Both the position numbers and the translations under genes were made by a program. From a virus: a stretch of 64,000 nt of DNA. The notes beneath the pieces were generated by a model. The model did not search any database. It had not been told where the DNA came from and saw nothing but the letters and a program-made list of their open reading frames with translations. The stretch spans positions 1-64,000 of IMG/VR virus record IMGVR_UViG_3300034691_000040. One strand, 5' to 3'. Below are positions 1 through 64,000 of this stretch, one piece after another (position 1 is the first letter of the stretch; each line of letters starts with the position of its first letter).

Positions 1-35
1 CAAGCATGACATCTACCGAGTTACAAGAAGGCGCA

Positions 36-299
36 ATGATGATCACCCGGAGGCAGATTCGTGCACGAGATGTAGCATCTAGCATCTTCGATAAACCCTT
101 GGTTTCATTCAGCGCTAACTTCGACGGGGATACGCCAAACTACGCCCCAGCGGCGAAAGTGCCGAAGAACCGCACTATGCGCGTCAGACTGCGCCGAGAG
201 TTTAACAACATGTCCCTTACCAAGAAGAAGACGGTTCGTGAACTTCGCAAGAGCCTTGCAAAAGCTGCTAAATACTTAGCGGCTAAAGATCCAGAGTGA
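36..299 (+). CDS. small basic hypothetical protein
   Basis: Function not recognised. The protein has 87 residues if it starts at the first of two adjacent ATG codons at 36, which follow an AGAAGG ribosome site at 26-31; an in-frame ATG at 6 has no visible ribosome site. The frame is open to the left edge, so a longer gene cannot be excluded. It is rich in Arg and Lys, especially in the C-terminal third (KKKTVRELRKSLAKAAKYLA), which suggests a nucleic-acid-binding or charged helical tail. A strong terminator follows directly. Confidence 0.6.
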   Translation: MMITRRQIRARDVASSIFDKPLVSFSANFDGDTPNYAPAAKVPKNRTMRVRLRREFNNMSLTKKKTVRELRKSLAKAAKYLAAKDPE

Positions 300-305
300 C
301 ATAAC

Positions 306-348
306 GACAGAGCCCTTCGGGGCTCTGTCTAGTCATTTCTTTTTTTTT
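306..348 (+). terminator. rho-independent terminator
   Basis: A perfect 10-bp stem (306-315 with 320-329) closed by a TTCG tetraloop is followed by a run of nine T from 339. It ends the unit carrying the first small gene. Confidence 0.9.
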
Positions 349-387
349 GTTAGATTGGTATGAAACCCACCTAATGAGAGAGATGCC

Positions 388-819
388 ATGTCAAACACCT
401 TTAGCAATCTGGACACTCGGGAACTTGCACGTCGACTATACATGTTGCTGGATGACTTTACCAAAACAGATGAAGTGTTTGGTAAGATCGTAGCAAAGAA
501 AAGCTTTCAGACTAACTACGCATCTATCGACATCCTCTTCAAAACAGGCTTGATCTTCTTCTACGCTATCCTCGCAAGTTACGGGGATAAGTCTGCAACC
601 ATCCACGATTGGCTGTACAGTGGATACGGGATCGAAAAGGAAGATGGTTCCATCTATTACCCCACTCGCAAGGAATGCGATCAGATCTTCTTCCGTGCAT
701 TAAAGGATGAGGGGGTTGATGTCGTCAGGGCATACGCTTTCTATATCGGTGTCCGCATTGGTGGGGCGAAAGCCTACATGCAGGGACCCATGAAGTTCAT
801 CCCAACTGAAATTGATTAA
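388..819 (+). CDS. hypothetical protein, 143 aa
   Basis: Function not recognised. An AGAGAG ribosome site lies just before the ATG. The sequence is a mixed, mostly helical globular protein with a hydrophobic stretch near residues 48-64 (IDILFKTGLIFFYAILA) that could be a buried helix or one membrane pass. It stands between the terminator at 306-348 and a 66-residue gene on the same strand. Confidence 0.65.
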   Translation: MSNTFSNLDTRELARRLYMLLDDFTKTDEVFGKIVAKKSFQTNYASIDILFKTGLIFFYAILASYGDKSATIHDWLYSGYGIEKEDGSIYYPTRKECDQIFFRALKDEGVDVVRAYAFYIGVRIGGAKAYMQGPMKFIPTEID

Positions 820-873
820 ATAGTACTTTACCCTATCCTGATATATGTTAAAAACCATCTATTCGAGGTAGCT

Positions 874-1074
874 ATGAGTCAGGTAGATAACACTCCAAAT
901 AAAAAGACCACAGGTAAGCCAACTATGACCATCGGTCAGTTGCGTCTTGACCCACCTCTCATCAAAAGCCCTCTTGGCCCTGATCACGACATCGTCATGG
1001 AAATGTGGGGTGAGAAGACCACTCGTAAGCAATATGAATTCTTCCAGCAGTGGGCTGCTGGTCTCACTCAGTAG
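874..1074 (+). CDS. small hypothetical protein, 66 aa
   Basis: Function not recognised. A good ribosome site (CGAGGT, 862-867) precedes the ATG. The first 18 residues are polar and probably disordered (NTPNKKTTGKPT); the rest is hydrophilic with several aromatic residues. A reading frame on the opposite strand covers the same bases but has no ribosome site. The gene ends just before a hairpin. Confidence 0.6.
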   Translation: MSQVDNTPNKKTTGKPTMTIGQLRLDPPLIKSPLGPDHDIVMEMWGEKTTRKQYEFFQQWAAGLTQ

Positions 1075-1079
1075 AAACA

Positions 1080-1109
1080 TGCAGCCTGGCTTCGGCCAGG
1101 CGTTATGCC
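1080..1109 (+). terminator. terminator hairpin with TATGCC flank
   Basis: A 7-bp GC-rich stem (1084-1090 with 1095-1101) with a TTCG loop is followed by TTATGCC rather than a long T-run. It belongs to the recurrent TATGC(C/T)-flanked hairpins of this window. Confidence 0.7.
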
Positions 1110-1371
1110 ATTGGTATTAGTTTACCAAAGCTGTTTATGAAATGAGGGGGATAAGGAGGAGCTTGCGACGACGATAGGGGGAGATAGAGGAGTAGAGATG
1201 ACGAAGGAATCTCTTCCTTATTCCTATGTAATGTAAATGAATGGTTTTTTATTCATTGGAATGGAATATGGATTGGTTAAAATGCCGGAGGTGTTTTATC
1301 TGATGTTGCTCTATTACTCTGGCTAAGAAACTATCCATTTATCTTAAAACACCTAAGAGCTAAACCCCACA
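1110..1371 (+). other. gene-free purine-rich stretch
   Basis: About 260 bases without a credible gene. A strongly purine-rich tract (about 1141-1210) contains several AGGAG-like strings. Two small hairpins follow: AAGGAA-TCTC-TTCCTT near 1205-1220, and an AATGAAT / ATTCATT pair around a T-run near 1235-1257. A 12-codon frame starting near 1198 follows a ribosome-like site but cannot be supported. This may be leader RNA of the next gene. Confidence 0.35.
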
Positions 1372-1659
1372 GTGAAAAGAATCCATCTAAAACCTGATGC
1401 TAAGTCAAAAGGGTTTTACGTATTAGAACACGTAGCTACCGGTAAGGTATGCACCGGGACATGCAGTAACCTGCAAGAGAGTATCCTAGCCAGTAAGCAG
1501 CAACTGATGGTAGGTACCTTCCCTAATAAACCCTTTCAGAAAGCGTACAACAGCGACTGCGATATTAAAGCTCACTATACTGCTACAGCTACCCTTAAGG
1601 AAGCGAAAGCGCTAGAACGTGAGTACAGGCAGACTAAGTGCGATTACTTATTGCTGTAG
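1372..1659 (+). CDS. degenerate GIY-YIG-like protein
   Basis: A 95-residue protein starting with GTG at 1372; the ribosome site is weak. Its body lines up by eye with the catalytic domain of the intact GIY-YIG nuclease at 4924-5574: GFYVLEH..TGK against GVYMLTH..SGK, then ASKQQLMVGTFPN against DHRRLLIAGTHSN, then EREY against the REEE segment. The YIG triplet is replaced by CTG, and the arginine expected of an active GIY-YIG enzyme falls in LQESILASKQQ, where it is missing. No DNA-binding tail follows. It is probably a catalytically dead relic or a domesticated binding protein. It sits immediately upstream of two unknown genes. Confidence 0.5.
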   Translation: MKRIHLKPDAKSKGFYVLEHVATGKVCTGTCSNLQESILASKQQLMVGTFPNKPFQKAYNSDCDIKAHYTATATLKEAKALEREYRQTKCDYLLL

Positions 1660-1673
1660 CGGAGATATGAAAC

Positions 1674-2084
1674 ATGGCAGTAGAAGATGGTCTTTTAAAA
1701 ACAGCATTGACTGAAGTTCGTTACGCAATCCCTGTTCAGATCTTAGAAATGGCAGGTGGTCAGTCTTTCATCGATAAGGTAGTGACTGAACGTCTTGAAG
1801 AAGTGCGTGGTCAGACGCTTAAGGTTATCCCACCCAGTTGGAGACCCAAAGTAGTTCGCTACATTGTCTATCGGTTAAAGCAAGCTATCTTTGAAGCGTG
1901 GAAAGAGTCTGAAACAGACGATGATACGCAGCGATGGAAAACACATTCCATGGATCAGGAAAGAGTCAATGAGTTTCTTGAAGAATACACGGAAGCCGAA
2001 GCATCAGCAGATGACTTGATGGATACCATTCTTAAGATCAATAGCATGCGCCGATTGGCTTCAGTAGCAGGAGTGGTCAGATGA
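1674..2084 (+). CDS. hypothetical protein, 136 aa
   Basis: Function not recognised. A GGAGAT ribosome site lies 14 bases after the preceding stop codon. The sequence is helical and highly charged in its C-terminal half, with a long acidic segment (NEFLEEYTEAEASADDLMDT). Its stop overlaps the ATG of the next gene (ATGA at 2081-2084), so the two are probably translationally coupled. Confidence 0.65.
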   Translation: MAVEDGLLKTALTEVRYAIPVQILEMAGGQSFIDKVVTERLEEVRGQTLKVIPPSWRPKVVRYIVYRLKQAIFEAWKESETDDDTQRWKTHSMDQERVNEFLEEYTEAEASADDLMDTILKINSMRRLASVAGVVR

Positions 2085-2296
2085 ATGTGTCTATCGAACA
2101 ACCTGAAAAGAGTGCGTGGAATCAGCCAGTCCTTCAGCCGTTATCAGCCCGTCCAAAATTTACAGCCCCTACGAAACAACCTGTTGTCGATTTGGGCGAT
2201 TACTCAGGTGCCGTATTTTTTGACTATACTCCAACAGAAGAAGAAAGGCAGATCGTTGAGGCCCACCTGATACAAAACACGTATCCTCGTAAATAG
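2081..2296 (+). CDS. small hypothetical protein, 71 aa
   Basis: Function not recognised. It starts at an ATGA overlap with the preceding gene, with an AGGAG site in that gene's last codons. The protein is proline-rich and polar (about residues 8-35), suggesting an extended linker-like chain, with a short acidic C-terminal helix. It ends at a bidirectional hairpin that separates it from a convergent minus-strand gene. Confidence 0.6.
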   Translation: MNVSIEQPEKSAWNQPVLQPLSARPKFTAPTKQPVVDLGDYSGAVFFDYTPTEEERQIVEAHLIQNTYPRK

Positions 2297-2300
2297 ACAG

Positions 2301-2333
2301 CATACAGCCAGCCCACAGTGGGCTGGCTGTATG
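2301..2333. terminator. bidirectional terminator hairpin, CATA/TATG type
   Basis: A perfect 15-bp inverted repeat (2301-2315 with 2319-2333) starts with CATA and ends with TATG. It lies between convergent genes ending at 2296 and 2338, so it can end transcripts from both sides. Confidence 0.8.
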
Positions 2334-2337
2334 TCGT

Positions 2338-3369
2338 TTACTTGTCTTCGTCTTTCTTTTCTTCGACACCTGGACCAAAGTGTGCAAACGCCGAATGAAG
2401 CTTGAACAAGTTTTCAGCCACTTTTGTTGCAAAGATAGCTTGAGCAGAATATCGCGCGTACATCTCTTGCGCCTTCTTGCGCCCTTCTACGATCTCTCGG
2501 GTGGGTACGTCAACATGATTGAACGCACTGAGCGTCTTATAAAAGTCGTTGCCCGTGTTGACGTTCTTGGTGAACGTGTCAGCAGCAAACTTGGCATTTG
2601 CAGCAGCGTTGTAGAGGGCGTCCTCTAACTCTATAGCCACCCCTCTGGTTACCGTGTAACTACTGGTGGTCTCACCGTCCATCTTAGCGTGCCATGTGGC
2701 AAACGAAGAGTCCAGTAATTTCTGAGTTACGTCCTCACCAGTTGATGTCCTCAAAAGCCTTTTAAAATCTTCTTCATCGGATGCGTGAATAAACTTAATG
2801 AAGGCTTCATGGTCAAGCGTGCCACCGTTCACAAATTTACTTGGTACGGCGCCACATTTCACATTTTCAGCCGCTTCTTCAGCCGCCGTTTTGAATTGCT
2901 TATGCTGAATATCGGCCTTTGCTTTACGCAATGTCAGCTTTGTCATCAACTGACGGGCGCGCACCTTCAACGCTTCCCAACGGTCTTTAATCCACTTGAT
3001 CAGCGCTTCAACGACAGCTTTGGTCTTTTGACCAATAGTCTCTTTGTTCCCGCTTGCAGCTTCAAAGGACGGGACGATCACGCTTGTCGGTATGTTAGCC
3101 CCGCTGATAGCCAAGACCATGCCGATATCGGCGCGATAGCTTTCCATCGAAGACTCTGTTACATCCTGGCCTTCATATTTCTTGGCCAGGGATTCCAGGG
3201 CGCTTACAACTTCAAAGCTGCGATTAATTTCATCCGCGTTGGATTCAACCAATTCCATATAGTCTTCGATTTCTTCCGAATCGGTACGCGGAGGTAGATC
3301 GAAAGATTCCGGTTTAGGGACTTCGCCCGATTCCATCGCTACGGCCAACAGTGTTTTTTCTAGGCTCAT
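2338..3369 (-). CDS. probable internal head protein with S-x-E cleavage site
   Basis: A 343-residue, largely helical, charged protein. A candidate prohead-protease site is SFE at residues 101-103 followed by AASG. The phiKZ prohead protease is known to cut after S-x-E, and the neighbouring 478-residue protein has a matching SLE/AAG near its N-terminus. The first 103 residues are acidic, as expected of a propeptide; the mature part is Lys-rich (for example KWIKDRWEALKVRARQ). From this I infer a protein packaged inside the capsid and trimmed during maturation. It could instead be an unrelated helical virion protein. Confidence 0.5.
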   Translation of the reverse strand: MSLEKTLLAVAMESGEVPKPESFDLPPRTDSEEIEDYMELVESNADEINRSFEVVSALESLAKKYEGQDVTESSMESYRADIGMVLAISGANIPTSVIVPSFEAASGNKETIGQKTKAVVEALIKWIKDRWEALKVRARQLMTKLTLRKAKADIQHKQFKTAAEEAAENVKCGAVPSKFVNGGTLDHEAFIKFIHASDEEDFKRLLRTSTGEDVTQKLLDSSFATWHAKMDGETTSSYTVTRGVAIELEDALYNAAANAKFAADTFTKNVNTGNDFYKTLSAFNHVDVPTREIVEGRKKAQEMYARYSAQAIFATKVAENLFKLHSAFAHFGPGVEEKKDEDK

Positions 3370-3394
3370 TTAACTATACCTTAGGTTGTGTAAA

Positions 3395-3412
3395 GCCGGC
3401 CTTTCGGCCGGC
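3395..3412 (-). terminator. hairpin between two internal-protein genes
   Basis: A 7-bp GCCGGCC/GGCCGGC stem with a 4-base loop lies in the gap between the minus-strand genes at 3420-4856 and 2338-3369. No T-run follows on the minus strand, so it may attenuate rather than terminate. Confidence 0.5.
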
Positions 3413-3419
3413 GATGGAA

Positions 3420-4856
3420 TTACTTAACGCTGCGATCCATCCAGTGCAGCAAGGCCACTGTCGTGTCAGTTACCAGACTAGACAGACCAGGTAGGCTCCA
3501 ACCAATATCGCCATCGACATGCTGGAAATACCACATTTCGTAGTACTTCATGTAGTCGTTATTGGAGAAGTCGTAGATAGCATCTGAAAAGTCACTACCG
3601 TCCTCAAAGTCCAACCAGCGAAGGTATTTGCGACTATCAACCTTTTTACCCACTCCCAGCAGTTCACGAACGATGCCAACGGCTTCCTCGATCTCTTTGG
3701 GAGTAAGTGCCTTAATTGCCGGACCGACCTTGACGGGCACTTCTTTCGAACTAACTGCCACTGGAAGCCCACGGTGGTTTTTAGGGGTGTCCTGAGCGGT
3801 ACTCACATCACCACCTAGCAGCACCAAAGGAGCCATCTTGGCGAACGGTATCTTGATGGCCTTAAAGGCAGCACAGGCTTCTTCGGTCAGTTTAGTGACT
3901 TTGTCATGATCGCCAGCTTTAATGGCAGTCATGATCAGAGCGCTATACTTCTCGTGAACAGCTTGTACTTCGCTATCCATCTTAGACATCGTGTCATACG
4001 TGGTCTGCTCGACCTGGATGTAGTGCGCAACAGCAGTTTTCAGACCTGCCATTGAATCCACAAACTTACCATTGACCGATAAAGGTTGTGCGATACCATT
4101 CGATGACACAGAGTCCGCAAAGGACTGTTTTGCCAACCAACTTTTATTGCCGAAGAATTCCGTTAGGTACGCTTGCACCTTTGCGGCATTCACAGGAAAG
4201 TATTGTTTGGGAATGGCTTCAGCATGTTCCTTCTTTCGATCTTTGGGTTTTGAGAACAGATTCTTCACGCCACTGATCAGATCAGAGAAGCTTTCGAACG
4301 ACTCACCTGGTACACGCTTGATGTTGATCGTGTAGCCGCGCAGAGTTCCGACGATATCCACAGGTTCGCACCGAAGGACGTTATCAGTGACGGTACCTTG
4401 CGTTTTGTACTCACCGTTCATGCCGTTGACCGGATTGAAGTTCTCAACCCAACCATCTTCGGCATCAGGACGAATCGTGTAGATGTAAACGTTCAGCTTT
4501 TCGATATCCGATTTGCTGACATCCTCACCTACCACTTCAATGTCCAAGCGGTGAGCTTTAGCGTCGTACTTGTAACGCTGCAGGTTCCACTTCTTCTCAA
4601 TAGCCGAACTGATACCAAGCATCATGGCATCTTGCTTCTTGTCGCAGCTATAGAGCCAAGTGTTGTCTTCCACACCGTCCCAGCGAACTAATTCACCGCT
4701 ATGCTTAAACCCAGGTTTAAGCTCATCTTGTTTATACGCGGATGAGTGATATAAATAAGTAGGCAATGGACATAGTGCATCACAGGGACTCTCAGCGTCC
4801 TCGTATCCAGCTGCCTCTAAAGATAGTTCTAAAAGCATACCAAAATCTGTGGTCAT
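3420..4856 (-). CDS. capsid-internal protein candidate with ART-like N-terminal module
   Basis: A 478-residue protein. Residues 12-16 read SLEAA, matching the S-x-E/AA site of the adjacent 343-residue protein; a second SFE occurs mid-protein. Residues 33-80 read TYLYHSS...ELKPGF...NTWLYSCDKKQDAM. This resembles the start of ADP-ribosyltransferase or RNA 2-prime-phosphotransferase folds: a Y-H-x-S strand, a L-x-PG turn, then a strand with Tyr-Ser followed by a helix with Ala. T4 Alt is a known capsid-packaged, injected ADP-ribosyltransferase, so an injected enzyme is plausible. The C-terminal half is helical. The ART assignment is inference; the catalytic Glu is not identified. Confidence 0.45.
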   Translation of the reverse strand: MTTDFGMLLELSLEAAGYEDAESPCDALCPLPTYLYHSSAYKQDELKPGFKHSGELVRWDGVEDNTWLYSCDKKQDAMMLGISSAIEKKWNLQRYKYDAKAHRLDIEVVGEDVSKSDIEKLNVYIYTIRPDAEDGWVENFNPVNGMNGEYKTQGTVTDNVLRCEPVDIVGTLRGYTINIKRVPGESFESFSDLISGVKNLFSKPKDRKKEHAEAIPKQYFPVNAAKVQAYLTEFFGNKSWLAKQSFADSVSSNGIAQPLSVNGKFVDSMAGLKTAVAHYIQVEQTTYDTMSKMDSEVQAVHEKYSALIMTAIKAGDHDKVTKLTEEACAAFKAIKIPFAKMAPLVLLGGDVSTAQDTPKNHRGLPVAVSSKEVPVKVGPAIKALTPKEIEEAVGIVRELLGVGKKVDSRKYLRWLDFEDGSDFSDAIYDFSNNDYMKYYEMWYFQHVDGDIGWSLPGLSSLVTDTTVALLHWMDRSVK

Positions 4857-4867
4857 TTAAAGCCTTC

Positions 4868-4894
4868 TTAATTTAGTTACAGTCACTCATTATT
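4868..4894 (+). promoter_or_regulatory. weak copy of the 27-base intergenic motif
   Basis: About 20 of 27 bases match the motif at 9854-9880 and 26721-26747, including the core TTACAGTCAC. It lies 29 bases before the homing endonuclease start at 4924. Confidence 0.35.
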
Positions 4895-4923
4895 ACAGTG
4901 TGACCACTATTGATGAGAGCACT

Positions 4924-5574
4924 ATGAACCAAATACCAAATTCTCCAGGGGTCTATATGTTAACCCACTTACCATCAGGTAAGTTCTATATTGGAAGCTC
5001 TGGAAATATAAAAGCTCGTATTTTAGATCACAGGCGTTTGTTAATTGCTGGGACGCATAGCAATCCAAATCTTAATGAGTGCTATACCTGCTGGGATGAT
5101 TTTAAAGTAGATTTTGAAACTTATCAAACCAGGGATAAGGCGTATGACAGAGAGGAAGAGCTGCTTAACTATTTTCACGGCCAATCGCTTTGTTGCAATA
5201 TAGGGCGTGATCCTAGAAGCGCATTTCTCGGCGGCATGCCAGATGGGACAAAACAAAGGCTCCGGCTAGCACACCTAGGGAAAACATTTGACGATAAGTT
5301 CAAAGAGAATTGCAGAATACGGATGACCGGTAACAACCCTTCGGAAGAAACCAGAAAGCGTATGTCTGCTGCTAGAACTGGTGTCAGAGTGTCGCCAGAG
5401 ACAATAGAGAAGATGAGGGAAGTAAAAGCGGGTAAAGCTATTGTTATAAATGGAGTCCGTTACCGTAGCTATGGCGAGGCCGTGCGGACACTTGGGTTAT
5501 CTGAATCAACTATCAGGCAACGGGTAGCCAACCATTCACCTATTTTTGCAAGTTGGTGCCTTGCGAATGATTAA
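4924..5574 (+). CDS. GIY-YIG homing endonuclease (free-standing)
   Basis: A 216-residue protein. The catalytic domain occupies about residues 1-90: GVYMLTH (GIY strand), FYIGSS (YIG strand), the helix with ARILDHRR (catalytic Arg) and REEELLNYF (metal-binding Glu). Two NUMOD3-like segments follow (GTKQRLRLAHLGK; SEETRKRMSAARTG with SPETIEKMREVKAGK), then a NUMOD1-like helix-turn-helix (YRSYGEAVRTLGLSESTIRQRV) for site recognition. Such enzymes cut intronless or relative-phage DNA to spread their own gene. The ATG at 4924 is preferred over a GTG at 4900 because GAGAG lies just before it. The base composition is more AT-rich than the neighbours, fitting recent insertion. Confidence 0.88.
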   Translation: MNQIPNSPGVYMLTHLPSGKFYIGSSGNIKARILDHRRLLIAGTHSNPNLNECYTCWDDFKVDFETYQTRDKAYDREEELLNYFHGQSLCCNIGRDPRSAFLGGMPDGTKQRLRLAHLGKTFDDKFKENCRIRMTGNNPSEETRKRMSAARTGVRVSPETIEKMREVKAGKAIVINGVRYRSYGEAVRTLGLSESTIRQRVANHSPIFASWCLAND

Positions 5575-5577
5575 TAA

Positions 5578-5615
5578 AGGGCGGGTACACCCGCCCTACA
5601 GAGTGCTCTTTTTTT
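5578..5615. terminator. terminator after homing endonuclease
   Basis: An 8-bp stem (5578-5585 with 5590-5597) is followed by a T-run at 5609-5615. It separates convergent genes. Confidence 0.8.
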
Positions 5616-7641
5616 AATAAAGATTCGCTGCCTGCAAATAACCCAAGCTTTTAAATGATTCGGAATCCCAAGTTGGGATGTCTCCAGATTTCGCTTCCAA
5701 CTGCATGGTATCCAAGTCGACGTTCGACACACCCAGGATCGAAGCAGTCATTTCAGCCGACCACTGCATGATGTCGTTACTGCGAGTGGAGATGTTCGGC
5801 TTATCACCGGTATCCAGCAGCACGTCCCACACATCGACTGGCGTATCCTGACCCAAACGAGCAGCACGAGCAATCGTCTGAATACGGATCGCTTCACGAA
5901 ACGGTTGGTTGATCATGATGATCGAACTGGCCGCAGTCAGAGGTACCGCTGTGGACAGAGACGGATAGGTCGCCAGCAATGGGTTTATGTCATCGTTCTC
6001 AAAGAACGACTTGACGATGGATGACAGGTTCTTGTTGGTAGCACCATATACAGCTGCCGTCTCGTAGCCTTGCTGTGTGATGAGCTTATTAGCCTTCTCC
6101 AGCACTTCAACGAAGCTTGTGAAGATCAACGTCTTTTTCTGAGCGCCATCAATCAACTTCGAAAAGTCAATGTGGTCGACCATGTCCAAGTGACACTTCG
6201 AACGCGAACCGCCCAACACGGTACCCAAGCATTCGCCGAGGATGGTCAGGTTGACGTACTTGACAACCGACTTCGCTTTACGGAAGTCATCCTTCATGGC
6301 GTTTGGCAATGCAGGGATGATCACCTTACGTTCGAAGTTGTTCGCCATCATCGACTCAGCTTTCATCGTCTTAGGATCAAAGCCTTTACTGATCAGAGCC
6401 ACAGCTGCTTTATAGGCAGCGTAATCAGTTTTGTTATAATGAGCGTGTTGCTCAAAGTACGCCAATGCGCGGTCGTAGTCGTTTTTGAACTCAGCCTTGT
6501 GCTTATCGTAGAACGCAGTGCGCTCATTGATAAACTTACGCATCTTCTCACCAATGGCTTCCAGTGTAAACTCATCACCTGTCGGCATTTTAACCAACAC
6601 GGTTTTGGTGTTCACTGGAATGTCGACAACGTCTTGTTTAGGGACGTGGTACTTCAAGTGACCGATACGGTTACGCAGGATGTCGTTGGCGCGTTTTGCA
6701 TCACGGCCGTAGATCTTACGGAAGCGTTCTTCAGCCTCATCGTTAAACAGTGGGTCGATGCACTTAAGGAAAGGAATACACTCAACACCCAGCGCTTGGA
6801 TGGGTGTGCCCGATGCCCACAGGTTGACACGCATCTGTGGCATGGAAGCCAGGTCGATGTAGATCTGAGTGCGGTCAGACGACATGCGGTTGAAGTTGTG
6901 GGATTCATCCAGACCCAGATAGGTATTTTCGAAATCACGAGGGTTGGCTTTGACGTAATCCGCCATTTGCTTCAACTGCTCGTAATGCACGATGTAGTAG
7001 TACGCGTTGCTGTGCAGGGGTTTGTCTTCAGTCGACACCCAATACGGCAGTTTCTGCAACATGATGTCAGCAGCAGTGTCTCGCCATACACGTTCCACCG
7101 AGTTCTTCGGTACGATGATGATCATCTTCTTCACGCCGAGGCAGTGTGCAAGGATCATCTGGGTAACGGTCTTACCGGTACCTGCGCCAGCATCCAACAT
7201 GTAACCACGCAGACGATAAGCCGGAACCATCCGGCCAAAGTGTCTGACGAAATCACGCTGGAAAGGCTTGAGTGGGAAAGGCACCAAGTGATCGATATCT
7301 TTCTCATCGGTAATTGATGCAACCACTCGGTCGATGTCACCTACCCAGGTTTTCTCTTTCAGCTCGTGGATCACTTTAGCCAATACACGGCGCGCTGTAC
7401 GGGTCTGCGGGTCCGCCAACAAGGTTTCGCAAACGTACTTGAAGTCCAAAGCGAAGAAGTGCAAAAAGCGCAACTTACCACTTTGGATAGCAGAGAACAT
7501 CTGGTTCCCTACTTGGTTAGAACCCCATTTCCGATAACAATCTCTGAGAAAAGTGAAAGTATCGATACCTTCCACGGTAATGTACTTTGGAGTAGAATAA
7601 ACGTCTACTACTCCCAGCGTTTTCTTAATGGAAGAAAACAT
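5614..7641 (-). CDS. SF2 DNA helicase (DEAD/SNF2-like)
   Basis: A 675-residue superfamily 2 helicase/translocase. Visible motifs: FQRDF near 127 (Q-type region), Walker A AGAGTGKT (151-158), Ia-type VPKNSVERVW (178-187), Walker B DESH (245-248), motif III SGTP (277-280), and a C-terminal RecA-like lobe with LIFTSFVEVLEKA, a motif V-like LSTAVPLTAASSIIMI and an arginine-finger-type ARAARLGQ. The DESH box and the motif VI form R-x-x-R-x-x-Q resemble SNF2/UvsW-like enzymes that remodel replication forks or recombination intermediates. It is followed by no same-strand partner; the next gene upstream is divergent. A TAGGAG ribosome site supports the ATG at 7641. Confidence 0.85.
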   Translation of the reverse strand: MFSSIKKTLGVVDVYSTPKYITVEGIDTFTFLRDCYRKWGSNQVGNQMFSAIQSGKLRFLHFFALDFKYVCETLLADPQTRTARRVLAKVIHELKEKTWVGDIDRVVASITDEKDIDHLVPFPLKPFQRDFVRHFGRMVPAYRLRGYMLDAGAGTGKTVTQMILAHCLGVKKMIIIVPKNSVERVWRDTAADIMLQKLPYWVSTEDKPLHSNAYYYIVHYEQLKQMADYVKANPRDFENTYLGLDESHNFNRMSSDRTQIYIDLASMPQMRVNLWASGTPIQALGVECIPFLKCIDPLFNDEAEERFRKIYGRDAKRANDILRNRIGHLKYHVPKQDVVDIPVNTKTVLVKMPTGDEFTLEAIGEKMRKFINERTAFYDKHKAEFKNDYDRALAYFEQHAHYNKTDYAAYKAAVALISKGFDPKTMKAESMMANNFERKVIIPALPNAMKDDFRKAKSVVKYVNLTILGECLGTVLGGSRSKCHLDMVDHIDFSKLIDGAQKKTLIFTSFVEVLEKANKLITQQGYETAAVYGATNKNLSSIVKSFFENDDINPLLATYPSLSTAVPLTAASSIIMINQPFREAIRIQTIARAARLGQDTPVDVWDVLLDTGDKPNISTRSNDIMQWSAEMTASILGVSNVDLDTMQLEAKSGDIPTWDSESFKSLGYLQAANLY

Positions 7642-7759
7642 GTTAGCTCCTAATGCGTTATAATGAGGGGAACGTTTAAAGTCATAAAATCAATTAAATA
7701 AAATGGGGACATACATCACCCATCCGAATACAGCTAACCATATCCTGAGGAGGATGTCC

Positions 7760-8338
7760 GTGTTTGAAGAAAAAGAAAAGATTATTCAGGATTTCTCAAA
7801 ATACTGGGAAATGAATGATGAAGCACATCGGCTGAAACATTTCGGTAATGTGGAAGGATGTGCGCTTATCATCAACGATCGGGCTGACCTGCAGTTTGAT
7901 CACGTCATGATCACATACGCAGCTTTCTTCCATGATCTGTTTGCGTGGAGTCGTTATAATCACCACGAGATGAGTTCCCATTGGGTATTGACCACAGATT
8001 ACCCACTGATCTCATTTCTTCCAGCTGGTGATAAGAAAATGTTGGCAGATGCCTGCCTTCAACACAGGGCTTCTTTTAAAGGTGAGTTTAGTAGCAAGTT
8101 TTCTGAGTTAATAAACGCAGCGGATCGTGAGATACCTGGTAATGTTCCAGCCATGATTGAGCGAGCTGTTCAATATCGGATGGCCCGAGGGTTTACGCGA
8201 GAAGAATCGTTAGGTCCTGCCGTTGCTCACATTGTCGATAAATTCTCAGCTAATGGCTATGCGCGCTATCCGCAGATCTACCTGGATGTATTTGGCGATG
8301 AGTTGTTACAGCAGCGTCAGGATATTGCAAACCTGTGA
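7760..8338 (+). CDS. HD-domain phosphohydrolase-like protein
   Basis: About 192 residues. The start is probably GTG at 7760: AGGAGG at 7748-7753 lies 6 bases before it, whereas ATG codons at 7703 and 7754 are badly placed. HD-superfamily metal ligands are visible: His27 (RLKHFGN), His58-Asp59 (AAFFHDLF) and Asp122 (INAADRE), with a further QH pair near 101-102. Related phage and bacterial HD proteins hydrolyse nucleotides or phosphate esters; the substrate cannot be told here. Divergent from the helicase gene; a perfect terminator follows. Confidence 0.7.
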   Translation: MFEEKEKIIQDFSKYWEMNDEAHRLKHFGNVEGCALIINDRADLQFDHVMITYAAFFHDLFAWSRYNHHEMSSHWVLTTDYPLISFLPAGDKKMLADACLQHRASFKGEFSSKFSELINAADREIPGNVPAMIERAVQYRMARGFTREESLGPAVAHIVDKFSANGYARYPQIYLDVFGDELLQQRQDIANL

Positions 8339-8344
8339 AACAAT

Positions 8345-8373
8345 GACGGTCACCTTCGGGTGACCGTCTATGC
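8345..8373. terminator. terminator hairpin with TATGC flank
   Basis: A perfect 10-bp stem (8345-8354 with 8359-8368) with a TTCG loop is followed by TATGCTGC and a T-rich tail. It lies between convergent genes. Confidence 0.85.
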
Positions 8374-8380
8374 TGCTTCT

Positions 8381-8746
8381 TTATTTGTCATCTTCAGGAA
8401 TATCGACCATGCTGATCGTTTTGTTCTTATGGTCGTGAGAACAATCGCCCAGATAGATGAGGTTACCTTCACGGATGAAGAAGTGGCAGGTAAAAGGCCG
8501 TGGTGTGATAACCCCGCCTGCCATCAGGATATCGCGTTCCTCGTCCGTGATACGTCCAACGCCACTAAGTAACAGGCTAGGTGAGAAGGTCGGTTCCGTT
8601 ACACTGCCGTTCCAACCCCAGAAGGCTTGCTTATTCTTTTCATGTTCCAAGTACACGTTGTGCATCATCCTGCAGCCGGGGCAGAAGAAGCTCAATGTGT
8701 ACTCGTTTACCTGCTGCAAGATCGGCGAAAGCTGTCTGATTTCCAT
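8381..8746 (-). CDS. zinc-binding DUF6527-like protein
   Basis: A 121-residue protein from the ATG at 8746 (a GTG at 8761 is possible but has no ribosome site). It carries a pattern common in phage proteins of the DUF6527 type: FFCPGC...H near the N-terminus, WGWNGS..EPTFSPSLL in the middle, and CHFFIREGNLIYLGDCSHDHKNKT near the C-terminus. The Cys and His residues probably bind one metal ion. The biochemical role of the family is unknown to me. Confidence 0.6.
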   Translation of the reverse strand: MEIRQLSPILQQVNEYTLSFFCPGCRMMHNVYLEHEKNKQAFWGWNGSVTEPTFSPSLLLSGVGRITDEERDILMAGGVITPRPFTCHFFIREGNLIYLGDCSHDHKNKTISMVDIPEDDK

Positions 8747-8775
8747 TTGATATGTCCCCACCGGAGCTAAGTGAA

Positions 8776-9582
8776 ATGGATAAGAAGGATGAAGTTAAAA
8801 GACTGCTGGGTCTTGCGGTCAGAGATAAAGACTTAGGTCCGATGGTCCTCAAGAAGAATTTGAATGATTTGGTTTTGATTGAGCATGATGGGAAGAGTGT
8901 TGGTTTCGCTATCCCTCGTTTTGAAAAAGATGGTCATTGGCGTACAGGTCCTATCTTTATTGAACCTGGGTATCGTAAGAAAGGTATTGCCTCAGCATGG
9001 ATCACTGAGTTCTTTAAAGGTAAAAAAGGAAGAGCTTGGATCGAACCCCATAACCATGCCAGTCAAGGCGCGTTCTCGAAAGCTGGGTTTCATAAAACTA
9101 GTAAGGAGCTTAATACTTCCGGTGAGCATTTTCTTGAATACTCAGTTGAGTCATCAGCTACATCTGCCGAACACAGATTGATCGACTTAGCGCTCAAAGA
9201 TCCACGCTTGGGTCCTGCTGCGGTAACCACAGATCCTGATCAACTGGTCTGGGTGTATGATGACAACAAAAAGAAGGTGGGTTTCTTCACACCTAAGCAA
9301 GAACCAGATGGCCGGTACAGAACCGGTACCATCTTTATCGAACCTTCAGAACGCGGGAAAGGCTACGGCTCGAACGCTGTGAATTCGTTCTTTAATGGCG
9401 CTACCACACCGGGTCGTGCTTGGATCGAACCTAGCAATATCCCGAGTCAAACCATCTTTAAAAAGGCAGGGTTTTATAAGTCAGGTCGTCACACAATGTC
9501 GAAGACAACACCCAGACTGTTTGAAGAATGGATTAACAAACCAGAACCTCCATTAGTATCCCGACCAGTGCTTGGTTGGTAA
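8776..9582 (+). CDS. tandem GNAT acetyltransferase-like protein
   Basis: A 268-residue protein made of two related halves of about 130 residues. Each half reads: a helix ending LGP, a strand, then R-T-G-x-I-F-I-E-P (first copy HWRTGPIFIEPGYRKKGIAS, second YRTGTIFIEPSERGKGYGS), then FF..(K/T).GRAWIEP.N..SQ..F.KAGF. The R/G-K-G-x-G/A part matches the acetyl-CoA-binding loop of the GNAT fold, and the F-x-K-A-G-F ending is typical of the last GNAT helix and strand. The substrate is unknown. The ATG at 8776 follows GGAG at 8763-8766. Divergent from the DUF6527-like gene. Confidence 0.7.
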   Translation: MDKKDEVKRLLGLAVRDKDLGPMVLKKNLNDLVLIEHDGKSVGFAIPRFEKDGHWRTGPIFIEPGYRKKGIASAWITEFFKGKKGRAWIEPHNHASQGAFSKAGFHKTSKELNTSGEHFLEYSVESSATSAEHRLIDLALKDPRLGPAAVTTDPDQLVWVYDDNKKKVGFFTPKQEPDGRYRTGTIFIEPSERGKGYGSNAVNSFFNGATTPGRAWIEPSNIPSQTIFKKAGFYKSGRHTMSKTTPRLFEEWINKPEPPLVSRPVLGW

Positions 9583-9602
9583 AAAGATACATTATATGGG
9601 TA

Positions 9603-9803
9603 ATGAATACAACCTGTTCATCTTGCTCGCTGGACAGGTTACTTGTGGTCGGGACGTTCCCTTCGACCTGGGTCATTGTCGTTCCTGGTCGTGTGACAGT
9701 GACTGCTGAGTATCACTTAGCCTATAAATCACTTAGTGTGGGAACGGAGTGCTTTATAGAGTGTGTGGTGCGTTGTGGTGCTGAAGGTGGGTTGGGGGAG
9801 TGA
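9603..9803 (+). CDS. doubtful small Cys-rich protein
   Basis: A 66-residue frame with CxxC at the start (TTCSSCSL), a hydrophobic centre (TWVIVVPGRVTVTAEYHLAY) and four Cys in all. The ribosome site is poor, and codon use is unlike the neighbours, with many GTG and TGT codons. It fills most of the 338-base gap before 9921. A competing 37-codon frame starts at 9597. Either could be a remnant. Confidence 0.3.
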   Translation: MNTTCSSCSLDRLLVVGTFPSTWVIVVPGRVTVTAEYHLAYKSLSVGTECFIECVVRCGAEGGLGE

Positions 9804-9812
9804 AAACATATC

Positions 9813-9840
9813 GGCAGGGCGCAAGCCCTGCCTTTATGCC
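9813..9840 (+). terminator. terminator hairpin with TATGCC flank
   Basis: A perfect 8-bp stem (9813-9820 with 9825-9832) with a GCAA loop is followed by TTTATGCCG. Confidence 0.75.
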
Positions 9841-9853
9841 GTCTGTATTCGAT

Positions 9854-9880
9854 TTAACTTTTTTATAGTCACACATCACG
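9854..9880 (+). promoter_or_regulatory. conserved 27-base motif, copy A
   Basis: This is 26 of 27 bases identical to the copy at 26721-26747 (core AGTCACACATCACG preceded by TTAACTTTTTTA). It ends exactly 40 bases before the ATG at 9921; the other copy ends 40 bases before the ATG at 26788. Plus strand, intergenic, downstream of a terminator: most likely a phage promoter or operator. Confidence 0.6.
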
Positions 9881-9920
9881 ATCGTACTAAACCTATACCC
9901 CTACCCTAAAAGGATTTATC

Positions 9921-10295
9921 ATGTTTAACAAAAACGTTTTGACGCTGGTTGGATTAGGTGTCGCTGGTGCGATTATTGGCGGTCTGATCGGTCGCCATCT
10001 CGGCAAAACCATCGGTATGCTGCAAAAGGATATCAGCCTTCTAGACCGTCGTATCATCGAGCTTGAAGTCAAAGCCCTGGGTTCGCCGCCAATGGAAACC
10101 GTTAAGCAGCGAGAAGCATACGCTGCTATTGTCGTCCAGCTTCTTTCCGATAGGGTCCGTCAGTACCAAAGGGTTTTGCCAACTGGCGGTAACGAGAAGA
10201 TCCACACTCTGCGCACGCAGTTTATTGACGGTGAAATTACCACCGACGCATTTACAAACGGCCTTCTGTTTGACATTTACAGCAGCGCAAAATAA
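9921..10295 (+). CDS. small membrane-anchored protein with glycine zipper
   Basis: A 124-residue protein. Residues 6-24 form a Gly-rich hydrophobic segment (LTLVGLGVAGAIIGGLIG) with small residues spaced as in glycine-zipper membrane helices. An amphipathic, probably coiled segment (KTIGMLQKDISLLDRRIIEL) follows. It is first in a run of three small membrane proteins (to 11017) with AAGGA/GGAG ribosome sites. Function unknown; membrane remodelling, lysis or superinfection control are options, none shown. Confidence 0.65.
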   Translation: MFNKNVLTLVGLGVAGAIIGGLIGRHLGKTIGMLQKDISLLDRRIIELEVKALGSPPMETVKQREAYAAIVVQLLSDRVRQYQRVLPTGGNEKIHTLRTQFIDGEITTDAFTNGLLFDIYSSAK

Positions 10296-10330
10296 CGCAC
10301 GTATTTAACCCTGTTCTTTGGAGAACTCAC

Positions 10331-10672
10331 ATGCAATTCATCGATCTGATCCTGGTAACTGCTTACGTTGGTCTGGTGCTTTCTATCCAGACTAAAAGTT
10401 TCATCAAGCTTTATAACTCCGCTGATGGCGGTTTTATTCAGCGTTACAGCTGCGCTGTTGCATTCATCGTTACTACGCAATACCTACAGTTGAAAAATAA
10501 CGCAAAGCTTCGCCGTGGGTACATGACAGCCTTATACGTAGTGCCCTGCGCGCTCTGGCTGTTAGACCTGCACTATTGCCTGATCGCAAACGTGGTCTTC
10601 ATCGCTCAGGGTGTTCTCTACACCTATTTGGGCAAAGTGCTGTTTTACAAATTCACAAGCATCGCAGCTTAA
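10331..10672 (+). CDS. multi-pass small membrane protein
   Basis: A 113-residue, strongly hydrophobic protein with three or four likely membrane segments: residues 4-18 (IDLILVTAYVGLVLS), about 40-50, 70-86 (LYVVPCALWLLDLHYCL) and 88-105 (ANVVFIAQGVLYTYLGKV). TTGGAG lies before the ATG. Second gene of the membrane-protein trio. A holin-like role is possible from size and topology alone, but no lytic enzyme is adjacent. Confidence 0.65.
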   Translation: MQFIDLILVTAYVGLVLSIQTKSFIKLYNSADGGFIQRYSCAVAFIVTTQYLQLKNNAKLRRGYMTALYVVPCALWLLDLHYCLIANVVFIAQGVLYTYLGKVLFYKFTSIAA

Positions 10673-10684
10673 GGAACCAATGCC

Positions 10685-11017
10685 ATGTCTTCAGAAGCTA
10701 TCATCCGTGGTGTGTCGATTGTAGTCTGCGTTGCAGCTGCAGCATACACCTCTTACAAAATTGGTTCCTGGTTCGCTACTACTCGGCGTAAAGTTCACTA
10801 CGTCGAGGAGATCACCGTTGGGTTGATGCGACTCAAGTCGGGCGAGCCAGTCGGGGATGTAGAATCCCTCAAATTGCTGAGCTCGGACCTGGAGCAAATC
10901 ACTGAACAGTTGCAGAAGGTTGCCGAGAATTTCAGCTCTGTAACCGAAGAACAACTAATGCGTACAGTTGTACGTATCAGCAATCTGCATCTGGAATACA
11001 AGATCCCAAAAGAGTAA
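10685..11017 (+). CDS. small protein with N-terminal membrane anchor
   Basis: A 110-residue protein. An N-terminal hydrophobic helix (residues 4-24, AIIRGVSIVVCVAAAAYTSYK) is followed by a soluble helical domain with heptad-like Leu spacing (LKLLSSDLEQITEQLQKVAENF). It begins 12 bases after the preceding stop and closes the three-gene membrane unit, ahead of a perfect 14-bp terminator. Function unknown. Confidence 0.65.
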   Translation: MSSEAIIRGVSIVVCVAAAAYTSYKIGSWFATTRRKVHYVEEITVGLMRLKSGEPVGDVESLKLLSSDLEQITEQLQKVAENFSSVTEEQLMRTVVRISNLHLEYKIPKE

Positions 11018-11026
11018 CAGCATAAG

Positions 11027-11068
11027 CACCTACTGCGAGAGAGTCTCGCAGTAGGTGTCTCCTTTTTA
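11027..11068 (+). terminator. strong terminator
   Basis: A perfect 14-bp stem (11027-11040 with 11044-11057) is followed by CTCCTTTTT. It ends the membrane-protein unit. Unlike most hairpins here it lacks TATG. Confidence 0.9.
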
Positions 11069-11114
11069 TTTTCTACAAAAACGGATGTTCCTATAACTTT
11101 CGGAGCACGACAAC

Positions 11115-11894
11115 ATGAAATACTTACATCAAGATGATGCTAAACACCTAGAAATCATGGAGGGGTTTGCTAAAGGCCCCCTCACGATCGCTGAGCTGCT
11201 GATCAAGCGTGTCATTGCATTCTTCCATGGGTACGAGTACACTTCCGATAGCAGTGTCCATGCGGCCTGCTTGCAGGAAGAACTCCAGCTGCGTCAAGAG
11301 ATTGCAGACAGTGACCAGATCAATGCTGAAGTAAAAGCATTGGCGCTAAAGGCACTGAAAGACCATTTAGAATTTCCAGGTGGTCCGCTCGATCAACTGA
11401 AGTCTCGTTACCCTCGTGTGCAGCATGAAGGCATGGTGAAGTCAGGATTTGCGACACTGCTTCACAAACATGGTGATGCGTACATGGAACAAGTGATCGA
11501 ATACTTGCGTGATTTGGATGCTCTGATTAAAGAGCTTCCAGCCAATCAGGTCCCAGGTTACTTTGTCCATACGCCATCTACTCCTCATTGGAAGCAGATG
11601 CGCGAATATGCATTGTCCGATACCCCACCAACTAACCCTGTCTCATTCTTTGGGTGCATCCTCTCAGATGAGCTACAGGCTAAAGTAACGTCGTTCTTTG
11701 AGCGTAGCATCATCAGCGCCGAAGCGTGGCGTACAACGGTCTGTGAGAACGACCTGACCAGTGCTGCATCGGTAGGGGTAAGCTTCAAGATCGAATATGT
11801 GGCTGATGTACTCGCTCCTTCTAAGAACGAACCTGGATCTGCAACCTGGATCAATGTGAGTACTGAAGGTCGGCATTACAGCTTCTACGTTTGA
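11115..11894 (+). CDS. hypothetical protein, 259 aa
   Basis: Function not recognised. Single-gene unit between two terminators; the ATG lies 12 bases after TTTCGGAG. The first half is helical and acidic, and residues 80-120 contain a long helix rich in Glu, Ala and Leu (INAEVKALALKALKDHLEF). The C-terminal part looks more beta-like (SVGVSFKIEYVADVLAPS). Confidence 0.65.
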   Translation: MKYLHQDDAKHLEIMEGFAKGPLTIAELLIKRVIAFFHGYEYTSDSSVHAACLQEELQLRQEIADSDQINAEVKALALKALKDHLEFPGGPLDQLKSRYPRVQHEGMVKSGFATLLHKHGDAYMEQVIEYLRDLDALIKELPANQVPGYFVHTPSTPHWKQMREYALSDTPPTNPVSFFGCILSDELQAKVTSFFERSIISAEAWRTTVCENDLTSAASVGVSFKIEYVADVLAPSKNEPGSATWINVSTEGRHYSFYV

Positions 11895-11897
11895 CCA

Positions 11898-11942
11898 CAC
11901 CCACGGTTCGCCGTGGGTGACCTCTACGCATCTCTTTTTTTT
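11898..11942 (+). terminator. strong terminator
   Basis: A 9-bp stem (11898-11906 with 11911-11919) with a TTCG loop and an eight-base T-run at 11935-11942. Confidence 0.88.
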
Positions 11943-11944
11943 GT

Positions 11945-12235
11945 AGTGGCTAATTAATACTACTATGTATTACGAGTTCTTTTACAACCTAAAACTTTAA
12001 GCTAATCTTCACAGTAAGTCGTTTGTGCGACAGCTCCCTGTTGAAAGGCACTCTTACAGACCTCAGTCTGACTTAGGCTTTGTTCCTCGAACATAGTCGG
12101 CTTTCCAAACGATGCAATATACAACGTAAAGCATTCAAAGGACTCTTTGTGCTGACAACGCTTTCAATTGGTGCGCGCGTTTGGTCTGACCTAACACCCT
12201 TACAGGCAATTGGCTGACTTCGGTCAGCCTTTATG
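11945..12235 (+). ncRNA. candidate non-coding RNA 1 (ends in terminator)
   Basis: There is no credible frame on either strand. The stretch starts just after the terminator at 11898-11942 with an AT-rich block (TTGTAG, 17 bases, TATGTA) that could be a promoter. It contains several short complementary pairs, such as GTCG-TTTGTG-CGAC near 12018, and ends at a terminator: 7-bp stem 12212-12218 with 12223-12229, TTCG loop, then TTTATGC. It is therefore likely to be transcribed as a discrete short RNA. It matches no RNA family I recognise. The 5-prime end is a guess. Confidence 0.45.
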
Positions 12236-12257
12236 CTGCATTCTGTAATAGGTTGAT

Positions 12258-12287
12258 TTGTAAGAAGTTACTTCCCGTATCTATAAT
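12258..12287 (+). promoter_or_regulatory. sigma-70-like promoter for RNA candidate 2
   Basis: TTGTAA (12258-12263), 18 bases, TATAAT (12282-12287). It is the best host-type promoter I found, and it lies in the gene-free stretch just upstream of a string of hairpins. Confidence 0.45.
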
Positions 12288-12293
12288 CTGAAT

Positions 12294-12513
12294 AGAAATT
12301 TCTCTCCAGGGCAGTTGTAGAGAATCTTCGGTTACCTAATCCTGTAACACCGAAGCGGGTATAGGTGAGATAAGCGTTCGGGCGTACGCTGGTTTCTAAA
12401 GGATAGTTTGACGCTTAGCGTTTAACCGTCAGCCACTTATGGGCGTAAGTGGCTGGTGGATGTGCGTTGGGGGTGGTGTAGAAAACAAGCACCCTTCACG
12501 GGGTGCTTTTTAT
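12294..12513 (+). ncRNA. candidate structured non-coding RNA 2 (five hairpins plus terminator)
   Basis: About 220 bases with no gene but dense secondary structure. There is a palindrome at 12294-12303; a 10-bp stem with a 2-base bulge (12326-12335 with 12344-12355); a 5-bp stem (12373-12377 with 12386-12390); a 4-bp stem (12411-12414 with 12418-12421); a perfect 10-bp stem (12430-12439 with 12446-12455); and an 8-bp terminator (12487-12494 with 12501-12508) followed by TTTTTATGCCG. A TATAAT-type promoter lies just upstream. A discrete regulatory RNA, or a leader of the abundant protein at 12578, fits best. Confidence 0.5.
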
Positions 12514-12577
12514 GCCGTAATGAGATGGTATGTAGTCGCAGTGACTATATCCTACTTCTTAAGAAGGTATATGTATC

Positions 12578-13102
12578 ATGGCAAAGGTAAACCTCACACT
12601 CAGCGCCTCCGCTAACGTCCTGGCCCTGATCAATGCCGCCAACCCAGCGCTGAACGCAACCGATACCCAAGTTACTCTGGGTACTCCTTCGGTTGCTGCC
12701 GGTACTGGCGGCCGTAACACCAGCCTCATCGTTACCGCCGTCTCCAACCAAGGCTTCAGCGGCGAGCAGATCTTTGCTTACACCCGTCAAGCCCTGGCTT
12801 CCGGCGCCGCAATCGCCACTGCAAAAGCAGTGCCGTTCGCCATCGCTCCAGGCGACACCAACGCTCAGATTCTGACCAAAGCAGCCACCGCTCTGGGTCT
12901 GCTGGAATCGGAACTGACCCTCGCCAACATCGTTCAGCCTGTGAACGAAACCACCCCAGGTTCGGCCGATGTCGTGGCCAACGTGGCTAGCCTGCTGTAC
13001 ACCGGCACCTACGCCGCCACCCTGACCGTACCGGATGCAGACGTCCCTTTGGATGAAGCTGCGACCGTGACCGATCTGAGCGGTTTCGACGCAGAGGCCT
13101 AA
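12578..13102 (+). CDS. abundant virion protein, short-form member of the paralogous family
   Basis: A 174-residue protein with the family signatures: an N-terminal helix (VLALINAAN), TSLIVTA near residue 48, the core G-x3-I-x-x-Y-x-R (FSGEQIFAYTRQAL), a middle helix ending LTLANI, ASLLYTGTYAATLTV, and the ending LSGFDAEA that echoes LDGFDPS of the protein at 14397-14951. Codons are strikingly optimised (mostly C- or G-ending), like the capsid gene at 34541, so it is probably made in large amounts. AAGAAGG lies before the ATG. It is the only family member on the plus strand. Its place in the particle is unknown. Confidence 0.6.
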   Translation: MAKVNLTLSASANVLALINAANPALNATDTQVTLGTPSVAAGTGGRNTSLIVTAVSNQGFSGEQIFAYTRQALASGAAIATAKAVPFAIAPGDTNAQILTKAATALGLLESELTLANIVQPVNETTPGSADVVANVASLLYTGTYAATLTVPDADVPLDEAATVTDLSGFDAEA

Positions 13103-13110
13103 GGGCTAAA

Positions 13111-13140
13111 CATATAGCCGGGAGCAATCCCGGCTATATG
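13111..13140. terminator. terminator hairpin, CATA/TATG type
   Basis: A perfect 13-bp stem (13111-13123 with 13128-13140) starts CATA and ends TATG, followed by CCGC. Confidence 0.8.
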
Positions 13141-13215
13141 CCGCAAAGATGAAAGTGACAGTTTACATTTGACGCTTATTAGATAATACCACCCCAACCG
13201 CCCTGGAGTATTATC

Positions 13216-13839
13216 ATGTCTAAGATTGAGCTCATCAATATCCCTTACACACCAAGCCCTTTGGTTGTTAAGGTTACTCATGTACCAGAAGAGTTGAAAG
13301 ACCGTCCAGATCTGGAACATGCGTTTAAATACATTGTCGAGAAACTCGCCGTAGATGTTGGCGATACCTGGATGCCGACGGCGCTTCAAACCTATGGCGT
13401 ACCGGTGGCCGATAAATCAGGTGTTGATATGGCATTCTATTGCCTGCCAGAACCCGAAACCAAAACGATCAACGTCGTCGTTGCCGAAGTCAAAAACAAA
13501 CGTATTTCACGCACATTAAAAGAAATCTGTAAGCTCTGCTTTAAAGAAAAGCCAGTGCCGATAGCTAACATTAATCAGGTAGGCGTTGGGTTTGATCTTC
13601 TGATCTATGAACTGGATGAAGCAGGTCTAGAAGTGATCGATGCCTGGAAGCTGATTAACTTCACGATTCCTTATGGGTTGGATATTCCTTTGTCCTTTTC
13701 AAAGGACCGTAGTGTCCCAACATCTGAACATCGTCCGCTTTATAGCTTCCCGCTTGAAGGTCTGTTCTTCTCGCATGATGCCGTGCTTGATGAAGCTACT
13801 GACCTCCACCGTCTTGAATCACAAACCAAGGCAGGGTAA
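13216..13839 (+). CDS. hypothetical protein, 207 aa
   Basis: Function not recognised. TGGAG lies before the ATG. The fold looks mixed alpha/beta with a strand-rich centre (TKTINVVVAEVKNKRISRTL) and two Cys in EICKLCFKE. It is separated by only 3 bases from the next gene, and the two probably form an operon preceded by the hairpin at 13111. Confidence 0.65.
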   Translation: MSKIELINIPYTPSPLVVKVTHVPEELKDRPDLEHAFKYIVEKLAVDVGDTWMPTALQTYGVPVADKSGVDMAFYCLPEPETKTINVVVAEVKNKRISRTLKEICKLCFKEKPVPIANINQVGVGFDLLIYELDEAGLEVIDAWKLINFTIPYGLDIPLSFSKDRSVPTSEHRPLYSFPLEGLFFSHDAVLDEATDLHRLESQTKAG

Positions 13840-13842
13840 CCC

Positions 13843-14355
13843 ATGGAAAACAAATACTACCTGACGCTCATTGGTACGGACTGTTCTGACGATGTGTTTC
13901 CGGGGTTCCGGCCTGATTTCAAATGGACAAAAGCGATAGCTGGGCTCTTGGAATCTAGCTCGGCTATCAGCATTGTCGGTAAGGGGGTTCCTACTAAAGA
14001 ACCTCATGACGGACCTGATCTCCCCAATAGTCTAAAGCTGACCTTTGACGAAGATGTTCAAAAGAATGCAAACCTGTTTAAACTGCTCATGCAGGTTGAG
14101 CGAAGGTTTACCATGTCTATTCTTTTGACACCAGTGACCGGAGTTACTACTGAAGACCCAGCGATCTTTTTGAATACGGCCATAATGGGCGATTACGTGA
14201 CCGCTGATGTTGACAAACCTGAACAGGGTATCCTTGATATCTCGTTTGTTGAAGCCAGTACGTCATACACCGTTCAGCAGTTCGCCACACATGTAGCGAT
14301 TGCTAAAAACACGTCACCGGCTGTAGCCGTCATTCACGGCAAACCAGAGCAATAA
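13843..14355 (+). CDS. hypothetical protein, 170 aa
   Basis: Function not recognised. It follows the 207-residue gene by 3 bases; the ribosome site (AAGGCAGGG) lies in that gene's end. The body appears beta-rich, with a central helix (NANLFKLLMQVERRFTM). It ends at a convergent bidirectional terminator facing the virion-protein array. Confidence 0.6.
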   Translation: MENKYYLTLIGTDCSDDVFPGFRPDFKWTKAIAGLLESSSAISIVGKGVPTKEPHDGPDLPNSLKLTFDEDVQKNANLFKLLMQVERRFTMSILLTPVTGVTTEDPAIFLNTAIMGDYVTADVDKPEQGILDISFVEASTSYTVQQFATHVAIAKNTSPAVAVIHGKPEQ

Positions 14356-14358
14356 CGG

Positions 14359-14391
14359 CATAGACCCCGGTCCTTGCGACCGGGGTCTATG
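14359..14391. terminator. bidirectional terminator, CATA/TATG type
   Basis: A perfect 14-bp stem (14359-14372 with 14378-14391) between convergent genes. It would end both the plus-strand pair and the long minus-strand structural array. Confidence 0.85.
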
Positions 14392-14396
14392 TTACA

Positions 14397-14951
14397 TCAT
14401 GAAGGATCGAAGCCGTCAAGATTGGTTTCTGAGGCCAGATCTGCAAGGGATGGAGTCGATCCAGAGGCGTTAAGAGTCACCTGCGAGCCTGGATTATAAT
14501 ACGCCGATGTCGACACAGCTGTCAGAGTAATCTGACCACCTGCTGTACCGATCGTTGTATTGGCCACATCCTTTTGTTCCAGTGCGATACCAAACTTGGT
14601 ATTGATCGCCGATAGCGCTGCGTATACGTTTGCATACGTGCCTGTCAATGTCATCTCTTTCCCTGTAAAAGCAGAAGCGAGATCGGTCCGGTTATACCGA
14701 AAGGTATATGTTCCCTTATACCCTTTACCTACCACAGATGTCAGTAGGACGCTACTGTTAAACAGCAAGTCCCCTACGCTAACCGCGGGGTCGGCAATGG
14801 TGATTTGGGCACTTGTTATCGTAGTGCCCTGCTCACGGTTGATGGCCGCGAGTAATCCAACAGAACCTGCCACCGAGAAAGGCGGTAAGTTAGCAATGGA
14901 GTACAATGCGAACGCATCAAGCGAGCGTAAAACGAATTGTGGGTTAGCCAT
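14397..14951 (-). CDS. virion-protein paralogue, short form
   Basis: A 184-residue member of the repeated family and last gene of the minus-strand array. Visible landmarks: VGLLAAINREQG (helix 1), DPAVSVGDLL, SVVGKGYKGTYTFRYNRTDLASAF (core G-x3-F-x-Y-x-R-x-x-L), STSAYYNPGSQVTL and the C-terminal TNLDGFDPS. It lacks the C-terminal HYN domain of the longer members. The ending is closest to the plus-strand protein at 12578. The precise role is unknown; a virion structural protein is inferred from context. Confidence 0.6.
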   Translation of the reverse strand: MANPQFVLRSLDAFALYSIANLPPFSVAGSVGLLAAINREQGTTITSAQITIADPAVSVGDLLFNSSVLLTSVVGKGYKGTYTFRYNRTDLASAFTGKEMTLTGTYANVYAALSAINTKFGIALEQKDVANTTIGTAGGQITLTAVSTSAYYNPGSQVTLNASGSTPSLADLASETNLDGFDPS

Positions 14952-14954
14952 GCA

Positions 14955-16052
14955 TTACACCTTCGGCTTAACTTTGATGGTGAGTCCGGCAATAGCAGGC
15001 TGAGTCCACGCCAAACCTGCTGGCGTTTTCGTCAGCGAGAGCATCCGGTCGTACCATGTCTGAGCTGCCACCATTGTGGTATCGACATCCGCCGATTCCG
15101 TTCCGCCCACGGTGGCACTGATCCCTAAGTGTCCAGTGGTAGCCCCTGTAACCGCCGACCGCCCCTTAACCAACACACCCAGGATCTTCGTATTAAGTGG
15201 AATGACGCTGGCATCATAAGTGATCGAGCCCGCTGTCATTGCCGCATCCGTAGTTGCCGTAGGGGTAGCGAGCGGCGATGTCGGGTTGGCGTACCCTTTT
15301 TTGAATACAGACGAAACGTCGCCAGTACTCGGTGTCCATACCGTAGCCGCAACTGCCGCCACCGGCACCTTCACCACAGTCTGAGAACCCAAGAACTGAG
15401 CTACCTCACCCGATTCCCATTCGACGCAATGAAAATCTCGCCATGAGTAGGTGTGGACCTGTCCTTGCGACGCGCTGTAGTTCGTACCAATACCACCAAA
15501 CGAAAACATTGTCAACAACGCACCTGGCGTCGCACTCACTGCCGTCAGCATCCAAGCCGGCATGGCAATAGCTGGGGCCACCACACCGTCAACTCGGCGA
15601 TTGATCATCCCCGTTGTATAGTTGAGATTGACTTCCAGAAAGTACGATTTATTTGCCGCATATGCAGGTAAATTGGCGGTTGATATCACCGCGACCAAGT
15701 TGGCTTGGTCAGTGTCTGAACACATGCCCAATATAGTGGTGCCAGTAAACACTGTACCAAACTTCATTCGAAGACCTATGTAAATATTAGAACTGGCGGA
15801 TAAATCCCGAACCATGTCTTTAACATTCACGTTTGCCTTAAACCGAAAGCTGCCGTAGTTCACGGTACCGACGTTCAGACTACACAACATCCAACCGTCT
15901 GTCTGCAGAGCCCATGTCGTAGTTGCTTCGGTGTTAGATGCGTATATTTGAAACGGGCCATTAGGCAGCAGGTTGTTTAGCGCTGTAACCGTCCCAGCGC
16001 CAGATACACCTGCCGGTGGCATCTCTAACCCATACAAAGCATGAATCTTCAT
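14955..16052 (-). CDS. LamG/concanavalin-like virion protein A
   Basis: A 365-residue protein. The N-terminal two-thirds look like the jelly-roll (LamG/concanavalin-like) module common in phage virion proteins. The hallmark is near residues 200-245: YSWRDFHCVEWESG..AQFLGSQTVVKVP, then WTPSTGDVS. The tail (YDRMLSLTKTPAGLAWTQPAIAGLTIKVKPKV) matches the usual closing strand of these proteins. Two more members follow upstream (16709, 17679). Such domains often bind carbohydrate or decorate the capsid or tail surface. AAGGAA supports the ATG at 16052. Confidence 0.6.
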   Translation of the reverse strand: MKIHALYGLEMPPAGVSGAGTVTALNNLLPNGPFQIYASNTEATTTWALQTDGWMLCSLNVGTVNYGSFRFKANVNVKDMVRDLSASSNIYIGLRMKFGTVFTGTTILGMCSDTDQANLVAVISTANLPAYAANKSYFLEVNLNYTTGMINRRVDGVVAPAIAMPAWMLTAVSATPGALLTMFSFGGIGTNYSASQGQVHTYSWRDFHCVEWESGEVAQFLGSQTVVKVPVAAVAATVWTPSTGDVSSVFKKGYANPTSPLATPTATTDAAMTAGSITYDASVIPLNTKILGVLVKGRSAVTGATTGHLGISATVGGTESADVDTTMVAAQTWYDRMLSLTKTPAGLAWTQPAIAGLTIKVKPKV

Positions 16053-16064
16053 GAAGTGGGTTCC

Positions 16065-16697
16065 TTACGTCCAGAGGATCGTGTCAGATTTGAAAGCCGA
16101 AGCCAACGTTGGAGTGAAGCCAACCTGAGTCGTATCTCCGGGTATAAAAAACCGACTCGTAGAAGCTGCCGTGATCGTGACTTCAACCGAACCGGCTGCG
16201 ATGGGTACATCGACGATATCGTCAGTTGTCAATACCATGCCGCTGGCCGTGTTGATTGCCGCGATCAGACCTTGGGTCGAAGTAGCCGATCCGATGACGA
16301 TCGCGGTCAAGTTGGCTGGGATACGCGCCAACGATACGCGACTGTAATAGAAGTACATCGACCCTGATAACGCCGACGTTGCCCCCGCTGTGACATTTAC
16401 GCGGCTATTGTGTAGGATCGTTTCAGAACCAGCATAGCTCTCCGGCGCGCCGAAGGTAAACTGACTGGCTGGTCGAATGCTTTTGCTTTGCGCTAGCACA
16501 AGGTTCGCTAACGCTGTGATGCCATTTACACCTTTTGGAAGTGCGATATCCGACACTAACGCATAGCCCTGAACGTTTCTCAGAGTCAGGATATTTGGTT
16601 CTGGGTAAGTCGCGTAAGCTGTGACGCCACTCACTGCAGCAAGGTTGGGTTCTTTATAGAGCCCGTATGTCGTGATACCAGAAATGGAAGCAGACAT
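16065..16697 (-). CDS. virion-protein paralogue with N-terminal short repeats
   Basis: A 210-residue protein. Residues 1-60 hold two or three imperfect copies of a 19-residue unit: ISGITTYGLYKEPN, VSGVTAYATYPEPN, then VQGYALVSDIALPK. The rest is the family unit: the core reads ALSGSMYFYYSRVSLARI, followed by LIAAINTASGMVLTTDDI and STSRFFIPGD. It lies between two LamG-like genes, and the repeats resemble the closing strands of those proteins, so it may be a fusion of the two families. GGAGG precedes the ATG. Confidence 0.6.
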   Translation of the reverse strand: MSASISGITTYGLYKEPNLAAVSGVTAYATYPEPNILTLRNVQGYALVSDIALPKGVNGITALANLVLAQSKSIRPASQFTFGAPESYAGSETILHNSRVNVTAGATSALSGSMYFYYSRVSLARIPANLTAIVIGSATSTQGLIAAINTASGMVLTTDDIVDVPIAAGSVEVTITAASTSRFFIPGDTTQVGFTPTLASAFKSDTILWT

Positions 16698-16708
16698 GCG
16701 TTACCTCC

Positions 16709-17659
16709 TTATACATCCGGTGTCAAGATAACATCGGTGACATCAAGCACAGCGTTTGTCCAAGGCTGACCACCTGGGGCTGTTGCAAAAACACCGACTG
16801 GGTTGTTGTAGGTGATTACGTTGCTCGCAGCGCCGCTAACGTTTGCGCCCAGTAACTCGTCAGATCCATTTTTAAGCTTTACGGCACATGCGACCGTGTT
16901 AGCAATGGTTGATGCGGCCGCCACAGTCAGCTCAATCGCCGAAGCCGTAATCCCCGCCGGTAGGTCTGGGCGTAGCGACGCAATCAATGGATCTTTACTG
17001 ACACCAGATATACCTTTGGTAGTGTCCAGTAAGTCAAGGCTTCCGATCAGCGGGTTGGTGTTTGACGTTGTCCAACCCGTACCACTGACGGCATCGAACT
17101 GAATTCGTTTAACAACCTGCGCGCCGAGGAAACCACCGGTCCCACCCTGATCATCGTTGATGTAGATATCTCGCCAGTAGAACGCATTGGCCCCACCGCC
17201 TTTACCTTCTAGCCAAACGACACCACTTCGACTTCCAGCCGCACTGACCGAGGATATAGCAACACCGTTAACTCTGCGATCGATGTTACCTGTAGCCAGG
17301 TCCCAGCTAAACTCCAGATAGGCCGTTGTGCCTGGGACCATCGTCGCCAAAATATCTGAGGTGTTAAATACAGCAAGGCCTTGAACATATATGCACGCTA
17401 TCTGCCTAGTCCAAGCAGTTAAGATCAACCTCACCCCAAACCAGAGTTTCCCAACCGGAAGTGCACTATAACTAGCAAGTGGAACACTTAGCCGTTCTTG
17501 AGCAACCGCAGTGGTATTAAGAGCACCTACTCGACCATTCGATACAATCATTAAAGCGTTAGTTCCGGAGGTGTGTACGAGACCATGGTCGGCATTATTA
17601 ATCCATGTAGTAACGGCTTGAGTATAATGATCAAACCCAATCATTGCTCTTATAGACAT
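16709..17659 (-). CDS. LamG/concanavalin-like virion protein B
   Basis: A 316-residue relative of the proteins at 14955 and 17679. It begins MSIRAMIGFDHYTQ, has the hallmark YWRDIYINDDQGGTGGFLGAQVVKRIQ, then GWTTSNTN, and closes with PWTNAVLDVTDVILTPDV. The order of elements (jelly-roll, W-R-D-h-x-h segment, FLG, closing strand) is shared by all three. Probably a surface protein of the particle. Confidence 0.6.
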   Translation of the reverse strand: MSIRAMIGFDHYTQAVTTWINNADHGLVHTSGTNALMIVSNGRVGALNTTAVAQERLSVPLASYSALPVGKLWFGVRLILTAWTRQIACIYVQGLAVFNTSDILATMVPGTTAYLEFSWDLATGNIDRRVNGVAISSVSAAGSRSGVVWLEGKGGGANAFYWRDIYINDDQGGTGGFLGAQVVKRIQFDAVSGTGWTTSNTNPLIGSLDLLDTTKGISGVSKDPLIASLRPDLPAGITASAIELTVAAASTIANTVACAVKLKNGSDELLGANVSGAASNVITYNNPVGVFATAPGGQPWTNAVLDVTDVILTPDV

Positions 17660-17678
17660 GCTTTTTTAACTCCGTTAA

Positions 17679-18740
17679 TTAGACAGCCGTATCTGGCGTT
17701 AATTTGAAGGACACTGCTGCAATTTTAGCCGTGTTCCAATTGCCGCCATCTAGAGCTTTTGAATAGACGCCTAATGGTAAACCATATTTCAAACCACCAG
17801 CCGGGGTCAGTGCTGCAATTGCCGGTAGGTTAACGCCGCTAGCGCTAATCTCTACTTTTGTAGGACTGACTGAAATGGTGGTACTGGCACCTGCCATACT
17901 GAAAGCCACACCTAACACGCGCGCACCTGTTATTGCCGAACCGCTTAGTCCAACCGTCAATGGCGTTTTATCGGTCGGTGAATTAATCGTTACGGCACTT
18001 GGCTGAACCAGGTTCATGGTATCGGTTAATGACGCAGATCCAGAACTTGGCGCCCAGCCGGCACCCGCAGCACTAGCCACACTCAACGGTACGATACGGG
18101 CTTGACCGATCGAGCCAGTGATACCATCTCCGGCTATATCGTCGATTACGTGCACATCACGGATAGCGAAACGCGTTGTGCCGTTAGTGCCGATACCGCT
18201 CAGTACAAAGTTCAGCACCAACTTACCGGCATCCCAGGCTGTAGCACCAGCCGCTGACAGAGTGAACGTGCGAGTAGCGGCCTGCGCGACACCATTGACA
18301 GTATAACTGGTAAGGCCTGTCGTGCGGGTATACGTGACCTCAACAAACAGTTCAGCACCTACCGCCTGAGTCGCTAACCAAACGGCCGATGTGGTGAATA
18401 GATAATCAACACCTACGTTTGGAGCACCTTCTTGAGCAAAACTCAACACTTGGTAGTTACCGGCGATCGCCGATAGTACTTTTAGCTTGAAGCAGATCGT
18501 GATGCGCGCGGCGGAGGCAGGTACGAACCCATTAAGAAACATGGGTACATTACTGATTATACCTGAGGTTGACGCCATGCCAGAGATGTAACCATTCTGG
18601 TCGATGCACGCCTTCGTTGGGTTTTGACCAAGACCAGCACCCGGAATGCCTGAACTGGTCCACCAATCGGCGAATGTTGTATTCACTACCGGATTGGTTA
18701 CCTTCAACGCACTGTCGGTGCCAAAGATTGCACGAAGCAT
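17679..18740 (-). CDS. LamG/concanavalin-like virion protein C
   Basis: A 353-residue protein starting MLRAIFGTDSALK, with the hallmark FAIRDVHVIDDIAGDG..GSIGQARIVPL and GWAPSSGSASL, closing with WNTAKIAAVSFKLTPDTAV. It is the first and longest of the three LamG-like genes in transcription order. The C-terminal 120 residues are Ala-, Thr- and Ser-rich strands, like other phage surface proteins. Confidence 0.6.
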   Translation of the reverse strand: MLRAIFGTDSALKVTNPVVNTTFADWWTSSGIPGAGLGQNPTKACIDQNGYISGMASTSGIISNVPMFLNGFVPASAARITICFKLKVLSAIAGNYQVLSFAQEGAPNVGVDYLFTTSAVWLATQAVGAELFVEVTYTRTTGLTSYTVNGVAQAATRTFTLSAAGATAWDAGKLVLNFVLSGIGTNGTTRFAIRDVHVIDDIAGDGITGSIGQARIVPLSVASAAGAGWAPSSGSASLTDTMNLVQPSAVTINSPTDKTPLTVGLSGSAITGARVLGVAFSMAGASTTISVSPTKVEISASGVNLPAIAALTPAGGLKYGLPLGVYSKALDGGNWNTAKIAAVSFKLTPDTAV

Positions 18741-18745
18741 GTTTG

Positions 18746-19150
18746 CTACTCCTCTACGGCAACTGGTACTGGCTCATCCAGCGGTGGCTCCTCAGTGCTC
18801 ACCACAGGCGCTTTAGCGGCGGGTTCGTGCCAGCACATGTAGATAGTACCAGCGGGAGCTGTGGACACCTCTGGGAACTTCAGACCGAGAGCGTATTTGA
18901 AGAAGCTGAAGGTGGGTAACGAGACCTTGTTCAGATCGTTAAACACCACTTCTACGCCATTGAGGGAGTATTCTGTTCCATACTCCTCCATGTTCCACTT
19001 ATCCTTATCCGCCTGATCAGCGCCTTCTGAAAGTACCGCCGCAATCAAACGTTGATTGCTCTCATCGAGCAGACCCAGTGGGACAGCTGCCAGTTCATTA
19101 CCGTGCAGGGTGAAGTCCTGACGGATCAGGTAATTGGGCCAATTTGACAT
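18746..19150 (-). CDS. free-standing C-terminal (HYN-type) domain of the paralogue family
   Basis: A 134-residue protein. Residues 50-110 (KWNMEEYGTEYSLNGVEVVFNDL...FKYALGLKF....AGTIYMCWHEP) match the C-terminal domain of the long paralogues, which reads W...(Y/F)..GA.V.YNG......Y..V..L....G.LYLHYN. The N-terminal unit is absent. A proline- and acid-rich tail follows. It shows that the second domain can exist alone. Confidence 0.5.
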   Translation of the reverse strand: MSNWPNYLIRQDFTLHGNELAAVPLGLLDESNQRLIAAVLSEGADQADKDKWNMEEYGTEYSLNGVEVVFNDLNKVSLPTFSFFKYALGLKFPEVSTAPAGTIYMCWHEPAAKAPVVSTEEPPLDEPVPVAVEE

Positions 19151-19168
19151 GTTGAAAATCCTCTGGCG

Positions 19169-19663
19169 TTAGAAGCCGATTAACTGATTGCTGTTAAACG
19201 CCGTGGTGATGTCCGGCGCAGCTGGGAACTTCAAACTGGCAGTACCGAGCCAACCAAGACTTGTTGAGGTGGCTTCAAGCACTGCGACCACCTTTCCGTT
19301 AACGGTAGCGGACGCATGCTCAACTAAACTTGCAGCCGTAATCGGGACGTTAATGTACCCTATTACTAGAGGGAGCCATTGGGCGACTGCCAAGTTCTCT
19401 GTGATGCTGCAGCTAGTCAGGTCAAAGTTCTCCAATCCGCTAAGATTCAGACGGTCGTAAAACACTGTCGTGAACCCGATTGCGATGGTTGAAGAATCCG
19501 CTACTTTAAAATCAACCGCGGTGTTTTTACCGTACGTGGTTAACTCTGCAGCTGTTGGTGTTCTTGGCGAAGCGAACGATAGCTCTGTGGTTGAGAACGA
19601 GACACCGCCGGCAACGTTTACCATAGCCGTCAGGTCTGCCGCACTTGTTACGAAAATGCTCAT
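19169..19663 (-). CDS. virion-protein paralogue, short form
   Basis: A 164-residue protein with the family core (IAIGFTTVFYDRLNLSGLENF), the second signature STSLGWLGTASLKF and an ending DITTAFNSNQLIGF. The spacing between signatures is shorter than in its neighbours. It is followed immediately by the free-standing C-terminal-domain gene, so the pair at 19663-18746 resembles one long paralogue split into two genes. Confidence 0.6.
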   Translation of the reverse strand: MSIFVTSAADLTAMVNVAGGVSFSTTELSFASPRTPTAAELTTYGKNTAVDFKVADSSTIAIGFTTVFYDRLNLSGLENFDLTSCSITENLAVAQWLPLVIGYINVPITAASLVEHASATVNGKVVAVLEATSTSLGWLGTASLKFPAAPDITTAFNSNQLIGF

Positions 19664-19671
19664 AGCTGACC

Positions 19672-20577
19672 CTACGCGTTATAGTGAATGATGATCTTGC
19701 CAGCAAACCAGCTATTTGCCCCACTCTGAATTACGATGCACCGAGTGTACTTAGCCGAGTTACCTTCAGGAATTGCGACGTTAGGCAAGGTATACTTGTA
19801 CCAGATCACTCCGGTAATGCCACCGGATTCCGTAACCGTTCCTGTGTTCCAGTCGGTCCGCGACGTGTTGGCCAGCAAAAAGTTTACAACCTGCGTTACC
19901 GTGGAATCTGTGGATGACGGCGCGCTGCTGGAAGCAAGAGCCTCAAGAAGAGTTTTAAGACTGCTTGCATCTTGACAGTAGACCAGGAACTCACCTTGCG
20001 GTTTTCGCCCAGCCGTGGTGAAGTCGTTGCCGCCCGGATAGAGCCTGCCAACTAGCGCCCGGTTTGCGTCAGTAATGATGGAGGTGATTAGACGCTTACC
20101 ACTCACCCAATTGAGGACGAAACTACCTTTGTAACATAACGAGGTAGCTTTTATTGCAATGGTAGTGTTGCCGCCATTGATCGCCCCAGTGTTAGTGAAA
20201 TCAGCATCTACGATATTGATACCGTATTGGGATCTGAAACTACCTTTCCAAACAGCCTCCGCCAGCGTCGTCCCTGCGGAATAATCAGTAAGCTTAATAA
20301 CCATGGATTTGAATATGGTCGTCATGTCGATGCGGCGATACCGAATAGTCTGGTTACCTATCTTACCAGCGCCTGGCGCTGAGGAGACTGTAACCGTAGT
20401 ATCGGTATTATAAGCATCACCCGCTACCACGCTAACCGAAGTCGGCGCACTAAACTGAATAGTGCCTTTTGGAAACTGTGCTGTGAATCCAGGGTTACTG
20501 TATTCGATCAGCTTATAGAGCAGGTCGGTGCTCGATAATTTGTAATCTGTTGGTACCGGCAGACCTATGTTAGACAT
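19672..20577 (-). CDS. virion-protein paralogue, long form (type A)
   Basis: A 301-residue protein (ATG 20577, 8 bases after AGGAG). N-terminal unit: LLYKLIEYSN, GKIGNQTIRYRRIDMTTIF, ATSLCYKGSFVLNW. Linker: LVGRLYPGGNDFTTAGRKP, also present in the protein at 21522. C-terminal domain ends GKIIIHYNA. The shared GGNDFTT-x-GR linker marks these two genes as recent duplicates. Confidence 0.65.
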   Translation of the reverse strand: MSNIGLPVPTDYKLSSTDLLYKLIEYSNPGFTAQFPKGTIQFSAPTSVSVVAGDAYNTDTTVTVSSAPGAGKIGNQTIRYRRIDMTTIFKSMVIKLTDYSAGTTLAEAVWKGSFRSQYGINIVDADFTNTGAINGGNTTIAIKATSLCYKGSFVLNWVSGKRLITSIITDANRALVGRLYPGGNDFTTAGRKPQGEFLVYCQDASSLKTLLEALASSSAPSSTDSTVTQVVNFLLANTSRTDWNTGTVTESGGITGVIWYKYTLPNVAIPEGNSAKYTRCIVIQSGANSWFAGKIIIHYNA

Positions 20578-20597
20578 GCCCATCTCCTGAAGTAATC

Positions 20598-20621
20598 GAT
20601 GAGCGCCGCTTGGCGCTCATC
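20598..20621 (-). terminator. hairpin between array genes
   Basis: A 10-bp stem (20598-20607 with 20612-20621) with a 4-base loop, followed on the plus side by TATGCC. It sits between two minus-strand array genes, so it may attenuate the long transcript. Confidence 0.55.
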
Positions 20622-20631
20622 TATGCCCTAG

Positions 20632-21510
20632 TTATACCGCGTCAGGATTGAACGGGTCATTATAGTGCAGGTACAACAGACCAGCCGGAGTGGTGACGGT
20701 TGCATCAAGCTGCAACACGAGCACGTACTTGTACGCTGGGTTGGTTGGCAACGATGTCGAGTTCAGACCGTTGCTTACAACGGTTGCGCCAAACACGTTC
20801 CAGGTGGTAACGCCGGAAGTGTTCGCCCAAAGAGCTTTACCCGACCCGACGTCAACCGCTTTGAATGCCGTAACGAGGGCATCCGCTTTTGCCGATACCA
20901 GCACGCCGGTGGCGAGGGTTGCGATATCGGAGAAGTACGAAGTGAAGTCGTAAGGGTACATGTACAGAGGACCGTACACATCGGTATCGCTGGCGGTTGG
21001 GTAGTTCAGACCATTCAGCGAAGTAACCGTGATCACCTGATCGATTGCAGCACCACCGACTTTCACGATCAGATCGGTTTGCCCAACCCAACCCAAGCTA
21101 CCTGCCTTGGCTTTCAGTGTGGCAGTCAGGGTATTATCGCCATTGTCCACCAATGCGAGATCTTCCAGATCGTCATTGCCGAACATGATACCGGTCCAGT
21201 TGAGTAACGCCGGATACAGGCCATGTACGGTGGTGACACCGTATGCCGAACATTGGAAGCCGGGCATGTTAGTCGCCGACAAGGCGCTCAGACTCAAACG
21301 ATCGTAGGTCAGTGTCTGAGTGCCCTGATACAGACCACCCTGCACTGCGGTGAGTTTAATTGCGGTGTTGTGCGTAGTGACCTGACCGTGCCAAGTACCG
21401 GACACTGGCTGTGGTGTTCCGTAAAGGAAATCGCCTGCAACGTATGCCGTGGAGTTTGCTGCGTTCAAAGCCGCCAGGAATTCACTGAGCGGCTGATTCA
21501 TATACGACAT
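20632..21510 (-). CDS. virion-protein paralogue, long form (type B)
   Basis: A 292-residue protein. N-terminal unit: FLAALNAANS, GDFLYGTPQPV, GGLYQGTQTLTYDRLSLSAL, AGSLGWVGQTDLIVK, VTSLNGLNYPTASD. C-terminal domain: TWNVFGATVVSNGLNSTS, YKYVLVLQLD, AGLLYLHYNDP. The NGLNYP ending of the first unit and the VFGATV strand are shared with the gene at 23252, its closest relative here. Confidence 0.65.
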   Translation of the reverse strand: MSYMNQPLSEFLAALNAANSTAYVAGDFLYGTPQPVSGTWHGQVTTHNTAIKLTAVQGGLYQGTQTLTYDRLSLSALSATNMPGFQCSAYGVTTVHGLYPALLNWTGIMFGNDDLEDLALVDNGDNTLTATLKAKAGSLGWVGQTDLIVKVGGAAIDQVITVTSLNGLNYPTASDTDVYGPLYMYPYDFTSYFSDIATLATGVLVSAKADALVTAFKAVDVGSGKALWANTSGVTTWNVFGATVVSNGLNSTSLPTNPAYKYVLVLQLDATVTTPAGLLYLHYNDPFNPDAV

Positions 21511-21521
21511 TGGGTCTACCC

Positions 21522-22442
21522 TCAGACGTTAAAGTGAATGTAGTTGCGGCCGTTACCATAGGTTGCCACAAGAGCCTCTGGAGTATCCCAGGTCAGCAGA
21601 CGGTTGTAGTACTTGGAGTTAGCCTCTGGGTACTTGGTCGACGGCAGAGTGATGATTTCAACCCCAGCGAACATTGCAGTCACCCACGCAGACTGGGTAG
21701 GGAACGCAGTACCGAATGCGGCGTTACACTGGTTGAACACTGCGTTCAGGAATGTGGTGGTAGCCACGTTTTGAACCATCAGGTTCGGGTAACCCGAGTA
21801 AGGAGTGGTGCTCAGCAAGGCTGACCAATCAGTCGAATACATCAGGTTGTTCATGACAGGACGGCGACCTTCGGTGGTGAAGTCGTTGCCGCCTGGGAAC
21901 AGGCGCGCATTGAGATCAGTCACGGTGATCATGGAAGCCAGATCCTGAGGTGCACTTTTCCATTTCAGCTGAACTGTGCCGATATAGCCAAGGCTGGTAA
22001 CCTTAGTTTGCACGGTAACTGTAGACGTATAGAAACCATCTTCCAGAGTGTTGCCTCGGGTGATGTTGACATTAGCAACATCATTTTCTGTCAGGTTCAG
22101 ACCGTACTGCGCGTTGATGATCGGCAGTAGTTGGTACAGTGTAAACACGACAGTATAGGAGGCTGTCTGAGTAGCGGAGTAGCGGTTGATCTGAAGCACC
22201 TGGCCACGGAACAGTACCGCCAAGTCAAGGCGGCGGTAGTTCAGTGACTTACGCCCAATGTAATCACCACCGATCGAAACGCAGTTGATCGATGTGTTCA
22301 TTGCAGCGTTGCCAGAGACCGTCGCTGCCTTCACATCGGACAGTGCCATGTTCAGTGGCGTGAGCGGTACCGGCAGCAGCGGGTTGGCCTGATTGATGAG
22401 GTCGTAAACCAGCTCGCTCGATGGCTTGTTATATAAAGGCAT
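21522..22442 (-). CDS. virion-protein paralogue, long form (type A)
   Basis: A 306-residue protein. N-terminal unit: LVYDLINQANP, NTSINCVSIGGDYIGRKSLNYRRLDLAVLF, LLPIINAQYGLNLTENDV, VTSLGYIGTVQLKWK. Linker: ARLFPGGNDFTTEGRRP. C-terminal domain ends RNYIHFNV. Very close in layout to the protein at 19672, with which it shares the GGNDFTT-x-GR linker. Confidence 0.65.
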   Translation of the reverse strand: MPLYNKPSSELVYDLINQANPLLPVPLTPLNMALSDVKAATVSGNAAMNTSINCVSIGGDYIGRKSLNYRRLDLAVLFRGQVLQINRYSATQTASYTVVFTLYQLLPIINAQYGLNLTENDVANVNITRGNTLEDGFYTSTVTVQTKVTSLGYIGTVQLKWKSAPQDLASMITVTDLNARLFPGGNDFTTEGRRPVMNNLMYSTDWSALLSTTPYSGYPNLMVQNVATTTFLNAVFNQCNAAFGTAFPTQSAWVTAMFAGVEIITLPSTKYPEANSKYYNRLLTWDTPEALVATYGNGRNYIHFNV

Positions 22443-22447
22443 CTTGA

Positions 22448-23239
22448 TTAAACCTCGTCAAGCAAATTGTAGTGAAAATACAGAGGCCCGAAAATGTAGG
22501 CGCTGTTAACTACCGGTTGAATGGTGACCCGATCAAACGCTGGGTTGCTATCAGGAACATCAGCAGTAGCGGAATCAATCAGCTGCCCTTTGGCCCATGA
22601 TGGGATCTGCAAATAAATGCAAGCCGATTGAAAAGTTGCCCAATCGGTATACGACAGTGTCAACGGATTGATCTTTAACGAATCACGAAGACTGGTAAAG
22701 TCAATGCCCCAAGTTGCCATCCGTCCCGACTGCTTATTAAACGCAGGGTCGTTAGGGTGGTTAAACAACTTGAGCAAACGAATGCCGATCACTGACTCAA
22801 GCAGGGTTCTGCCGTACATGAGCTGAATCTGAACCTGCCCCACAAACCCAAAGCTTTCAGCCTTAGGAATAAGCGTCAATGATGCTGTCTCATTGAGAGC
22901 CAATGTGGGCGGTGTAAACGGTTCAAGGTCATCGATCGTAATGAACAGACCCAGCTGAGTATTCACCATGTCGATCACCATTTGTGTGGTGAACGGTACG
23001 ATGTTTCTTAACTGAAGACCTGCCAGTGCGTCGGTGAGGCTAATCCGCTTATACAGAAGCGTCTGACTACCCGTATACACACGACCAAGCACACCCTCGA
23101 TGGTAACCTGAGTGTTGTGCTTTTCATTACCTTCAAGGACCTGAGGGACCTGTGGGGTAATGTTGATCAGTGTGAGTGGACGTTTAGGAGAGTTCTTCTC
23201 GTTGGCCTCATTAAGAAGCCTTGTAATACTGTTGTCCAT
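22448..23239 (-). CDS. virion-protein paralogue, long form
   Basis: A 263-residue protein from the ATG at 23239, 8 bases after AAGGAG (an upstream TTG is less likely). Unit landmarks: ITRLLNEANE, NTQVTIEG..RVYTGSQTLLYKRISLTDAL, NTQLGLFITIDDLEPF, AESFGFVGQVQIQLM. The linker MATWGIDFTSL matches MATWGFDFTED in the gene at 24094. The ending is GPLYFHYNLL. Confidence 0.65.
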   Translation of the reverse strand: MDNSITRLLNEANEKNSPKRPLTLINITPQVPQVLEGNEKHNTQVTIEGVLGRVYTGSQTLLYKRISLTDALAGLQLRNIVPFTTQMVIDMVNTQLGLFITIDDLEPFTPPTLALNETASLTLIPKAESFGFVGQVQIQLMYGRTLLESVIGIRLLKLFNHPNDPAFNKQSGRMATWGIDFTSLRDSLKINPLTLSYTDWATFQSACIYLQIPSWAKGQLIDSATADVPDSNPAFDRVTIQPVVNSAYIFGPLYFHYNLLDEV

Positions 23240-23251
23240 CAGCAAGGCTCC

Positions 23252-24082
23252 TTAATCGACAGCAGGCGGGTTATAGTGCAGGTACAACGACCCACTCAAG
23301 CCTACCGAGTTGGTTTCATTGAGTTGAACAATGATCACTTTCTCGTAATCGGTGTTGACATCAGTTCGGCCAGTGGTGACCCCGGCGTAAGTAACCGTTG
23401 CCCCCATTACGCTATAGCGCCCGGCTGCTGTTGACGACCACACGTTTTTAGTGATCGCTGTCAGCACATCACGCACCACGTCGATCTGATCGACGCCAAC
23501 CAGCACGGTTTCCAACGCCACTGCGGAGGCGGAGAAATTCTGCCAGTAAGAGTAGGCGGCGGCGTATGGTTTATCGATCGAAGGCGCTGGGTAGTTCAAG
23601 CCAGGCAGTGACGTTACCGTTAGGAACGCCTCCAGCGGCCGCTGGCCTTGCGCAACGGTGATATCCACACTACCAATCCAATAACGACTGGTCGTCTTCG
23701 CTGTAAGCGTTATAGTGCCCACGCCGTCAACTAAGCCGGTTGGACCGTCAGTGAAGTCATCGGCCGTGAAGTTCAATCCGTAAAGCTTATTCAGGCGATT
23801 GGCGACATCCAGGATCGTGGTGAGGTTGTAGCCTTTGATGGACGTATCGATCAACGTACCCAAGTCGGCCAGATCAAGACGCTTATACAGGATCGGCACA
23901 GAACCATCGTAGGTACTTTGGACGTCCTTGGCGGTGATCGTCATGCTGGTGTTTTCACCAGACGCCCCTGTCGGAATAACTACAGGATCAGCGTACAAGT
24001 ATTCTGCTTCAACCAGAGTCACATTGTTCTGTGTCTTGATTGCCTTGAGTATTGCCTCAAGTGGCATTTCGTACAAAGCCAT
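23252..24082 (-). CDS. virion-protein paralogue, long form (type B)
   Basis: A 276-residue protein. Unit landmarks: ILKAIKTQNN, EYLYADPVV, NTSMTITAKDVQSTYDGSVPILYKRLDLADL, LNKLYGLNFTADDFTDG, TTSRYWIGSVDITVA, VTSLPGLNYPAPS. C-terminal domain: YSVMGATVTYAGVTTG, YEKVIIVQLNE, GSLYLHYNPP. It pairs with the gene at 20632. Confidence 0.65.
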   Translation of the reverse strand: MALYEMPLEAILKAIKTQNNVTLVEAEYLYADPVVIPTGASGENTSMTITAKDVQSTYDGSVPILYKRLDLADLGTLIDTSIKGYNLTTILDVANRLNKLYGLNFTADDFTDGPTGLVDGVGTITLTAKTTSRYWIGSVDITVAQGQRPLEAFLTVTSLPGLNYPAPSIDKPYAAAYSYWQNFSASAVALETVLVGVDQIDVVRDVLTAITKNVWSSTAAGRYSVMGATVTYAGVTTGRTDVNTDYEKVIIVQLNETNSVGLSGSLYLHYNPPAVD

Positions 24083-24093
24083 AAATGAAGCCT

Positions 24094-24900
24094 CTACGCC
24101 CGGTTGAAGTGGAAGTACGCGTCGCCGTTGAACTCAGGCGTTACGACGTTCTTTTGAATGATGACGTGACTGAAATCCGTGTTAGCGCCAGGGACGTCTT
24201 TAGTTGCGTAAAGCGTGACGCCAATCCCAAACCCGAAAACGTTGACGGGGAAATTAGGAAACCCGTTCTGAGCCATTATTGCCTTGACTTCTTGAGGGAA
24301 CCACCAGCCCTCACGATAGATCTTCAGCTTTACTTGGTCTTCGGTGAAGTCAAACCCCCACGTCGCCATGGACATGGATTTCTTGTTACTGACGATCGGA
24401 TCGGGGAATGCCAATACGGGCAGGGTCCGACTTACTACGGCTGAAGTAATGTCCGGCCGCAGACGAATAAATTGAACAACCATCCGTCCTTCGTATGCCA
24501 GGGAATATGGCTGAATAACGAATTGCAGGTTAGCCTGCTCGTTACCGCCCAGCCAAACAATAGACTGGTCAACGATGTCATTGGGTTCTAACGACAGACC
24601 TGTCGCCTTATTGATAACTGGCAACAGTCTAGTTAAACTGGTTTGGCCAATAGCCTCAACCACAGGCCGGATCTCTTTGAAGATAATCGAGAGATTCAGG
24701 CGCTTATAGTTAAGTACTGCGTATCCTTCGTAGTCCTCATTGTTAAACTGAGTGACTACAGGGAGTCGCGTAACTCCCCCCGCTACCGATTTAGGAAGAC
24801 CGTAATACAGATCGCCAGGCTCCAATGGCACGGGTAAAGCGTTGTTCGCATTGATAAGATTCATCAATGCTTGTTCAGATGTTCCTTGTAGAAGGAGCAT
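24094..24900 (-). CDS. virion-protein paralogue, long form
   Basis: A 268-residue protein; the ATG at 24900 is chosen because AGGAG lies 7 bases upstream, whereas a start at 24966 has no ribosome site and falls inside a hairpin. Unit landmarks: ALMNLINANNALPVPLEPGDLYYGLP, EDYEGYAVLNYKRLNLSIIF, LLPVINKATGLSLEPNDI, PYSLAYEGRMVVQF. Linker MATWGFDFTED. The C-terminal domain ends GDAYFHFNRA. Confidence 0.65.
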   Translation of the reverse strand: MLLLQGTSEQALMNLINANNALPVPLEPGDLYYGLPKSVAGGVTRLPVVTQFNNEDYEGYAVLNYKRLNLSIIFKEIRPVVEAIGQTSLTRLLPVINKATGLSLEPNDIVDQSIVWLGGNEQANLQFVIQPYSLAYEGRMVVQFIRLRPDITSAVVSRTLPVLAFPDPIVSNKKSMSMATWGFDFTEDQVKLKIYREGWWFPQEVKAIMAQNGFPNFPVNVFGFGIGVTLYATKDVPGANTDFSHVIIQKNVVTPEFNGDAYFHFNRA

Positions 24901-24936
24901 GACGTATCTCCTGACTAAATCATAACCGACATAGGT

Positions 24937-24978
24937 GTGTAGACGAGGATGAGGTAAACACCCCATCCTCGTCTACAC
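24937..24978 (-). terminator. long bidirectional hairpin
   Basis: A perfect 15-bp stem (24937-24951 with 24964-24978) with a 12-base loop, between the minus-strand genes at 24998-25546 and 24094-24900. It could isolate the strongly codon-optimised upstream gene from the rest of the array. Confidence 0.65.
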
Positions 24979-24997
24979 GGGGTAACTACTGATGCAC

Positions 24998-25546
24998 TTA
25001 CGGCGTGGTAGGCGGAGCGGCGTAAGTCAGGCCGTCCATTTCTGCGTCAGGGATCGCAGTGGCCAGATCGACGTCGTCAGCTTTCAGCGTCAGCGTGATG
25101 CTGCCGGTGTAGATCAGGGAGTCAGCCTTGACAACGACCTGTACAGGGTGGGTTTCGTTTACCGCACCGGTGAAGGTCGGCAGATCGCCGTCAGTGAAGT
25201 CATCGCCAGTCAGGGCAATGTTCAGGCGGGCATTCAGCTCTGGAATCAGGTCAGCGATCTTGGTGGCATCACCGATGCTGAACACCAGGTCGCGGCCGGT
25301 AGCCGACGCAATGAATGCAGCACCGATGTCAGTACCGAGGTGCATGCGGTTGTATCGGATGATGCGGGTGTTTTTGTAACCCGAACCTGCAACTGCAACG
25401 AGGGAAAGGCTGGTGTTTTTGCCACTAGGCTCAACTTCTGGCAGACCTGCCCATGCGAAGGTTGCCAGGGTGAAACCTGCGCCAGACTTGGCATTGACCA
25501 TATCCAGAATAATCTGTTTTGGCGCTTTGGTTAAATCGTTAGCCAT
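24998..25546 (-). CDS. virion-protein paralogue, short form, codon-optimised
   Basis: A 182-residue protein with a textbook copy of the unit: ILDMVNAKSGAGFTLATFAWAGLP, NTSLSLVAVAGSGYKNTRIIRYNRMHLGTDI, LIPELNARLNIALTGDDFTDGDLP, ADSLIYTGSITLTLK and the ending PDAEMDGLTYAAPPTTP. Codon choice is more G/C-ending than in the surrounding array, suggesting high abundance. A 15-bp hairpin follows it. Function within the particle unknown. Confidence 0.65.
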   Translation of the reverse strand: MANDLTKAPKQIILDMVNAKSGAGFTLATFAWAGLPEVEPSGKNTSLSLVAVAGSGYKNTRIIRYNRMHLGTDIGAAFIASATGRDLVFSIGDATKIADLIPELNARLNIALTGDDFTDGDLPTFTGAVNETHPVQVVVKADSLIYTGSITLTLKADDVDLATAIPDAEMDGLTYAAPPTTP

Positions 25547-25625
25547 GAAAAGAACTCCAAGGGTGTAGTGGGACTATGGTCGAATACTGACACATAGAAT
25601 TGAAGACTATTTGTGCGATTGCCGC

Positions 25626-26159
25626 CTACACCGGAGGGGGTGCGTACGTCAAACCATCCATCTGCACATCCGGAATAGCAAAATAAAGATCGTTGCTATC
25701 ACGGATCAATTTTACAAGCAATGTGTCCTTATAGACCAACGATGCAGGTAACACTTGAATCAAGACATCCACCCCACCTTCATCATCCTGGATCTCGGGG
25801 AGGTTAAAGTCAATGATGCGGTCGGCAGTCAACTTTATCTGTAACCGCTCATTTAACTCTGGGAGCAGGTCGCTGATGAATTGCTTGCCGAACGGATCAA
25901 ACGTTAAATCGGTAACCCCGGCTTCTACAAACTTATTCAGGGGTACCCGGTTGTAGTAAAACGTTTGGCTACCGCGGTACTGATAGCCGGGTCTTGCAGT
26001 TGCTACGATCATGGTGTTACGGTTAATGTCCACAGTCGGCGTAAAGACCTGAGGGTTACCGAAACTTACCATTAAAGGATATAAACTTTTATTGCTGTTG
26101 TCGCGGCGGATCAGATCGATCAATACATCAATCTCATCGCGAGTATAATCAGTAGCCAT
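25626..26159 (-). CDS. virion-protein paralogue, short form
   Basis: A 177-residue protein. Landmarks: VLIDLIRRDNSN, NTMIVATARPGYQYRGSQTFYYNRVPLNKFV, LLPELNERLQIKLTADRIIDFNLP, PASLVYKDTLLVKLI, PDVQMDGLTYAPPPV. Very similar in layout and ending to the gene at 24998. Second gene of the minus-strand array in transcription order. Confidence 0.65.
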   Translation of the reverse strand: MATDYTRDEIDVLIDLIRRDNSNKSLYPLMVSFGNPQVFTPTVDINRNTMIVATARPGYQYRGSQTFYYNRVPLNKFVEAGVTDLTFDPFGKQFISDLLPELNERLQIKLTADRIIDFNLPEIQDDEGGVDVLIQVLPASLVYKDTLLVKLIRDSNDLYFAIPDVQMDGLTYAPPPV

Positions 26160-26184
26160 GACTTACGATCTCGTGAGGTGGGGA

Positions 26185-26673
26185 TCAATCCAATCCGTTA
26201 AGGACATTATTAGGGAACGCTACTGACAACTCCTCTATCGTTATTTCAGCGATAGATACAACCAGCTCACCCGTCCAAATTAAAGAATTACCAACCACCT
26301 TAATGGTAAAGAGGTCATCCTTAAATGTAAGTGATTCTATTTCACTGGCATGGATCACAAAGTTGTATTTGTTCTTCAGGGCAATCAGCAGACCAGCGCC
26401 GTTCCACGACTCCACCTGAACGCTAGGTAGCGTAATGCCGATATCTGCAAACGCTTGTTGCATATCCAAGCGGGTGTAATAGTAGACGTAACTGCCTTCA
26501 ACAAACTGAGTGTCGGCTGTGACGCCAACCATGGTGTTAGTGCCGCCTTCAAAATCCCCAGCCGTAGGGTCAGTGAACGTTAAGTCTTTTGCAGTCAACG
26601 TTACATTGAATTCGTCCAGGTAGCTCTGGTTTGTCGACACGATTAAATCGGTCAACATTTGCTTGTTGGTCAT
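26185..26673 (-). CDS. virion-protein paralogue, short form (first of array)
   Basis: A 162-residue protein from the ATG at 26673; an upstream GTG at 26739 would add 22 residues but overlaps the conserved promoter-like motif. Landmarks: LTDLIVSTNQS, VTADTQFVEGSYVYYYTRLDMQQAF, LLIALKNKYNFVIHASEI, GNSLIWTGELVVSI, NNVLNGLD. The ribosome site is weak. It is transcribed away from the plus-strand operon starting at 26788. Confidence 0.55.
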   Translation of the reverse strand: MTNKQMLTDLIVSTNQSYLDEFNVTLTAKDLTFTDPTAGDFEGGTNTMVGVTADTQFVEGSYVYYYTRLDMQQAFADIGITLPSVQVESWNGAGLLIALKNKYNFVIHASEIESLTFKDDLFTIKVVGNSLIWTGELVVSIAEITIEELSVAFPNNVLNGLD

Positions 26674-26720
26674 CGGGTTGTACCTGGGGAAGTTATCGAG
26701 TACATAAAAGAGCAGCATAC

Positions 26721-26747
26721 TTAACTTTTTTACAGTCACACATCACG
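26721..26747 (+). promoter_or_regulatory. conserved 27-base motif, copy B
   Basis: 26 of 27 bases match copy A at 9854-9880; the single change is TTTATAG to TTTACAG. It ends exactly 40 bases before the ATG at 26788. It lies between divergent units and probably drives the plus-strand operon from 26788. Confidence 0.6.
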
Positions 26748-26787
26748 TACTTGAACAAACTCACCTTATCCTTAGGAGGATTGGCAG

Positions 26788-27225
26788 ATGGTTAGCTTAC
26801 AGTTTACCAAATCCCTTGAAGCATTTAAAAACGTTGCGGCTATGACCAAGGCGTTTAGTAACATGGGACCTGTGTTGCGTAGAGAAGCGATTCTGTACGC
26901 GCAGCAATATTCGGAAAAAGTCGAAGTCGGGCGCAAGTGGGCTTGGACTGGCGAAAAGGGTACCAGTGTCATGGTCGGCGGTATCGAAGGACATGTACTC
27001 TTCGACAGTTCACTGAATGTCAAGATCTGCGATAACTATAAATCAACAGCGATTTATAAGCAGAAGCCGGACTTGCTGATCAATCTCTTGGAGTATGCCT
27101 TTTACGAAGGCTATCCAATGTTTGCCCTGATTGAAGCATTGGACAAACAAGTCCAGTGTCACGAACAAAATATCGATGGGTTTGTAAAGATCCACGAATC
27201 CCTCGTACGTTTACAATTGAGCTAA
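26788..27225 (+). CDS. hypothetical protein, 145 aa
   Basis: Function not recognised. AGGAGG precedes the ATG. Helical at both ends; the centre looks like beta strands (GTSVMVGGIEGHVLFDSSLNVKI). First gene of a plus-strand run of at least five genes (26788-28916) behind conserved motif B. Confidence 0.65.
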   Translation: MVSLQFTKSLEAFKNVAAMTKAFSNMGPVLRREAILYAQQYSEKVEVGRKWAWTGEKGTSVMVGGIEGHVLFDSSLNVKICDNYKSTAIYKQKPDLLINLLEYAFYEGYPMFALIEALDKQVQCHEQNIDGFVKIHESLVRLQLS

Positions 27226-27236
27226 TGGAGCCTATC

Positions 27237-27593
27237 ATGACTCACGTCAACATCACCGTAGATAATAACGACCTGGTTGTATACCTGGATAAAGATAAAC
27301 GTCCGGCCGGTATGCCAAAGGTCGGCACAGTGCCGCTGACTATTAAACCAGGCTCTGTGCGGGAACTGGTACAGGTCAGCGGCTTCATCCGCGTGTACGA
27401 CGATAAGCGCAGCCGCGCTGAGTTCGAGCAAGAACTGCGTCAACAGATCGAACGCCCAGGTGTGTTGCTTCAACTGTTTGGTGAACTGGGCGATAATCCA
27501 AGCACCAACAAGATGAATCCATCCATCCATACCCGTAAACAATCCGGTTGGCTGCGTCCAGGCGAGACGCCTAAATCTACAGCAAAGCAATAA
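27237..27593 (+). CDS. hypothetical protein, 118 aa
   Basis: Function not recognised. It starts at the ATG at 27237, which follows TGGAG just after the previous stop. The N-terminal half looks beta-rich (THVNITVDNNDLVVYLDKDKR), the rest helical and then polar with a Lys/Ser/Thr-rich tail. Confidence 0.6.
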   Translation: MTHVNITVDNNDLVVYLDKDKRPAGMPKVGTVPLTIKPGSVRELVQVSGFIRVYDDKRSRAEFEQELRQQIERPGVLLQLFGELGDNPSTNKMNPSIHTRKQSGWLRPGETPKSTAKQ

Positions 27594-27626
27594 CCCCCGT
27601 AACACCAACGTCCTTTGGAGGACCCA

Positions 27627-27974
27627 ATGAGCAAAGCTGCAGAGTCAAGATTGAAGAAGGCGGTATCCGAACTCAATTCGGATCTCGATATGTTAGCCAA
27701 GGTTTTGGGTTACCGCTGCCCTCTGTACGACATGATCACCACTCGTGATCGTGACTTTTTGAAAGTCAAAGTTGTAGTGGATGGTAAGCTTGCCACTATC
27801 CACTACACTTGGGAAAAGGAAGGGTTTGGTACCAATGCTCATTATCTGATTGACGAAGTCAGGCGATTTACATTCGAGCGGTTCTGTGAGACGCTCTACG
27901 GCGATGTAGTTAAAAATACAGCCTGCCGTTCAGCCCATCAGGGAATAAGTATTGACGCTGATTTCAGCAAATAA
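27627..27974 (+). CDS. hypothetical protein, 115 aa
   Basis: Function not recognised. The ATG at 27627 lies 6 bases after TTGGAGGA. It has a helical N-terminus (ESRLKKAVSELNSDLDMLAKVL) followed by strands and a helix. Third gene of the 26788 operon. Confidence 0.6.
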   Translation: MSKAAESRLKKAVSELNSDLDMLAKVLGYRCPLYDMITTRDRDFLKVKVVVDGKLATIHYTWEKEGFGTNAHYLIDEVRRFTFERFCETLYGDVVKNTACRSAHQGISIDADFSK

Positions 27975-28000
27975 AATAACTGTCCTAAGGGGGACTTATA

Positions 28001-28570
28001 ATGCGTATCATCAAACTCGAAAAGAAACCTGGTCAGTCGCAACGTCTGGTCGTCAGCGAAAACGGCAGCAGTCTGGTTCTGACTCTGCCATGCGGTGTTA
28101 GCTTTAACGAAGAAAGCGGTCGCTTCAATACCTGGATCATCAACGAAGATACCAAGGGTTGGAGAAATAAAAGCTGGTCGTCTAAAAAGCACGGTGCTGT
28201 AACAGCGTTTGAAAGTGCGGTGGAAGCCCGTGAAGATTCACTCGATTTCCTGCTTAACCGCCGCCTGCTGCCTCGTATCCGTAAAGAGTACGAGTACCGT
28301 GAGATCAACGGTCTCATCATCGTCCGCGATCCGTTGGAGAAGAAGAACCGTTACTTCTCTTCACTTAAAGCTGCGGTCGAGTTCAACACGACGATCACCA
28401 AACAGTGGATTGATACGTACCTGTTTGATAAGGCATCGATGATCCAGCACCAGAACGGTAAACAGTTCCGGCGGCTGGCGCTTTTGGATAAGGGTATCTT
28501 TGAAGAACACTACATCAAACCCGTTATTGCCAATACCATGCTGCAAGACATCTCGGAGACTCGTCACTGA
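28001..28570 (+). CDS. hypothetical protein, 189 aa
   Basis: Function not recognised. AAGGGGG lies before the ATG. The protein is basic and mixed alpha/beta, with KNRYFSSLKAAVEFNTTITKQWIDTYL in the middle, a spacing reminiscent of NUMOD-type or other small DNA-binding helices, though not convincing. Its stop overlaps the start of the next, very small gene (TGATG). Confidence 0.6.
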   Translation: MRIIKLEKKPGQSQRLVVSENGSSLVLTLPCGVSFNEESGRFNTWIINEDTKGWRNKSWSSKKHGAVTAFESAVEAREDSLDFLLNRRLLPRIRKEYEYREINGLIIVRDPLEKKNRYFSSLKAAVEFNTTITKQWIDTYLFDKASMIQHQNGKQFRRLALLDKGIFEEHYIKPVIANTMLQDISETRH

Positions 28571-28716
28571 TGCTACCGACAAACGAGGAACTCGATAAGC
28601 GCGCCCGTGATCGTGAGTCACAGGAAATCATTAACAAAACTATCTTCTGCCTAAAGCTGATTTCACTCTCTGGCGTTGTAGTGCTGATCATTCAAATAGT
28701 CAAGGAGTTTATCTAA
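28570..28716 (+). CDS. 48-residue single-pass membrane protein
   Basis: A tiny gene overlapped at both ends: its ATG overlaps the previous TGA, and its TAA overlaps the next ATG. Residues 1-22 are charged (NEELDKRARDRESQEIINK); residues 27-44 are a clear membrane helix (CLKLISLSGVVVLIIQIV). An ACGAGGAACTCG segment lies just inside the gene. The double overlap implies translational coupling of three genes. Confidence 0.55.
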   Translation: MLPTNEELDKRARDRESQEIINKTIFCLKLISLSGVVVLIIQIVKEFI

Positions 28717-28916
28717 TGGCCCGGCGTAAAGAACCCATTGATATCTTTCTTTGGATATTGACGGCGCTGTTTGTGATCCTGTTGAACATCACAGTGGCTT
28801 TTAATAGACCGTCTCAGGAAGAGCTTGCGTGCGCGTCTAACGCGAGCCGCACCAGTGCCCTGCTCCTTGCCTCACCTCAGGTCGCAAACCACAAGTACCG
28901 CTGCTACACGCGCTAA
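28716..28916 (+). CDS. small membrane protein, 66 aa
   Basis: The start overlaps the stop of the 48-residue gene (TAATG), with AAGGAG upstream. Residues 9-28 are a membrane helix (IFLWILTALFVILLNITVAF) after a basic start (ARRKEP), so the N-terminus should stay in the cytoplasm. The outer part is short with two Cys. The tandem tiny-membrane-protein arrangement, with overlapping frames, recalls spanin or toxin-like pairs, but no motif proves it. Confidence 0.55.
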   Translation: MARRKEPIDIFLWILTALFVILLNITVAFNRPSQEELACASNASRTSALLLASPQVANHKYRCYTR

Positions 28917-28920
28917 CAGA

Positions 28921-28964
28921 CATATAGCCAGGGCACAACGCCCTGGCTATATGCTTTCTTTTTA
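28921..28964 (+). terminator. terminator, CATA/TATG type
   Basis: A perfect 14-bp stem (28921-28934 with 28940-28953) starting CATA and ending TATG, then CTTTCTTTTT. It ends the operon from 26788. Confidence 0.88.
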
Positions 28965-28984
28965 TATTCCTAGGGGAATTGACA

Positions 28985-29506
28985 ATGGAACGTGTTACTA
29001 AAACCTTGTACGGCTATACTTTGCTGAAAGTACCCGAAGGTGAATTCAGTGAAGCGTTTTACGAATATCTACTAAAAGAACATTACGGGCTCCGTAGCCG
29101 TGTTAACTTTCTTATTGAACACAAGAAAGATGGTCGTGTTGCATTTAGCAGCGCCATTGAAACCACCGTACGTAACATGCTGCAACGGTTCAGTCGCGGC
29201 CAGACTGTGAAGTGTGTTCAGACTCTATTCCCAACGGCAAGGCGGTTTCACAATAACGTCAACGTTTGGGCTGTGATTGAAGAACCGCCACACAATGTCT
29301 TAACGTTGGAGATCCTCACGCTGGGTAAGTGGTTTGATAAAACCGCCGAGAAGCACAAATGTAAGCGTCTAGCCGAAAGACATGTTCGGGCCGAGCCGCA
29401 TGGCTACCATGCGGTAACTCGGTTCCTAAAAGACGCTGTAAAGACACGTCCAGATCTGATTGACTTTATCAATCAGCACTCAGGTAAGTGGCAAGTTCAA
29501 ATTTAA
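28985..29506 (+). CDS. hypothetical protein, 173 aa
   Basis: Function not recognised. The ATG at 28985 follows AGGGGA. Basic overall (many Arg, Lys and His), mixed alpha/beta. It opens a second plus-strand run of five genes (28985-31981), each preceded by a TAAGGAG-type ribosome site right after the previous stop. Confidence 0.6.
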   Translation: MERVTKTLYGYTLLKVPEGEFSEAFYEYLLKEHYGLRSRVNFLIEHKKDGRVAFSSAIETTVRNMLQRFSRGQTVKCVQTLFPTARRFHNNVNVWAVIEEPPHNVLTLEILTLGKWFDKTAEKHKCKRLAERHVRAEPHGYHAVTRFLKDAVKTRPDLIDFINQHSGKWQVQI

Positions 29507-29525
29507 CTGTCCTAAGGAGGACTAC

Positions 29526-29903
29526 ATGAACGTATTTGACAAAGCTCTGAAATCATTTAACACTCGGGCAGTGTTGCAGAAAGCGGCATTAGGTAAGCTT
29601 GAAGGTAGTTGGGTAAATATAGCTGGTCAGAACGTACTACCTCCGGTGTCATGGGACGTTGTCGTAGGTCCCGGCATTGCGTTGACGTATGACGATGCGT
29701 TCAGAATATTGCACGTTCACCTCTTCGTTAAATTGAAGAATGATGGTCATGGGCACATTGGACTGATCTCCGGCCGGACCGATCCGCGATACCACAGCCG
29801 GTCTCTCAGAAAACTTGTCGCTCCGTATATCCAGGAGTTACTGGTTGAGTGCGCTGATCAACTCGCCCCTTACTTCGGCGAAAAATTTAATACCACGTTC
29901 TAA
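29526..29903 (+). CDS. hypothetical protein with VFDKALKSFN leader, 125 aa
   Basis: Starts MNVFDKALKSFNTR at 29526 after CTAAGGAGG. The first 12 residues are nearly the same as those of the next gene (MKVFDKALKSFNQK), at both DNA and protein level. The remainder is basic and looks like a small alpha/beta domain. Function unknown. The shared leader suggests duplication, a common sorting signal or a common partner. Confidence 0.6.
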   Translation: MNVFDKALKSFNTRAVLQKAALGKLEGSWVNIAGQNVLPPVSWDVVVGPGIALTYDDAFRILHVHLFVKLKNDGHGHIGLISGRTDPRYHSRSLRKLVAPYIQELLVECADQLAPYFGEKFNTTF

Positions 29904-29913
29904 GGAGAACATA

Positions 29914-31470
29914 ATGAAAGTATTTGATAAAGCTTTGAAGTCGTTCAACCAGAAAGCGCTTCTTCCAACTTACCGTCTGCGCAACCAAGCACTCCTCACG
30001 GTCTTCGCTCAGGAAATCAAAGATCTCCAAAGCAAGAAAGGTATTGTTCGCAAACCTTTAAGGCATCATAGCCCGTTACAACCAGCCGATCATGAGCCGG
30101 TGGCCATTCAACCGGCCATTGCGCCGATGACCCTCGGTGGTTTACTTGAGGCGTCTGCGGCGTTTCCTGTATCGGCAGCGCGGCAAGAGATGTTTGAAGG
30201 TCACCGCAAGCCCTTCGATCGTTCTGAAGGGTGTCCTGCATTCTCCATGCCAGAGCCGTTGGTTGTCGTTGACGAAGCCCCGGCCGTTGAGAAGAACGTG
30301 CTGGAATACGCACAGCGTAAAGTCCAGTTGTACCTGGGGCAGCTCGGTAAGCATGTTGACATCTACGATCGCATCACAGCACAGACCCGCCTCCTGCCTG
30401 ATTCAACACTGACCGGCGATTTCCTGATCAATATTCAGATTGACGGAATAGTCGTCGACGACCTGGCAAGGCATTTTCGTCGTGGCCAAATCGGAGGTGT
30501 GGTCGGTAAGCGGATTCGGGCTTTTACAGCTTTGGTAGCGTATACCTTGGAAGAAGGCGGTTTCCGCTTTTCGAAGATCGAGCAATTGGTCAAAGAACTG
30601 AAGCCAATTGTCGTTGATGAAATTCCGCATTCCGCAGAGGAGGTTAAAAAACCATTTACCTTTGCTGATCTTGGCCGTCGGGCTCTTCGCCCCTTGAGTC
30701 ATGTCGAAGAACAGTTCGGCTGGATGACGGATGGTAGCGAAGTTCACCAAGCCATTTACGATGACTTGAAAGCTATCGGGGCTAGCGTCGGCTGGATTTG
30801 GAACGTTGATTTCCTTTACAGAATTGCGCCCTTTGGCGAGAGTGGGTATTTTGTAAAGGTCATGAGTCCGGTCAATCTGTGTAAGATGTCTGAGGAGATT
30901 TCTACTGTAGGCGATGAGCGGTTCAAACGCGATATGGTACACGATAAGCAAGTTGCATTTGCTTCTGTTCTTGTTCAAGCTTTGGATGGGAGTGTGTACT
31001 CTGCTAGAAAGATCCATCAGCTGGCGGAAGAGATGCGTAAAAAGGCCTTGGTGGAAAACCCAAAGGCTGAAGTGCATCTTGTAAGACCTACTGAAGTTGC
31101 CGTGTTATTGAAAGACATCATCGGCGGTAAATACCAAAGCTGTGATGTCTTCACCAACAAGGTCGTGTTTGACATTTACCCGTCGCAGTTTGCGGCCGAG
31201 CATACGAACCCGCTCACTATTCAAATATCTCTTCCGTACGTGGGGCTTTACACCCTGTTCAAAGAAGAGATGCTGAACGAGCTGGCGAGGTATCCCGGGG
31301 CGAACGCAGTGGTGGTTGAACAAATTAGTGCGCAAGACCCAACTGAGCATAATCGGCATGTCATCCACCTGATGGGTAGTTCGATCGAAAAGGTTCGCCA
31401 GATCGAAAAGCGGGTAACCGTCATCGACGCCGAGCTGTACGAATACATCACTCCCGCTACTTCGCTCTAA
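29914..31470 (+). CDS. hypothetical protein with VFDKALKSFN leader, 518 aa
   Basis: Starts at the ATG at 29914 after CTAAGGAG. After the shared leader comes a helical segment, a proline-rich low-complexity stretch (about residues 45-75), then a series of alpha/beta segments that may be repeated domains (two lines of the form strand-helix with FRRGQIGG and IEQLVKELKPIV). No enzyme motif recognised. Large size and central position in the operon suggest it is the functional core, with the 125-residue gene as a partner. Confidence 0.6.
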   Translation: MKVFDKALKSFNQKALLPTYRLRNQALLTVFAQEIKDLQSKKGIVRKPLRHHSPLQPADHEPVAIQPAIAPMTLGGLLEASAAFPVSAARQEMFEGHRKPFDRSEGCPAFSMPEPLVVVDEAPAVEKNVLEYAQRKVQLYLGQLGKHVDIYDRITAQTRLLPDSTLTGDFLINIQIDGIVVDDLARHFRRGQIGGVVGKRIRAFTALVAYTLEEGGFRFSKIEQLVKELKPIVVDEIPHSAEEVKKPFTFADLGRRALRPLSHVEEQFGWMTDGSEVHQAIYDDLKAIGASVGWIWNVDFLYRIAPFGESGYFVKVMSPVNLCKMSEEISTVGDERFKRDMVHDKQVAFASVLVQALDGSVYSARKIHQLAEEMRKKALVENPKAEVHLVRPTEVAVLLKDIIGGKYQSCDVFTNKVVFDIYPSQFAAEHTNPLTIQISLPYVGLYTLFKEEMLNELARYPGANAVVVEQISAQDPTEHNRHVIHLMGSSIEKVRQIEKRVTVIDAELYEYITPATSL

Positions 31471-31479
31471 GGAGAGCTC

Positions 31480-31677
31480 ATGGACAAGGTTTATACTGGC
31501 CGTAAAGAAATCGTCGAGGGTATTGTTGAACTCTTTGACCAGGGTTTGATGCACGAACAGATGTCCGACATCCTTGTCGTTCTTGAAGACGACCTGCAGG
31601 ATAAAGACACCATGCAAATCACTGATGATGGTGTCATCACTCTGCGTACTCGCGGTCTCAGCATCGGTACGTTCTAA
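31480..31677 (+). CDS. small acidic hypothetical protein, 65 aa
   Basis: Function not recognised. It follows the 518-residue gene by 9 bases with CTAAGGAGAG. The sequence is acidic and helical (EIVEGIVELFDQGLMHEQMSDILVVLEDDL), then ends in strands. Confidence 0.6.
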   Translation: MDKVYTGRKEIVEGIVELFDQGLMHEQMSDILVVLEDDLQDKDTMQITDDGVITLRTRGLSIGTF

Positions 31678-31690
31678 GGAGAACATATCG

Positions 31691-31981
31691 ATGAAAGAAA
31701 TCAAATCAATCGACTTGATAAACATTAAGGAGAAAGTGATCTATACCGACAGGGATTATTGGCCGTATGGAAATGCCTTCAACGTCACGCACTATCAAAT
31801 GCCGGCAGTATTCTTTAACAAATCTGATAGAGCTGTCGTGTTTGACAAAGAAGACATTCTGTACATGATCGCTTGCCTTGCTCCATTAGCGACCGCAATA
31901 GTTCCGCCTGAGGACATCGAGCGCGTAAGAGATAGGCTTCGAGGCAAAGACCTTCATTGGCTGTATAGTTTGATCGTCTAG
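31691..31981 (+). CDS. hypothetical protein, 96 aa
   Basis: Function not recognised. The ATG at 31691 follows CTAAGGAGA at the end of the preceding gene. Mixed polar sequence with a hydrophobic helix (ILYMIACLAPLATAIV). Last gene of the 28985 run; a strong terminator follows. Confidence 0.6.
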   Translation: MKEIKSIDLINIKEKVIYTDRDYWPYGNAFNVTHYQMPAVFFNKSDRAVVFDKEDILYMIACLAPLATAIVPPEDIERVRDRLRGKDLHWLYSLIV

Positions 31982-31994
31982 TTCATTAAAGCGA

Positions 31995-32040
31995 CATACA
32001 CCCCGGCCAATGGCCGGGGTGTATGCTACTTCTTTTTTTT
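31995..32040. terminator. bidirectional terminator, CATA/TATG type
   Basis: A perfect 15-bp inverted repeat (31995-32009 with 32011-32025) followed by TTCTTTTTTTT. It separates convergent units. Confidence 0.9.
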
Positions 32041-32041
32041 G

Positions 32042-32248
32042 TTACAAGGTGCCGTTATCGCGGGCGATGATGTCTTCCACCTCAACATTGATACCGAGGT
32101 TTGAAAGATACTCTACCGCTTCACGTTTGGCGTGCAGTTCAGAATGAAAGTTCTGACCCTGAAACAAAAGCTTTCCTTCATGAGCGAAGCTGTAATGTGG
32201 ACGCCCACTCCAACATCCGCCTACGTTTAACACATGCTCAGTCTTCAT
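32042..32248 (-). CDS. small hypothetical protein, 68 aa
   Basis: Function not recognised. It lies 11 bases downstream of the helicase gene on the same strand, with a GGGG-type site before the ATG. The sequence (PHYSFAHEGKLLFQGQNFHSELHAKREAVEYLSNLGI) suggests a small alpha/beta domain in which a Gly-containing strand pair is followed by a helix. Confidence 0.6.
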   Translation of the reverse strand: MKTEHVLNVGGCWSGRPHYSFAHEGKLLFQGQNFHSELHAKREAVEYLSNLGINVEVEDIIARDNGTL

Positions 32249-32259
32249 GGTAAACCCCC

Positions 32260-33807
32260 TTATTCATCAAAGTCGCTGAAATCACGTCCTTGCTCACCAC
32301 CTGCAAGACGACCACCCACTTTCTTGTAGGAGATATCTTCAGTGCTGAACAGATCGTATTTGAAACCGATCATACCCAGTTCAAGGAACCGCAGTGCAAA
32401 CCGTTTATGGTCTTCGTTGGTTGCCCCCAACTTACGGTGTTTGCCCCACTGAACTTCTTGCCATGTCACGCCTGCATGGACACGTTTGGCAATGAAGTAC
32501 TCAAAGTCAAATTCTGTGTCGAGCTTCTTACAGCCTTCGTAGTACCCCTTACCTACCAACCTGGCTAGATAGTCATCAGGATACATCCGCGCTTCTTCCT
32601 TGGCCTGCGTGGAGAGCTGGTGGGCGGTATAATGGAAGATGTTGTTAGGTGAAGTGAAGTGACGCGTGTAACGATGTACGCCTTGGACCTCATCACCTGC
32701 GGTTTGAACTGGAATACCTTGCTTACCCATGAGGTTAGCGTAGTCCAAACCAGCCGAGATGATTTCGTAGCCTTCTTCTTGATAACTGCGAAGCGATTCG
32801 ATGTAATCGGTGTAAGGTTGACCGCCTGTAAATTCTTGAAACTTAACTTTGAAACCACGTTCTTGAAGTCGGTCACGAACGTAAGTAGCCATCTCGATTG
32901 GCGAAAGACCACGGATGTCGATTGGGCGTTCCCAGTTGTACTCCTGCTGTTTGAGCATGATGTACAGTTTCTGGAATACCAGCTCAAGCTTATCTTCAAT
33001 CGTTGTGTAAACGTGAAGAGGGATCTTGGTCTCATCGAACAACACTGGACTGTTGTAGCAGCACATCGACACCAGGAAGTCCAGCAGGTTGCCTGACTTG
33101 TTCTGCCCTGGTAGTGCGCTGACGTTAAGCCACTCACCACGACGGTAACCATCTTGGTCACCGGTCATCCGGTTGAAAGCTTTAATAGCGTGCTTGAGGA
33201 TGGACTTAGGGTCAATGGCGGTTTGCGCCAAGTTAAAGACCTCGGCCATCGACTCCAAATCATCGACGTCAATAGAGCGCGCAATTGCAGCAGCACGCTT
33301 CTTATCGCCCAATGACAAGTTCTGCAGCTTCATGACAATTTCGTTACGAAACTCCATGACGCTTTTAATACTGTCGCGTTCAAACGCAAGACGACGACTG
33401 GCTTTTCTGATCAGTGCTTCAAACTCTTGCACTGCCGAAAAGGACATCAGTTCGTGACTGAACTCTTCGTACTTATCTTTGGCCGCCTGCGGATCGTCAA
33501 CTAAAAGTAAAGTCTTACAAAATAGATCATATAGACGATCATTATCCCCCGTGGCGATACGCACACGGGTCATTAGGTCATCCAAGTCCATGGGTTTTTC
33601 AGAACCACGGTGCTTTAACCAGATCAGCAATGCGCGTAGCTTCAGCAGAGATGACTTCTCAGTGTTGACTAGCTGACGCTCATCTGAAATTTGAACGTGG
33701 GCTACAGCGCTTTCCAATACGTTATGAAGCGCATCTTCGTTTATATTGCAGTGGCTCGCGTAATACGCAGCGCCGATAGCTTTCGCTAGGAGTAGCTTGA
33801 TTTCCAT
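32260..33807 (-). CDS. DnaB-like replicative helicase
   Basis: A 515-residue protein. The C-terminal half is RecA-like. At the P-loop position stands ALPGQNKSG (231-239), where Gly before Lys is replaced by Asn. Walker B follows (YEIISAGLDYANLM, 347-360), then a HQLSTQAK segment (396-403) that matches the SQL-type sensor of DnaB, and a Lys-rich, Arg-containing C-terminal part. The N-terminal 200 residues are helical, as in DnaB N-terminal domains. It should unwind DNA at the phage fork as a hexamer. The non-canonical P-loop is the odd point: either it is tolerated, or ATP binding differs. Divergent from 33843. Confidence 0.72.
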   Translation of the reverse strand: MEIKLLLAKAIGAAYYASHCNINEDALHNVLESAVAHVQISDERQLVNTEKSSLLKLRALLIWLKHRGSEKPMDLDDLMTRVRIATGDNDRLYDLFCKTLLLVDDPQAAKDKYEEFSHELMSFSAVQEFEALIRKASRRLAFERDSIKSVMEFRNEIVMKLQNLSLGDKKRAAAIARSIDVDDLESMAEVFNLAQTAIDPKSILKHAIKAFNRMTGDQDGYRRGEWLNVSALPGQNKSGNLLDFLVSMCCYNSPVLFDETKIPLHVYTTIEDKLELVFQKLYIMLKQQEYNWERPIDIRGLSPIEMATYVRDRLQERGFKVKFQEFTGGQPYTDYIESLRSYQEEGYEIISAGLDYANLMGKQGIPVQTAGDEVQGVHRYTRHFTSPNNIFHYTAHQLSTQAKEEARMYPDDYLARLVGKGYYEGCKKLDTEFDFEYFIAKRVHAGVTWQEVQWGKHRKLGATNEDHKRFALRFLELGMIGFKYDLFSTEDISYKKVGGRLAGGEQGRDFSDFDE

Positions 33808-33842
33808 ACCGCCTCACAGAAGGCTTTAACAGGATTCACATA

Positions 33843-34391
33843 ATGGACAAACCCATTGAGTTGCGGTTCATCCCACTGTGGTTGAGTAAGGTGGTGTCGT
33901 ACTACAACACCGACCCAAAAGAATTCGAAAGCATAGTATCAAGCCACGACCAAAAGTTGTTTAAATTGGCCAACCATTTGCTTCGTTCTAAACTTAAACT
34001 GTTGGGGATTACCGATTATGTTTTCCCTGCAGTGGATGTCGAAGAAGGGTTTGATACTGATGAAGCGTTGTTCGCGCTTTACGGAAACAACGAGGACGGC
34101 CACAAACTGGCTGAGTATACCCTCAAGAATTTCGTAATTGTACCCGATAAGTATGATGGCATCTTGCTGATTGAGAAGCCCGCCGGTGCTGAAGAGAAGG
34201 AATTGATTTATGAGCTGTTGTTAGCTCTGGCTCTTTACCGTGGGAAAGAGGTTGCTTATAGCTCTGACCTGTTCAAACAATATCTGGTTGCCGTGAATAA
34301 AAACTACGGCAGCGGCAGTAGCGCTGATCATTTCCATGAGCACCTTAAAGCAGCACTGGCTAAAGCCCGTGCCGAAGATGCTGATGACTAA
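33843..34391 (+). CDS. hypothetical protein, 182 aa
   Basis: Function not recognised. Divergent from the helicase gene, 35 bases apart. Helical, charged protein with an acidic centre (DVEEGFDTDEALFALYGNNEDG) and a C-terminal helix ending AEDADD. It lies immediately upstream of the capsid leader. Confidence 0.6.
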   Translation: MDKPIELRFIPLWLSKVVSYYNTDPKEFESIVSSHDQKLFKLANHLLRSKLKLLGITDYVFPAVDVEEGFDTDEALFALYGNNEDGHKLAEYTLKNFVIVPDKYDGILLIEKPAGAEEKELIYELLLALALYRGKEVAYSSDLFKQYLVAVNKNYGSGSSADHFHEHLKAALAKARAEDADD

Positions 34392-34540
34392 AAAGAGCAG
34401 TGCTGTAAAAGTGTTATGTGTAAATCGCCTAGTGGGTCGTAGGTCTGCCTTTAGTAGTCGACTACTTTGGGAATCGGCGCAGTCCTAAAAACAAAGCTTT
34501 GTAATTACGACTATCTGGTAGTCATTTTGGAGCACCACGT
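34392..34540 (+). promoter_or_regulatory. leader of the capsid gene with nested palindromes
   Basis: 149 bases without a gene before the capsid start. It holds a perfect 14-base palindrome (34453-34466, AGTAGTCGACTACT), a perfect 12-base palindrome (34491-34502, ACAAAGCTTTGT), and GACTA-TCTGG-TAGTC (34509-34523) just before TTTTGGAG. These may be operator sites, or hairpins that stabilise a very abundant mRNA. Confidence 0.45.
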
Positions 34541-36820
34541 ATGAGTCTCATCCGCATCAACAAGGAACAATACGTTACCAAGTCCGGCCTCGACGCCAAC
34601 GCTTTGGTCACCCACGTCAACGGCGGCAGCGGCTACAGCGTTGAAGGCAAGGAGCTGGTTTCCTCGCTCAAAGACGGCAGCTTCGAAGGCAAGATCCAAC
34701 TCGGCACCATCGCCGATAAACTGAAGTCGACCCTGAGCTTCGAAGGCGCTGCTGTCTCCGCCGACGGCAAGCCTGATTACAGCTTCAACTCGCGTCAAGC
34801 CGGTCTGGCCTCCGCTTCCCTGATCATGGCCTTCGCCGCCGATCCTGCTGCTTACCAGCGCGCCTGCATCTCCTTCGAGCAGAAAGCTCTGCCAGAAGGT
34901 TCGAGCATCGCCAACGCCACCGGCCTGGAACACGACTCGATCTCCGAGTTCTACTCCAAGGAATCCTTCGACAACCAAAACCTGGTTGACTCGTTGTTCC
35001 TCTCGGTTGGCCTGAACTACAAAATCGCCCGCCAAGGCCCAGCAATGGACATGATGTACCGTCCACTGCCGATGACCCCGGACCAAGGCGCGTTCGACAT
35101 CGAGATCCCTTGCCTGTACGTTCAAAACAACGTCAAGCACGCTCAAGATGGCAGCCCATCCGACTTCGGCCTGCGCCGTGTACTCGACGCCGCGATCGAC
35201 CACGAAATCCTGAACGACAACGCTACAGCCGTAATCCCAGGCTATAACGATGCCACCAAGGAAAACTTCGTCGAAACCGCAGTGGTTGCACCGTTCGAAA
35301 AAACCGAAGGCCGTCGCGTCGTAACGACCAGCGCCCTGAAAGTGAACCGGACCATCAACCTGTTCGGCCTGGGCAACGTGGACAACATCCAACGCGTTGG
35401 TCAAGCGGATTACTCCGAAGCTCTCGACCGTAACATCGGCGTGGCCTCGGTGTTCCTGCGTCTGGGTAGCGATACCCTGGTTGTTGATACCCGCATGGCT
35501 CCGTACAGCCGTTTCTACAAAGGTCCAGAACAAGGCGGCCGTTCGGTCAAGCTGTCCTTCCCTGTGACCCTGCTGGAACTGAACAAAGATAGCATGAACT
35601 ACCTGGGTGAAGCCCTGTCGGCTCCGGTGTTCGGCATCATTGCCAACGGCAAGTACACCGTGCGCTGCAAGTTCACCCTGAACGGTGATGGCGACGTTGA
35701 ACGTGGTACCGTGAGCGTCAACCCTTCGCAAGTCGAAGTGATGTCGATCTACGACGAACTGGGCGGCGCTGTGTCCCTGACCGGCACCGTTGGTCTGAGC
35801 ATCGTGAACGGCCTGCAAGCCATCGTTGTTTCCGGCTGGTATCCTGATGCCCGCCTGACCAACAGCAACCACCGTTACCTGGGTCTGCAACTGAACACCC
35901 GTCCGGTGCGTGAGCGTCTGCTCAGCCGTACTCGTGCTCCGTTCTTCGTTCCTTACCCACTGGGTGAAGAGCGCGACCAAACCGTTCTGGATCAGTTGAC
36001 CTACGTCGTTGGCCAATACACCAACAACGAAGCCATCGGTACCATGATCGGTTACCACGAACGCACCATGCGGCTCACCAACGGCGGCCTGCGTGGCAAC
36101 CTGACCATGGGCGACTTCGAGCTGAACTCCAAGCCGATCGAAGGTATCAGCCGCTGGTTGATCAACCCGTACGTCGTCGAGCTGAACGTTGACTTCCGTA
36201 ACGCTCAGTCGCTGGAAACCAGCAACAACGTCGAGAACGCCTGCGAAACCCTGTTCAACGTGCTGCGCTCTGCCGCCTTCGACGGCCTGCAACGTTCCAA
36301 CTACGAAACCGTGTGCCGGTTCGTGGATGGTGGCGAAGTGGCCAACAAATGGCGCCTGGCGATCGTTACCAGCCCGAAAATCAAGCGCTTCCTGACCCTG
36401 CAAGGCGACAGCCGTACCCTGGGTGCGGATCTGCCATTCCAGCTGGAAAGCGACATCGACAACCGCATGAACGGCAAGCTCTACATGGGCCTGGTCCGCG
36501 ACGGCGATGGTTTCGACCCAATGTCCAACGGCATCATGCTGTTGACTCCGACAATGGTTACCACCATCACCGCTACCCGCGACAACTCGCCGCGTAAAGA
36601 AGCAGTGGTTCAACCACGTTTCCAACACTACCAAATCCTGCCGTGGCTGATCAAAGTCAACGTGTTCGGCGTGGACGAACTGTTGGAATCCACCCTGCCT
36701 TTTCGTGTCGAAAACAAGCCGGTTGCAGCTTTCGGTGGTGATGCCATCGTCCCAGCTCCAGTCACCACTACCGCAGTTGCACCAGTGAATGGCGCAGCTG
36801 ATAGCGGTGCCGGCGCGTAA
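34541..36820 (+). CDS. major capsid protein
   Basis: A 759-residue protein, close to the size of the phiKZ capsid protein gp120. Codon choice is extreme (mostly C- or G-ending), far from the neighbours and typical of the most abundant phage protein. The N-terminal region contains several S-x-E prohead-protease candidate sites (SFE 47-49, SFE 66-68 followed by GAA, SFE 111-113, SKE 139-141); in phiKZ the capsid protein loses an N-terminal piece at such a site. The C-terminus is Ala/Pro/Thr-rich. It is followed by head- and RNA-polymerase-type genes as in phiKZ. Assignment is by size, context and expression signs, not by alignment. Confidence 0.75.
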   Translation: MSLIRINKEQYVTKSGLDANALVTHVNGGSGYSVEGKELVSSLKDGSFEGKIQLGTIADKLKSTLSFEGAAVSADGKPDYSFNSRQAGLASASLIMAFAADPAAYQRACISFEQKALPEGSSIANATGLEHDSISEFYSKESFDNQNLVDSLFLSVGLNYKIARQGPAMDMMYRPLPMTPDQGAFDIEIPCLYVQNNVKHAQDGSPSDFGLRRVLDAAIDHEILNDNATAVIPGYNDATKENFVETAVVAPFEKTEGRRVVTTSALKVNRTINLFGLGNVDNIQRVGQADYSEALDRNIGVASVFLRLGSDTLVVDTRMAPYSRFYKGPEQGGRSVKLSFPVTLLELNKDSMNYLGEALSAPVFGIIANGKYTVRCKFTLNGDGDVERGTVSVNPSQVEVMSIYDELGGAVSLTGTVGLSIVNGLQAIVVSGWYPDARLTNSNHRYLGLQLNTRPVRERLLSRTRAPFFVPYPLGEERDQTVLDQLTYVVGQYTNNEAIGTMIGYHERTMRLTNGGLRGNLTMGDFELNSKPIEGISRWLINPYVVELNVDFRNAQSLETSNNVENACETLFNVLRSAAFDGLQRSNYETVCRFVDGGEVANKWRLAIVTSPKIKRFLTLQGDSRTLGADLPFQLESDIDNRMNGKLYMGLVRDGDGFDPMSNGIMLLTPTMVTTITATRDNSPRKEAVVQPRFQHYQILPWLIKVNVFGVDELLESTLPFRVENKPVAAFGGDAIVPAPVTTTAVAPVNGAADSGAGA

Positions 36821-36850
36821 CTGAGCAATCAGTGAGCGGTAGGTAGTCAA

Positions 36851-36882
36851 CATAGAGCCCGGCGCAATGCCGGGCTCTATGC
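36851..36882 (+). terminator. terminator hairpin, CATA/TATG type
   Basis: A perfect 13-bp stem (36851-36863 with 36869-36881) starting CATA and ending TATG, followed by CCGTAAC. It ends the capsid transcript. Confidence 0.82.
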
Positions 36883-36999
36883 CGTAACTATTCATTTTAT
36901 TGCTCAACACGATTACAGCAATACATTACTATTTAGTAGAGCGGAAAGAATAAAAGGGACACTCCAACTAGAGTGAAAATTAACTAGGGGCCATTACCT

Positions 37000-38115
37000 A
37001 TGACGTCAAAAGATCATCGGGTAAGTGTGTTGGATACTTGTTCCTATTCGCCGCGTTATGGGGGGTTCGCCTTAACGCACGATTCCAGCAACACTTATTC
37101 GAAGACCGTAAGGTACGTTAATAATACCAAACAAGAAGTCGACGTTAAAGAACGTAGTGGTGTGGTCGTGGCGCTTGCGCCGAATCCGTACCAGCAAACG
37201 CGTGTTGAATCAATCGAGATTGAGGTTGAGTGGCGCATGACCAATCAGTGTTTCATGGAAACAGCTGATCGGTTAGCGGAAGGTCATCCAGGTGACCCAC
37301 TACTTAAGGTCGTGATTGAAGCGTTTGATAACCGCAATAAGCGTGGTGGTAAAGAGACTGAGACATCTTCTTTGGCCCTAAGCATTAGCTTTCCGCTCGA
37401 AGACTTGCGCAAGGCAGGTGGTTCAGTTTATCTTGAAGAGTTAGACATTACTTTAGGCATGCCTATTATGCCAGGTAGTCGAAAAATCAACCATCCGTTC
37501 GAGCCGCGTGAACGTGTGAAGAAATCTTTCGCAAGTTCGGTTCCCTTCGTGACGAATGAAACATTCTTGTTCTCCATGAAGGCAATTAATAATGATCAAG
37601 TGGCTAAAAACCACGATCGTTTTATGCTGCTTGGTAGTCAGGTGTACCGAGTACCGGTGGAGCGAGACCCGCACCATCAGAACGGTATCCACATCGTCAG
37701 ACGGCGCAATGCTGATAGTGATCCTCCAGACGTAGGTACTGTAGTCGAGGAACACATGACGTTTGAGGAGGCTGATAAACGATTTAGGCTTTACGATACT
37801 GTTGAAATGGCCCGCAAGATGGGCGATCCTGAAGTGCACTTTAAGCTCGAACTTGCAGAGATGGGTCGAGCGCAAAAGATCGAAGAGATTGCACAGAAAC
37901 GAGTGGATGCTGAAGATGCTGCTGTAATCACTGCGCGCCGGTTAGATCTGGAACGAGAGAGGTTAGAGATGGCAACGGCAAAAGCCCGTGAAGACTTAGC
38001 CAAAGACAGGGTGAGGAACTTTGGCGACTGGGTAGGTCTGTGTGGCAAGTTCTTATTGGTGGCATTAGGGGCGCTTACATCGCTTGCGAAGTTGAGTACC
38101 TTAAAACCAGTTTAA
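37000..38115 (+). CDS. virion or membrane-linked hypothetical protein with coiled coil, 371 aa
   Basis: Function not recognised. Residues 1-230 look like two beta-rich domains (for example RVESIEIEVEWRMTN and LEELDITLGMPIMPG). Residues 275-345 form a long charged coiled coil (KRVDAEDAAVITARRLDLERERLEMATAKAREDLAKD). The last 25 residues are a hydrophobic helix (LCGKFLLVALGALTSLAKL) that could be a tail anchor. AGGGG stands 10 bases before the ATG. It lies between the capsid and RNA-polymerase-like genes. Confidence 0.6.
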   Translation: MTSKDHRVSVLDTCSYSPRYGGFALTHDSSNTYSKTVRYVNNTKQEVDVKERSGVVVALAPNPYQQTRVESIEIEVEWRMTNQCFMETADRLAEGHPGDPLLKVVIEAFDNRNKRGGKETETSSLALSISFPLEDLRKAGGSVYLEELDITLGMPIMPGSRKINHPFEPRERVKKSFASSVPFVTNETFLFSMKAINNDQVAKNHDRFMLLGSQVYRVPVERDPHHQNGIHIVRRRNADSDPPDVGTVVEEHMTFEEADKRFRLYDTVEMARKMGDPEVHFKLELAEMGRAQKIEEIAQKRVDAEDAAVITARRLDLERERLEMATAKAREDLAKDRVRNFGDWVGLCGKFLLVALGALTSLAKLSTLKPV

Positions 38116-38126
38116 ATAGGCCCAGC

Positions 38127-39770
38127 ATGGATATTGAGTGGTTCAACGATTTACAAGCGGACAGGCCCAAGTTCAACCAAGACATCATCGATGGTATTGC
38201 GTATAAGGAACTCAAGAAGGCTGAAGACCGCGTAGTCAATGTCATTCATTGCGCGGAACCTAGCTTTCCTGATAAGTTCGAGTTCTTGGGTGCTTCTGTT
38301 TGTGGACCACGGGAAACGTTTCAAGTCATCGCCGGCGGGTTAACCAAATCCAACCGGATGCCACCTACCGTGGATCTGGCCATCACCGATGCTAAGCTGG
38401 TAAAGTTCCAGTTCGCGTTTGATGACCGGGAATTATATCCTCGGTATTTCTACGTGCCCTATAGTCGCCTCGGTGGCTTCATGGGCATTGCAGGCAACCA
38501 GTTCCTGATCAGTGCAGTCTTGGCAGACCCATGCTTTAGCGTGGGCACTGACCATGTCTTCCTGCGTGTGAACCGGGCGCCGATGACGTTCAAGCTTGTT
38601 GATACGACCATGCGTATTGATGGCGTGTTAGCCAGTCGGGACATCCCGTACAGTTGGCTTCACCACAAAGGGGCCTCTAACAAGACCTCTGAAAGTGATG
38701 TATTGCAGTTAGGGCATGTTGTCACCACGTTACCGCATTATTTGTTCTGCAAGTACGGCCTGCGCGAAGCTTTCAAGAAGTTCTGCAAAGTCGACGTCAT
38801 CATTCAGCACGAAGACGAACCTGTAGATACAAAAGAATACGTGGTGTTCTCAAGCCAGAAGGTAAACAAGCCACGCACTCTGAAAATGAAGGCTGACTTG
38901 TACAAACTGATAGCATCGCCCATGGTGCTGTTGGTGCCTCGTAAGAAACAGTCGGAGTTGGTGAATCAGTTTGCAGCTGCGTTCTTCTACATCGTCGACC
39001 ACTTCCCAGAAGCACGGGAGGTTGAAGACCTGATGGGGGATGAGCTGTGGAAAGTATGGCTGGGGTATGTGTTGTTCGGCGATCAGCTGGGACGGCACAA
39101 GTTGGTTGAGAACGTTGAGAACCACCTTGTCAGAGGTATTGACGAGTATGTGGATCATGACTGTCGGCAGATGCTGTACGATGAGGAAAACCTCATCATC
39201 AACGACATCTACGAGCTGTTCATCTACTTGATCAACAACATCAAGGGGATGATTCAGAACAGTGAGAAAGATATCGCTAGCATGTTCGGTAAGCGCTTAA
39301 CTGTCGCGCCGTATGTGCTACGCGATATCACCAGTCAGGTCATGCGGTGTTTGTTTGAAATCACAAACAACCGCAAGAAGGTGTTGAAGTTCGATGACTA
39401 TAACAAGATCCTTGGTAAGTTCTTCAGACACACTGAAGTGTTCAATCTGAGAAAGACCAATGAGAAACGGTTCATGTCGTCTGTATCGACGCCTGGAGAT
39501 AACCTTCTCTTCAAACTCACAACCAAGATTGTTAAGCAAGCCCACACCTCAGGTAGCAAGAAGGCGCCTAGCGTTAACGTGAATGATCCTTCAAGCTGGC
39601 TGCACTATTCGTCTCTTGAGGCGGGTAACTACGGCATGCTACCTAAGCACGGACCCCTTGCAAACAATACCATCAGCCCAACCGTCAAACTGGATGAGAA
39701 CAACACCATCGTCGAGAAAGAACACCTCAAAGCTACAAACGCCTACGTTAACTACGTTATTCGCCGTTAA
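38127..39770 (+). CDS. RNA polymerase beta N-terminal-half-like subunit (phiKZ gp123 type)
   Basis: A 547-residue protein from the ATG at 38127 (TAGG six bases upstream). The last 90 residues read NEKRFMSSVSTPGDNL...SSLEAGNYGMLPKHGPLANNTISP. This recalls the segment of cellular beta subunits around H-P-T-H-Y-G-R-x-C-P-I-E-T-P-x-G-P-N-x-G, where phiKZ-like phages split the beta subunit between two genes. phiKZ gp123, in the gene order just after the capsid gene, is the N-terminal beta half of the non-virion RNA polymerase. Size and position agree. Identification rests on this short resemblance and on gene order; a virion protein is the alternative. Confidence 0.55.
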   Translation: MDIEWFNDLQADRPKFNQDIIDGIAYKELKKAEDRVVNVIHCAEPSFPDKFEFLGASVCGPRETFQVIAGGLTKSNRMPPTVDLAITDAKLVKFQFAFDDRELYPRYFYVPYSRLGGFMGIAGNQFLISAVLADPCFSVGTDHVFLRVNRAPMTFKLVDTTMRIDGVLASRDIPYSWLHHKGASNKTSESDVLQLGHVVTTLPHYLFCKYGLREAFKKFCKVDVIIQHEDEPVDTKEYVVFSSQKVNKPRTLKMKADLYKLIASPMVLLVPRKKQSELVNQFAAAFFYIVDHFPEAREVEDLMGDELWKVWLGYVLFGDQLGRHKLVENVENHLVRGIDEYVDHDCRQMLYDEENLIINDIYELFIYLINNIKGMIQNSEKDIASMFGKRLTVAPYVLRDITSQVMRCLFEITNNRKKVLKFDDYNKILGKFFRHTEVFNLRKTNEKRFMSSVSTPGDNLLFKLTTKIVKQAHTSGSKKAPSVNVNDPSSWLHYSSLEAGNYGMLPKHGPLANNTISPTVKLDENNTIVEKEHLKATNAYVNYVIRR

Positions 39771-39796
39771 AAAACCGCCCGTTCCCTGGAGTGCCT

Positions 39797-41659
39797 ATGT
39801 ATAATGGTGGAGAGGACCGTCGATTAGTCGACTATGTCTTCAAGAGTTGCGCCGACCTGATTGATCGAAACGCACGCCAAAGTGATTTGCGTAACGCTTA
39901 CGCGGACATGATGGCGTCAAACCAATGGGTGAACCGTGACATCGACGGTTTGGTCAACGCTATCGTTGAAGCCCTGCCTGCGCTTGAGCGCCTATTTGCT
40001 CGCGGTAATGAGCAGTTGGCCGATTGGATCGACCAGGCCATTTCGAGTATGGTGGATGGTCACTTCGCCGGCATCATCTTGAAGTCTAAGGTGGCTAACG
40101 ATCTTGACCGTAACACTTACGAAGAAATGCGCCGTGCGGCCAATGGCTTTATCGATGTGTGCAAGACGGCTCAACGTGGTGGTCGTGACATTGGCCGCGG
40201 TGATGACCGCACACCTGCGCGAGCCGTGAACGACATCGGCGCTGTCGGTAATTACCGAGGTGGCGGTGAACGTGGCAACGAGAAGGCTTCGCTGGATGAC
40301 GGCTGGTTGGAAATTGCCCGTGCTAAGCAGGGCGTGACCGATGTAGTCGAACATGTGGAAGACCGGCCTGCTTCGCCACGCTATGTTGAAGAACAGGCTC
40401 GGCAGACGCCGCTGTACCGCGAACCTGATCGTCCAGACACTGTCATCGAAGGGCCTGATTACACCAAGGCCGATCCATGGCGTGAATTCTGGCGGCAAGG
40501 CGAGCACTGGCAGATTGCCCACCATTCCAAATGGAAGCTGACAGTCGATCCAGATGCTGACATCGACGATGGCATTAAAGCAATTCCGTCGTTTTACAAC
40601 ATCAACACCCATCTCAAATATTACGTCAAGAATGAAAGCGGCGAAGTCCGTGAGGAGTTAATCGAAGTGAATGACGATAACAGATACCAAGCTCATCAGC
40701 TGCTCGCATCCGAAGACGAATCGTTCAAACCACCAGTGCGTAGCGCCGGCATGTCTCTGAACCCTCGTAAAGTCCAGCCGGCCGATGACGTGTTGGGTAA
40801 CGATGTTCTCGACACCCCCGCTCCGGCGCCTGACCTTGTGGGTATTCTGGCCACGCTGGATGAAGAAAGCCTCGTTCCAAGCGGTGACAAAACTCTGATT
40901 ACTGACAGCCTGTACGCGTCGGTATTCAGTGTCCGTGCAAAAATGATCCGTGAGAATGCGCCGACCAGCGTAGAACTCTCCGTCATGCGAACGCCAGTAT
41001 TGGTGAAGTCGATTGACCAGACCGAACTGATCAACAAGGTATTCGAAGCCCCAACCATGATGGCCGCGGCCAACGCCATGAATGAGCAGAAGCATCTGTT
41101 CGAGCCGAATTTGTGGAATGTTCTGAACGACCGTATTACCAGCAAGTTCCATCATGCCACTCGTTACGCGTTTAGCTACGACGGCCTGAGCAGCAAAGTA
41201 AAATTCGCCCAACACTTCGACAAGGTTCTGCAGCACGTCGAGGGCAAACGCGGTAAAGAATGGGCGGCATCGTATGCTTCTCGTGTGAAATACGTTCTGG
41301 CGTCCGCCTGCGGACACTTGAATGCTGAAGATTTGTCCGACGGTTTGTCGGGCTTGGGTGATCTGACAGGCATCAACGCGGTGGTCTTCTCAGACTACCA
41401 GGTTGTTGTCGCGTTGGATTACACCCTGGACCAATTGGGATTGGGTAAGGCACTTATCGACAGTCCAATGGGTCTGTCCGTATCGGGGTCGGAGCATCCG
41501 CGTCTTCACGCTGCGTTGCTGCGCGTGTACAAGAAGCTGGACGACACCTATGCGGCGATCCACATTCGCGTCGTGTTGTCGACTTCGGATAATCAGCTGG
41601 TTGAGATCGTGCCGTACAGCGTCCGCACTTCGTCCTTCGTGCTGGCTCTGCTTAACTAA
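39797..41659 (+). CDS. large virion-type protein, 620 aa
   Basis: Function not recognised. Starts at ATG 39797 after TGGAG. Residues 1-125 are helical; 125-215 are polar, rich in Arg, Gly and Pro, and probably disordered; 220-300 include a compact Trp-rich domain (WREFWRQGEHWQIAHHSKWKLTV); a Pro/Ala linker follows, then a 250-residue helical-strand C-terminal domain. Such a modular layout, size and position between RNA polymerase and CYTH-like genes fit a head or tail protein of phiKZ-like phages. Confidence 0.55.
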   Translation: MYNGGEDRRLVDYVFKSCADLIDRNARQSDLRNAYADMMASNQWVNRDIDGLVNAIVEALPALERLFARGNEQLADWIDQAISSMVDGHFAGIILKSKVANDLDRNTYEEMRRAANGFIDVCKTAQRGGRDIGRGDDRTPARAVNDIGAVGNYRGGGERGNEKASLDDGWLEIARAKQGVTDVVEHVEDRPASPRYVEEQARQTPLYREPDRPDTVIEGPDYTKADPWREFWRQGEHWQIAHHSKWKLTVDPDADIDDGIKAIPSFYNINTHLKYYVKNESGEVREELIEVNDDNRYQAHQLLASEDESFKPPVRSAGMSLNPRKVQPADDVLGNDVLDTPAPAPDLVGILATLDEESLVPSGDKTLITDSLYASVFSVRAKMIRENAPTSVELSVMRTPVLVKSIDQTELINKVFEAPTMMAAANAMNEQKHLFEPNLWNVLNDRITSKFHHATRYAFSYDGLSSKVKFAQHFDKVLQHVEGKRGKEWAASYASRVKYVLASACGHLNAEDLSDGLSGLGDLTGINAVVFSDYQVVVALDYTLDQLGLGKALIDSPMGLSVSGSEHPRLHAALLRVYKKLDDTYAAIHIRVVLSTSDNQLVEIVPYSVRTSSFVLALLN

Positions 41660-41699
41660 CTGACTTCCGCTCTACAAGCCTGAAGTCGGCAACGTAACG

Positions 41700-41715
41700 A
41701 CCGTGCTAGCACGGT
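41700..41715. repeat. perfect 16-base palindrome
   Basis: ACCGTGCTAGCACGGT is a perfect dyad with no loop. It lies in the 147-base gap between two plus-strand genes, 41 bases before a terminator. It could bind a dimeric regulator or form a short hairpin. Confidence 0.45.
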
Positions 41716-41755
41716 GTAGGTCGAGTCCGTCGTCACTAATGTGATTACGGCAGGT

Positions 41756-41793
41756 TGCGGGATGTCACAAATCCCGCAGTCTTGTTTTTTTTG
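41756..41793 (+). terminator. rho-independent terminator
   Basis: An 8-bp stem (41756-41763 with 41771-41778) with a 7-base loop, followed by CTTGTTTTTTTTG. It stands just 14 bases before the ATG of the CYTH-like gene. Confidence 0.85.
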
Positions 41794-41806
41794 TTCCGAG
41801 GACGCT

Positions 41807-42442
41807 ATGAACATCATTGAACAACTTGCGTTTCAAGACACCGGTGGCGAGTCATTTGAAGCCGCTAAGGTGGAGTATGAAATTGAGATCTACCTTGAAG
41901 GTTTTGATATCGAGGAGGTGAAGGCTAAGGCTTCGTCTTACGAGGTTCAAGAGCAATGGGGTATCTACGTTCCAAAGACTGAGCAAAACGCCTCAGGCGG
42001 CTCTATGCGAGTCCGTAGGACCGATACCACAGAGGTCGGGAGTGTGTTTGTTCACACCACCAAGCTTGAACGTAAAGGTGCCGGTAAACCTGAGCATGAA
42101 GTAGCGGCTCATGAAGACCTGTTTGACATGTACAAGTTGATGGCCGATCAGGGTTTGATCAAGACACGTTACAACGTTCCTGCTGAATTGGCTAATGGGA
42201 CTAAATACGTTCTTGAAGTCGACGTGTTCTACAACAAGTTAGGTGAGTTGGTTCCGTGGTGTAAGATCGACGCTGAGTTTCCAGAAGGCGCTGATGTTAA
42301 GCTGACCAAGGAAGATATTCCTTTCAGTTACACGGACATCATCATCTGCACCCCTGAACAGAAGGGCGAAGATAAGGCACTGGCTAAACGCATCGGTGCT
42401 CTGTATGAAAAGTATTTCCGTACACCCAATATCGCGGTTTGA
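41807..42442 (+). CDS. CYTH-like triphosphate tunnel protein
   Basis: A 211-residue protein from the ATG at 41807 (GAGGA upstream). It shows the strand pattern of CYTH/triphosphate tunnel metalloenzymes: an N-terminal acidic strand with E-x-E (VEYEIEIYLEG), a basic strand (SMRVRRTD), a Lys strand (VHTTKLERKG), a D-x-F strand (YVLEVDVFYNKLG) and the typical WCKIDAEFPEG. Members hydrolyse or bind triphosphates, or cyclise ATP. The exact E-x-E-x-K is not present (EIEIY), so catalysis is uncertain. Confidence 0.5.
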   Translation: MNIIEQLAFQDTGGESFEAAKVEYEIEIYLEGFDIEEVKAKASSYEVQEQWGIYVPKTEQNASGGSMRVRRTDTTEVGSVFVHTTKLERKGAGKPEHEVAAHEDLFDMYKLMADQGLIKTRYNVPAELANGTKYVLEVDVFYNKLGELVPWCKIDAEFPEGADVKLTKEDIPFSYTDIIICTPEQKGEDKALAKRIGALYEKYFRTPNIAV

Positions 42443-42452
42443 ATGAAGACAG

Positions 42453-42484
42453 CATATAGCCCGGCCAAACGGCCGGGCTATATG
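42453..42484. terminator. bidirectional terminator, CATA/TATG type
   Basis: A perfect 14-bp stem (42453-42466 with 42471-42484) starting CATA and ending TATG, between convergent genes. Confidence 0.85.
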
Positions 42485-42501
42485 ACGTTACCCAACGGAT
42501 A

Positions 42502-42939
42502 TCAGTTACCGGACAGCAACGATGCCAAGACTTTAAACATCTCAACAATGTCGGCAGCTGCCGCTCCACGCAAAGCCATCATGATCGTGACACCAGCCGC
42601 AACGAACCCCAACCCACCCAGCATAACCTGATGGAAGGCTGTTGCATTCATTGGCCCCAAAGATGGGACCGGTAACGGTAGTGGCACAGGCACAGGTGAG
42701 GGCATTGGGGCATTGGCCGGGAACGGAACACTATCAAGGCTTGCGCCGTAGATCATGTCCTTTGTACCCGCATCCAACGACTCAATTGCTAAACGTATCT
42801 CGGCAGCTTGCGCTGTATTTGGATCTAACTGACTGGCCTGTCCAATGAATCCATTCACCAGGCCTACTAAGGTCCCTTCCCATGGGAATCCTACCGCCGG
42901 GTTCTTTTCCATCAACGTAAGTGCATCTTTAACGATCAT
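42502..42939 (-). CDS. hypothetical protein with Pro-rich hinge and C-terminal membrane segment
   Basis: A 145-residue protein. After a helical N-terminal domain (residues 1-65) comes a proline-rich hinge (PFPANAPMPSPVPVPLPLP, about 72-91), then a hydrophobic, Gly- and Ala-rich segment (VMLGGLGFVAAGVTIMMALRG, about 105-125) likely to cross the membrane, then a short amphipathic helix. Function unknown. It lies downstream of the RuvC-like gene on the same strand. Confidence 0.55.
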   Translation of the reverse strand: MIVKDALTLMEKNPAVGFPWEGTLVGLVNGFIGQASQLDPNTAQAAEIRLAIESLDAGTKDMIYGASLDSVPFPANAPMPSPVPVPLPLPVPSLGPMNATAFHQVMLGGLGFVAAGVTIMMALRGAAAADIVEMFKVLASLLSGN

Positions 42940-42963
42940 GGGAACCCCCGGTTATCAATCTGT

Positions 42964-43608
42964 CTAGTTCATTCCTCTCGCAGGCAATGTTAGGGCAAAC
43001 TGTTCAGCTTTGCCACTTCTCAACCAAAATGCATTCAAGCTAACTCGTGTCCCAACGGCGTGCGCTACGGCAATCGCATCGACCGCGTGTTCGTCAAACC
43101 TTTCTATCGACAATCCATTGTCAAACACAATGCTTTTGTTAATACCAATCATTTCACGAATGTGTTCTTTACTATTGCCGTACTGACCAACAGGACACAC
43201 TGCTTTTTTTGCACTGCCTGGAGCAACCTTTTCAAATTCCAAAGTCGTACAATAGTTGAAAGCTGTTTCTGCCAATCCATTCATTGCCGTTGTAAGCGCA
43301 GCAAACGATTGAGCGTGAAGATGTTGAAACGGCGATTCGCAACCAATTACATCAGGGTCAAATTCAGTAAGCACCTCCCAGAAGAACGTTGAAATGACAT
43401 CCAGTCTGGCGTGCATCTTTCCACGGGCATCTAACCTACCTTCGTGTCGGGTGTACGCCGTCTTACTGGCCGTGAGTGTTTCAGCATGAACAACTTTGGA
43501 AATACCCGTGATGAGGTGATGATCGATGACGGCTACCCCGACAGTATCGGTACCGTTGTCGACACCCAATACGCGGTAAATGAACTTGTCGTCTGTAAGC
43601 TCGATCAT
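42964..43608 (-). CDS. RuvC-like Holliday junction resolvase
   Basis: A 214-residue protein with RNase H-fold landmarks: RVLGVDNGTDTVGVAV (first Asp 17), IGCESPF (Glu 91) and the C-terminal DEHAVDAIAVAHA (Asp 172, Asp 177). These match the acidic residues of RuvC-type resolvases. It should cut four-way junctions during phage recombination and before packaging. The ribosome site (TAGGTG) is overlapped by a perfect hairpin just upstream, which may limit expression. Confidence 0.8.
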   Translation of the reverse strand: MIELTDDKFIYRVLGVDNGTDTVGVAVIDHHLITGISKVVHAETLTASKTAYTRHEGRLDARGKMHARLDVISTFFWEVLTEFDPDVIGCESPFQHLHAQSFAALTTAMNGLAETAFNYCTTLEFEKVAPGSAKKAVCPVGQYGNSKEHIREMIGINKSIVFDNGLSIERFDEHAVDAIAVAHAVGTRVSLNAFWLRSGKAEQFALTLPARGMN

Positions 43609-43615
43609 AACACAC

Positions 43616-43639
43616 CTACGTCCTTTTTCAAGGACGTAG
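43616..43639 (-). terminator. hairpin at the RuvC-like gene start
   Basis: A perfect 10-bp stem (43616-43625 with 43630-43639) with a 4-base loop. On the minus strand its last bases form part of the ribosome site of the gene starting at 43608, and no U-run follows, so it may act as an RBS-blocking structure as well as a weak terminator. Confidence 0.5.
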
Positions 43640-43657
43640 CTCCTTAACTAACTGAGA

Positions 43658-44533
43658 CTAGGGAATAACCTTCAGCGTTGGGATTGACGCAGTGCCCAGC
43701 AGTGGAACTTGGTTACCGATATCGAATCGGATGTTCAAGGTCTGGTCATTCATGTACACCGCTTTGTAGTCAGCGGCGAAGCAGTAAACCTGAGTGGCGA
43801 TCGACTCAAGGAAGTTGACCTGGCCTTGTGTCGAAGTAACCTGGATGGTGCGGTCAGCGCCGGTGCACAGAGAGAACTCGGAGATGATCGCATAACGTTC
43901 ATCGCCGCCGTTCATGATCTTAGCCACGTTGACGTACTCGGCGACATCGTTCTCGCTCAGAGGTACTTCAAAGATAGCTTTGATCGCAATCTTCACATCA
44001 GAGGCAGTAACCGCACCGGCGACTGGTAGCGTGATGGGGTCTGGATACAGGTTTGAGGTGTCCGGTACGAATGGTTCTTCTACGGTCTGTCCGTCTTCGG
44101 TGGTCATCTTCACCATTTCGACGTTGACTTCTTCCGGGTTGATTTCGATCCGCAGACCGTAATACGCGAAATATTCAACGCCGCCGATATTGATCTGCAG
44201 ACGCAGCGCATACCGTGCACGTTGTTCCAGCGTCAGGTCATTGTCGATGGTGCGCAGACAGAAAGGCACTGGGCCAAACAATGATCCGTCGGTAGCCATG
44301 TGGTTCTGCGGACTGGTCAGGGCGATGCCGTTGTTACCAGTGACGCCGACATGACCTTTGTTACCGGCCATCAGGATACCCAACTTGACCCGCTCTGTAA
44401 GCGTGGGCACTGCCGAAGGTTCGATGTTCAACCGTTCGTTCATAGTCGAGTGATTATCAATAACCGGCGTTTTACCGATCAGCATGTGGATGAGCAACTT
44501 TGCGCCGTAGGCTGTGGCTTGTACCGTATTCAT
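43658..44533 (-). CDS. virion structural protein, 291 aa
   Basis: Function not clearly recognised. Beta-rich protein (for example ARYALRLQINIGGVEYFAYYGLRIEIN and VTASDVKIAIKAIFEVPLSENDVAEY). The segment IKAIFEVPLSENDV recalls the LN-x-x-x-G-L-x-L-x-x-x-D helix of the paralogue family, but the core Y-x-R signature is missing. It is last in a minus-strand unit with three clear family members (44543-47156), so a related or partner structural protein is likely. Confidence 0.5.
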   Translation of the reverse strand: MNTVQATAYGAKLLIHMLIGKTPVIDNHSTMNERLNIEPSAVPTLTERVKLGILMAGNKGHVGVTGNNGIALTSPQNHMATDGSLFGPVPFCLRTIDNDLTLEQRARYALRLQINIGGVEYFAYYGLRIEINPEEVNVEMVKMTTEDGQTVEEPFVPDTSNLYPDPITLPVAGAVTASDVKIAIKAIFEVPLSENDVAEYVNVAKIMNGGDERYAIISEFSLCTGADRTIQVTSTQGQVNFLESIATQVYCFAADYKAVYMNDQTLNIRFDIGNQVPLLGTASIPTLKVIP

Positions 44534-44542
44534 GAAAAATCC

Positions 44543-45583
44543 TTAACTGTTAAAGAGTGGTAATACAGAGGCCTGGTTGTACGGATTATTACCAGGGGTG
44601 TCGCTGCTGCTGTACTGATACCCGATCTTGATGATACCGGTCAGGTTCGTGCACAGCGCCCCAAGCTCAATCGCCACAACAAAGTTATACCCGGCGTTTT
44701 CAAGAGTTTGATCCTTAGAGACAAACCCATTGTAAATTACCTTAGCGCCGAACAGGTTGAACTCGGATGGGGTTTGTGTAGCGACCCACTTATCCTTGGT
44801 CAATGTCGCCAGCAACGTCGGTAACTGCCAAGCCACATCCAGCAGATTATCGACCTTCATTCCATAAAGCATGGCCTCAACAGCACGACGCTGATAGTGC
44901 TGTGGAAACACTTCACGGGTAACATACAACTCACCTTTCGGGATCAGAAGATCGACCTGAGGTACGTTCATGTTTCCATCCGCGTAGTAGGTCCGAAGGT
45001 CCAACAGCGAATCAATCGAAATACCCAACGATTCTACAGCCCGCCGAGTATAGATCTGCAGCTCACCGAAAAAGATCAGGTGGGTCTGTTTAAACCGCAG
45101 CGTGTAGTTACGGTTTTCCAGATACGCGGGTACGGGTTCTTGCGGAACGGGTTCGCCGTTACTGCTTTCTGCTTCAAACCCATTGACCGTTACATTCCTT
45201 GTAGCGTCAGGAAGTGACCGCGTGATCAGTTCCAGCTGTGCAAACTCGGGTTCAATTAAGATCCCATACTGCTGGTAGATGGCATTGTAGATATCGATGT
45301 CGGTATAGCCACCCACGTAAATGACCACCGGTTGTCCTTTAAGGAACACCGAGGGTTCTACGCGGTAATACGCCATGATCTGTTTTTCATCACCCCAGCC
45401 GTTCAGGGGTGAAAAGCCAACCATTATTTCAGTCAGGCCATGTTCATTCATGGTGCTAGGTGCGCCAAACTCTAACTGGTCTGGATGCAGATCACGGTTA
45501 TTGTGGTCATTGATGTAATCGACCAGCAAGTCTTTACTTTTCTTACCGTAGCGCCCCAATCGAGCATCTGGCCGATGTGACAT
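44543..45583 (-). CDS. virion-protein paralogue, long form, divergent
   Basis: A 346-residue protein. N-terminal unit: LLVDYINDHNNRDLHPDQLEFGAP, QIMAYYRVEPSVFL (core Y-x-R), IYQQYGILIEPEFA, HLIFFGELQIYTRR. C-terminal domain: EFNLFGAKVIYNGFVS, YNFVVAIELG, GIIKIGYQYS, matching the type B members of the large array. The start overlaps the stop of the upstream gene by one base (TAATG). Confidence 0.6.
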   Translation of the reverse strand: MSHRPDARLGRYGKKSKDLLVDYINDHNNRDLHPDQLEFGAPSTMNEHGLTEIMVGFSPLNGWGDEKQIMAYYRVEPSVFLKGQPVVIYVGGYTDIDIYNAIYQQYGILIEPEFAQLELITRSLPDATRNVTVNGFEAESSNGEPVPQEPVPAYLENRNYTLRFKQTHLIFFGELQIYTRRAVESLGISIDSLLDLRTYYADGNMNVPQVDLLIPKGELYVTREVFPQHYQRRAVEAMLYGMKVDNLLDVAWQLPTLLATLTKDKWVATQTPSEFNLFGAKVIYNGFVSKDQTLENAGYNFVVAIELGALCTNLTGIIKIGYQYSSSDTPGNNPYNQASVLPLFNS

Positions 45584-46194
45584 TACATAACCCTCGGTGT
45601 GTTCACAGGTGGTGCGTACACCAGACCGTCCATTACGGGGTCCGGTATCGCTGCAGCAAGCGCAATGTCCGGACCAAAATTAGGCGCCCACAGACCATCC
45701 AGAATGTTGTTCGAAAAGACCTCGGAAAGCTCTAAAGTCTCAGTAGGTTCATCAAGCACTACTGTCGTGCTACCCACCCACCTCAGTGAGTTGACTGAAG
45801 CTTTAAGTTCAAAGCTTGAGCCTTCTACTAATGCGTTTTCAAAGTCATCGTCGGTAATGACCAATCCTGAGGCCAGTGCGAGGTTATTCATCACGCCCCG
45901 CACTGTAACCGGAGGTGACACCTCTAACGCCAGCCCTGCAAAATAATCACTCACATTCAGACGATTGTAACGATAACGAAAAGACCCAGTGTAGCGAGTC
46001 TCAATGTATTCGTCGACTGACTCATGCGCCGTGAAAGTAACCTCAGTGAGCGTCCCCCCAATTGCGGTAGGGGCACTCACTGAGATACCCTGGGGCATCA
46101 TCCGCAAATTGAGATGGTTGTTGGCTAAGATCAGCAGTGCCACGGTTGGATCATGTTTCAATAACCGTAGCGTATCAGACATGGTGTTATCCAA
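45583..46194 (-). CDS. virion-protein paralogue, short form
   Basis: A 203-residue protein. Landmarks: VALLILANNHLN, YTGSFRYRYNRLNVSDYF, NLALASGLVITDDDFENA, VNSLRWVGSTTVVLD and two endings, NNILDGLWAPN and PDPVMDGLVYAPPV. The duplicated ending is unusual; each matches the single ending of other short members. Confidence 0.6.
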   Translation of the reverse strand: MDNTMSDTLRLLKHDPTVALLILANNHLNLRMMPQGISVSAPTAIGGTLTEVTFTAHESVDEYIETRYTGSFRYRYNRLNVSDYFAGLALEVSPPVTVRGVMNNLALASGLVITDDDFENALVEGSSFELKASVNSLRWVGSTTVVLDEPTETLELSEVFSNNILDGLWAPNFGPDIALAAAIPDPVMDGLVYAPPVNTPRVM

Positions 46195-46202
46195 TTAAAG
46201 AC

Positions 46203-47156
46203 TTAGACGGTTCTGTTGTACTCAATAAAAATCGAGCCAACATAGGCTAACGAGGCTTTGTTAAAGTTCACGACTGCTTTTTTACGACTGCCCACGGTTT
46301 GTGTAGGCAACGCCTCATCAGCGATGTCATCTGCCGTGATGGTACATTTCATTGCCTCAGAAAGCTGAATTGCCAAAGCTTTAGTGGTTAACCGCTGAGG
46401 ACCTGAGAGCTTTATTGATTTGTTAAACGACCTCGGAAAACTACGCCGCTGGTAAACCAACGTGAGTGATCCCACGTAAGGAAACCCATTAAACGTCAGG
46501 GTGACTCGTGTGTTATCGCCATCATGATCGGCACCGATCTGCTCAGGTAGCTCGTAGGTCACCATCGTTGGGGAGATGACGGTTGGCAAGCCGGTGTTGG
46601 TCATGTTCAGCGCAAACACCAAACTACCAATAACGGACGATGACATAAACCCAGCGTTGAATGGAATGGTCAGGACAGTGTTACGCACGAGGCCGGTAAT
46701 CTCAATGGCTTGCGCACCGATCACCATGTCAACTGAACCAACCCACCGATAGGATTCATCAGCCGCCAATACTTCGGCAACCCCTAAGGCAGTCCATGTC
46801 GCTTCTGTTACATCGCCATTAACCACAGGGATCTGAGCAGGCAGCAGCAAAGCTCTGAGGAGATCGGACGAATCCGTAGGAAGCTGGGACTGTAGGCGCA
46901 GGTCCATCCCCGCCACGAATCCAGCCAGATCAATCCGGTCATACTCGAAGATAAACCCTCCAGCACGATCCCACAACTCAACGGGTGCAAGCTTCTTATC
47001 CAAAGTCGCAAACACTTGCGTCCTCAGACCACCCAATGAGATCGGCTTATCTATCTTTAAATAGCTTGCTCGAAGCGGTGCACGAACCTGCTCTTGTATC
47101 TGAGCACGCACCGCTTCGAGCGGATGCATCTTTAATAACGTTTCTGGTGCGATCAT
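46203..47156 (-). CDS. virion-protein paralogue with two N-terminal-type units
   Basis: A 317-residue protein that seems to carry the unit twice: first AGGFIFEYDRIDLAGFV with DESYRWVGSVDMVIG, then NTRVTLTFNGFPYVGSLTLVYQRRSFPRSF with KASLAYVGSIFIEYNRTV. Most other members have one unit plus an HYN domain. It is first in the 47156-43658 minus-strand unit after the 759-residue gene. Confidence 0.6.
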   Translation of the reverse strand: MIAPETLLKMHPLEAVRAQIQEQVRAPLRASYLKIDKPISLGGLRTQVFATLDKKLAPVELWDRAGGFIFEYDRIDLAGFVAGMDLRLQSQLPTDSSDLLRALLLPAQIPVVNGDVTEATWTALGVAEVLAADESYRWVGSVDMVIGAQAIEITGLVRNTVLTIPFNAGFMSSSVIGSLVFALNMTNTGLPTVISPTMVTYELPEQIGADHDGDNTRVTLTFNGFPYVGSLTLVYQRRSFPRSFNKSIKLSGPQRLTTKALAIQLSEAMKCTITADDIADEALPTQTVGSRKKAVVNFNKASLAYVGSIFIEYNRTV

Positions 47157-47172
47157 CTCGCCTCCCTACTCT

Positions 47173-49452
47173 TTATAGGCCGAGAAGAATAAGCCTTCGG
47201 GCATTCGTTAATGCGCTGTATCCAGGCGAGGGTGCGGCAACGAACAATGCGTCGAGCGGTTTAGGCACCAGCGGACTGTATCCGTAGACGTCATTTACCT
47301 CAAGTGCATCGAGATCAACCATGGCGTCAGGGATTACCGAAATCAACGGCATCGGGTTTTCAAGAGGGTGGAGTGTATCTACCATCCCCAAGTACCTGAT
47401 GTTAACCGCTACTGGAACCTTTACAAACTGTTCTGAAGTAGTGGACCGAAGTTTCAGCATCGGCTGATGCAATGTGGCCTTTACATTCGTGACGCTTTTT
47501 TCCGTGATCTTAAGAATCGTAGGAAGCGGATTCTCAATCTCAAAGGTGGTGTCAGTAAAGATGTTTGGCAAAGACAGTTTAGGGAACTTGCCATCAACGA
47601 TCTTGATAGGACTGTCGTTAATCTGAGCAATGAACTGAACAGAATAGGACGACAATGCTTTCATGATCCGGATCATTGCAGCGTGAACATCCCGCATACG
47701 CAATGAAACACCCAGGTCGGCACCTGTAGCCGTTTGCAGAATCTGATTAGCGATCGCAGCGTACTCGACCTGACCCATGGCGCTGGTATCAATCCCCAAC
47801 TCCCCGAACCATTCTTCATACGTCTTGGTTTCACCCAAGTCAATACGAATGTCCATGTAGCAGCGATCAATCATGGCATGCAACGTACCTTCGGTTTTGT
47901 AATCACCTTGGTAATGCCGCATGTCACGAAGGTGTAGCATGGATTTGTGAATGGAGACACATGCTTCACGGAACGACTCAATGCTCACGAATGCATTGAT
48001 GGGAACCTGACTATCCAAAATGTGATTAATGAAGTAATCGGGCACTTGTCGCTTCGAACCCATCCCACGTAGTTCGGCAAACGTAGGCGCAGTGATCGTT
48101 GGATCGACCGGAAGTCTTACAACCCGATTCGCGCCAAGCACTGGCAGGTGTGGAAGCTTTTGGTTATTGGCTGCGTTGTATGCGTACAGATAGAAAATGA
48201 ACGCATTCTTCATCGAGAGCTTGTAGATGTCACCATTGGCCGGGTTTGTAACCGTGATCACCGATGCGTACAGATTAAAGTTCGCAAAGTAAATCCAATG
48301 GTTCAGCAGTACGTCTGTCAACGTAAACGGTTCAGCATCAGTACGGTCAACCACGTTCGATTCAAGAACCTTGGTTTTAAGACCCACCAACTTACTGTCA
48401 CGCACACGTTGATTGTACGTCAGCTCGACATCGTCACGCTCACGAGGGTTATCGCGGGCAACGCCCAACTCCATGTCAAGCATCTGACCCACAGTCTTGG
48501 TCGGATCGCCGGCTGCAGGCTCAATGCCATTAAGCGTAAAGCGATTAAGCACGACTGTTGGTTCAAGGTTGGTGACCAGATCCTTATAGTCATGATCGAC
48601 CCGATAGCCAGACAGGTTGTATCCCCGATCTGTCAAGATGTGATCAGTAACCAATGTCAAGATTTCTTCACGACCTAAGTTGCGGTTCAAGTACCTGATG
48701 TTACGGTACAGCCACAGCTTTTGCTTTAAGGTCATGTAGTCAAACTCTTTACCGACTTCGCTGAAGGATAAGAGATATTGACGGATGTGGTAGCTGTGGG
48801 CTTGGTCTGTCAGACACGCCGCTTTACGGATGTTGATAATCCAGTTAGCGATACGGGTCTGAAGCACCATGAACAAACCCGGATAGAAATAGGGTTCGAA
48901 CAGGGTGTAGTCAATGTTGTAATACCGAACGAAATAGCGAAGAATCCTGTTCTGAAGTTCCGGGATCAATTTCTGTTCTGTGGGCTCGACCAACGACTTA
49001 TCGTAAAATAAGATGGTATGGTCATCCGCTGCGTAGGCAGTGTCTATGTCGATTGGATTGACGATGCCTTTAATCAGGCTAACCTGATCCGGATACGCTT
49101 TGAGCAAGTCATTGTAGAACTTACTACCGTAGATGTACTGTCGCTTTGTCCCTCGGTGGATCTTAAGGTTCTCAACAGTAAAGTCGATAACCTCTTCGGT
49201 GTCCAACGAAATGATTTGCATGCGCGACTGAGTGCCGCCAGACAAAGCAAGAATTTGGTCGATGTCACGCTTGTGGTATTGACCCGACAAGTTCAGGTAA
49301 TACTTCCACGAACGAGGATCATCTGGATCGACAGCATATTCGAGTTGCACGAGCAGCTTATTTACAGCCGACACCTCGTACTCGCTTTTGATGATCAGCG
49401 TTGCCGCTAGACTCAAAATGCTTTTTATATAGAGCCGATAATAGGCGTTCAT
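47173..49452 (-). CDS. large virion structural protein, 759 aa
   Basis: Function not recognised. A long, mostly helical protein with beta segments in the C-terminal 150 residues. Residues near the end (LISVIPDAMVDLDAL) resemble the PDxxMDGL ending of the paralogue family, possibly by chance. It is divergent from the portal gene with only 33 bases between start codons and is followed by three paralogues and the 291-residue protein on the same strand. Context suggests a head, neck or baseplate protein. Confidence 0.55.
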   Translation of the reverse strand: MNAYYRLYIKSILSLAATLIIKSEYEVSAVNKLLVQLEYAVDPDDPRSWKYYLNLSGQYHKRDIDQILALSGGTQSRMQIISLDTEEVIDFTVENLKIHRGTKRQYIYGSKFYNDLLKAYPDQVSLIKGIVNPIDIDTAYAADDHTILFYDKSLVEPTEQKLIPELQNRILRYFVRYYNIDYTLFEPYFYPGLFMVLQTRIANWIINIRKAACLTDQAHSYHIRQYLLSFSEVGKEFDYMTLKQKLWLYRNIRYLNRNLGREEILTLVTDHILTDRGYNLSGYRVDHDYKDLVTNLEPTVVLNRFTLNGIEPAAGDPTKTVGQMLDMELGVARDNPRERDDVELTYNQRVRDSKLVGLKTKVLESNVVDRTDAEPFTLTDVLLNHWIYFANFNLYASVITVTNPANGDIYKLSMKNAFIFYLYAYNAANNQKLPHLPVLGANRVVRLPVDPTITAPTFAELRGMGSKRQVPDYFINHILDSQVPINAFVSIESFREACVSIHKSMLHLRDMRHYQGDYKTEGTLHAMIDRCYMDIRIDLGETKTYEEWFGELGIDTSAMGQVEYAAIANQILQTATGADLGVSLRMRDVHAAMIRIMKALSSYSVQFIAQINDSPIKIVDGKFPKLSLPNIFTDTTFEIENPLPTILKITEKSVTNVKATLHQPMLKLRSTTSEQFVKVPVAVNIRYLGMVDTLHPLENPMPLISVIPDAMVDLDALEVNDVYGYSPLVPKPLDALFVAAPSPGYSALTNARRLILLGL

Positions 49453-49485
49453 GGTTTACTACCTGATCGTTTAGGAGAGCAGTTG

Positions 49486-52311
49486 ATGGATAACGATAAT
49501 GCACGCGGTTCTTCTCGCGTCGAGCGGTTCAAGAACGCGTCGGAAGCTGACCTGCGCGTCGTCGAGCGCCTGACCGCCGACAGATCCAACCCACGTAAGC
49601 CAGGTGGGCGCGACATCGACGCAACGGCGCTGAATGCGGTCTTCAGAAGAACCTTGCGTGAAACGACAGATGTTCGTAACATCTTTAAGATCATGCCTGA
49701 CCTTAACCTGCCAAGAGAAATCTTGGTCAGCGCCGTTGTAGCCCCAGGCGATCTTGCAACAACCAGCCTGCTGTTTAAAAACAACTGCGGTAAGGACACC
49801 TCACTCACCGGCGCGTTGACCGACCTGCTTCACAACCACTTTGTTAACGAACAAAAGCTTGAGCGTAAAGTCGCTAACTGGATTGATGATGCCTTGATCA
49901 TGTCAGGCTCTCACCCAATCATGATCCTTCCAGAAGCGTCTATCGACCGCCTGGTACGTGGTGATGATGGCGGCGGTGCAAGCATGGAGTCCGTCAACTA
50001 TTACGGCGGTGAGTTTGAGAACAAATGGTTCAAGCCAAAAGGTATCTTCGGCCTGTCCTTGAGTGGGCAGAACGAGAAGCAGCACTACCTTAGCGTCGAG
50101 AACGCAAGGGCAAGAACAGACATGCGAGACATGCTGGACTGCCATACCATCAAGGTCGGGCGTCCTAATGGCACTCGCATAATGCTCCCTATCCGCGTTA
50201 CGGATAACTTGGTGGCACTGCGTCAGCCAGCGGTTCAAAAGGTCCGTACAGCACAAGCGCTTGAATCGGTTTATGGTACGCCTGAACTGGAATCCCGTCG
50301 TCGTGCGCGCCGCCAACGCGAACACACTGAAGACGTGGCGGCTGGTCGTGATCCAAAGGCCAGTAAAGGCAAGAAGTCTGAAAAGACCATCGGTGATACA
50401 GCTGTCTTTAATCGTTTCTTTAAAGCCCCTCAGAAGGCGTCAAAGAACCGGTTGGAAGTTATCCCTACGCTGAAACAAGTAGGCGGTAAGACAGTAGGTC
50501 ACCCATTGGTGTATCACCTTGCCGCTGAATCGGTTATGCCGATCTTCGTTCCAGGTGACCCAACTAACCACTTGGCTTATATCGTAGCCTTGGGTGGGAA
50601 TGGTTATCCGATCTCGTTCACCACTTCGCTTGACTTCTACGACGACATCCGTAAAGGTTCGGCTGGCGGTGCTGACCAGGTGGGTTCTGCCTCCCAAGTA
50701 GCTGGCGAATTGCTGAACATGTCTAAGGAGACTATTCAGGGCGGTATAGCTAACGCCAGTGACGTGGTGATTGACCGTTTAGCCAGCATGCACGGTGACA
50801 TGATTGAAGGCGACATCCTTGCTCGTTTGAAGTCGGGTATGTTGGGCGGTGATTTTGAACTGTCCCGCACTGACCACATCGACCGTATGTTGCTTGCCCG
50901 TACTAACAAAAACCAACTGACCACATTGCTGTACGTGCCAGCTGAGTTGATGGTGTACTGGGCTTACGACTATAACGAATACGGTATTGGTCGCTCGATC
51001 CTTGAAGACGCCAAGACGCTGGCCGCTCAGCGTGCTGCCGTCATGATGGCTTCGGTTATCGGCATGACCCGCAACTCTATCCCCGGTAAGAACATCAAGT
51101 TGACTGTGGATGAGTCCGACCGTGATCCATTGGGTGCTGTTACATTTGCTGCCAGTGAAGCCATGGCGTTGGCGTTTAACCAGTTCCCTCTGGGTATCAG
51201 TAGTCCTCAGAGTTTGGCTGAACAGTTGCAGATGTCTGCGATGTCGTTGAGCGTATCGGGCAACCCTCGGTTCCCAACGATTGAAACAGAGATCACAGCC
51301 GCTGAGAGCTCGTACAAGGCGGTTGACATTGACTTCTTGAACAGTATGCGTGCTGACTTGGTTCGTGTCTTCAGCCTGACACCAGAGATGGTAGACGGCG
51401 TGAACCAAGCTGACTTCGCAACCAGTATTGTTCGCCAGTCCGTGATGTTGCTCAAACGCGTAATGGTGTTGCAGGGTGAGACTAACCCTCAGATCGCCGA
51501 CTACGTGCGGATCTTTACTTTGAACTCAGGGCTTCTCATCGACTCGATGATGGACTTGATTGAAGAGAACAAGGCCGAGATACCAGAAGAGTACGCAGAT
51601 GATCCTGAAGGCTTCCTGGAGGTCTTCATGAACCAGCTGACGGTGACTCTGCCTGAAGTTGTAACGGACTCCATGTCCAAGCAGTTGGAGATGTACAAAG
51701 AGTACGAAGCGGGTCTGGACGATCTGATCGCAGCTTATCTCAAGGAAGATTACTTCGACGGTTACATGGACCCTGTTACACAAGCAGGTCTTACAAGCGC
51801 TGCTGCTGCTTGGAAAGGTCGTGAGCTGCGTCGTTGGATGCGTGAACGTGGCATGTTCCGCGATCTCGATATCTTCGGCACTGATGAAGAAGGGAGTCCT
51901 CTCTTCAAGTTGGGTGAGGAGATGGAGACTTACGCTGAATCCGTCATGGCCGCTATTAGCGATTTCAGTAAGAAATCTGCTCGTGCTGCTGCTGCGCGTA
52001 AAAATGATGTCAAGACACTGAACAAGTTGGACCAGGTGGCTAAGGATGCCATTGCTGGCGGTGAGGATGAACCTGTTCCGGTAGAAGGTGCTGAAACACC
52101 GACTGATGGCCTTGATAATCAAGAGAATCAATGGCAAGACACCGGTGGTACGGATACCGAAGATGCAGCTAGCGATGATCTGAGCCCTCCTGATTTGGAT
52201 GGTACAGGCGCGCCTGCTGAGGAAACTCCAGAGGAAACTGGTGATGAAACTGCAAAGGCTAAACCTGCCGCCACTGATGACAGTGACGACTTGAGTCCAC
52301 CTAAGCTGTAA
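49486..52311 (+). CDS. portal protein
   Basis: A 941-residue protein from the ATG at 49486 (TTAGGAGAG upstream). Portal-like features are a long helical body, the segment YVPAELMVYWAYDYNEYGIGRSILEDAKTLAAQRAAVM (a membrane-free amphipathic helix typical of large-phage portals), an SSYKAVDIDFLNSMRADLVRVF stretch and a helical C-terminal region. The last 100 residues are acidic and disordered, with two copies of SDDLSPP(D/K)L. phiKZ has a portal (gp129) of similar size in a comparable place. It should form the head vertex through which DNA passes. Confidence 0.7.
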   Translation: MDNDNARGSSRVERFKNASEADLRVVERLTADRSNPRKPGGRDIDATALNAVFRRTLRETTDVRNIFKIMPDLNLPREILVSAVVAPGDLATTSLLFKNNCGKDTSLTGALTDLLHNHFVNEQKLERKVANWIDDALIMSGSHPIMILPEASIDRLVRGDDGGGASMESVNYYGGEFENKWFKPKGIFGLSLSGQNEKQHYLSVENARARTDMRDMLDCHTIKVGRPNGTRIMLPIRVTDNLVALRQPAVQKVRTAQALESVYGTPELESRRRARRQREHTEDVAAGRDPKASKGKKSEKTIGDTAVFNRFFKAPQKASKNRLEVIPTLKQVGGKTVGHPLVYHLAAESVMPIFVPGDPTNHLAYIVALGGNGYPISFTTSLDFYDDIRKGSAGGADQVGSASQVAGELLNMSKETIQGGIANASDVVIDRLASMHGDMIEGDILARLKSGMLGGDFELSRTDHIDRMLLARTNKNQLTTLLYVPAELMVYWAYDYNEYGIGRSILEDAKTLAAQRAAVMMASVIGMTRNSIPGKNIKLTVDESDRDPLGAVTFAASEAMALAFNQFPLGISSPQSLAEQLQMSAMSLSVSGNPRFPTIETEITAAESSYKAVDIDFLNSMRADLVRVFSLTPEMVDGVNQADFATSIVRQSVMLLKRVMVLQGETNPQIADYVRIFTLNSGLLIDSMMDLIEENKAEIPEEYADDPEGFLEVFMNQLTVTLPEVVTDSMSKQLEMYKEYEAGLDDLIAAYLKEDYFDGYMDPVTQAGLTSAAAAWKGRELRRWMRERGMFRDLDIFGTDEEGSPLFKLGEEMETYAESVMAAISDFSKKSARAAAARKNDVKTLNKLDQVAKDAIAGGEDEPVPVEGAETPTDGLDNQENQWQDTGGTDTEDAASDDLSPPDLDGTGAPAEETPEETGDETAKAKPAATDDSDDLSPPKL

Positions 52312-52319
52312 GCATTTTG

Positions 52320-52350
52320 CGGACGGGCTTCGGCTCGTCCGTTTATGCCG
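52320..52350 (+). terminator. terminator hairpin with TATGCC flank
   Basis: A 9-bp stem with one G-T pair (52320-52328 with 52333-52341), TTCG loop, then TTTATGCCG. Confidence 0.75.
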
Positions 52351-52574
52351 TAAGTTGTTTTGTAAACTTTAACTTTTGAGTTATTTATTGTATAGGCAAA
52401 ACTAGTGCAGAGAACTCGGTAGACTTGGGACTATATTCATGGGGAGGGGGGTTTTTTAGTGGAACACTCATTAAACATTAGTAGTGTTTAAATACAAGAC
52501 CTCATGATTAAATGTCTAGGAATAAGTCCTGAAGGCTTCCTAGATACATTCCATACCCTAATCGGAATCTAACC
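52351..52574 (+). other. gene-free stretch with G-run and small hairpins
   Basis: Contains an AT-rich TTTAACTTTTG block (from 52368) partly like the start of the 27-base motif, a TATAGG, a G4-A-G6-T6 run (52441-52456), an AAACA / TGTTT pair near 52478, and TAGGAA / TTCCTA near 52517-52542. It may hold the promoter and leader of the gene at 52575. Confidence 0.35.
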
Positions 52575-53369
52575 ATGACAGAGTTAAACGCTAACCCCAT
52601 CCTCACCAGACTCGGTAACAAGACATCGGGTACTATCAAGTTTGATGAATCATTCCGTAATGACTACTTCGCCATTACGTCAATGGACCCGACCATCCCA
52701 ACCCCATTTCAAGACCTTCCAAACTTTGGTCTGATCTTAAAGTCTACCCGGACACACAAACTCTATCACGCAGTTTTTAGCGTAAGGCCCTCGGGTTGGA
52801 GTTTTGAAGGTGTTCAGCTTAGCAGCCTTATTGAATCGACGGTAACTCAGTTCACCGCAATGCTCGCTGAGAAAGGCTACGAGTTCGACGATTACTGCTT
52901 TGACCCTAAATGTCACATCGCCACACCACGGCGCAGTAACCAGTTACGTGGACTGCTTCGTTCCGTCATGGGTCAGTTTAATTTTAACGTGCGTAGTGAG
53001 CTAAAGGCCACATCCAGCAACAGAGTCTTTCAGTTCTATCTTCGGTTTGATCTAGTCGTGCGTGGCTTTAATGCTGACAAGATGGGTAAGATCGGCCATC
53101 AGCTGGACTGCACGTATGACGGTAAGGGAGCTCCTAAAGGCGTTGTCAAGTACCATGGTCAGGACGTCGTGTTCTTCCTTCATTCTGATTCGCACATGGA
53201 TCTGAGTACTTACGTCGGCAATGAAGAAGTAGAGAAACAGATCAAGGATAAGTTCACAGAACTGTGGCCGTTTGACCCAACAACGCTTGAGTGGACATTT
53301 TATCCACCTGCATCCAGTCCGACTAGTCTGTACGACGTGTATCGTCGATTTAACTCAATCGATAGCTAA
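52575..53369 (+). CDS. hypothetical protein, 264 aa
   Basis: Function not recognised. Single-gene unit between two TATGCC-flanked hairpins. Mixed alpha/beta, with several aromatic residues near the C-terminus (WPFDPTTLEWTFYPPASS). The ribosome site is not obvious (AATCTAACC before ATG). Confidence 0.6.
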   Translation: MTELNANPILTRLGNKTSGTIKFDESFRNDYFAITSMDPTIPTPFQDLPNFGLILKSTRTHKLYHAVFSVRPSGWSFEGVQLSSLIESTVTQFTAMLAEKGYEFDDYCFDPKCHIATPRRSNQLRGLLRSVMGQFNFNVRSELKATSSNRVFQFYLRFDLVVRGFNADKMGKIGHQLDCTYDGKGAPKGVVKYHGQDVVFFLHSDSHMDLSTYVGNEEVEKQIKDKFTELWPFDPTTLEWTFYPPASSPTSLYDVYRRFNSIDS

Positions 53370-53379
53370 GTCGCTAAAG

Positions 53380-53408
53380 CACACCGGCACGAAGCCGGTG
53401 TGTATGCC
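53380..53408 (+). terminator. terminator hairpin with TATGCC flank
   Basis: A perfect 9-bp stem (53380-53388 with 53394-53402) with a 5-base loop, followed by TATGCCGC. Confidence 0.78.
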
Positions 53409-53415
53409 GCATCAT

Positions 53416-53442
53416 TGAACTTTACGCTAGTCATACATCACG
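53416..53442 (+). promoter_or_regulatory. diverged copy of the 27-base motif
   Basis: 21 of 27 bases match copy A, including TAGTCA and ACATCACG. It lies 90 bases before the ATG at 53533, further than in copies A and B. Confidence 0.45.
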
Positions 53443-53532
53443 ATGATGCCATACACCTAACAAGGGTTATTGGTAATCCCTCAAACAACCTAACGAGCAT
53501 ACACACTCTAGGGTTAGCACAAGGTAAACATC

Positions 53533-54690
53533 ATGAAAACTATCTGTAATCGTTTCACCGTTGACGGTCTGTTGATTAACGTGCACGATTTGAATGTTCC
53601 AATGTCCGGCCTACGAGACCTGTATACGGCCATAATCGTCACTGCTGACGGTGGTCCAGAAGGACGTAGTGATTTCGGCCTGTCTATCCAGCCAACTGAA
53701 GTCACTGAAGGTCTTTCAAATTACGATCTTCAGCGGCGGATTGCCACGGATTACTTTCGCAAGATGGTGTTAGCTGAGTTGAACGGTTTGGACATCCAAC
53801 CATCTTACTTGGATGGGTTACTGGAACAACTGTCAAGAACTGTGGCATCTCAGTCAGAAGGCGTTAAGCGCTTGGGTCGGATGTACACTCAAGACAGCGA
53901 TATGTTCGCGAAAATCAACATCGATGACATTTGGTCAGTAAACATTTTTAATGAAGTTCATTCTTCAATCAAATTTGAAGATGGGTTGTGGGGGCAGTTT
54001 CTTTGCAGCGCCATGCCAACTGCCATGTTTCAACTAACCCATCGTGAATACGCATATGGCACTCGTGTTCCATTTAAGCATAACGGCATGGTGGATATTA
54101 AACACAAGGATGAAATGCAACATTGGCTGAAAGTAGAGTTCTTGGAGCGTTGGGGCAGATTACTTTCGCAAGAGGTCGTCGACTCAATTGAATTTGTATT
54201 TGATGGTCAGTGCTTAGCGGTACCGTTACATGAAAAACGCAGTGAGCGGATCTTGTCACCTCACGAGTACCATGTGGGGGAGGAGATACAAATGGACAGC
54301 CAAAGAATGGGCCGGGTTGATGTTACTGTAACCCCGGGTCCGAAAGAGTTTTTGACACCGTCGTCATCCGAACACCAGATATCGGTGAGTGTCAATAAAC
54401 TTAACCCGCCAGGTGGTTTCTCCGCTGAGTATGAAGTGGGTACTTCGGCTGAACGTAGAATGCGTAAGCTGCGCCCCGGTGTGGAAATCCAGGTATATGG
54501 GGCAGTCAGCGAGATCACTGAAATTGTACCGCTGGACGAATCCACAGAAGCTGGTACTCGTATCTTGATTATGTCTATCGCGAGTGACGGTGAAACTTTC
54601 TTGTTCCTAATCGGAGCTCGTGGGCAAGATCACGTCTACGCTACAGGTATTCCCGTAGCCGATATTACTGACATTTTGCTTACTGTCTAA
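53533..54690 (+). CDS. hypothetical protein, 385 aa
   Basis: Function not recognised. AAGGTAAA stands before the ATG. The sequence looks like several beta-rich domains joined by helices; no catalytic motif was seen. It is expressed as a single gene between the diverged 27-base motif and a strong convergent terminator. Confidence 0.6.
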   Translation: MKTICNRFTVDGLLINVHDLNVPMSGLRDLYTAIIVTADGGPEGRSDFGLSIQPTEVTEGLSNYDLQRRIATDYFRKMVLAELNGLDIQPSYLDGLLEQLSRTVASQSEGVKRLGRMYTQDSDMFAKINIDDIWSVNIFNEVHSSIKFEDGLWGQFLCSAMPTAMFQLTHREYAYGTRVPFKHNGMVDIKHKDEMQHWLKVEFLERWGRLLSQEVVDSIEFVFDGQCLAVPLHEKRSERILSPHEYHVGEEIQMDSQRMGRVDVTVTPGPKEFLTPSSSEHQISVSVNKLNPPGGFSAEYEVGTSAERRMRKLRPGVEIQVYGAVSEITEIVPLDESTEAGTRILIMSIASDGETFLFLIGARGQDHVYATGIPVADITDILLTV

Positions 54691-54697
54691 CTAGCAG

Positions 54698-54745
54698 CAT
54701 ACACCCCCGGCATTAGCCGGGGGTGTATGTCTATTCTTTTTTTTA
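54698..54745. terminator. bidirectional terminator, CATA/TATG type
   Basis: A perfect 14-bp stem (54698-54711 with 54716-54729) starting CATA and ending TATG, followed by CTATTCTTTTTTTT. Separates convergent genes. Confidence 0.9.
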
Positions 54746-55486
54746 GTACTGTTTCACGTTGTCACCGATGAAACCTTCAATAAGAAGATTGGTAACGCGG
54801 TGGGTGCATTCGGCACGAGTTACGGTACCGTCCAGGTTCATGTCCAACCCGGCATTTTGAGCGTAACTGGTCGGCTGCTTGTCTTTAGACCACAGGACGT
54901 AATCGTCAGGCTTACCGACACCGGCCGGCCAAAGGATGGCCAGATAAGCATCACCGATATTATTCACTTTCCCCGCATACGGAGTGAAGTACTTCTCGAC
55001 GTAATCCAGTTGTTGCAACACCGTCATCGCACCCAACCGTTTACATGCCGCAATACCTGCGGCTTTCTTTTCATCGGCGGACATGGCGGCAATTTGAGCC
55101 GCAGTGTTGAAGTACACGATCGCAGTCGGCGGGATGAACTGAATCAGACCAGTCGCCCCGATGCCGTTTGTCTGTGCGGGATCAAAGCTACGACCTGTTT
55201 CGAAAGCGATATTGCCCATGATCCATTGAAGAGCTGCGGCAGGCCAGCGCAGGTTAGTGATCATCTGCTTCAGACGCGCTGTCTCGGCAGGACCGAACTT
55301 CACACCCCATGCCAGCTTGTTCACACCCAGAGGTTTACTTGGATCGAGCGTGGAGTTGATCAGGTCATTCAACGCTTTGACGGAACCTGCTCCCCAACCA
55401 CCATCGATTGCCAATGGTGGGTTGTAAAACCCCAGTGTCCTGAGCCAGGTCTGGGATTTCATCACCGTACTTTTTTGATCAGCCAT
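54743..55486 (-). CDS. peptidoglycan-degrading enzyme (lytic transglycosylase-like)
   Basis: A 247-residue protein. Residues 10-45 look like a peptidoglycan-binding repeat (SQTWLRTLGF..PPLAIDGGWGAGSVKALNDL). The catalytic domain follows (about 85-200): IAFETGRSF, with Glu96 as the likely catalytic acid, and GATGLIQF (110-117), the usual SLT/lysozyme-superfamily pair. Near the C-terminus DMNLDGTVTRAE (215-226) is an EF-hand/dockerin-type calcium loop. No signal peptide. It is encoded with tail-fibre genes, so it may be a particle-borne enzyme for entry rather than the lysis enzyme. Confidence 0.75.
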   Translation of the reverse strand: MADQKSTVMKSQTWLRTLGFYNPPLAIDGGWGAGSVKALNDLINSTLDPSKPLGVNKLAWGVKFGPAETARLKQMITNLRWPAAALQWIMGNIAFETGRSFDPAQTNGIGATGLIQFIPPTAIVYFNTAAQIAAMSADEKKAAGIAACKRLGAMTVLQQLDYVEKYFTPYAGKVNNIGDAYLAILWPAGVGKPDDYVLWSKDKQPTSYAQNAGLDMNLDGTVTRAECTHRVTNLLIEGFIGDNVKQY

Positions 55487-55494
55487 GCGAGCCT

Positions 55495-56115
55495 CTACTT
55501 GGTTTTAAGGATACTGAGTGCTACCCGTACAGGATCAAACTCACCTGCTGGTAGTGCGGTTTCATCGAGGTGCTGTGCTGCACCGTCCTTCGTGTAATCA
55601 ATGCTGAGCGAGGCACTGATGCGAGTCAGCGGACTGCCTGCGACGGTATTGAAGGTGGCCGTCAATTCAATCTCATCAAGACCGGCAAACGTACCCATGG
55701 TCTTAGTGAAGATAGTGCCTTGCTCAAGCACCGTGTCTTTTTCGATACCTTCAAGCTTTACACCGTCCTGGCCGTGGTACCATTTCAAGTAGCTTTCGCT
55801 ACCCCAGTACTCAGCCAAGATAGGTGTCAGTACAGGTCCGCGAACCAGACAGTCAAACCACTCAGTACCATCCGGTGCTTTCAGGACCTCACCAGCGGCG
55901 TACTGAGGGGCGGTAGCCGGCATTTGAGTATATCGCATCACTTGGTATTCCATTACGCCCACAGCGGCGTTAGGACCCTTGGTGAGGTATCTGGCAGCGT
56001 GAATACGTGCAAGCTTCACACCATCGGCACTGTGGATCAGAAACAATCCACGGTCTAGACCGTCATACGGGTTTGTCACTTGTACGTTAATCGGTAATTC
56101 AGGTGTGGGTTGCAT
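55495..56115 (-). CDS. hypothetical virion protein, 206 aa
   Basis: Function not recognised. The start is placed at ATG 56115 (MQPTPELPINVQV), because a longer reading from 56253 would overlap the neighbouring gene and has an implausible Trp/Arg/His-rich start. Beta-rich sequence with LIHSADGVKLARIHAARYL and a strand-rich C-terminus (LTRISASLSIDYTKDGA). It lies between the tail-fibre-type 595-residue gene and the lytic enzyme on one strand, so it is probably a tail-tip part. Confidence 0.55.
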   Translation of the reverse strand: MQPTPELPINVQVTNPYDGLDRGLFLIHSADGVKLARIHAARYLTKGPNAAVGVMEYQVMRYTQMPATAPQYAAGEVLKAPDGTEWFDCLVRGPVLTPILAEYWGSESYLKWYHGQDGVKLEGIEKDTVLEQGTIFTKTMGTFAGLDEIELTATFNTVAGSPLTRISASLSIDYTKDGAAQHLDETALPAGEFDPVRVALSILKTK

Positions 56116-56129
56116 GTGTGGTGCTTCCG

Positions 56130-57917
56130 TTAATTGATGCGGTTGATGGCGCCAGCGACGGTAAGTCTGAATTTGATTGCGTTTGTGATACCTGTAACGA
56201 TGCGGGGGGCACCAAAGATATCTTGCGCAGTCAAGCCAGGAATAATCACCCATGACGGATAGACGTATTCAAACACCTCATTACGCTGTGCATCGATGAT
56301 GCAAGGCGGTTGAGTGGTGAGACTTGCCTTTGCAGCGTTTGCGGACGCTGTGGTCTGAAAGATGTAAGCCGTGGTATCTGCACCAACGTACCCTGCTGTG
56401 AACTGACGAATAAACGACAAGTTACGAGCAGACTCACCAATCATGGTAAGCTTTTGAGTTGGGAACAAATCCTTTACATCACTGATAACATTGTTGATCA
56501 GGTTGTTACGATCAACATTGGCATACGCATCACGCGCCATCAGGGAGGTAGATTCAGCAAAATCAATCGAGGTGGCAATAGGTGGCTGATAACGATCAAT
56601 CGTCAACGTCTTCTTGTAACTAAAAGGCGTCGTCACATCAATCGTGAACACATCTTTATTGGCGACCGGAAATACATTGCTACCCGCAAACCAATTGAAC
56701 ACCGTACCCGTCTGATCATCGCGAATAAAGCTAGCGATCTTTTTACCATTACGAAGAATGTTGCCTCTCAGTGTGCCGAGACCTGCAGATTCAATGTACG
56801 GCAAGAAGTCAGAGTTTGGCTGAACGGTCTTATAGGTATCGCCGAGGTTATTCATCGCAGCATCACGCCACCAGATGAACTCACCGATAACTACGTTGTA
56901 CAGATATCTGAATGTGCGGGTAGTGCCGTCTTTCATAACGGCCAAGACAGACACAACGTATTTACCATCAACGTCGAAATTCAACGTAGGGGCTGTTTCC
57001 TTGGTGTACTCAGGATACGTCGCCACCACTACTTTCGATTCACTACCGCCAGCCTTCAGAGTGTCAGCGTTGGACATGCCATTATACAGCGCATGGTCAC
57101 CATAAGTCCGACGCAGGAACCCAATGTTTACAGGAACCCGGTCGTAGTTACCTGTGAAGAACGAACCGAAGTTACGCATGACCAAGTTGGCTGTTCTGTA
57201 AAACCCAGCGTTCCGGACATCGGCCTGTTCAAGGGTATCGTTTACATAGCTACCATGATCGGTGATGAAGATCAAACCGTTACCGGATTCACGGTAAGTC
57301 ACCATGTCCGTGATCGCCGCATCGGTAATCAACTGAACGCTGGTGTAGTTTGAACTCATCATCAATACGCAAGCGTACTGGTCCATCTCCGTAAACGTTG
57401 GTTGGAGTTGATTGCCCCCAGCATAGGACCGTTGGTCTTTAAACGTGGGTGTGAATCCAGCTACTCGGCAGATACCGGACAGTGAGTTAAAGAACCCATC
57501 GCCTCGGTTACCGTCCATCAGCGAGTAATAGTTACCAGGTGTTACATCCCCCAGCAGCAAGATCTTCTTGTTACCGATCGCTACCTTGGCAGGGTTGGCG
57601 CAAAAGTGAATAGCGTTGTGCAGGTACTTACCCGCGCCACTCAATGCGTCAAAGTTTGAAGGCTTGGCGGGGTTACCACTAGCGTTATAAAACTTTGGAA
57701 ACCCGCCATCGTACACAACGTTACCGCGACCATCCTGCGTTACAGCCAGAAATGGGTTAGGTGGCGTGAGGGTGTCGTATGCGATATACCGAGACATGGT
57801 CGGCTGAGGACCATTGACCGTATAACTGAACCGATCAACTTCAGCATCAAGCGACCAGTTCAGAGAGATCGCATTGTGATACAGACCACCTGGTAAAGTA
57901 AGCTCAACTTCAGCCAT
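56130..57917 (-). CDS. tail-fibre/tail-tip protein with GATase-like central domain
   Basis: A 595-residue protein. A beta-rich N-terminal part is followed (about residues 118-225) by KKILLLGDVTPGNYYSL....FFNSLSGICRVAGFTPTF...MDQYACVLMMSS....DMVTYRESGNGLIFITDHG. This has the order of class I amidotransferase-like (ThuA/DUF4350-type) Rossmann domains, ending in a G-G/N-G-L-I-F-I-x-D-H-G strand. An Ig-like strand set follows (FDVDGKYVVSVLAVMKDGTTRTFRY). Role inferred: receptor-facing tail protein. No catalytic Cys could be identified. Confidence 0.5.
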   Translation of the reverse strand: MAEVELTLPGGLYHNAISLNWSLDAEVDRFSYTVNGPQPTMSRYIAYDTLTPPNPFLAVTQDGRGNVVYDGGFPKFYNASGNPAKPSNFDALSGAGKYLHNAIHFCANPAKVAIGNKKILLLGDVTPGNYYSLMDGNRGDGFFNSLSGICRVAGFTPTFKDQRSYAGGNQLQPTFTEMDQYACVLMMSSNYTSVQLITDAAITDMVTYRESGNGLIFITDHGSYVNDTLEQADVRNAGFYRTANLVMRNFGSFFTGNYDRVPVNIGFLRRTYGDHALYNGMSNADTLKAGGSESKVVVATYPEYTKETAPTLNFDVDGKYVVSVLAVMKDGTTRTFRYLYNVVIGEFIWWRDAAMNNLGDTYKTVQPNSDFLPYIESAGLGTLRGNILRNGKKIASFIRDDQTGTVFNWFAGSNVFPVANKDVFTIDVTTPFSYKKTLTIDRYQPPIATSIDFAESTSLMARDAYANVDRNNLINNVISDVKDLFPTQKLTMIGESARNLSFIRQFTAGYVGADTTAYIFQTTASANAAKASLTTQPPCIIDAQRNEVFEYVYPSWVIIPGLTAQDIFGAPRIVTGITNAIKFRLTVAGAINRIN

Positions 57918-57926
57918 GATAGCTCC

Positions 57927-58820
57927 TTAGGAAGCTCTAGGTACGTCAACGCGCACAAAGAACTCCAACGGTGTGGTGAAGTAATTGACCAGCGTGATCT
58001 TACCCTCGGGGGTAATTGCTTGGGTCAGAACGTTTTCGGTATTGATCATCATGTTGAATGTTGGTGAAGCCGAGTTCGGGTTTTGGACACGCGTGGTGAT
58101 GCGCGCTGCCATCATGTCCCATTCAAGGTACCCGGTACCAAGCAGTGTCTTCATGTTGTAGTTTACGGTACCGCCGGCAGGAATCGTGATCGTTTCACGC
58201 ACGATAGGTTTAACGCTATCGCGCATCCCCTGGATCACACCGTTCCAGTACGTGTCACGGTCCGACAGCTGCTTAAGCAACAGAGTGCGAGAAGCGCCAT
58301 CACCTTCACGAATAGCGGCAGCGATGTCGTATTCCGATTCAACCAGGTACTTCATCCCGTACAGGTCGTAGACGTCGTGCAGGTGAGGTGCCGCTGCGAA
58401 CATGGCGGGTACGCCAACAAGATCGCCCCAGTTTACCTGACGATTATCGTTAAGCAATGCTTCGATGGCCTGCTGGATAGCGTAGTACGAATAAGAGAAC
58501 TCGCCACCTACGTATTGCACTGAGGCAAGGATTTCAGTACTGACGTCAGGGTTGACAATCTGAACGGCCGTATAGACAGCCTGCCCGGCACGGTCGGAGG
58601 CTTCTTTGTACTTGTGGACCAGTCTGTAATCAAGCACTGGTTTCAGTTCAGCGCCGGTGGCAGCGTCAATGAAGACAGCGCTGTTGCCAAAGAAGGGACC
58701 GTAGTCAGCGACGAAGATACGGCCGACGCGAGTACCGATCGTGTGAGCTTCGCCAACCACCTTGTTATTGATGCTGTTACCAAGAAGGTCTAACGGGTAT
58801 TTAAAGATCGTGTTAGCCAT
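57927..58820 (-). CDS. tail-fibre-type protein with shared N-terminal module, 297 aa
   Basis: The N-terminal 175 residues share a module with the 447-residue protein at 59706: YPLDLLGNSINNKVVGE, GPFFGNSAVFID, DYRLVHKYKEAS, GGEFSYSYYAIQ, then YLVESEYDIAAAIREG. Such a module is likely the attachment end of a fibre. The C-terminal 100 residues are a beta domain (TITIPAGGTVNYNMKTLLGTGYLEW). Second gene of a minus-strand fibre cluster; AAGG lies before the ATG. Confidence 0.6.
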   Translation of the reverse strand: MANTIFKYPLDLLGNSINNKVVGEAHTIGTRVGRIFVADYGPFFGNSAVFIDAATGAELKPVLDYRLVHKYKEASDRAGQAVYTAVQIVNPDVSTEILASVQYVGGEFSYSYYAIQQAIEALLNDNRQVNWGDLVGVPAMFAAAPHLHDVYDLYGMKYLVESEYDIAAAIREGDGASRTLLLKQLSDRDTYWNGVIQGMRDSVKPIVRETITIPAGGTVNYNMKTLLGTGYLEWDMMAARITTRVQNPNSASPTFNMMINTENVLTQAITPEGKITLVNYFTTPLEFFVRVDVPRAS

Positions 58821-58852
58821 GAAAGAAGGTCCCTACGAATATAAAGAAGTAA

Positions 58853-58873
58853 CGCCACCGGCTGCCGGTGGCG
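58853..58873 (-). terminator. hairpin between fibre genes
   Basis: CGCCACCG / CGGTGGCG 8-bp stem (58853-58860 with 58866-58873) in the gap between the Gly-rich adhesin gene and the next fibre gene. No T-run on the minus strand. Confidence 0.5.
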
Positions 58874-58890
58874 AGTTACTAATGATGGGG

Positions 58891-59694
58891 TTATTGAATG
58901 GGGCCTCGGATATCGCCTTGAGTTGTGATGGTCAACAACCCGTTGGATACAATTGCTGCGCCCGCCGCACCGCCCGGACCGTAACGGTTATCGCTACTGC
59001 CGATCGCACCGCCACCACCACCAGGTTGTCCAGGTGCGCCGCCATAACCCACTCCGTAACCGCTGGTATTACCGCCAGCCGTTTGACTACCAGCCGTGCC
59101 GGGGTAGGTATATCCAGGACGCCAGGTAATCGCACCACCTTGACCACCCAATAAACCAGAACCACCGCCACCAGGGCCGTTGTTGTCGTTACTACCACCC
59201 CATTCGGCTGAGCCACCGCCACCGCCACCGCCACCCCAAATCTTCGCTCCGTTCTGGAGTTCAGTGGGATAGTCGAGGAACAAAGCCATCGACCCTGCTT
59301 GACCTTGCACGTAGCTCTTATCGCTGTTAAACCAACCGCCCTGACCGCCCATACCCTGGATCACCCCATTGTTCTGGATGATCAGCACGGAGCCCTCAGG
59401 GAACACACCTGTCTTCAACGACGGTACGCCCCAGGTGTTAGAACCGATGTTGCCGTTGTTAATGAAGATGTACGTAGACGGCGTGTCGATTTCCCCGAAC
59501 AAGTCTTTAATGTTCAGGTTATAACCAGTGCCTGTCCAAGTGTAGTAAACAACGCCTGGCCATACTTCTTTCCAACCAGCCTCTGTTTTTACAGAAACCT
59601 TTTTAGCAGCGACCCAATCGCCATTCTGTTTAACGAATGGCTTTTTAACTTTGGAGAACGCTGCATCAGCGGTTTTGATACTGATGCTAGGCAT
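58891..59694 (-). CDS. glycine-rich tail adhesin
   Basis: A 267-residue protein. Residues 1-40 form a short attachment part with ending KKVSVKTEAGWKEVWPG; 40-150 are a beta domain; the C-terminal 110 residues are extraordinarily Gly-rich (GGGGGGGSAEWGGS, GPGGGGSGLLGGQGG, GYGVGYGGAPGQPGGGGG). In other phages, such Gly-rich tips (gp38-type adhesins) form packed polyglycine helices with variable loops that bind the host receptor. It lies between two fibre genes, so it is probably the receptor-binding tip. Confidence 0.65.
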   Translation of the reverse strand: MPSISIKTADAAFSKVKKPFVKQNGDWVAAKKVSVKTEAGWKEVWPGVVYYTWTGTGYNLNIKDLFGEIDTPSTYIFINNGNIGSNTWGVPSLKTGVFPEGSVLIIQNNGVIQGMGGQGGWFNSDKSYVQGQAGSMALFLDYPTELQNGAKIWGGGGGGGGSAEWGGSNDNNGPGGGGSGLLGGQGGAITWRPGYTYPGTAGSQTAGGNTSGYGVGYGGAPGQPGGGGGAIGSSDNRYGPGGAAGAAIVSNGLLTITTQGDIRGPIQ

Positions 59695-59705
59695 GCCCTA
59701 ACTCC

Positions 59706-61049
59706 TTAGATCTGGAACCAGACGTCACCGACTACCCCAACAGCCGCTGTTGGCAAGGCTGTCGAAACGAACAAGTCTCGGTCACCCATGTTACCAATGC
59801 GTTTGAATGCCAGTGGTGTAGTGCCTACGGTGATGGTACCCTTGGTGGTCAAGTTCCACTTAGTACTACCAAATTTGGCACCGCCCGCTCTGACTTTAAC
59901 AAGCAGACCATCGAGGATTGGATAATCGACACGTTTCCACGCACCGGAGTCAACGACGTACAGCCCATTTTCAATAGCGTTAACCTGACCCGCTGCCAAC
60001 ACCGTAGTGCGTGCGCCGAGGACCTTGTTATCAATGGTCTGCAAGTCAGCCAGTGTGATCTGGGTATCGGAGACTGAATCCACCGTGTATTGGTTCAGCA
60101 CCAAGTTAACCGTGTTGCTAACCACTGCCGCAAGATCACTGTTGAGATCAGCAAACATCTGGTCAATTTCACGGGTGCTGTAGGTGTTATCGCTGAAGTA
60201 CGTCTTGGTAACGTAATCGTCCAATGCGTTCTTCAGCAGGTACCGTTGATCACCCGCTACCTTAGTAACGTAATCATCCAGAACAGTGGAGTTACCATCC
60301 TGAAGATCCTTGATCAATGCCCGGAGAGTCGTGTCGAGGTCGGTCAGCTTGCCATCGGTCTGACCACGGGTGTAATAGTTAGCAAACTGCTGCTGGATCA
60401 GGATATTGTAAGCAGCGATCAGCTCTGGCGTCATGTCACCTGGGAGATGAGGCGGATTATCCAACCAATCCTGGGTGCGTTCACGGATAGCTGCAGCGAT
60501 GTCGTAATTGGAAGCGATCAGTTCTTTGGCGCCAGTAACGTCATTGATGTCGTGGTCATGCGGTAACGCTGGAAAGCGGTCAGGCTTCTCGGCTACTTCC
60601 TCAAACGACAGCGTACGGGGGTCAGCTGCGCGGTTAGAAAGGATCTCAAGAATCTTGTTCTCGTTGAGGGTCCACGTACCGCCAAGAGTTTGGTATTTCT
60701 CAAGCGCCACCTGACCGCTCAGCGTTGGATCAAAGAACATGATGCTGGCGTAAATACCGCCCTGCCGGCCTTCTGTTTCTTTACTGGCGTCAATGAACTT
60801 ATGACCCACGGCATAGTGAATGCCGCGATACAACAACTGACCAGACGCAATGTGTCGAAGCACAACGCTGTCACGATAGAAAGGTGCGGCGAACGGGATG
60901 ATGAAGTGAAAGCTAATTTCCCCGTTGTTTTCCTCTGGAGTCGGCGGCGGATTCAGCGTTTGACGCTCGTTCAGGACCAGGTTCGTAACAGCCGACCCGG
61001 TGATGTCTAACGGGTACAAGTAGTTGGTGACATTTTCGCCAGCCATCAT
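59706..61049 (-). CDS. tail-fibre-type protein with shared N-terminal module, 447 aa
   Basis: Starts with the module seen at 57927 (YLYPLDITGSAVTNLVLNE, APFYRDSVVLRH, HYAVGHKFIDAS, then DHDINDVTGAKELIASNYDIAAAIRE). Helical middle region (about 240-320), then a beta C-terminal part (TVDSVSDTQITLADLQTIDNKVLG...KRVDYPILDGLLVKVRAGG) like other fibre ends. First gene of the minus-strand fibre cluster; GGAG lies 7 bases before the ATG. Confidence 0.6.
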   Translation of the reverse strand: MMAGENVTNYLYPLDITGSAVTNLVLNERQTLNPPPTPEENNGEISFHFIIPFAAPFYRDSVVLRHIASGQLLYRGIHYAVGHKFIDASKETEGRQGGIYASIMFFDPTLSGQVALEKYQTLGGTWTLNENKILEILSNRAADPRTLSFEEVAEKPDRFPALPHDHDINDVTGAKELIASNYDIAAAIRERTQDWLDNPPHLPGDMTPELIAAYNILIQQQFANYYTRGQTDGKLTDLDTTLRALIKDLQDGNSTVLDDYVTKVAGDQRYLLKNALDDYVTKTYFSDNTYSTREIDQMFADLNSDLAAVVSNTVNLVLNQYTVDSVSDTQITLADLQTIDNKVLGARTTVLAAGQVNAIENGLYVVDSGAWKRVDYPILDGLLVKVRAGGAKFGSTKWNLTTKGTITVGTTPLAFKRIGNMGDRDLFVSTALPTAAVGVVGDVWFQI

Positions 61050-61125
61050 TTAATCTCCATTGAAAATATGAGCACTGGCGCCAATTAAACGCCGAGCATA
61101 TTATTTTTTAACAGGGTAGGTCTCT

Positions 61126-62394
61126 ATGTACAGCTGCGTAAAAGCATACACCCGTTCTAACGTACCGGGTTCTAAATTCAAAGAAATTGCTGCTGGTTTC
61201 GCACTGGCTTCTGTACGGTCCTATCTTGAACAAGGTGATTGCTATTTAACACTCACCAACAACGCTAGCCAAAATACCTACTTGCTAAACCTTGTAGATG
61301 CTTCAGATTTGATCTATACCAAAAGTCCAGATATCACGATCGCCCAATGGCTCGTGGCAATTGGCGACACCACCTTACCTGTTGTGATCATTGACCCCAC
61401 GAAGTTCGGCATTAAGAAAAACCTGATCAAGTACAATGACCTGATCAATGCGGGATACGACCCTCAGCTCGCACACCCAACCATCGGTGCGGGTACTGAA
61501 CTTCCTTACTCCGAACTGACAGACATCACCATCACTAAAGCGGGTGCTGACTATCTGAAGGTTGTGCGTAACTGCCTCTTTACAGTCAACGGGTTACTGC
61601 ACATCGCAGACCATTCCACCAACGGCATCCGTGTGACTGATGCAGGGCGTTCCGTCTACCACTCTAATGCAAATCAGCTTAGCATTATCAGCCTTCAGCA
61701 ACTGGGGCAGATTACCTGCCTACCTGTCACAAAAGAAATGCTCAAACCGCTCACACCAGAGGGTAAATTAAAGGATGGGTTCAGCATCTCATTCGGTCAA
61801 GACATCGATTTATCGAACAAAGTCGTCATGATGTCACTGGGTGGCGTGCTCCACCACTCTAATCAGTGCTACCAACTTCAAGGCGATCATTCAATGATTG
61901 TCCAGTGGTGGAAGGTGCCTTTCCGCCGGCGGTACTTCGACACTAAAAAGTTTATCGACCTTAAGTCATTTGAAGATACCATCACCCGTAACCCTGCCCA
62001 TCATGACACGCTCGACATCACCAAGGCGTTGTCAGATGAATCCATCAGCGCGTACATGGAGCTGTCACAGACCTTCGTTATCCTACTGGATGCGAAGTCG
62101 ATGTACTACAGCCTTGATGAAGTGGAGCAGACCGATCTGCCAGGTCGTTACTACACCTATTCGAGACCTTCCGTTCCATTGCTGCTGGATAATGGGTTCC
62201 TGGCTGAGTATGTAGCAATACCGGAAAATGGTACATGGGTCTTGGCTATTGATAACGGCTATAACTACAACTATTACGGTCAGACCAAGCCGTCAGAGTC
62301 CAATGATTATATCCCAGACGCCGAGGTGTCGAATAAACCATTTCAGTACTGCCGTGGGTGGCTGCTTGAAATGGGGAGTGAATACCTAGGCTAA
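61126..62394 (+). CDS. virion-type hypothetical protein, 422 aa
   Basis: Function not recognised. Plus-strand gene inside a region of minus-strand fibre genes. Beta-rich with several Tyr- and Asn-rich stretches near the C-terminus (DNGYNYNYYGQTKPSESNDY). The layout (a shell of strands, then a YYTYSRPSVPLLLDNGFL segment) suggests a surface protein. AGGTCT is the weak ribosome site. Confidence 0.55.
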   Translation: MYSCVKAYTRSNVPGSKFKEIAAGFALASVRSYLEQGDCYLTLTNNASQNTYLLNLVDASDLIYTKSPDITIAQWLVAIGDTTLPVVIIDPTKFGIKKNLIKYNDLINAGYDPQLAHPTIGAGTELPYSELTDITITKAGADYLKVVRNCLFTVNGLLHIADHSTNGIRVTDAGRSVYHSNANQLSIISLQQLGQITCLPVTKEMLKPLTPEGKLKDGFSISFGQDIDLSNKVVMMSLGGVLHHSNQCYQLQGDHSMIVQWWKVPFRRRYFDTKKFIDLKSFEDTITRNPAHHDTLDITKALSDESISAYMELSQTFVILLDAKSMYYSLDEVEQTDLPGRYYTYSRPSVPLLLDNGFLAEYVAIPENGTWVLAIDNGYNYNYYGQTKPSESNDYIPDAEVSNKPFQYCRGWLLEMGSEYLG

Positions 62395-62397
62395 CCG

Positions 62398-62431
62398 CAT
62401 AGCGCCGCAGGCCATTGCCTGCGGCGCTATG
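62398..62431. terminator. bidirectional terminator, CATA/TATG type
   Basis: A perfect 15-bp stem (62398-62412 with 62417-62431) starting CATA and ending TATG, then CTGC. Separates convergent genes. Confidence 0.88.
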
Positions 62432-62436
62432 CTGCA

Positions 62437-62703
62437 TTAGCTACTGCAATTGAACCATGGCTGTCCATCAGTGACGTCACCGCATGTCGCAGCATTACCG
62501 GCGATACAAACGGGGATTCCATTGATTTTAAAGAAGGTCGATCCTTGAGCCATCTTAGGTCCTTGGTGAGGACCATTGCCGTGAGAGGCAACCGTATCAC
62601 CCAACACAGATACTAACGCACCAATCGCCTTGCAGAAGGTCTGACCCCCACCTTGCTGCAGACCCCCGGCTGAGTTAAGCCCAACTAATGCAACACCTGG
62701 CAT
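62437..62703 (-). CDS. PAAR-like spike tip protein
   Basis: An 88-residue protein with PAAR landmarks: a Gly-rich start, VLGDTVASHGNGPHQGPKMAQGSTFFKINGIPVCIAGNAATCG, and Cys/His spacing suited to bind a metal ion at the sharp tip. PAAR proteins cap the central spike of contractile injection systems. It lies directly downstream of the spike gene on the same strand, as expected. Conserved Cys near 62, 70 and 86. Confidence 0.75.
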   Translation of the reverse strand: MPGVALVGLNSAGGLQQGGGQTFCKAIGALVSVLGDTVASHGNGPHQGPKMAQGSTFFKINGIPVCIAGNAATCGDVTDGQPWFNCSS

Positions 62704-62712
62704 GATGCCTCC

Positions 62713-63582
62713 TTACCCTTTATTGATATCTACAGTAGGAGAAGTGATAGCGACATTACCAGCATCGGCTTTGTAAGTGCTACCGCCACCGTCGATTAGT
62801 ACATCCGTACCTGCGGTGAGCTTAAAACTCTTACCGATATTGACAGTGCCGTTGTTACCCGCAGTGATTTTCAAATCGCGTGTAATGTTAGCGATCAGGT
62901 CCTGAGGGGCAAACATCTTGATGTCTTTCTTATCCAGCTTAACAAAGGTACCTTTATCGTTCTGAAGGTGGATAAGGGAAAGAGCGCTGACAAGATTGAT
63001 CAAATTACCGACGTCATCCGTCAGGTTGAATTCACCTTTCTTGGTGTCGAAATACATCTCGTACAAGAACGGTTCACCATCGGACTTAGACGTACAGAAA
63101 GCCAGTCGTTTACTGTGGGTCGAAAACTCAATCCAGTACATGTTTTCAGGAGTGAGTGAATTAGCATTTTCGTCCTGTGTGTTAGAGATACCGATGATGA
63201 TAGTCTCAAGCTTGAACAGGCCATGGTCAAGACCCATGTCTCTCCAGTAGTACTTGTCTTCATCGGCCGCCTGAAGGATCTCGACGCGCACACCTCTTCG
63301 CACATCAGGAGGGGTTAGGCGGTTACTGCATGCGCCAGGTAGCCATTGCGCCTTGATCGTGTTAGTGCCGACGATAGCACCTTTAACTGAAACGCCATCC
63401 TGGTCCTTAGTCTCATACTCCATGACGGTGGCATTTTGAGTCATCTCACCATCGCGCATACCGATCCATTCGGTTGGGATGATTTCAACGTCAGTGCAAA
63501 AACTACCATCGGCATTGGTGATAGGTTTGTTACCATCAATACGACCTTGACCGACTGTGCGGAATACAGATACTTGACTCAT
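62713..63582 (-). CDS. baseplate central spike protein
   Basis: A 289-residue protein from the ATG at 63582 (MSQVSVFRTVGQG); a longer reading from 63786 would overlap the next gene and has no ribosome site. N-terminal OB-fold-like part (residues 1-180) with a basic rim, then a repetitive beta C-terminus (KITAGNNGTVNIGKSFKLTAGTDVLIDGG...ITSPTVDINKG), as in gp5/gpV-type membrane-piercing spikes. It pairs with the PAAR gene 10 bases downstream. Confidence 0.65.
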   Translation of the reverse strand: MSQVSVFRTVGQGRIDGNKPITNADGSFCTDVEIIPTEWIGMRDGEMTQNATVMEYETKDQDGVSVKGAIVGTNTIKAQWLPGACSNRLTPPDVRRGVRVEILQAADEDKYYWRDMGLDHGLFKLETIIIGISNTQDENANSLTPENMYWIEFSTHSKRLAFCTSKSDGEPFLYEMYFDTKKGEFNLTDDVGNLINLVSALSLIHLQNDKGTFVKLDKKDIKMFAPQDLIANITRDLKITAGNNGTVNIGKSFKLTAGTDVLIDGGGSTYKADAGNVAITSPTVDINKG

Positions 63583-63652
63583 CTCAACACCTTGTAAATA
63601 AAAGTTAACGAAACACACTGATAATACAATGACAATGTGCCGAGTATAAGCC

Positions 63653-64000
63653 ATGTTTTTCGAAGAAATTATCATGAACCAGTGCAACCGTACTGCACTC
63701 AACGGTAAAAACTCGTTCACCATTCGCCCTACCGAAAAAGCCCAAATGGTTCTAGGTACTAACGGTAGTGGCAAGTCTAGCCTCATAGAGATCGGCTTCT
63801 CTCCACTCCCTCCCGAGATTACAGACTTCGACGATGGCGGATCTTTGATTCAAACGGTCTTTCATAAAGGCCATCGTTATCGTCTCGAAAACCACCTCAG
63901 CGGTAAGTGGACGTATTCATTTTCAATCGATGGTGGCGAGAACCTGAATAAGGGGCGTAACGTCACCGCACAGCTGGAGTTGATTAAGCACCACTTGGGT
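63653..64000 (+). CDS. SbcC/Rad50-like ATPase, N-terminal part (runs off the window)
   Basis: 116 codons are visible with no stop before the edge. The Walker A motif GTNGSGKSSL follows a strand (KAQMVLGTNGSGKSS) and precedes a switch-like LIEIGFSPLPP, as in SbcC/Rad50/T4 gp46 ATPases, which work with an Mre11-like nuclease in double-strand break processing. A coiled coil should follow beyond the window. ATG 63653 or the in-frame ATG 63674 could be the start. Divergent from the spike gene. Confidence 0.6.
   Translation, partial: MFFEEIIMNQCNRTALNGKNSFTIRPTEKAQMVLGTNGSGKSSLIEIGFSPLPPEITDFDDGGSLIQTVFHKGHRYRLENHLSGKWTYSFSIDGGENLNKGRNVTAQLELIKHHLG

Follow-up and report, generated by a model that had tools for sequence, protein, structure and literature searches.

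The giant Salmonella phage SPN3US encodes a set of paralogues, family B (gp83, gp138-154, gp160/161 and gp237), that has been described as perhaps the largest group of paralogues carried by any one phage genome (PMC5105663). Mass spectrometry has identified its members as virion proteins (PMC5694885, PMC10052503). The gp138-154 proteins stay in the particles of a tailless mutant and were assigned to the head, and the abundant members were labelled 'Head ejection?', with gp141 and gp160 present in more than 300 copies (PMC5694885). A second tailless mutant confirmed the head designation for nearly all of the members, while gp237 was reassigned to the tail (PMC10052503). Family B is not among the listed substrates of the SPN3US prohead protease (PMC5694885), and our literature search returned no function for it. 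In phiKZ, gp127 is the only solved relative found, both by profile and by fold; the structure (PDB 9xqd, 150 residues of gp127 resolved) places it in the 'outer peripheral region in the phage phiKZ baseplate complex'. Relatives have thus been placed in both structures, in the head (gp138-154) and in the baseplate or tail (phiKZ gp127 and SPN3US gp237).

The DUF7941 genes and their known relatives

We analysed a window of 64,000 nucleotides from a viral contig of 126,847 bases. Seventeen of its ORFs belong to one family, Pfam DUF7941 (PF25613) or PHROG 1037: a single gene at 12.6 kb, 13 genes in an array at 14.4-26.7 kb and a further three at 44.5-47.2 kb. When the entire contig was searched in all six frames, 17 DUF7941 matches came out, every one inside the window, and they fell on the gene at 12.6 kb, on 12 N-domain genes of the array and on the three genes at 44.5-47.2 kb, the last of which has two tandem copies; the paralogue set described in the first-pass annotation is real, and its count of fourteen rises to 17. 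Sixteen genes pass the curated Pfam cut-off of 27 bits (36-179 bits, E 7e-9 to 1e-52), in keeping with the unit which that annotation saw as shared by the array, the 44543-47156 genes and the gene at 12578. The array members comprise 12 N-domain genes and one gene encoding the C-domain only (18746-19150), which was found by a DUF7941 profile built here (E 5.6e-6) and also in the joined frame. Family members tested matched PHROG 1037/2935, 'virion structural protein'. The array is mixed, since three of its genes (14955-16052, 16709-17659 and 17679-18740), not set apart in the first-pass annotation, form a second paralogous family, here called family X. The features are as follows, with array positions numbered p1 to p16.

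12578..13102, + strand: DUF7941 N-domain protein, 174 aa (Pfam E 3.7e-16; orthologue in contig L038 at 18433, 52%, by tree)
14397..14951, - strand: p16, DUF7941 N-domain, 184 aa (Pfam E 7.6e-20)
14955..16052, - strand: p15, family X, 365 aa, predicted lectin-like (no Pfam family; paralogue of p12/p13)
16065..16697, - strand: p14, DUF7941 N-domain with N-terminal extension, 210 aa (Pfam E 7.7e-15)
16709..17659, - strand: p13, family X, 316 aa (paralogue of the other family X genes)
17679..18740, - strand: p12, family X, 353 aa (AlphaFold pLDDT 87; best PDB matches mostly ConA-like lectins)
18746..19150, - strand: p11, stand-alone C-domain, 134 aa (profile E 5.6e-6; FLC9 orthologue 35%)
19169..19663, - strand: p10, DUF7941 N-domain, 164 aa, partner half of p11 (Pfam E 7e-9)
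19672..20583, - strand: p9, DUF7941 N- and C-domains, 303 aa (Pfam E 4.5e-35)
20632..21510, - strand: p8, DUF7941 N- and C-domains, 292 aa (Pfam E 1.4e-52)
21522..22442, - strand: p7, DUF7941 N- and C-domains, 306 aa (Pfam E 7.1e-38)
22448..23245, - strand: p6, DUF7941 N- and C-domains, 265 aa (Pfam E 1.8e-31)
23252..24082, - strand: p5, DUF7941 N- and C-domains, 276 aa (Pfam E 1.3e-47)
24094..24966, - strand: p4, DUF7941 N- and C-domains, 290 aa (Pfam E 1.9e-40)
24998..25546, - strand: p3, DUF7941 N-domain, 182 aa (Pfam E 1.9e-26)
25626..26159, - strand: p2, DUF7941 N-domain, 177 aa (Pfam E 1.7e-26)
26185..26739, - strand: p1, DUF7941 N-domain, 184 aa, start codon uncertain (Pfam E 3.4e-16)
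44543..45583, - strand: portal-side copy 1, DUF7941 N- and C-domains, 346 aa (Pfam E 6.9e-20; groups with DT01 orthologue, SH-aLRT 99)
45583..46194, - strand: portal-side copy 2, DUF7941 N-domain, 203 aa (Pfam E 3.6e-15)
46203..47156, - strand: portal-side copy 3, two tandem DUF7941 N-domains, 317 aa (Pfam E 8.9e-18, two stretches)
47173..49452, - strand: phiKZ gp128 homologue (PDB 9xqs), context (phmmer E 8.3e-95)
49483..52311, + strand: portal protein, homologues phiKZ gp129 and Goslar gp36 (phmmer E 1.1e-75 and 1.6e-72)

SPN3US family B is homologous to this family. The window profile matches gp138-145, 148, 151, 154, 155, 160, 83 and 237 together with an ORF at 105.8 kb, and gp146, 147, 149, 150, 152 and 153 are not DUF7941 by sequence. 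The two phages follow a common plan, which in SPN3US consists of some 17 genes in tandem and further copies elsewhere, of which one lies beside the portal. Their array positions do not map one to one, except that p8 pairs with gp143 in the tree, with weak support. The family was therefore already known from other giant phages and is larger elsewhere (20-21 members in SPN3US), which the first-pass annotation missed; its description of the products as relatives of a structural protein is borne out by the mass spectrometry of SPN3US virions (PMC5694885) and by gp127, solved in the particle. The phage is related to the nucleus-forming phiKZ/SPN3US group. With phiKZ gp54 as query, the chimallin gene was found in seven of the nine related contigs searched (in G006 only at E 0.007) and is absent from the 126.8-kb fragment itself.

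The match to gp127 (profile E 1.7e-19; Foldseek E 9.9e-5, TM 0.63 over the solved part) is accompanied by a common locus, in which DUF7941 genes (gp126-gp127 in phiKZ, 44543-47156 in the window), a gp128 homologue and a divergent portal gene are neighbours in that order. The portal assignment rests on the phmmer homologues, a Portal_T4 Pfam search of the contig being uninformative. phiKZ has two or three recognised DUF7941 copies and no array, whereas the window carries its array at 14-27 kb, away from the portal locus, and, unlike phiKZ, three portal-side genes, one with two domains. gp127 is of the portal-side rather than the array type, the relation between the two types being weakly resolved; gp126 gave no significant solved relative. 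The literature searched, beyond which papers on 9xqd may exist, yielded no function for DUF7941 and no use of the name PHIKZ127. The only paper in it that names DUF7941 deals with Spiroplasma and Rickettsia genomes. An analogy may be drawn with phiKZ gp131-135, described as a paralogue family at the periphery of the baseplate whose C-terminal parts vary (Sycheva et al. 2012, as cited in PMC5105663). The DUF7941 profile gave no convincing link to them (best E 0.0013, against eight sequences only), the PHROGs differ, and the window's own gp131-family genes (57927 and 59706) are distinct from its DUF7941 genes.

Gene order, domain architecture and fusions in related phages

The window was compared with 13 relatives, namely Burkholderia phage FLC9 and 12 related contigs. 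Since the family alignment was too divergent, the phage collection was scanned with the single best-conserved member as query. The nine core genes p3-p11 are colinear and nearly all one-to-one across this set: for p3-p9 a reciprocal-best orthologue occurs, with the order preserved, in 13 of 13 relatives, and for p10 and p11 in 12 of 13. Orthologues have a mean identity of 40-54%, while the best paralogue reaches 33% at most. The most conserved copy, p8, shows 43-64% in the 13 relatives, and in a tree of five genomes every position from p4 to p9 forms its own starred clade. FLC9, which infects Burkholderia glumae, is the closest named phage, with p3-p11 colinear and one-to-one with gp317-gp325 at 29-46% identity. 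Its p5 orthologue, gp323, bears an extra Laminin_G_3 domain that is lacking from p5, and its distal part, unlike that of the window, contains long family X and Laminin_G_3 proteins. Because the core is colinear and orthologues are on average closer than paralogues, its copies are old and position-specific, and are not a recently amplified variable coat.

The N-domain, of about 170 residues, is an internal duplication whose halves align to each other (HHalign, 93%). The two signatures recognised earlier (G-x3-h-x-Y-x-R and S-L-x-Y-x-G-x3-L) represent one helix-strand-strand element that occurs twice. A conserved C-domain of about 110 residues follows the N-domain in the six large core copies (p4-p9); for this C-domain the AlphaFold model is poor (pLDDT about 45). 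In p10 and p11 one copy is divided into separately translated N and C genes, p11 having its own ATG and a Shine-Dalgarno-like AGAGG. FLC9 shares the split. The C genes of relatives each have their own start, most of them preceded by a purine-rich site, and in FLC9, L044, L045, L046 and L049 the two halves lie in different frames. Readthrough of the in-frame stop, or a sequencing error, was therefore rejected, given that the split is conserved, the C genes have their own starts and the frames differ in these five relatives. In contig L047, p9 and p10 are fused.

Other fusions join the DUF7941 domain, mostly as the N-terminal partner, to quite different modules. These include GP38 (the Gp38 tail-fibre adhesin) in SPN3US gp155 (E 7e-18), the lectin domain Laminin_G_3 in FLC9 and L047, DUF285 in Goslar, an alpha/beta hydrolase, and GTA_TIM with Calx-beta repeats in LucasX. 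The last phage has the largest DUF7941 fusions, and TEM of it shows no visible tail fibres (PMC9009655). Matches in BFVD include a Moabite 'tail fiber protein'. Family X, for which structural modelling predicts a ConA-like lectin fold, is joined to DUF7941 in L044 and FLC9. Its relatives were found only through the array neighbourhood: tblastn against the phage collection and peptide patterns in viral contigs gave none, a sequence search of the PDB gave nothing significant, and there was no detectable relation to the interleaved SPN3US family (HHalign, 0.1%). Extra family X genes lie between p8 and p9 in L040 and L042-L044, and the numbers of family X and short DUF7941 genes at the array 3' end differ between relatives. 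The core colinearity in FLC9 and the 12 contigs, the N-domain duplication and fusions, and the split copy are new observations.

Possible roles of the array proteins

We consider it reasonably probable that DUF7941 is a modular virion-docking domain and that its paralogues fill non-equivalent exterior sites. The N-domain would attach to the virion and whatever follows it would be payload, that is, the C-domain in the six large core copies, nothing in other copies, and adhesins, lectins or enzymes in relatives. Different paralogues would occupy different outer sites, the baseplate periphery for the gp127 type and probably the head or neck for the array type, and docked copies would hold host-surface-binding proteins, for example the interleaved lectin-like family X. 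The homology, copy number, gene order, orthology, fusions, internal duplication and fold match to gp127 are observed; for the array copies it is the exterior location, the docking role and the allocation of one site to each paralogue that we infer. Several points count against this model: the head placement of the SPN3US array members, with more than 300 copies of gp141 and gp160, which would suit an interior site no less than an exterior one; the portal-side type of gp127, of which 150 residues are resolved; the poor C-domain model; and the lack of visible tail fibres in LucasX. Non-equivalent positions are also the best supported of the options raised by the first-pass annotation, since core copies keep their own orthologue in the same place in nearly all 13 genomes; for a layered particle, another of its options, we found no evidence.

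The proposal made with a question mark for SPN3US family B, that such proteins lie inside the head, where they are packaged along with the DNA, and may be ejected into the host, is in our view unlikely for the array, but it deserves serious weight. It draws on the retention of gp138-154 in tailless particles, the abundance and 'Head ejection?' label of gp141 and gp160 (PMC5694885) and the second tailless mutant (PMC10052503). The fusion partners, however, are modules that bind host surfaces or act on glycans, the Gp38 tail-fibre adhesin among them; in addition, gp237 moved to the tail, gp127 sits in the baseplate periphery, and family B is missing from the listed protease substrates. DUF7941 might instead be a generic assembly or chaperone-like module for building fibres and baseplate that is not itself a fixed docking site, with each copy matched to one partner protein. 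Such pairing could explain the one-to-one conservation, and members do adjoin, or are fused with, lectin-like and adhesin genes. We regard this as quite improbable, as gp127 is present in the finished baseplate and SPN3US members occur in the mature virion, some of them at hundreds of copies.

Least probable, to our mind, is a set of recently amplified or fast-varying coat or adhesin genes in which recombination and changes in copy number would vary antigenicity or host range. The changing 3' part of the array, with its extra family X genes, speaks for such a set. For the core, the variable outer coat of the earlier annotation fails in the sense of recent amplification or shuffling: no two paralogues have more than about a third of their residues in common, and the fixed order in 13 genomes, the on average greater identity between orthologues and the single clade per position refute this reading for p3-p11. 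A more speculative extension of the docking model, which we think improbable, is that the array encodes one ordered hetero-oligomeric appendage of about 11 DUF7941 subunits, each with a single fixed neighbour, in which gene order mirrors spatial order. The conserved core would provide the frame, and the sugar-binding tips would come from the variable 3' genes, with the same docking domain used at head, neck and baseplate sites, so that a receptor-presenting surface would be built from one duplicated module. The p9-p10 fusion in L047 and the conserved p10/p11 split would then be traces of subunit adjacency.

By linking family B with gp127, solved at the baseplate periphery, and with fusions to adhesins, lectins and enzymes, the docking model gives it a testable role in the docking of host-surface-binding proteins. 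If true, it would explain how giant phages bear many such proteins at once, would help in the annotation of dozens of 'virion structural proteins' and would point to a natural adhesin scaffold. It would also mean that one family is common to head and tail, which is unusual.

DUF7941 genes in the window and in other phages

The first-pass annotation had proposed a large array of paralogous genes and, in all, fourteen relatives of a structural protein in the window. All the open reading frames that it listed exceed the curated Pfam cut-off for DUF7941 (PF25613), and the ten compared with PHROGs fall to 1037 and 2935, both carrying the label 'virion structural protein'. A six-frame search of the whole IMG/VR virus contig (126,847 bases, the window being bases 1–64000) recovered 17 DUF7941 stretches, all within the window. 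The family is real, and its number had been slightly undercounted. The genes are distributed as follows, the N-domain being the DUF7941 unit and the C-domain the part that follows it in the larger copies:

14.4–26.7 kb, minus strand: 12 genes with the N-domain, plus one with the C-domain alone
44.5–47.2 kb, minus strand: three portal-side DUF7941 genes, the last with two tandem domains
12.6 kb, plus strand: a single DUF7941 gene

The array genes are numbered p1 (26185–26739) to p16 (14397–14951). Three of them (14955, 16709 and 17679) are not DUF7941 paralogues but belong to a separate family, family X, whose window members are without any Pfam family. Close to the array, 8752–9582 (plus strand) encodes a protein with two GNAT acetyltransferase stretches.

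Profile searches identified phiKZ gp127 as the sole solved relative (E 1.7e-19), and it was also the only PDB fold match with E below 0.001. The entry that holds it, 9xqd, is entitled 'The structure of outer peripheral region in the phage phiKZ baseplate complex'. The phiKZ gene order is gp126, gp127, gp128 and then the divergent portal gene gp129; the window has 44543, 45583, 46203, then 47173–49452 (minus strand), a gp128 homologue (E 8e-95 to 9xqs), and then the portal gene; the corresponding order in SPN3US is portal gp81, gp82 and the DUF7941 gene gp83. Since these orders correspond, the portal-side cluster sits in a locus common to all three phages, and it is probably the older DUF7941 location. 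Several structures of phiKZ gp128 have lately been deposited (9xqs, 36za, 11lx). Immediately downstream of the cluster lie RuvC-like resolvase and DUF7208 genes (42964–43608 and 43658–44533, minus strand).

SPN3US and relatives were already known to have this family, in an array of this kind and size. The window array is of the same kind as SPN3US gp138–154: our profile matches gp138–144 at about 1e-55 to 1e-29, and further matches are gp145, 148, 151, 154, 155, 160, 83 and 237. The SPN3US 'paralog family B' comprises 20–21 virion proteins (PMC5694885, PMC5105663, PMC10052503) and, according to its authors, no single phage genome may have a larger family of paralogues (PMC5105663). A second paralogous family, counted in family B but not DUF7941 and fibronectin-III-like by eye at its N-terminus, makes up gp146, 147, 149, 150, 152 and 153 and contributes a part to gp145, 148 and 151; these genes are ordered as a triplet, three times over. 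Counted as raw matches, each a domain and not necessarily a gene, DUF7941 occurs 19 times in LucasX, 17 in SPN3US, 15 each in FLC9, Asesino and CR5, 10 in Goslar, 9 in Moabite, 7 in Centimanus, 6 in DT01, 5 in RAY, 3 each in phiKZ and PA1C, 2 in SURPRISE13, once in N1M2, and not at all in EL, OBP and pTD1; 12 related contigs have 12–25 each.

Judged from sequence, the phage is close to the chimallin group. Matches to phiKZ gp54 (chimallin) occur in seven of nine related contigs, one of them marginal, and none was found in this fragment. Window 2338–3369 (minus strand) has a weak similarity (E 6.6e-5, under the cut-off) to PF12699, the internal head proteins of phiKZ.

Orthology and anatomy of the array copies

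Reciprocal best hits were sought between the window array and 13 genomes, namely Burkholderia glumae phage FLC9 and the 12 contigs. Genes p3 to p9 are colinear in all 13, and p10 and p11 in 12; order is lost only in the 3' part of the array, where the X genes and the short members lie. For the core genes p1–p11 the mean identity to orthologues is 40–54%, and that to the best paralogue 20–33%. The lowest single orthologue identities (27–36%) overlap the top paralogue values, and the claim that orthologues are closer therefore rests on means, order and tree jointly. In a tree of the two-domain proteins, positions p4–p9 each form one starred clade (window, FLC9, L038, L044 and L048), and seven clades are likewise common to SPN3US, CR5 and Asesino. 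The tree came from a short search with SH-aLRT only, and its deep branches were therefore not relied on. The two lineages largely expanded separately; p8 and SPN3US gp143 are the only cross-lineage pair, with weak support (80). Of the earlier suggestions, non-equivalent positions are supported for the core copies by their fixed order and position-specific orthologues, whereas a variable outer coat is not, and applies at most to the 3' end.

The signature unit described earlier is an N-domain of about 170 residues. Its two signatures are one element twice over: when profiles of the two halves were made from some 250 sequences, they aligned to each other over 59 columns (93% probability). The C-domain (about 110 residues) follows it in one portal-side gene and in six genes of the array, and ends in G-x-L-Y-x-H-Y-N or a near variant in most copies. 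AlphaFold2 modelled the N-domain of p8 well and its C-domain poorly. Spacing between array genes is 3 to 79 bases. One N+C unit is spread over two genes, p10 (19169–19663, N) and p11 (18746–19150, C), as it is in FLC9 and all related contigs except L047, where p10 is fused to p9. By its reading frames this is a gene fission, because the C-domain genes each have their own start (preceded by AGAGG in the window) and are out of frame with the N partner in five relatives (FLC9, L044, L045, L046 and L049). Separate starts and differing frames rule out readthrough or error. The one reading frame that unites the p9 and p10 equivalents, L047:10922–12412, is from a single contig, and a stop-removing sequencing error is possible there.

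Fused domains and a possible docking role

Reported locations of DUF7941 proteins differ: head for the SPN3US array, tail for gp237, baseplate periphery for phiKZ gp127. We consider it somewhat probable that DUF7941 is a docking module, in which the N-domain would attach to the particle and its payload or partner would point towards the host. This reading is best supported by the place of gp127 in the solved structure and by the kinds of domain found in the fusions. It is weakest on where the array copies sit, predicted here to be outside, since SPN3US data place array members of that phage in the head. That the array proteins are instead internal head proteins seems less likely to us. In SPN3US, family B was assigned there on its retention in tailless mutants (PMC5694885, PMC5105663, PMC10052503), and gp237 was later reassigned from head to tail (PMC10052503).

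As regards the fusions on which the docking reading draws, SPN3US gp155 (L005:23170–25347), annotated only as hypothetical, joins two N-domains to a Gp38 tail-fibre adhesin (PF05268, E 7e-18) and is a candidate receptor-binding protein. In the window a separate gene resembles this adhesin group (58891–59694, minus strand; PHROG 2056, E 1e-12) and is flanked by baseplate-fibre genes of the phiKZ gp131 family (57927–58820 and 59706–61049, minus strand). DUF7941 is joined to an alpha/beta hydrolase in an 829-residue LucasX protein, to a GTA TIM-barrel domain and Calx-beta repeats in a 2021-residue one, to Laminin_G_3 in FLC9 gp323, a 1077-residue FLC9 protein and L047, and to DUF285 in Goslar. 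In Xanthomonas phage LucasX the domain is N-terminal in proteins of 589 to 2021 residues; published micrographs of this phage are without visible fibres (PMC9009655). Family X is fused to DUF7941 in L044 (14934–16130), and occurs with weak DUF7941 pieces in a 1156-residue FLC9 protein. The PDB structures that its model (pLDDT 87) resembles are mostly ConA-like lectins (E about 1e-4, TM 0.3–0.47), and a ConA-like fold is predicted over about half of the protein, an assignment of fold and not of function.

Measured against open-licence papers, four points appear to be new: a link between the SPN3US head family and the baseplate protein of phiKZ, domain fusions that speak for docking, orthology that is specific to position, and a split gene that is conserved.
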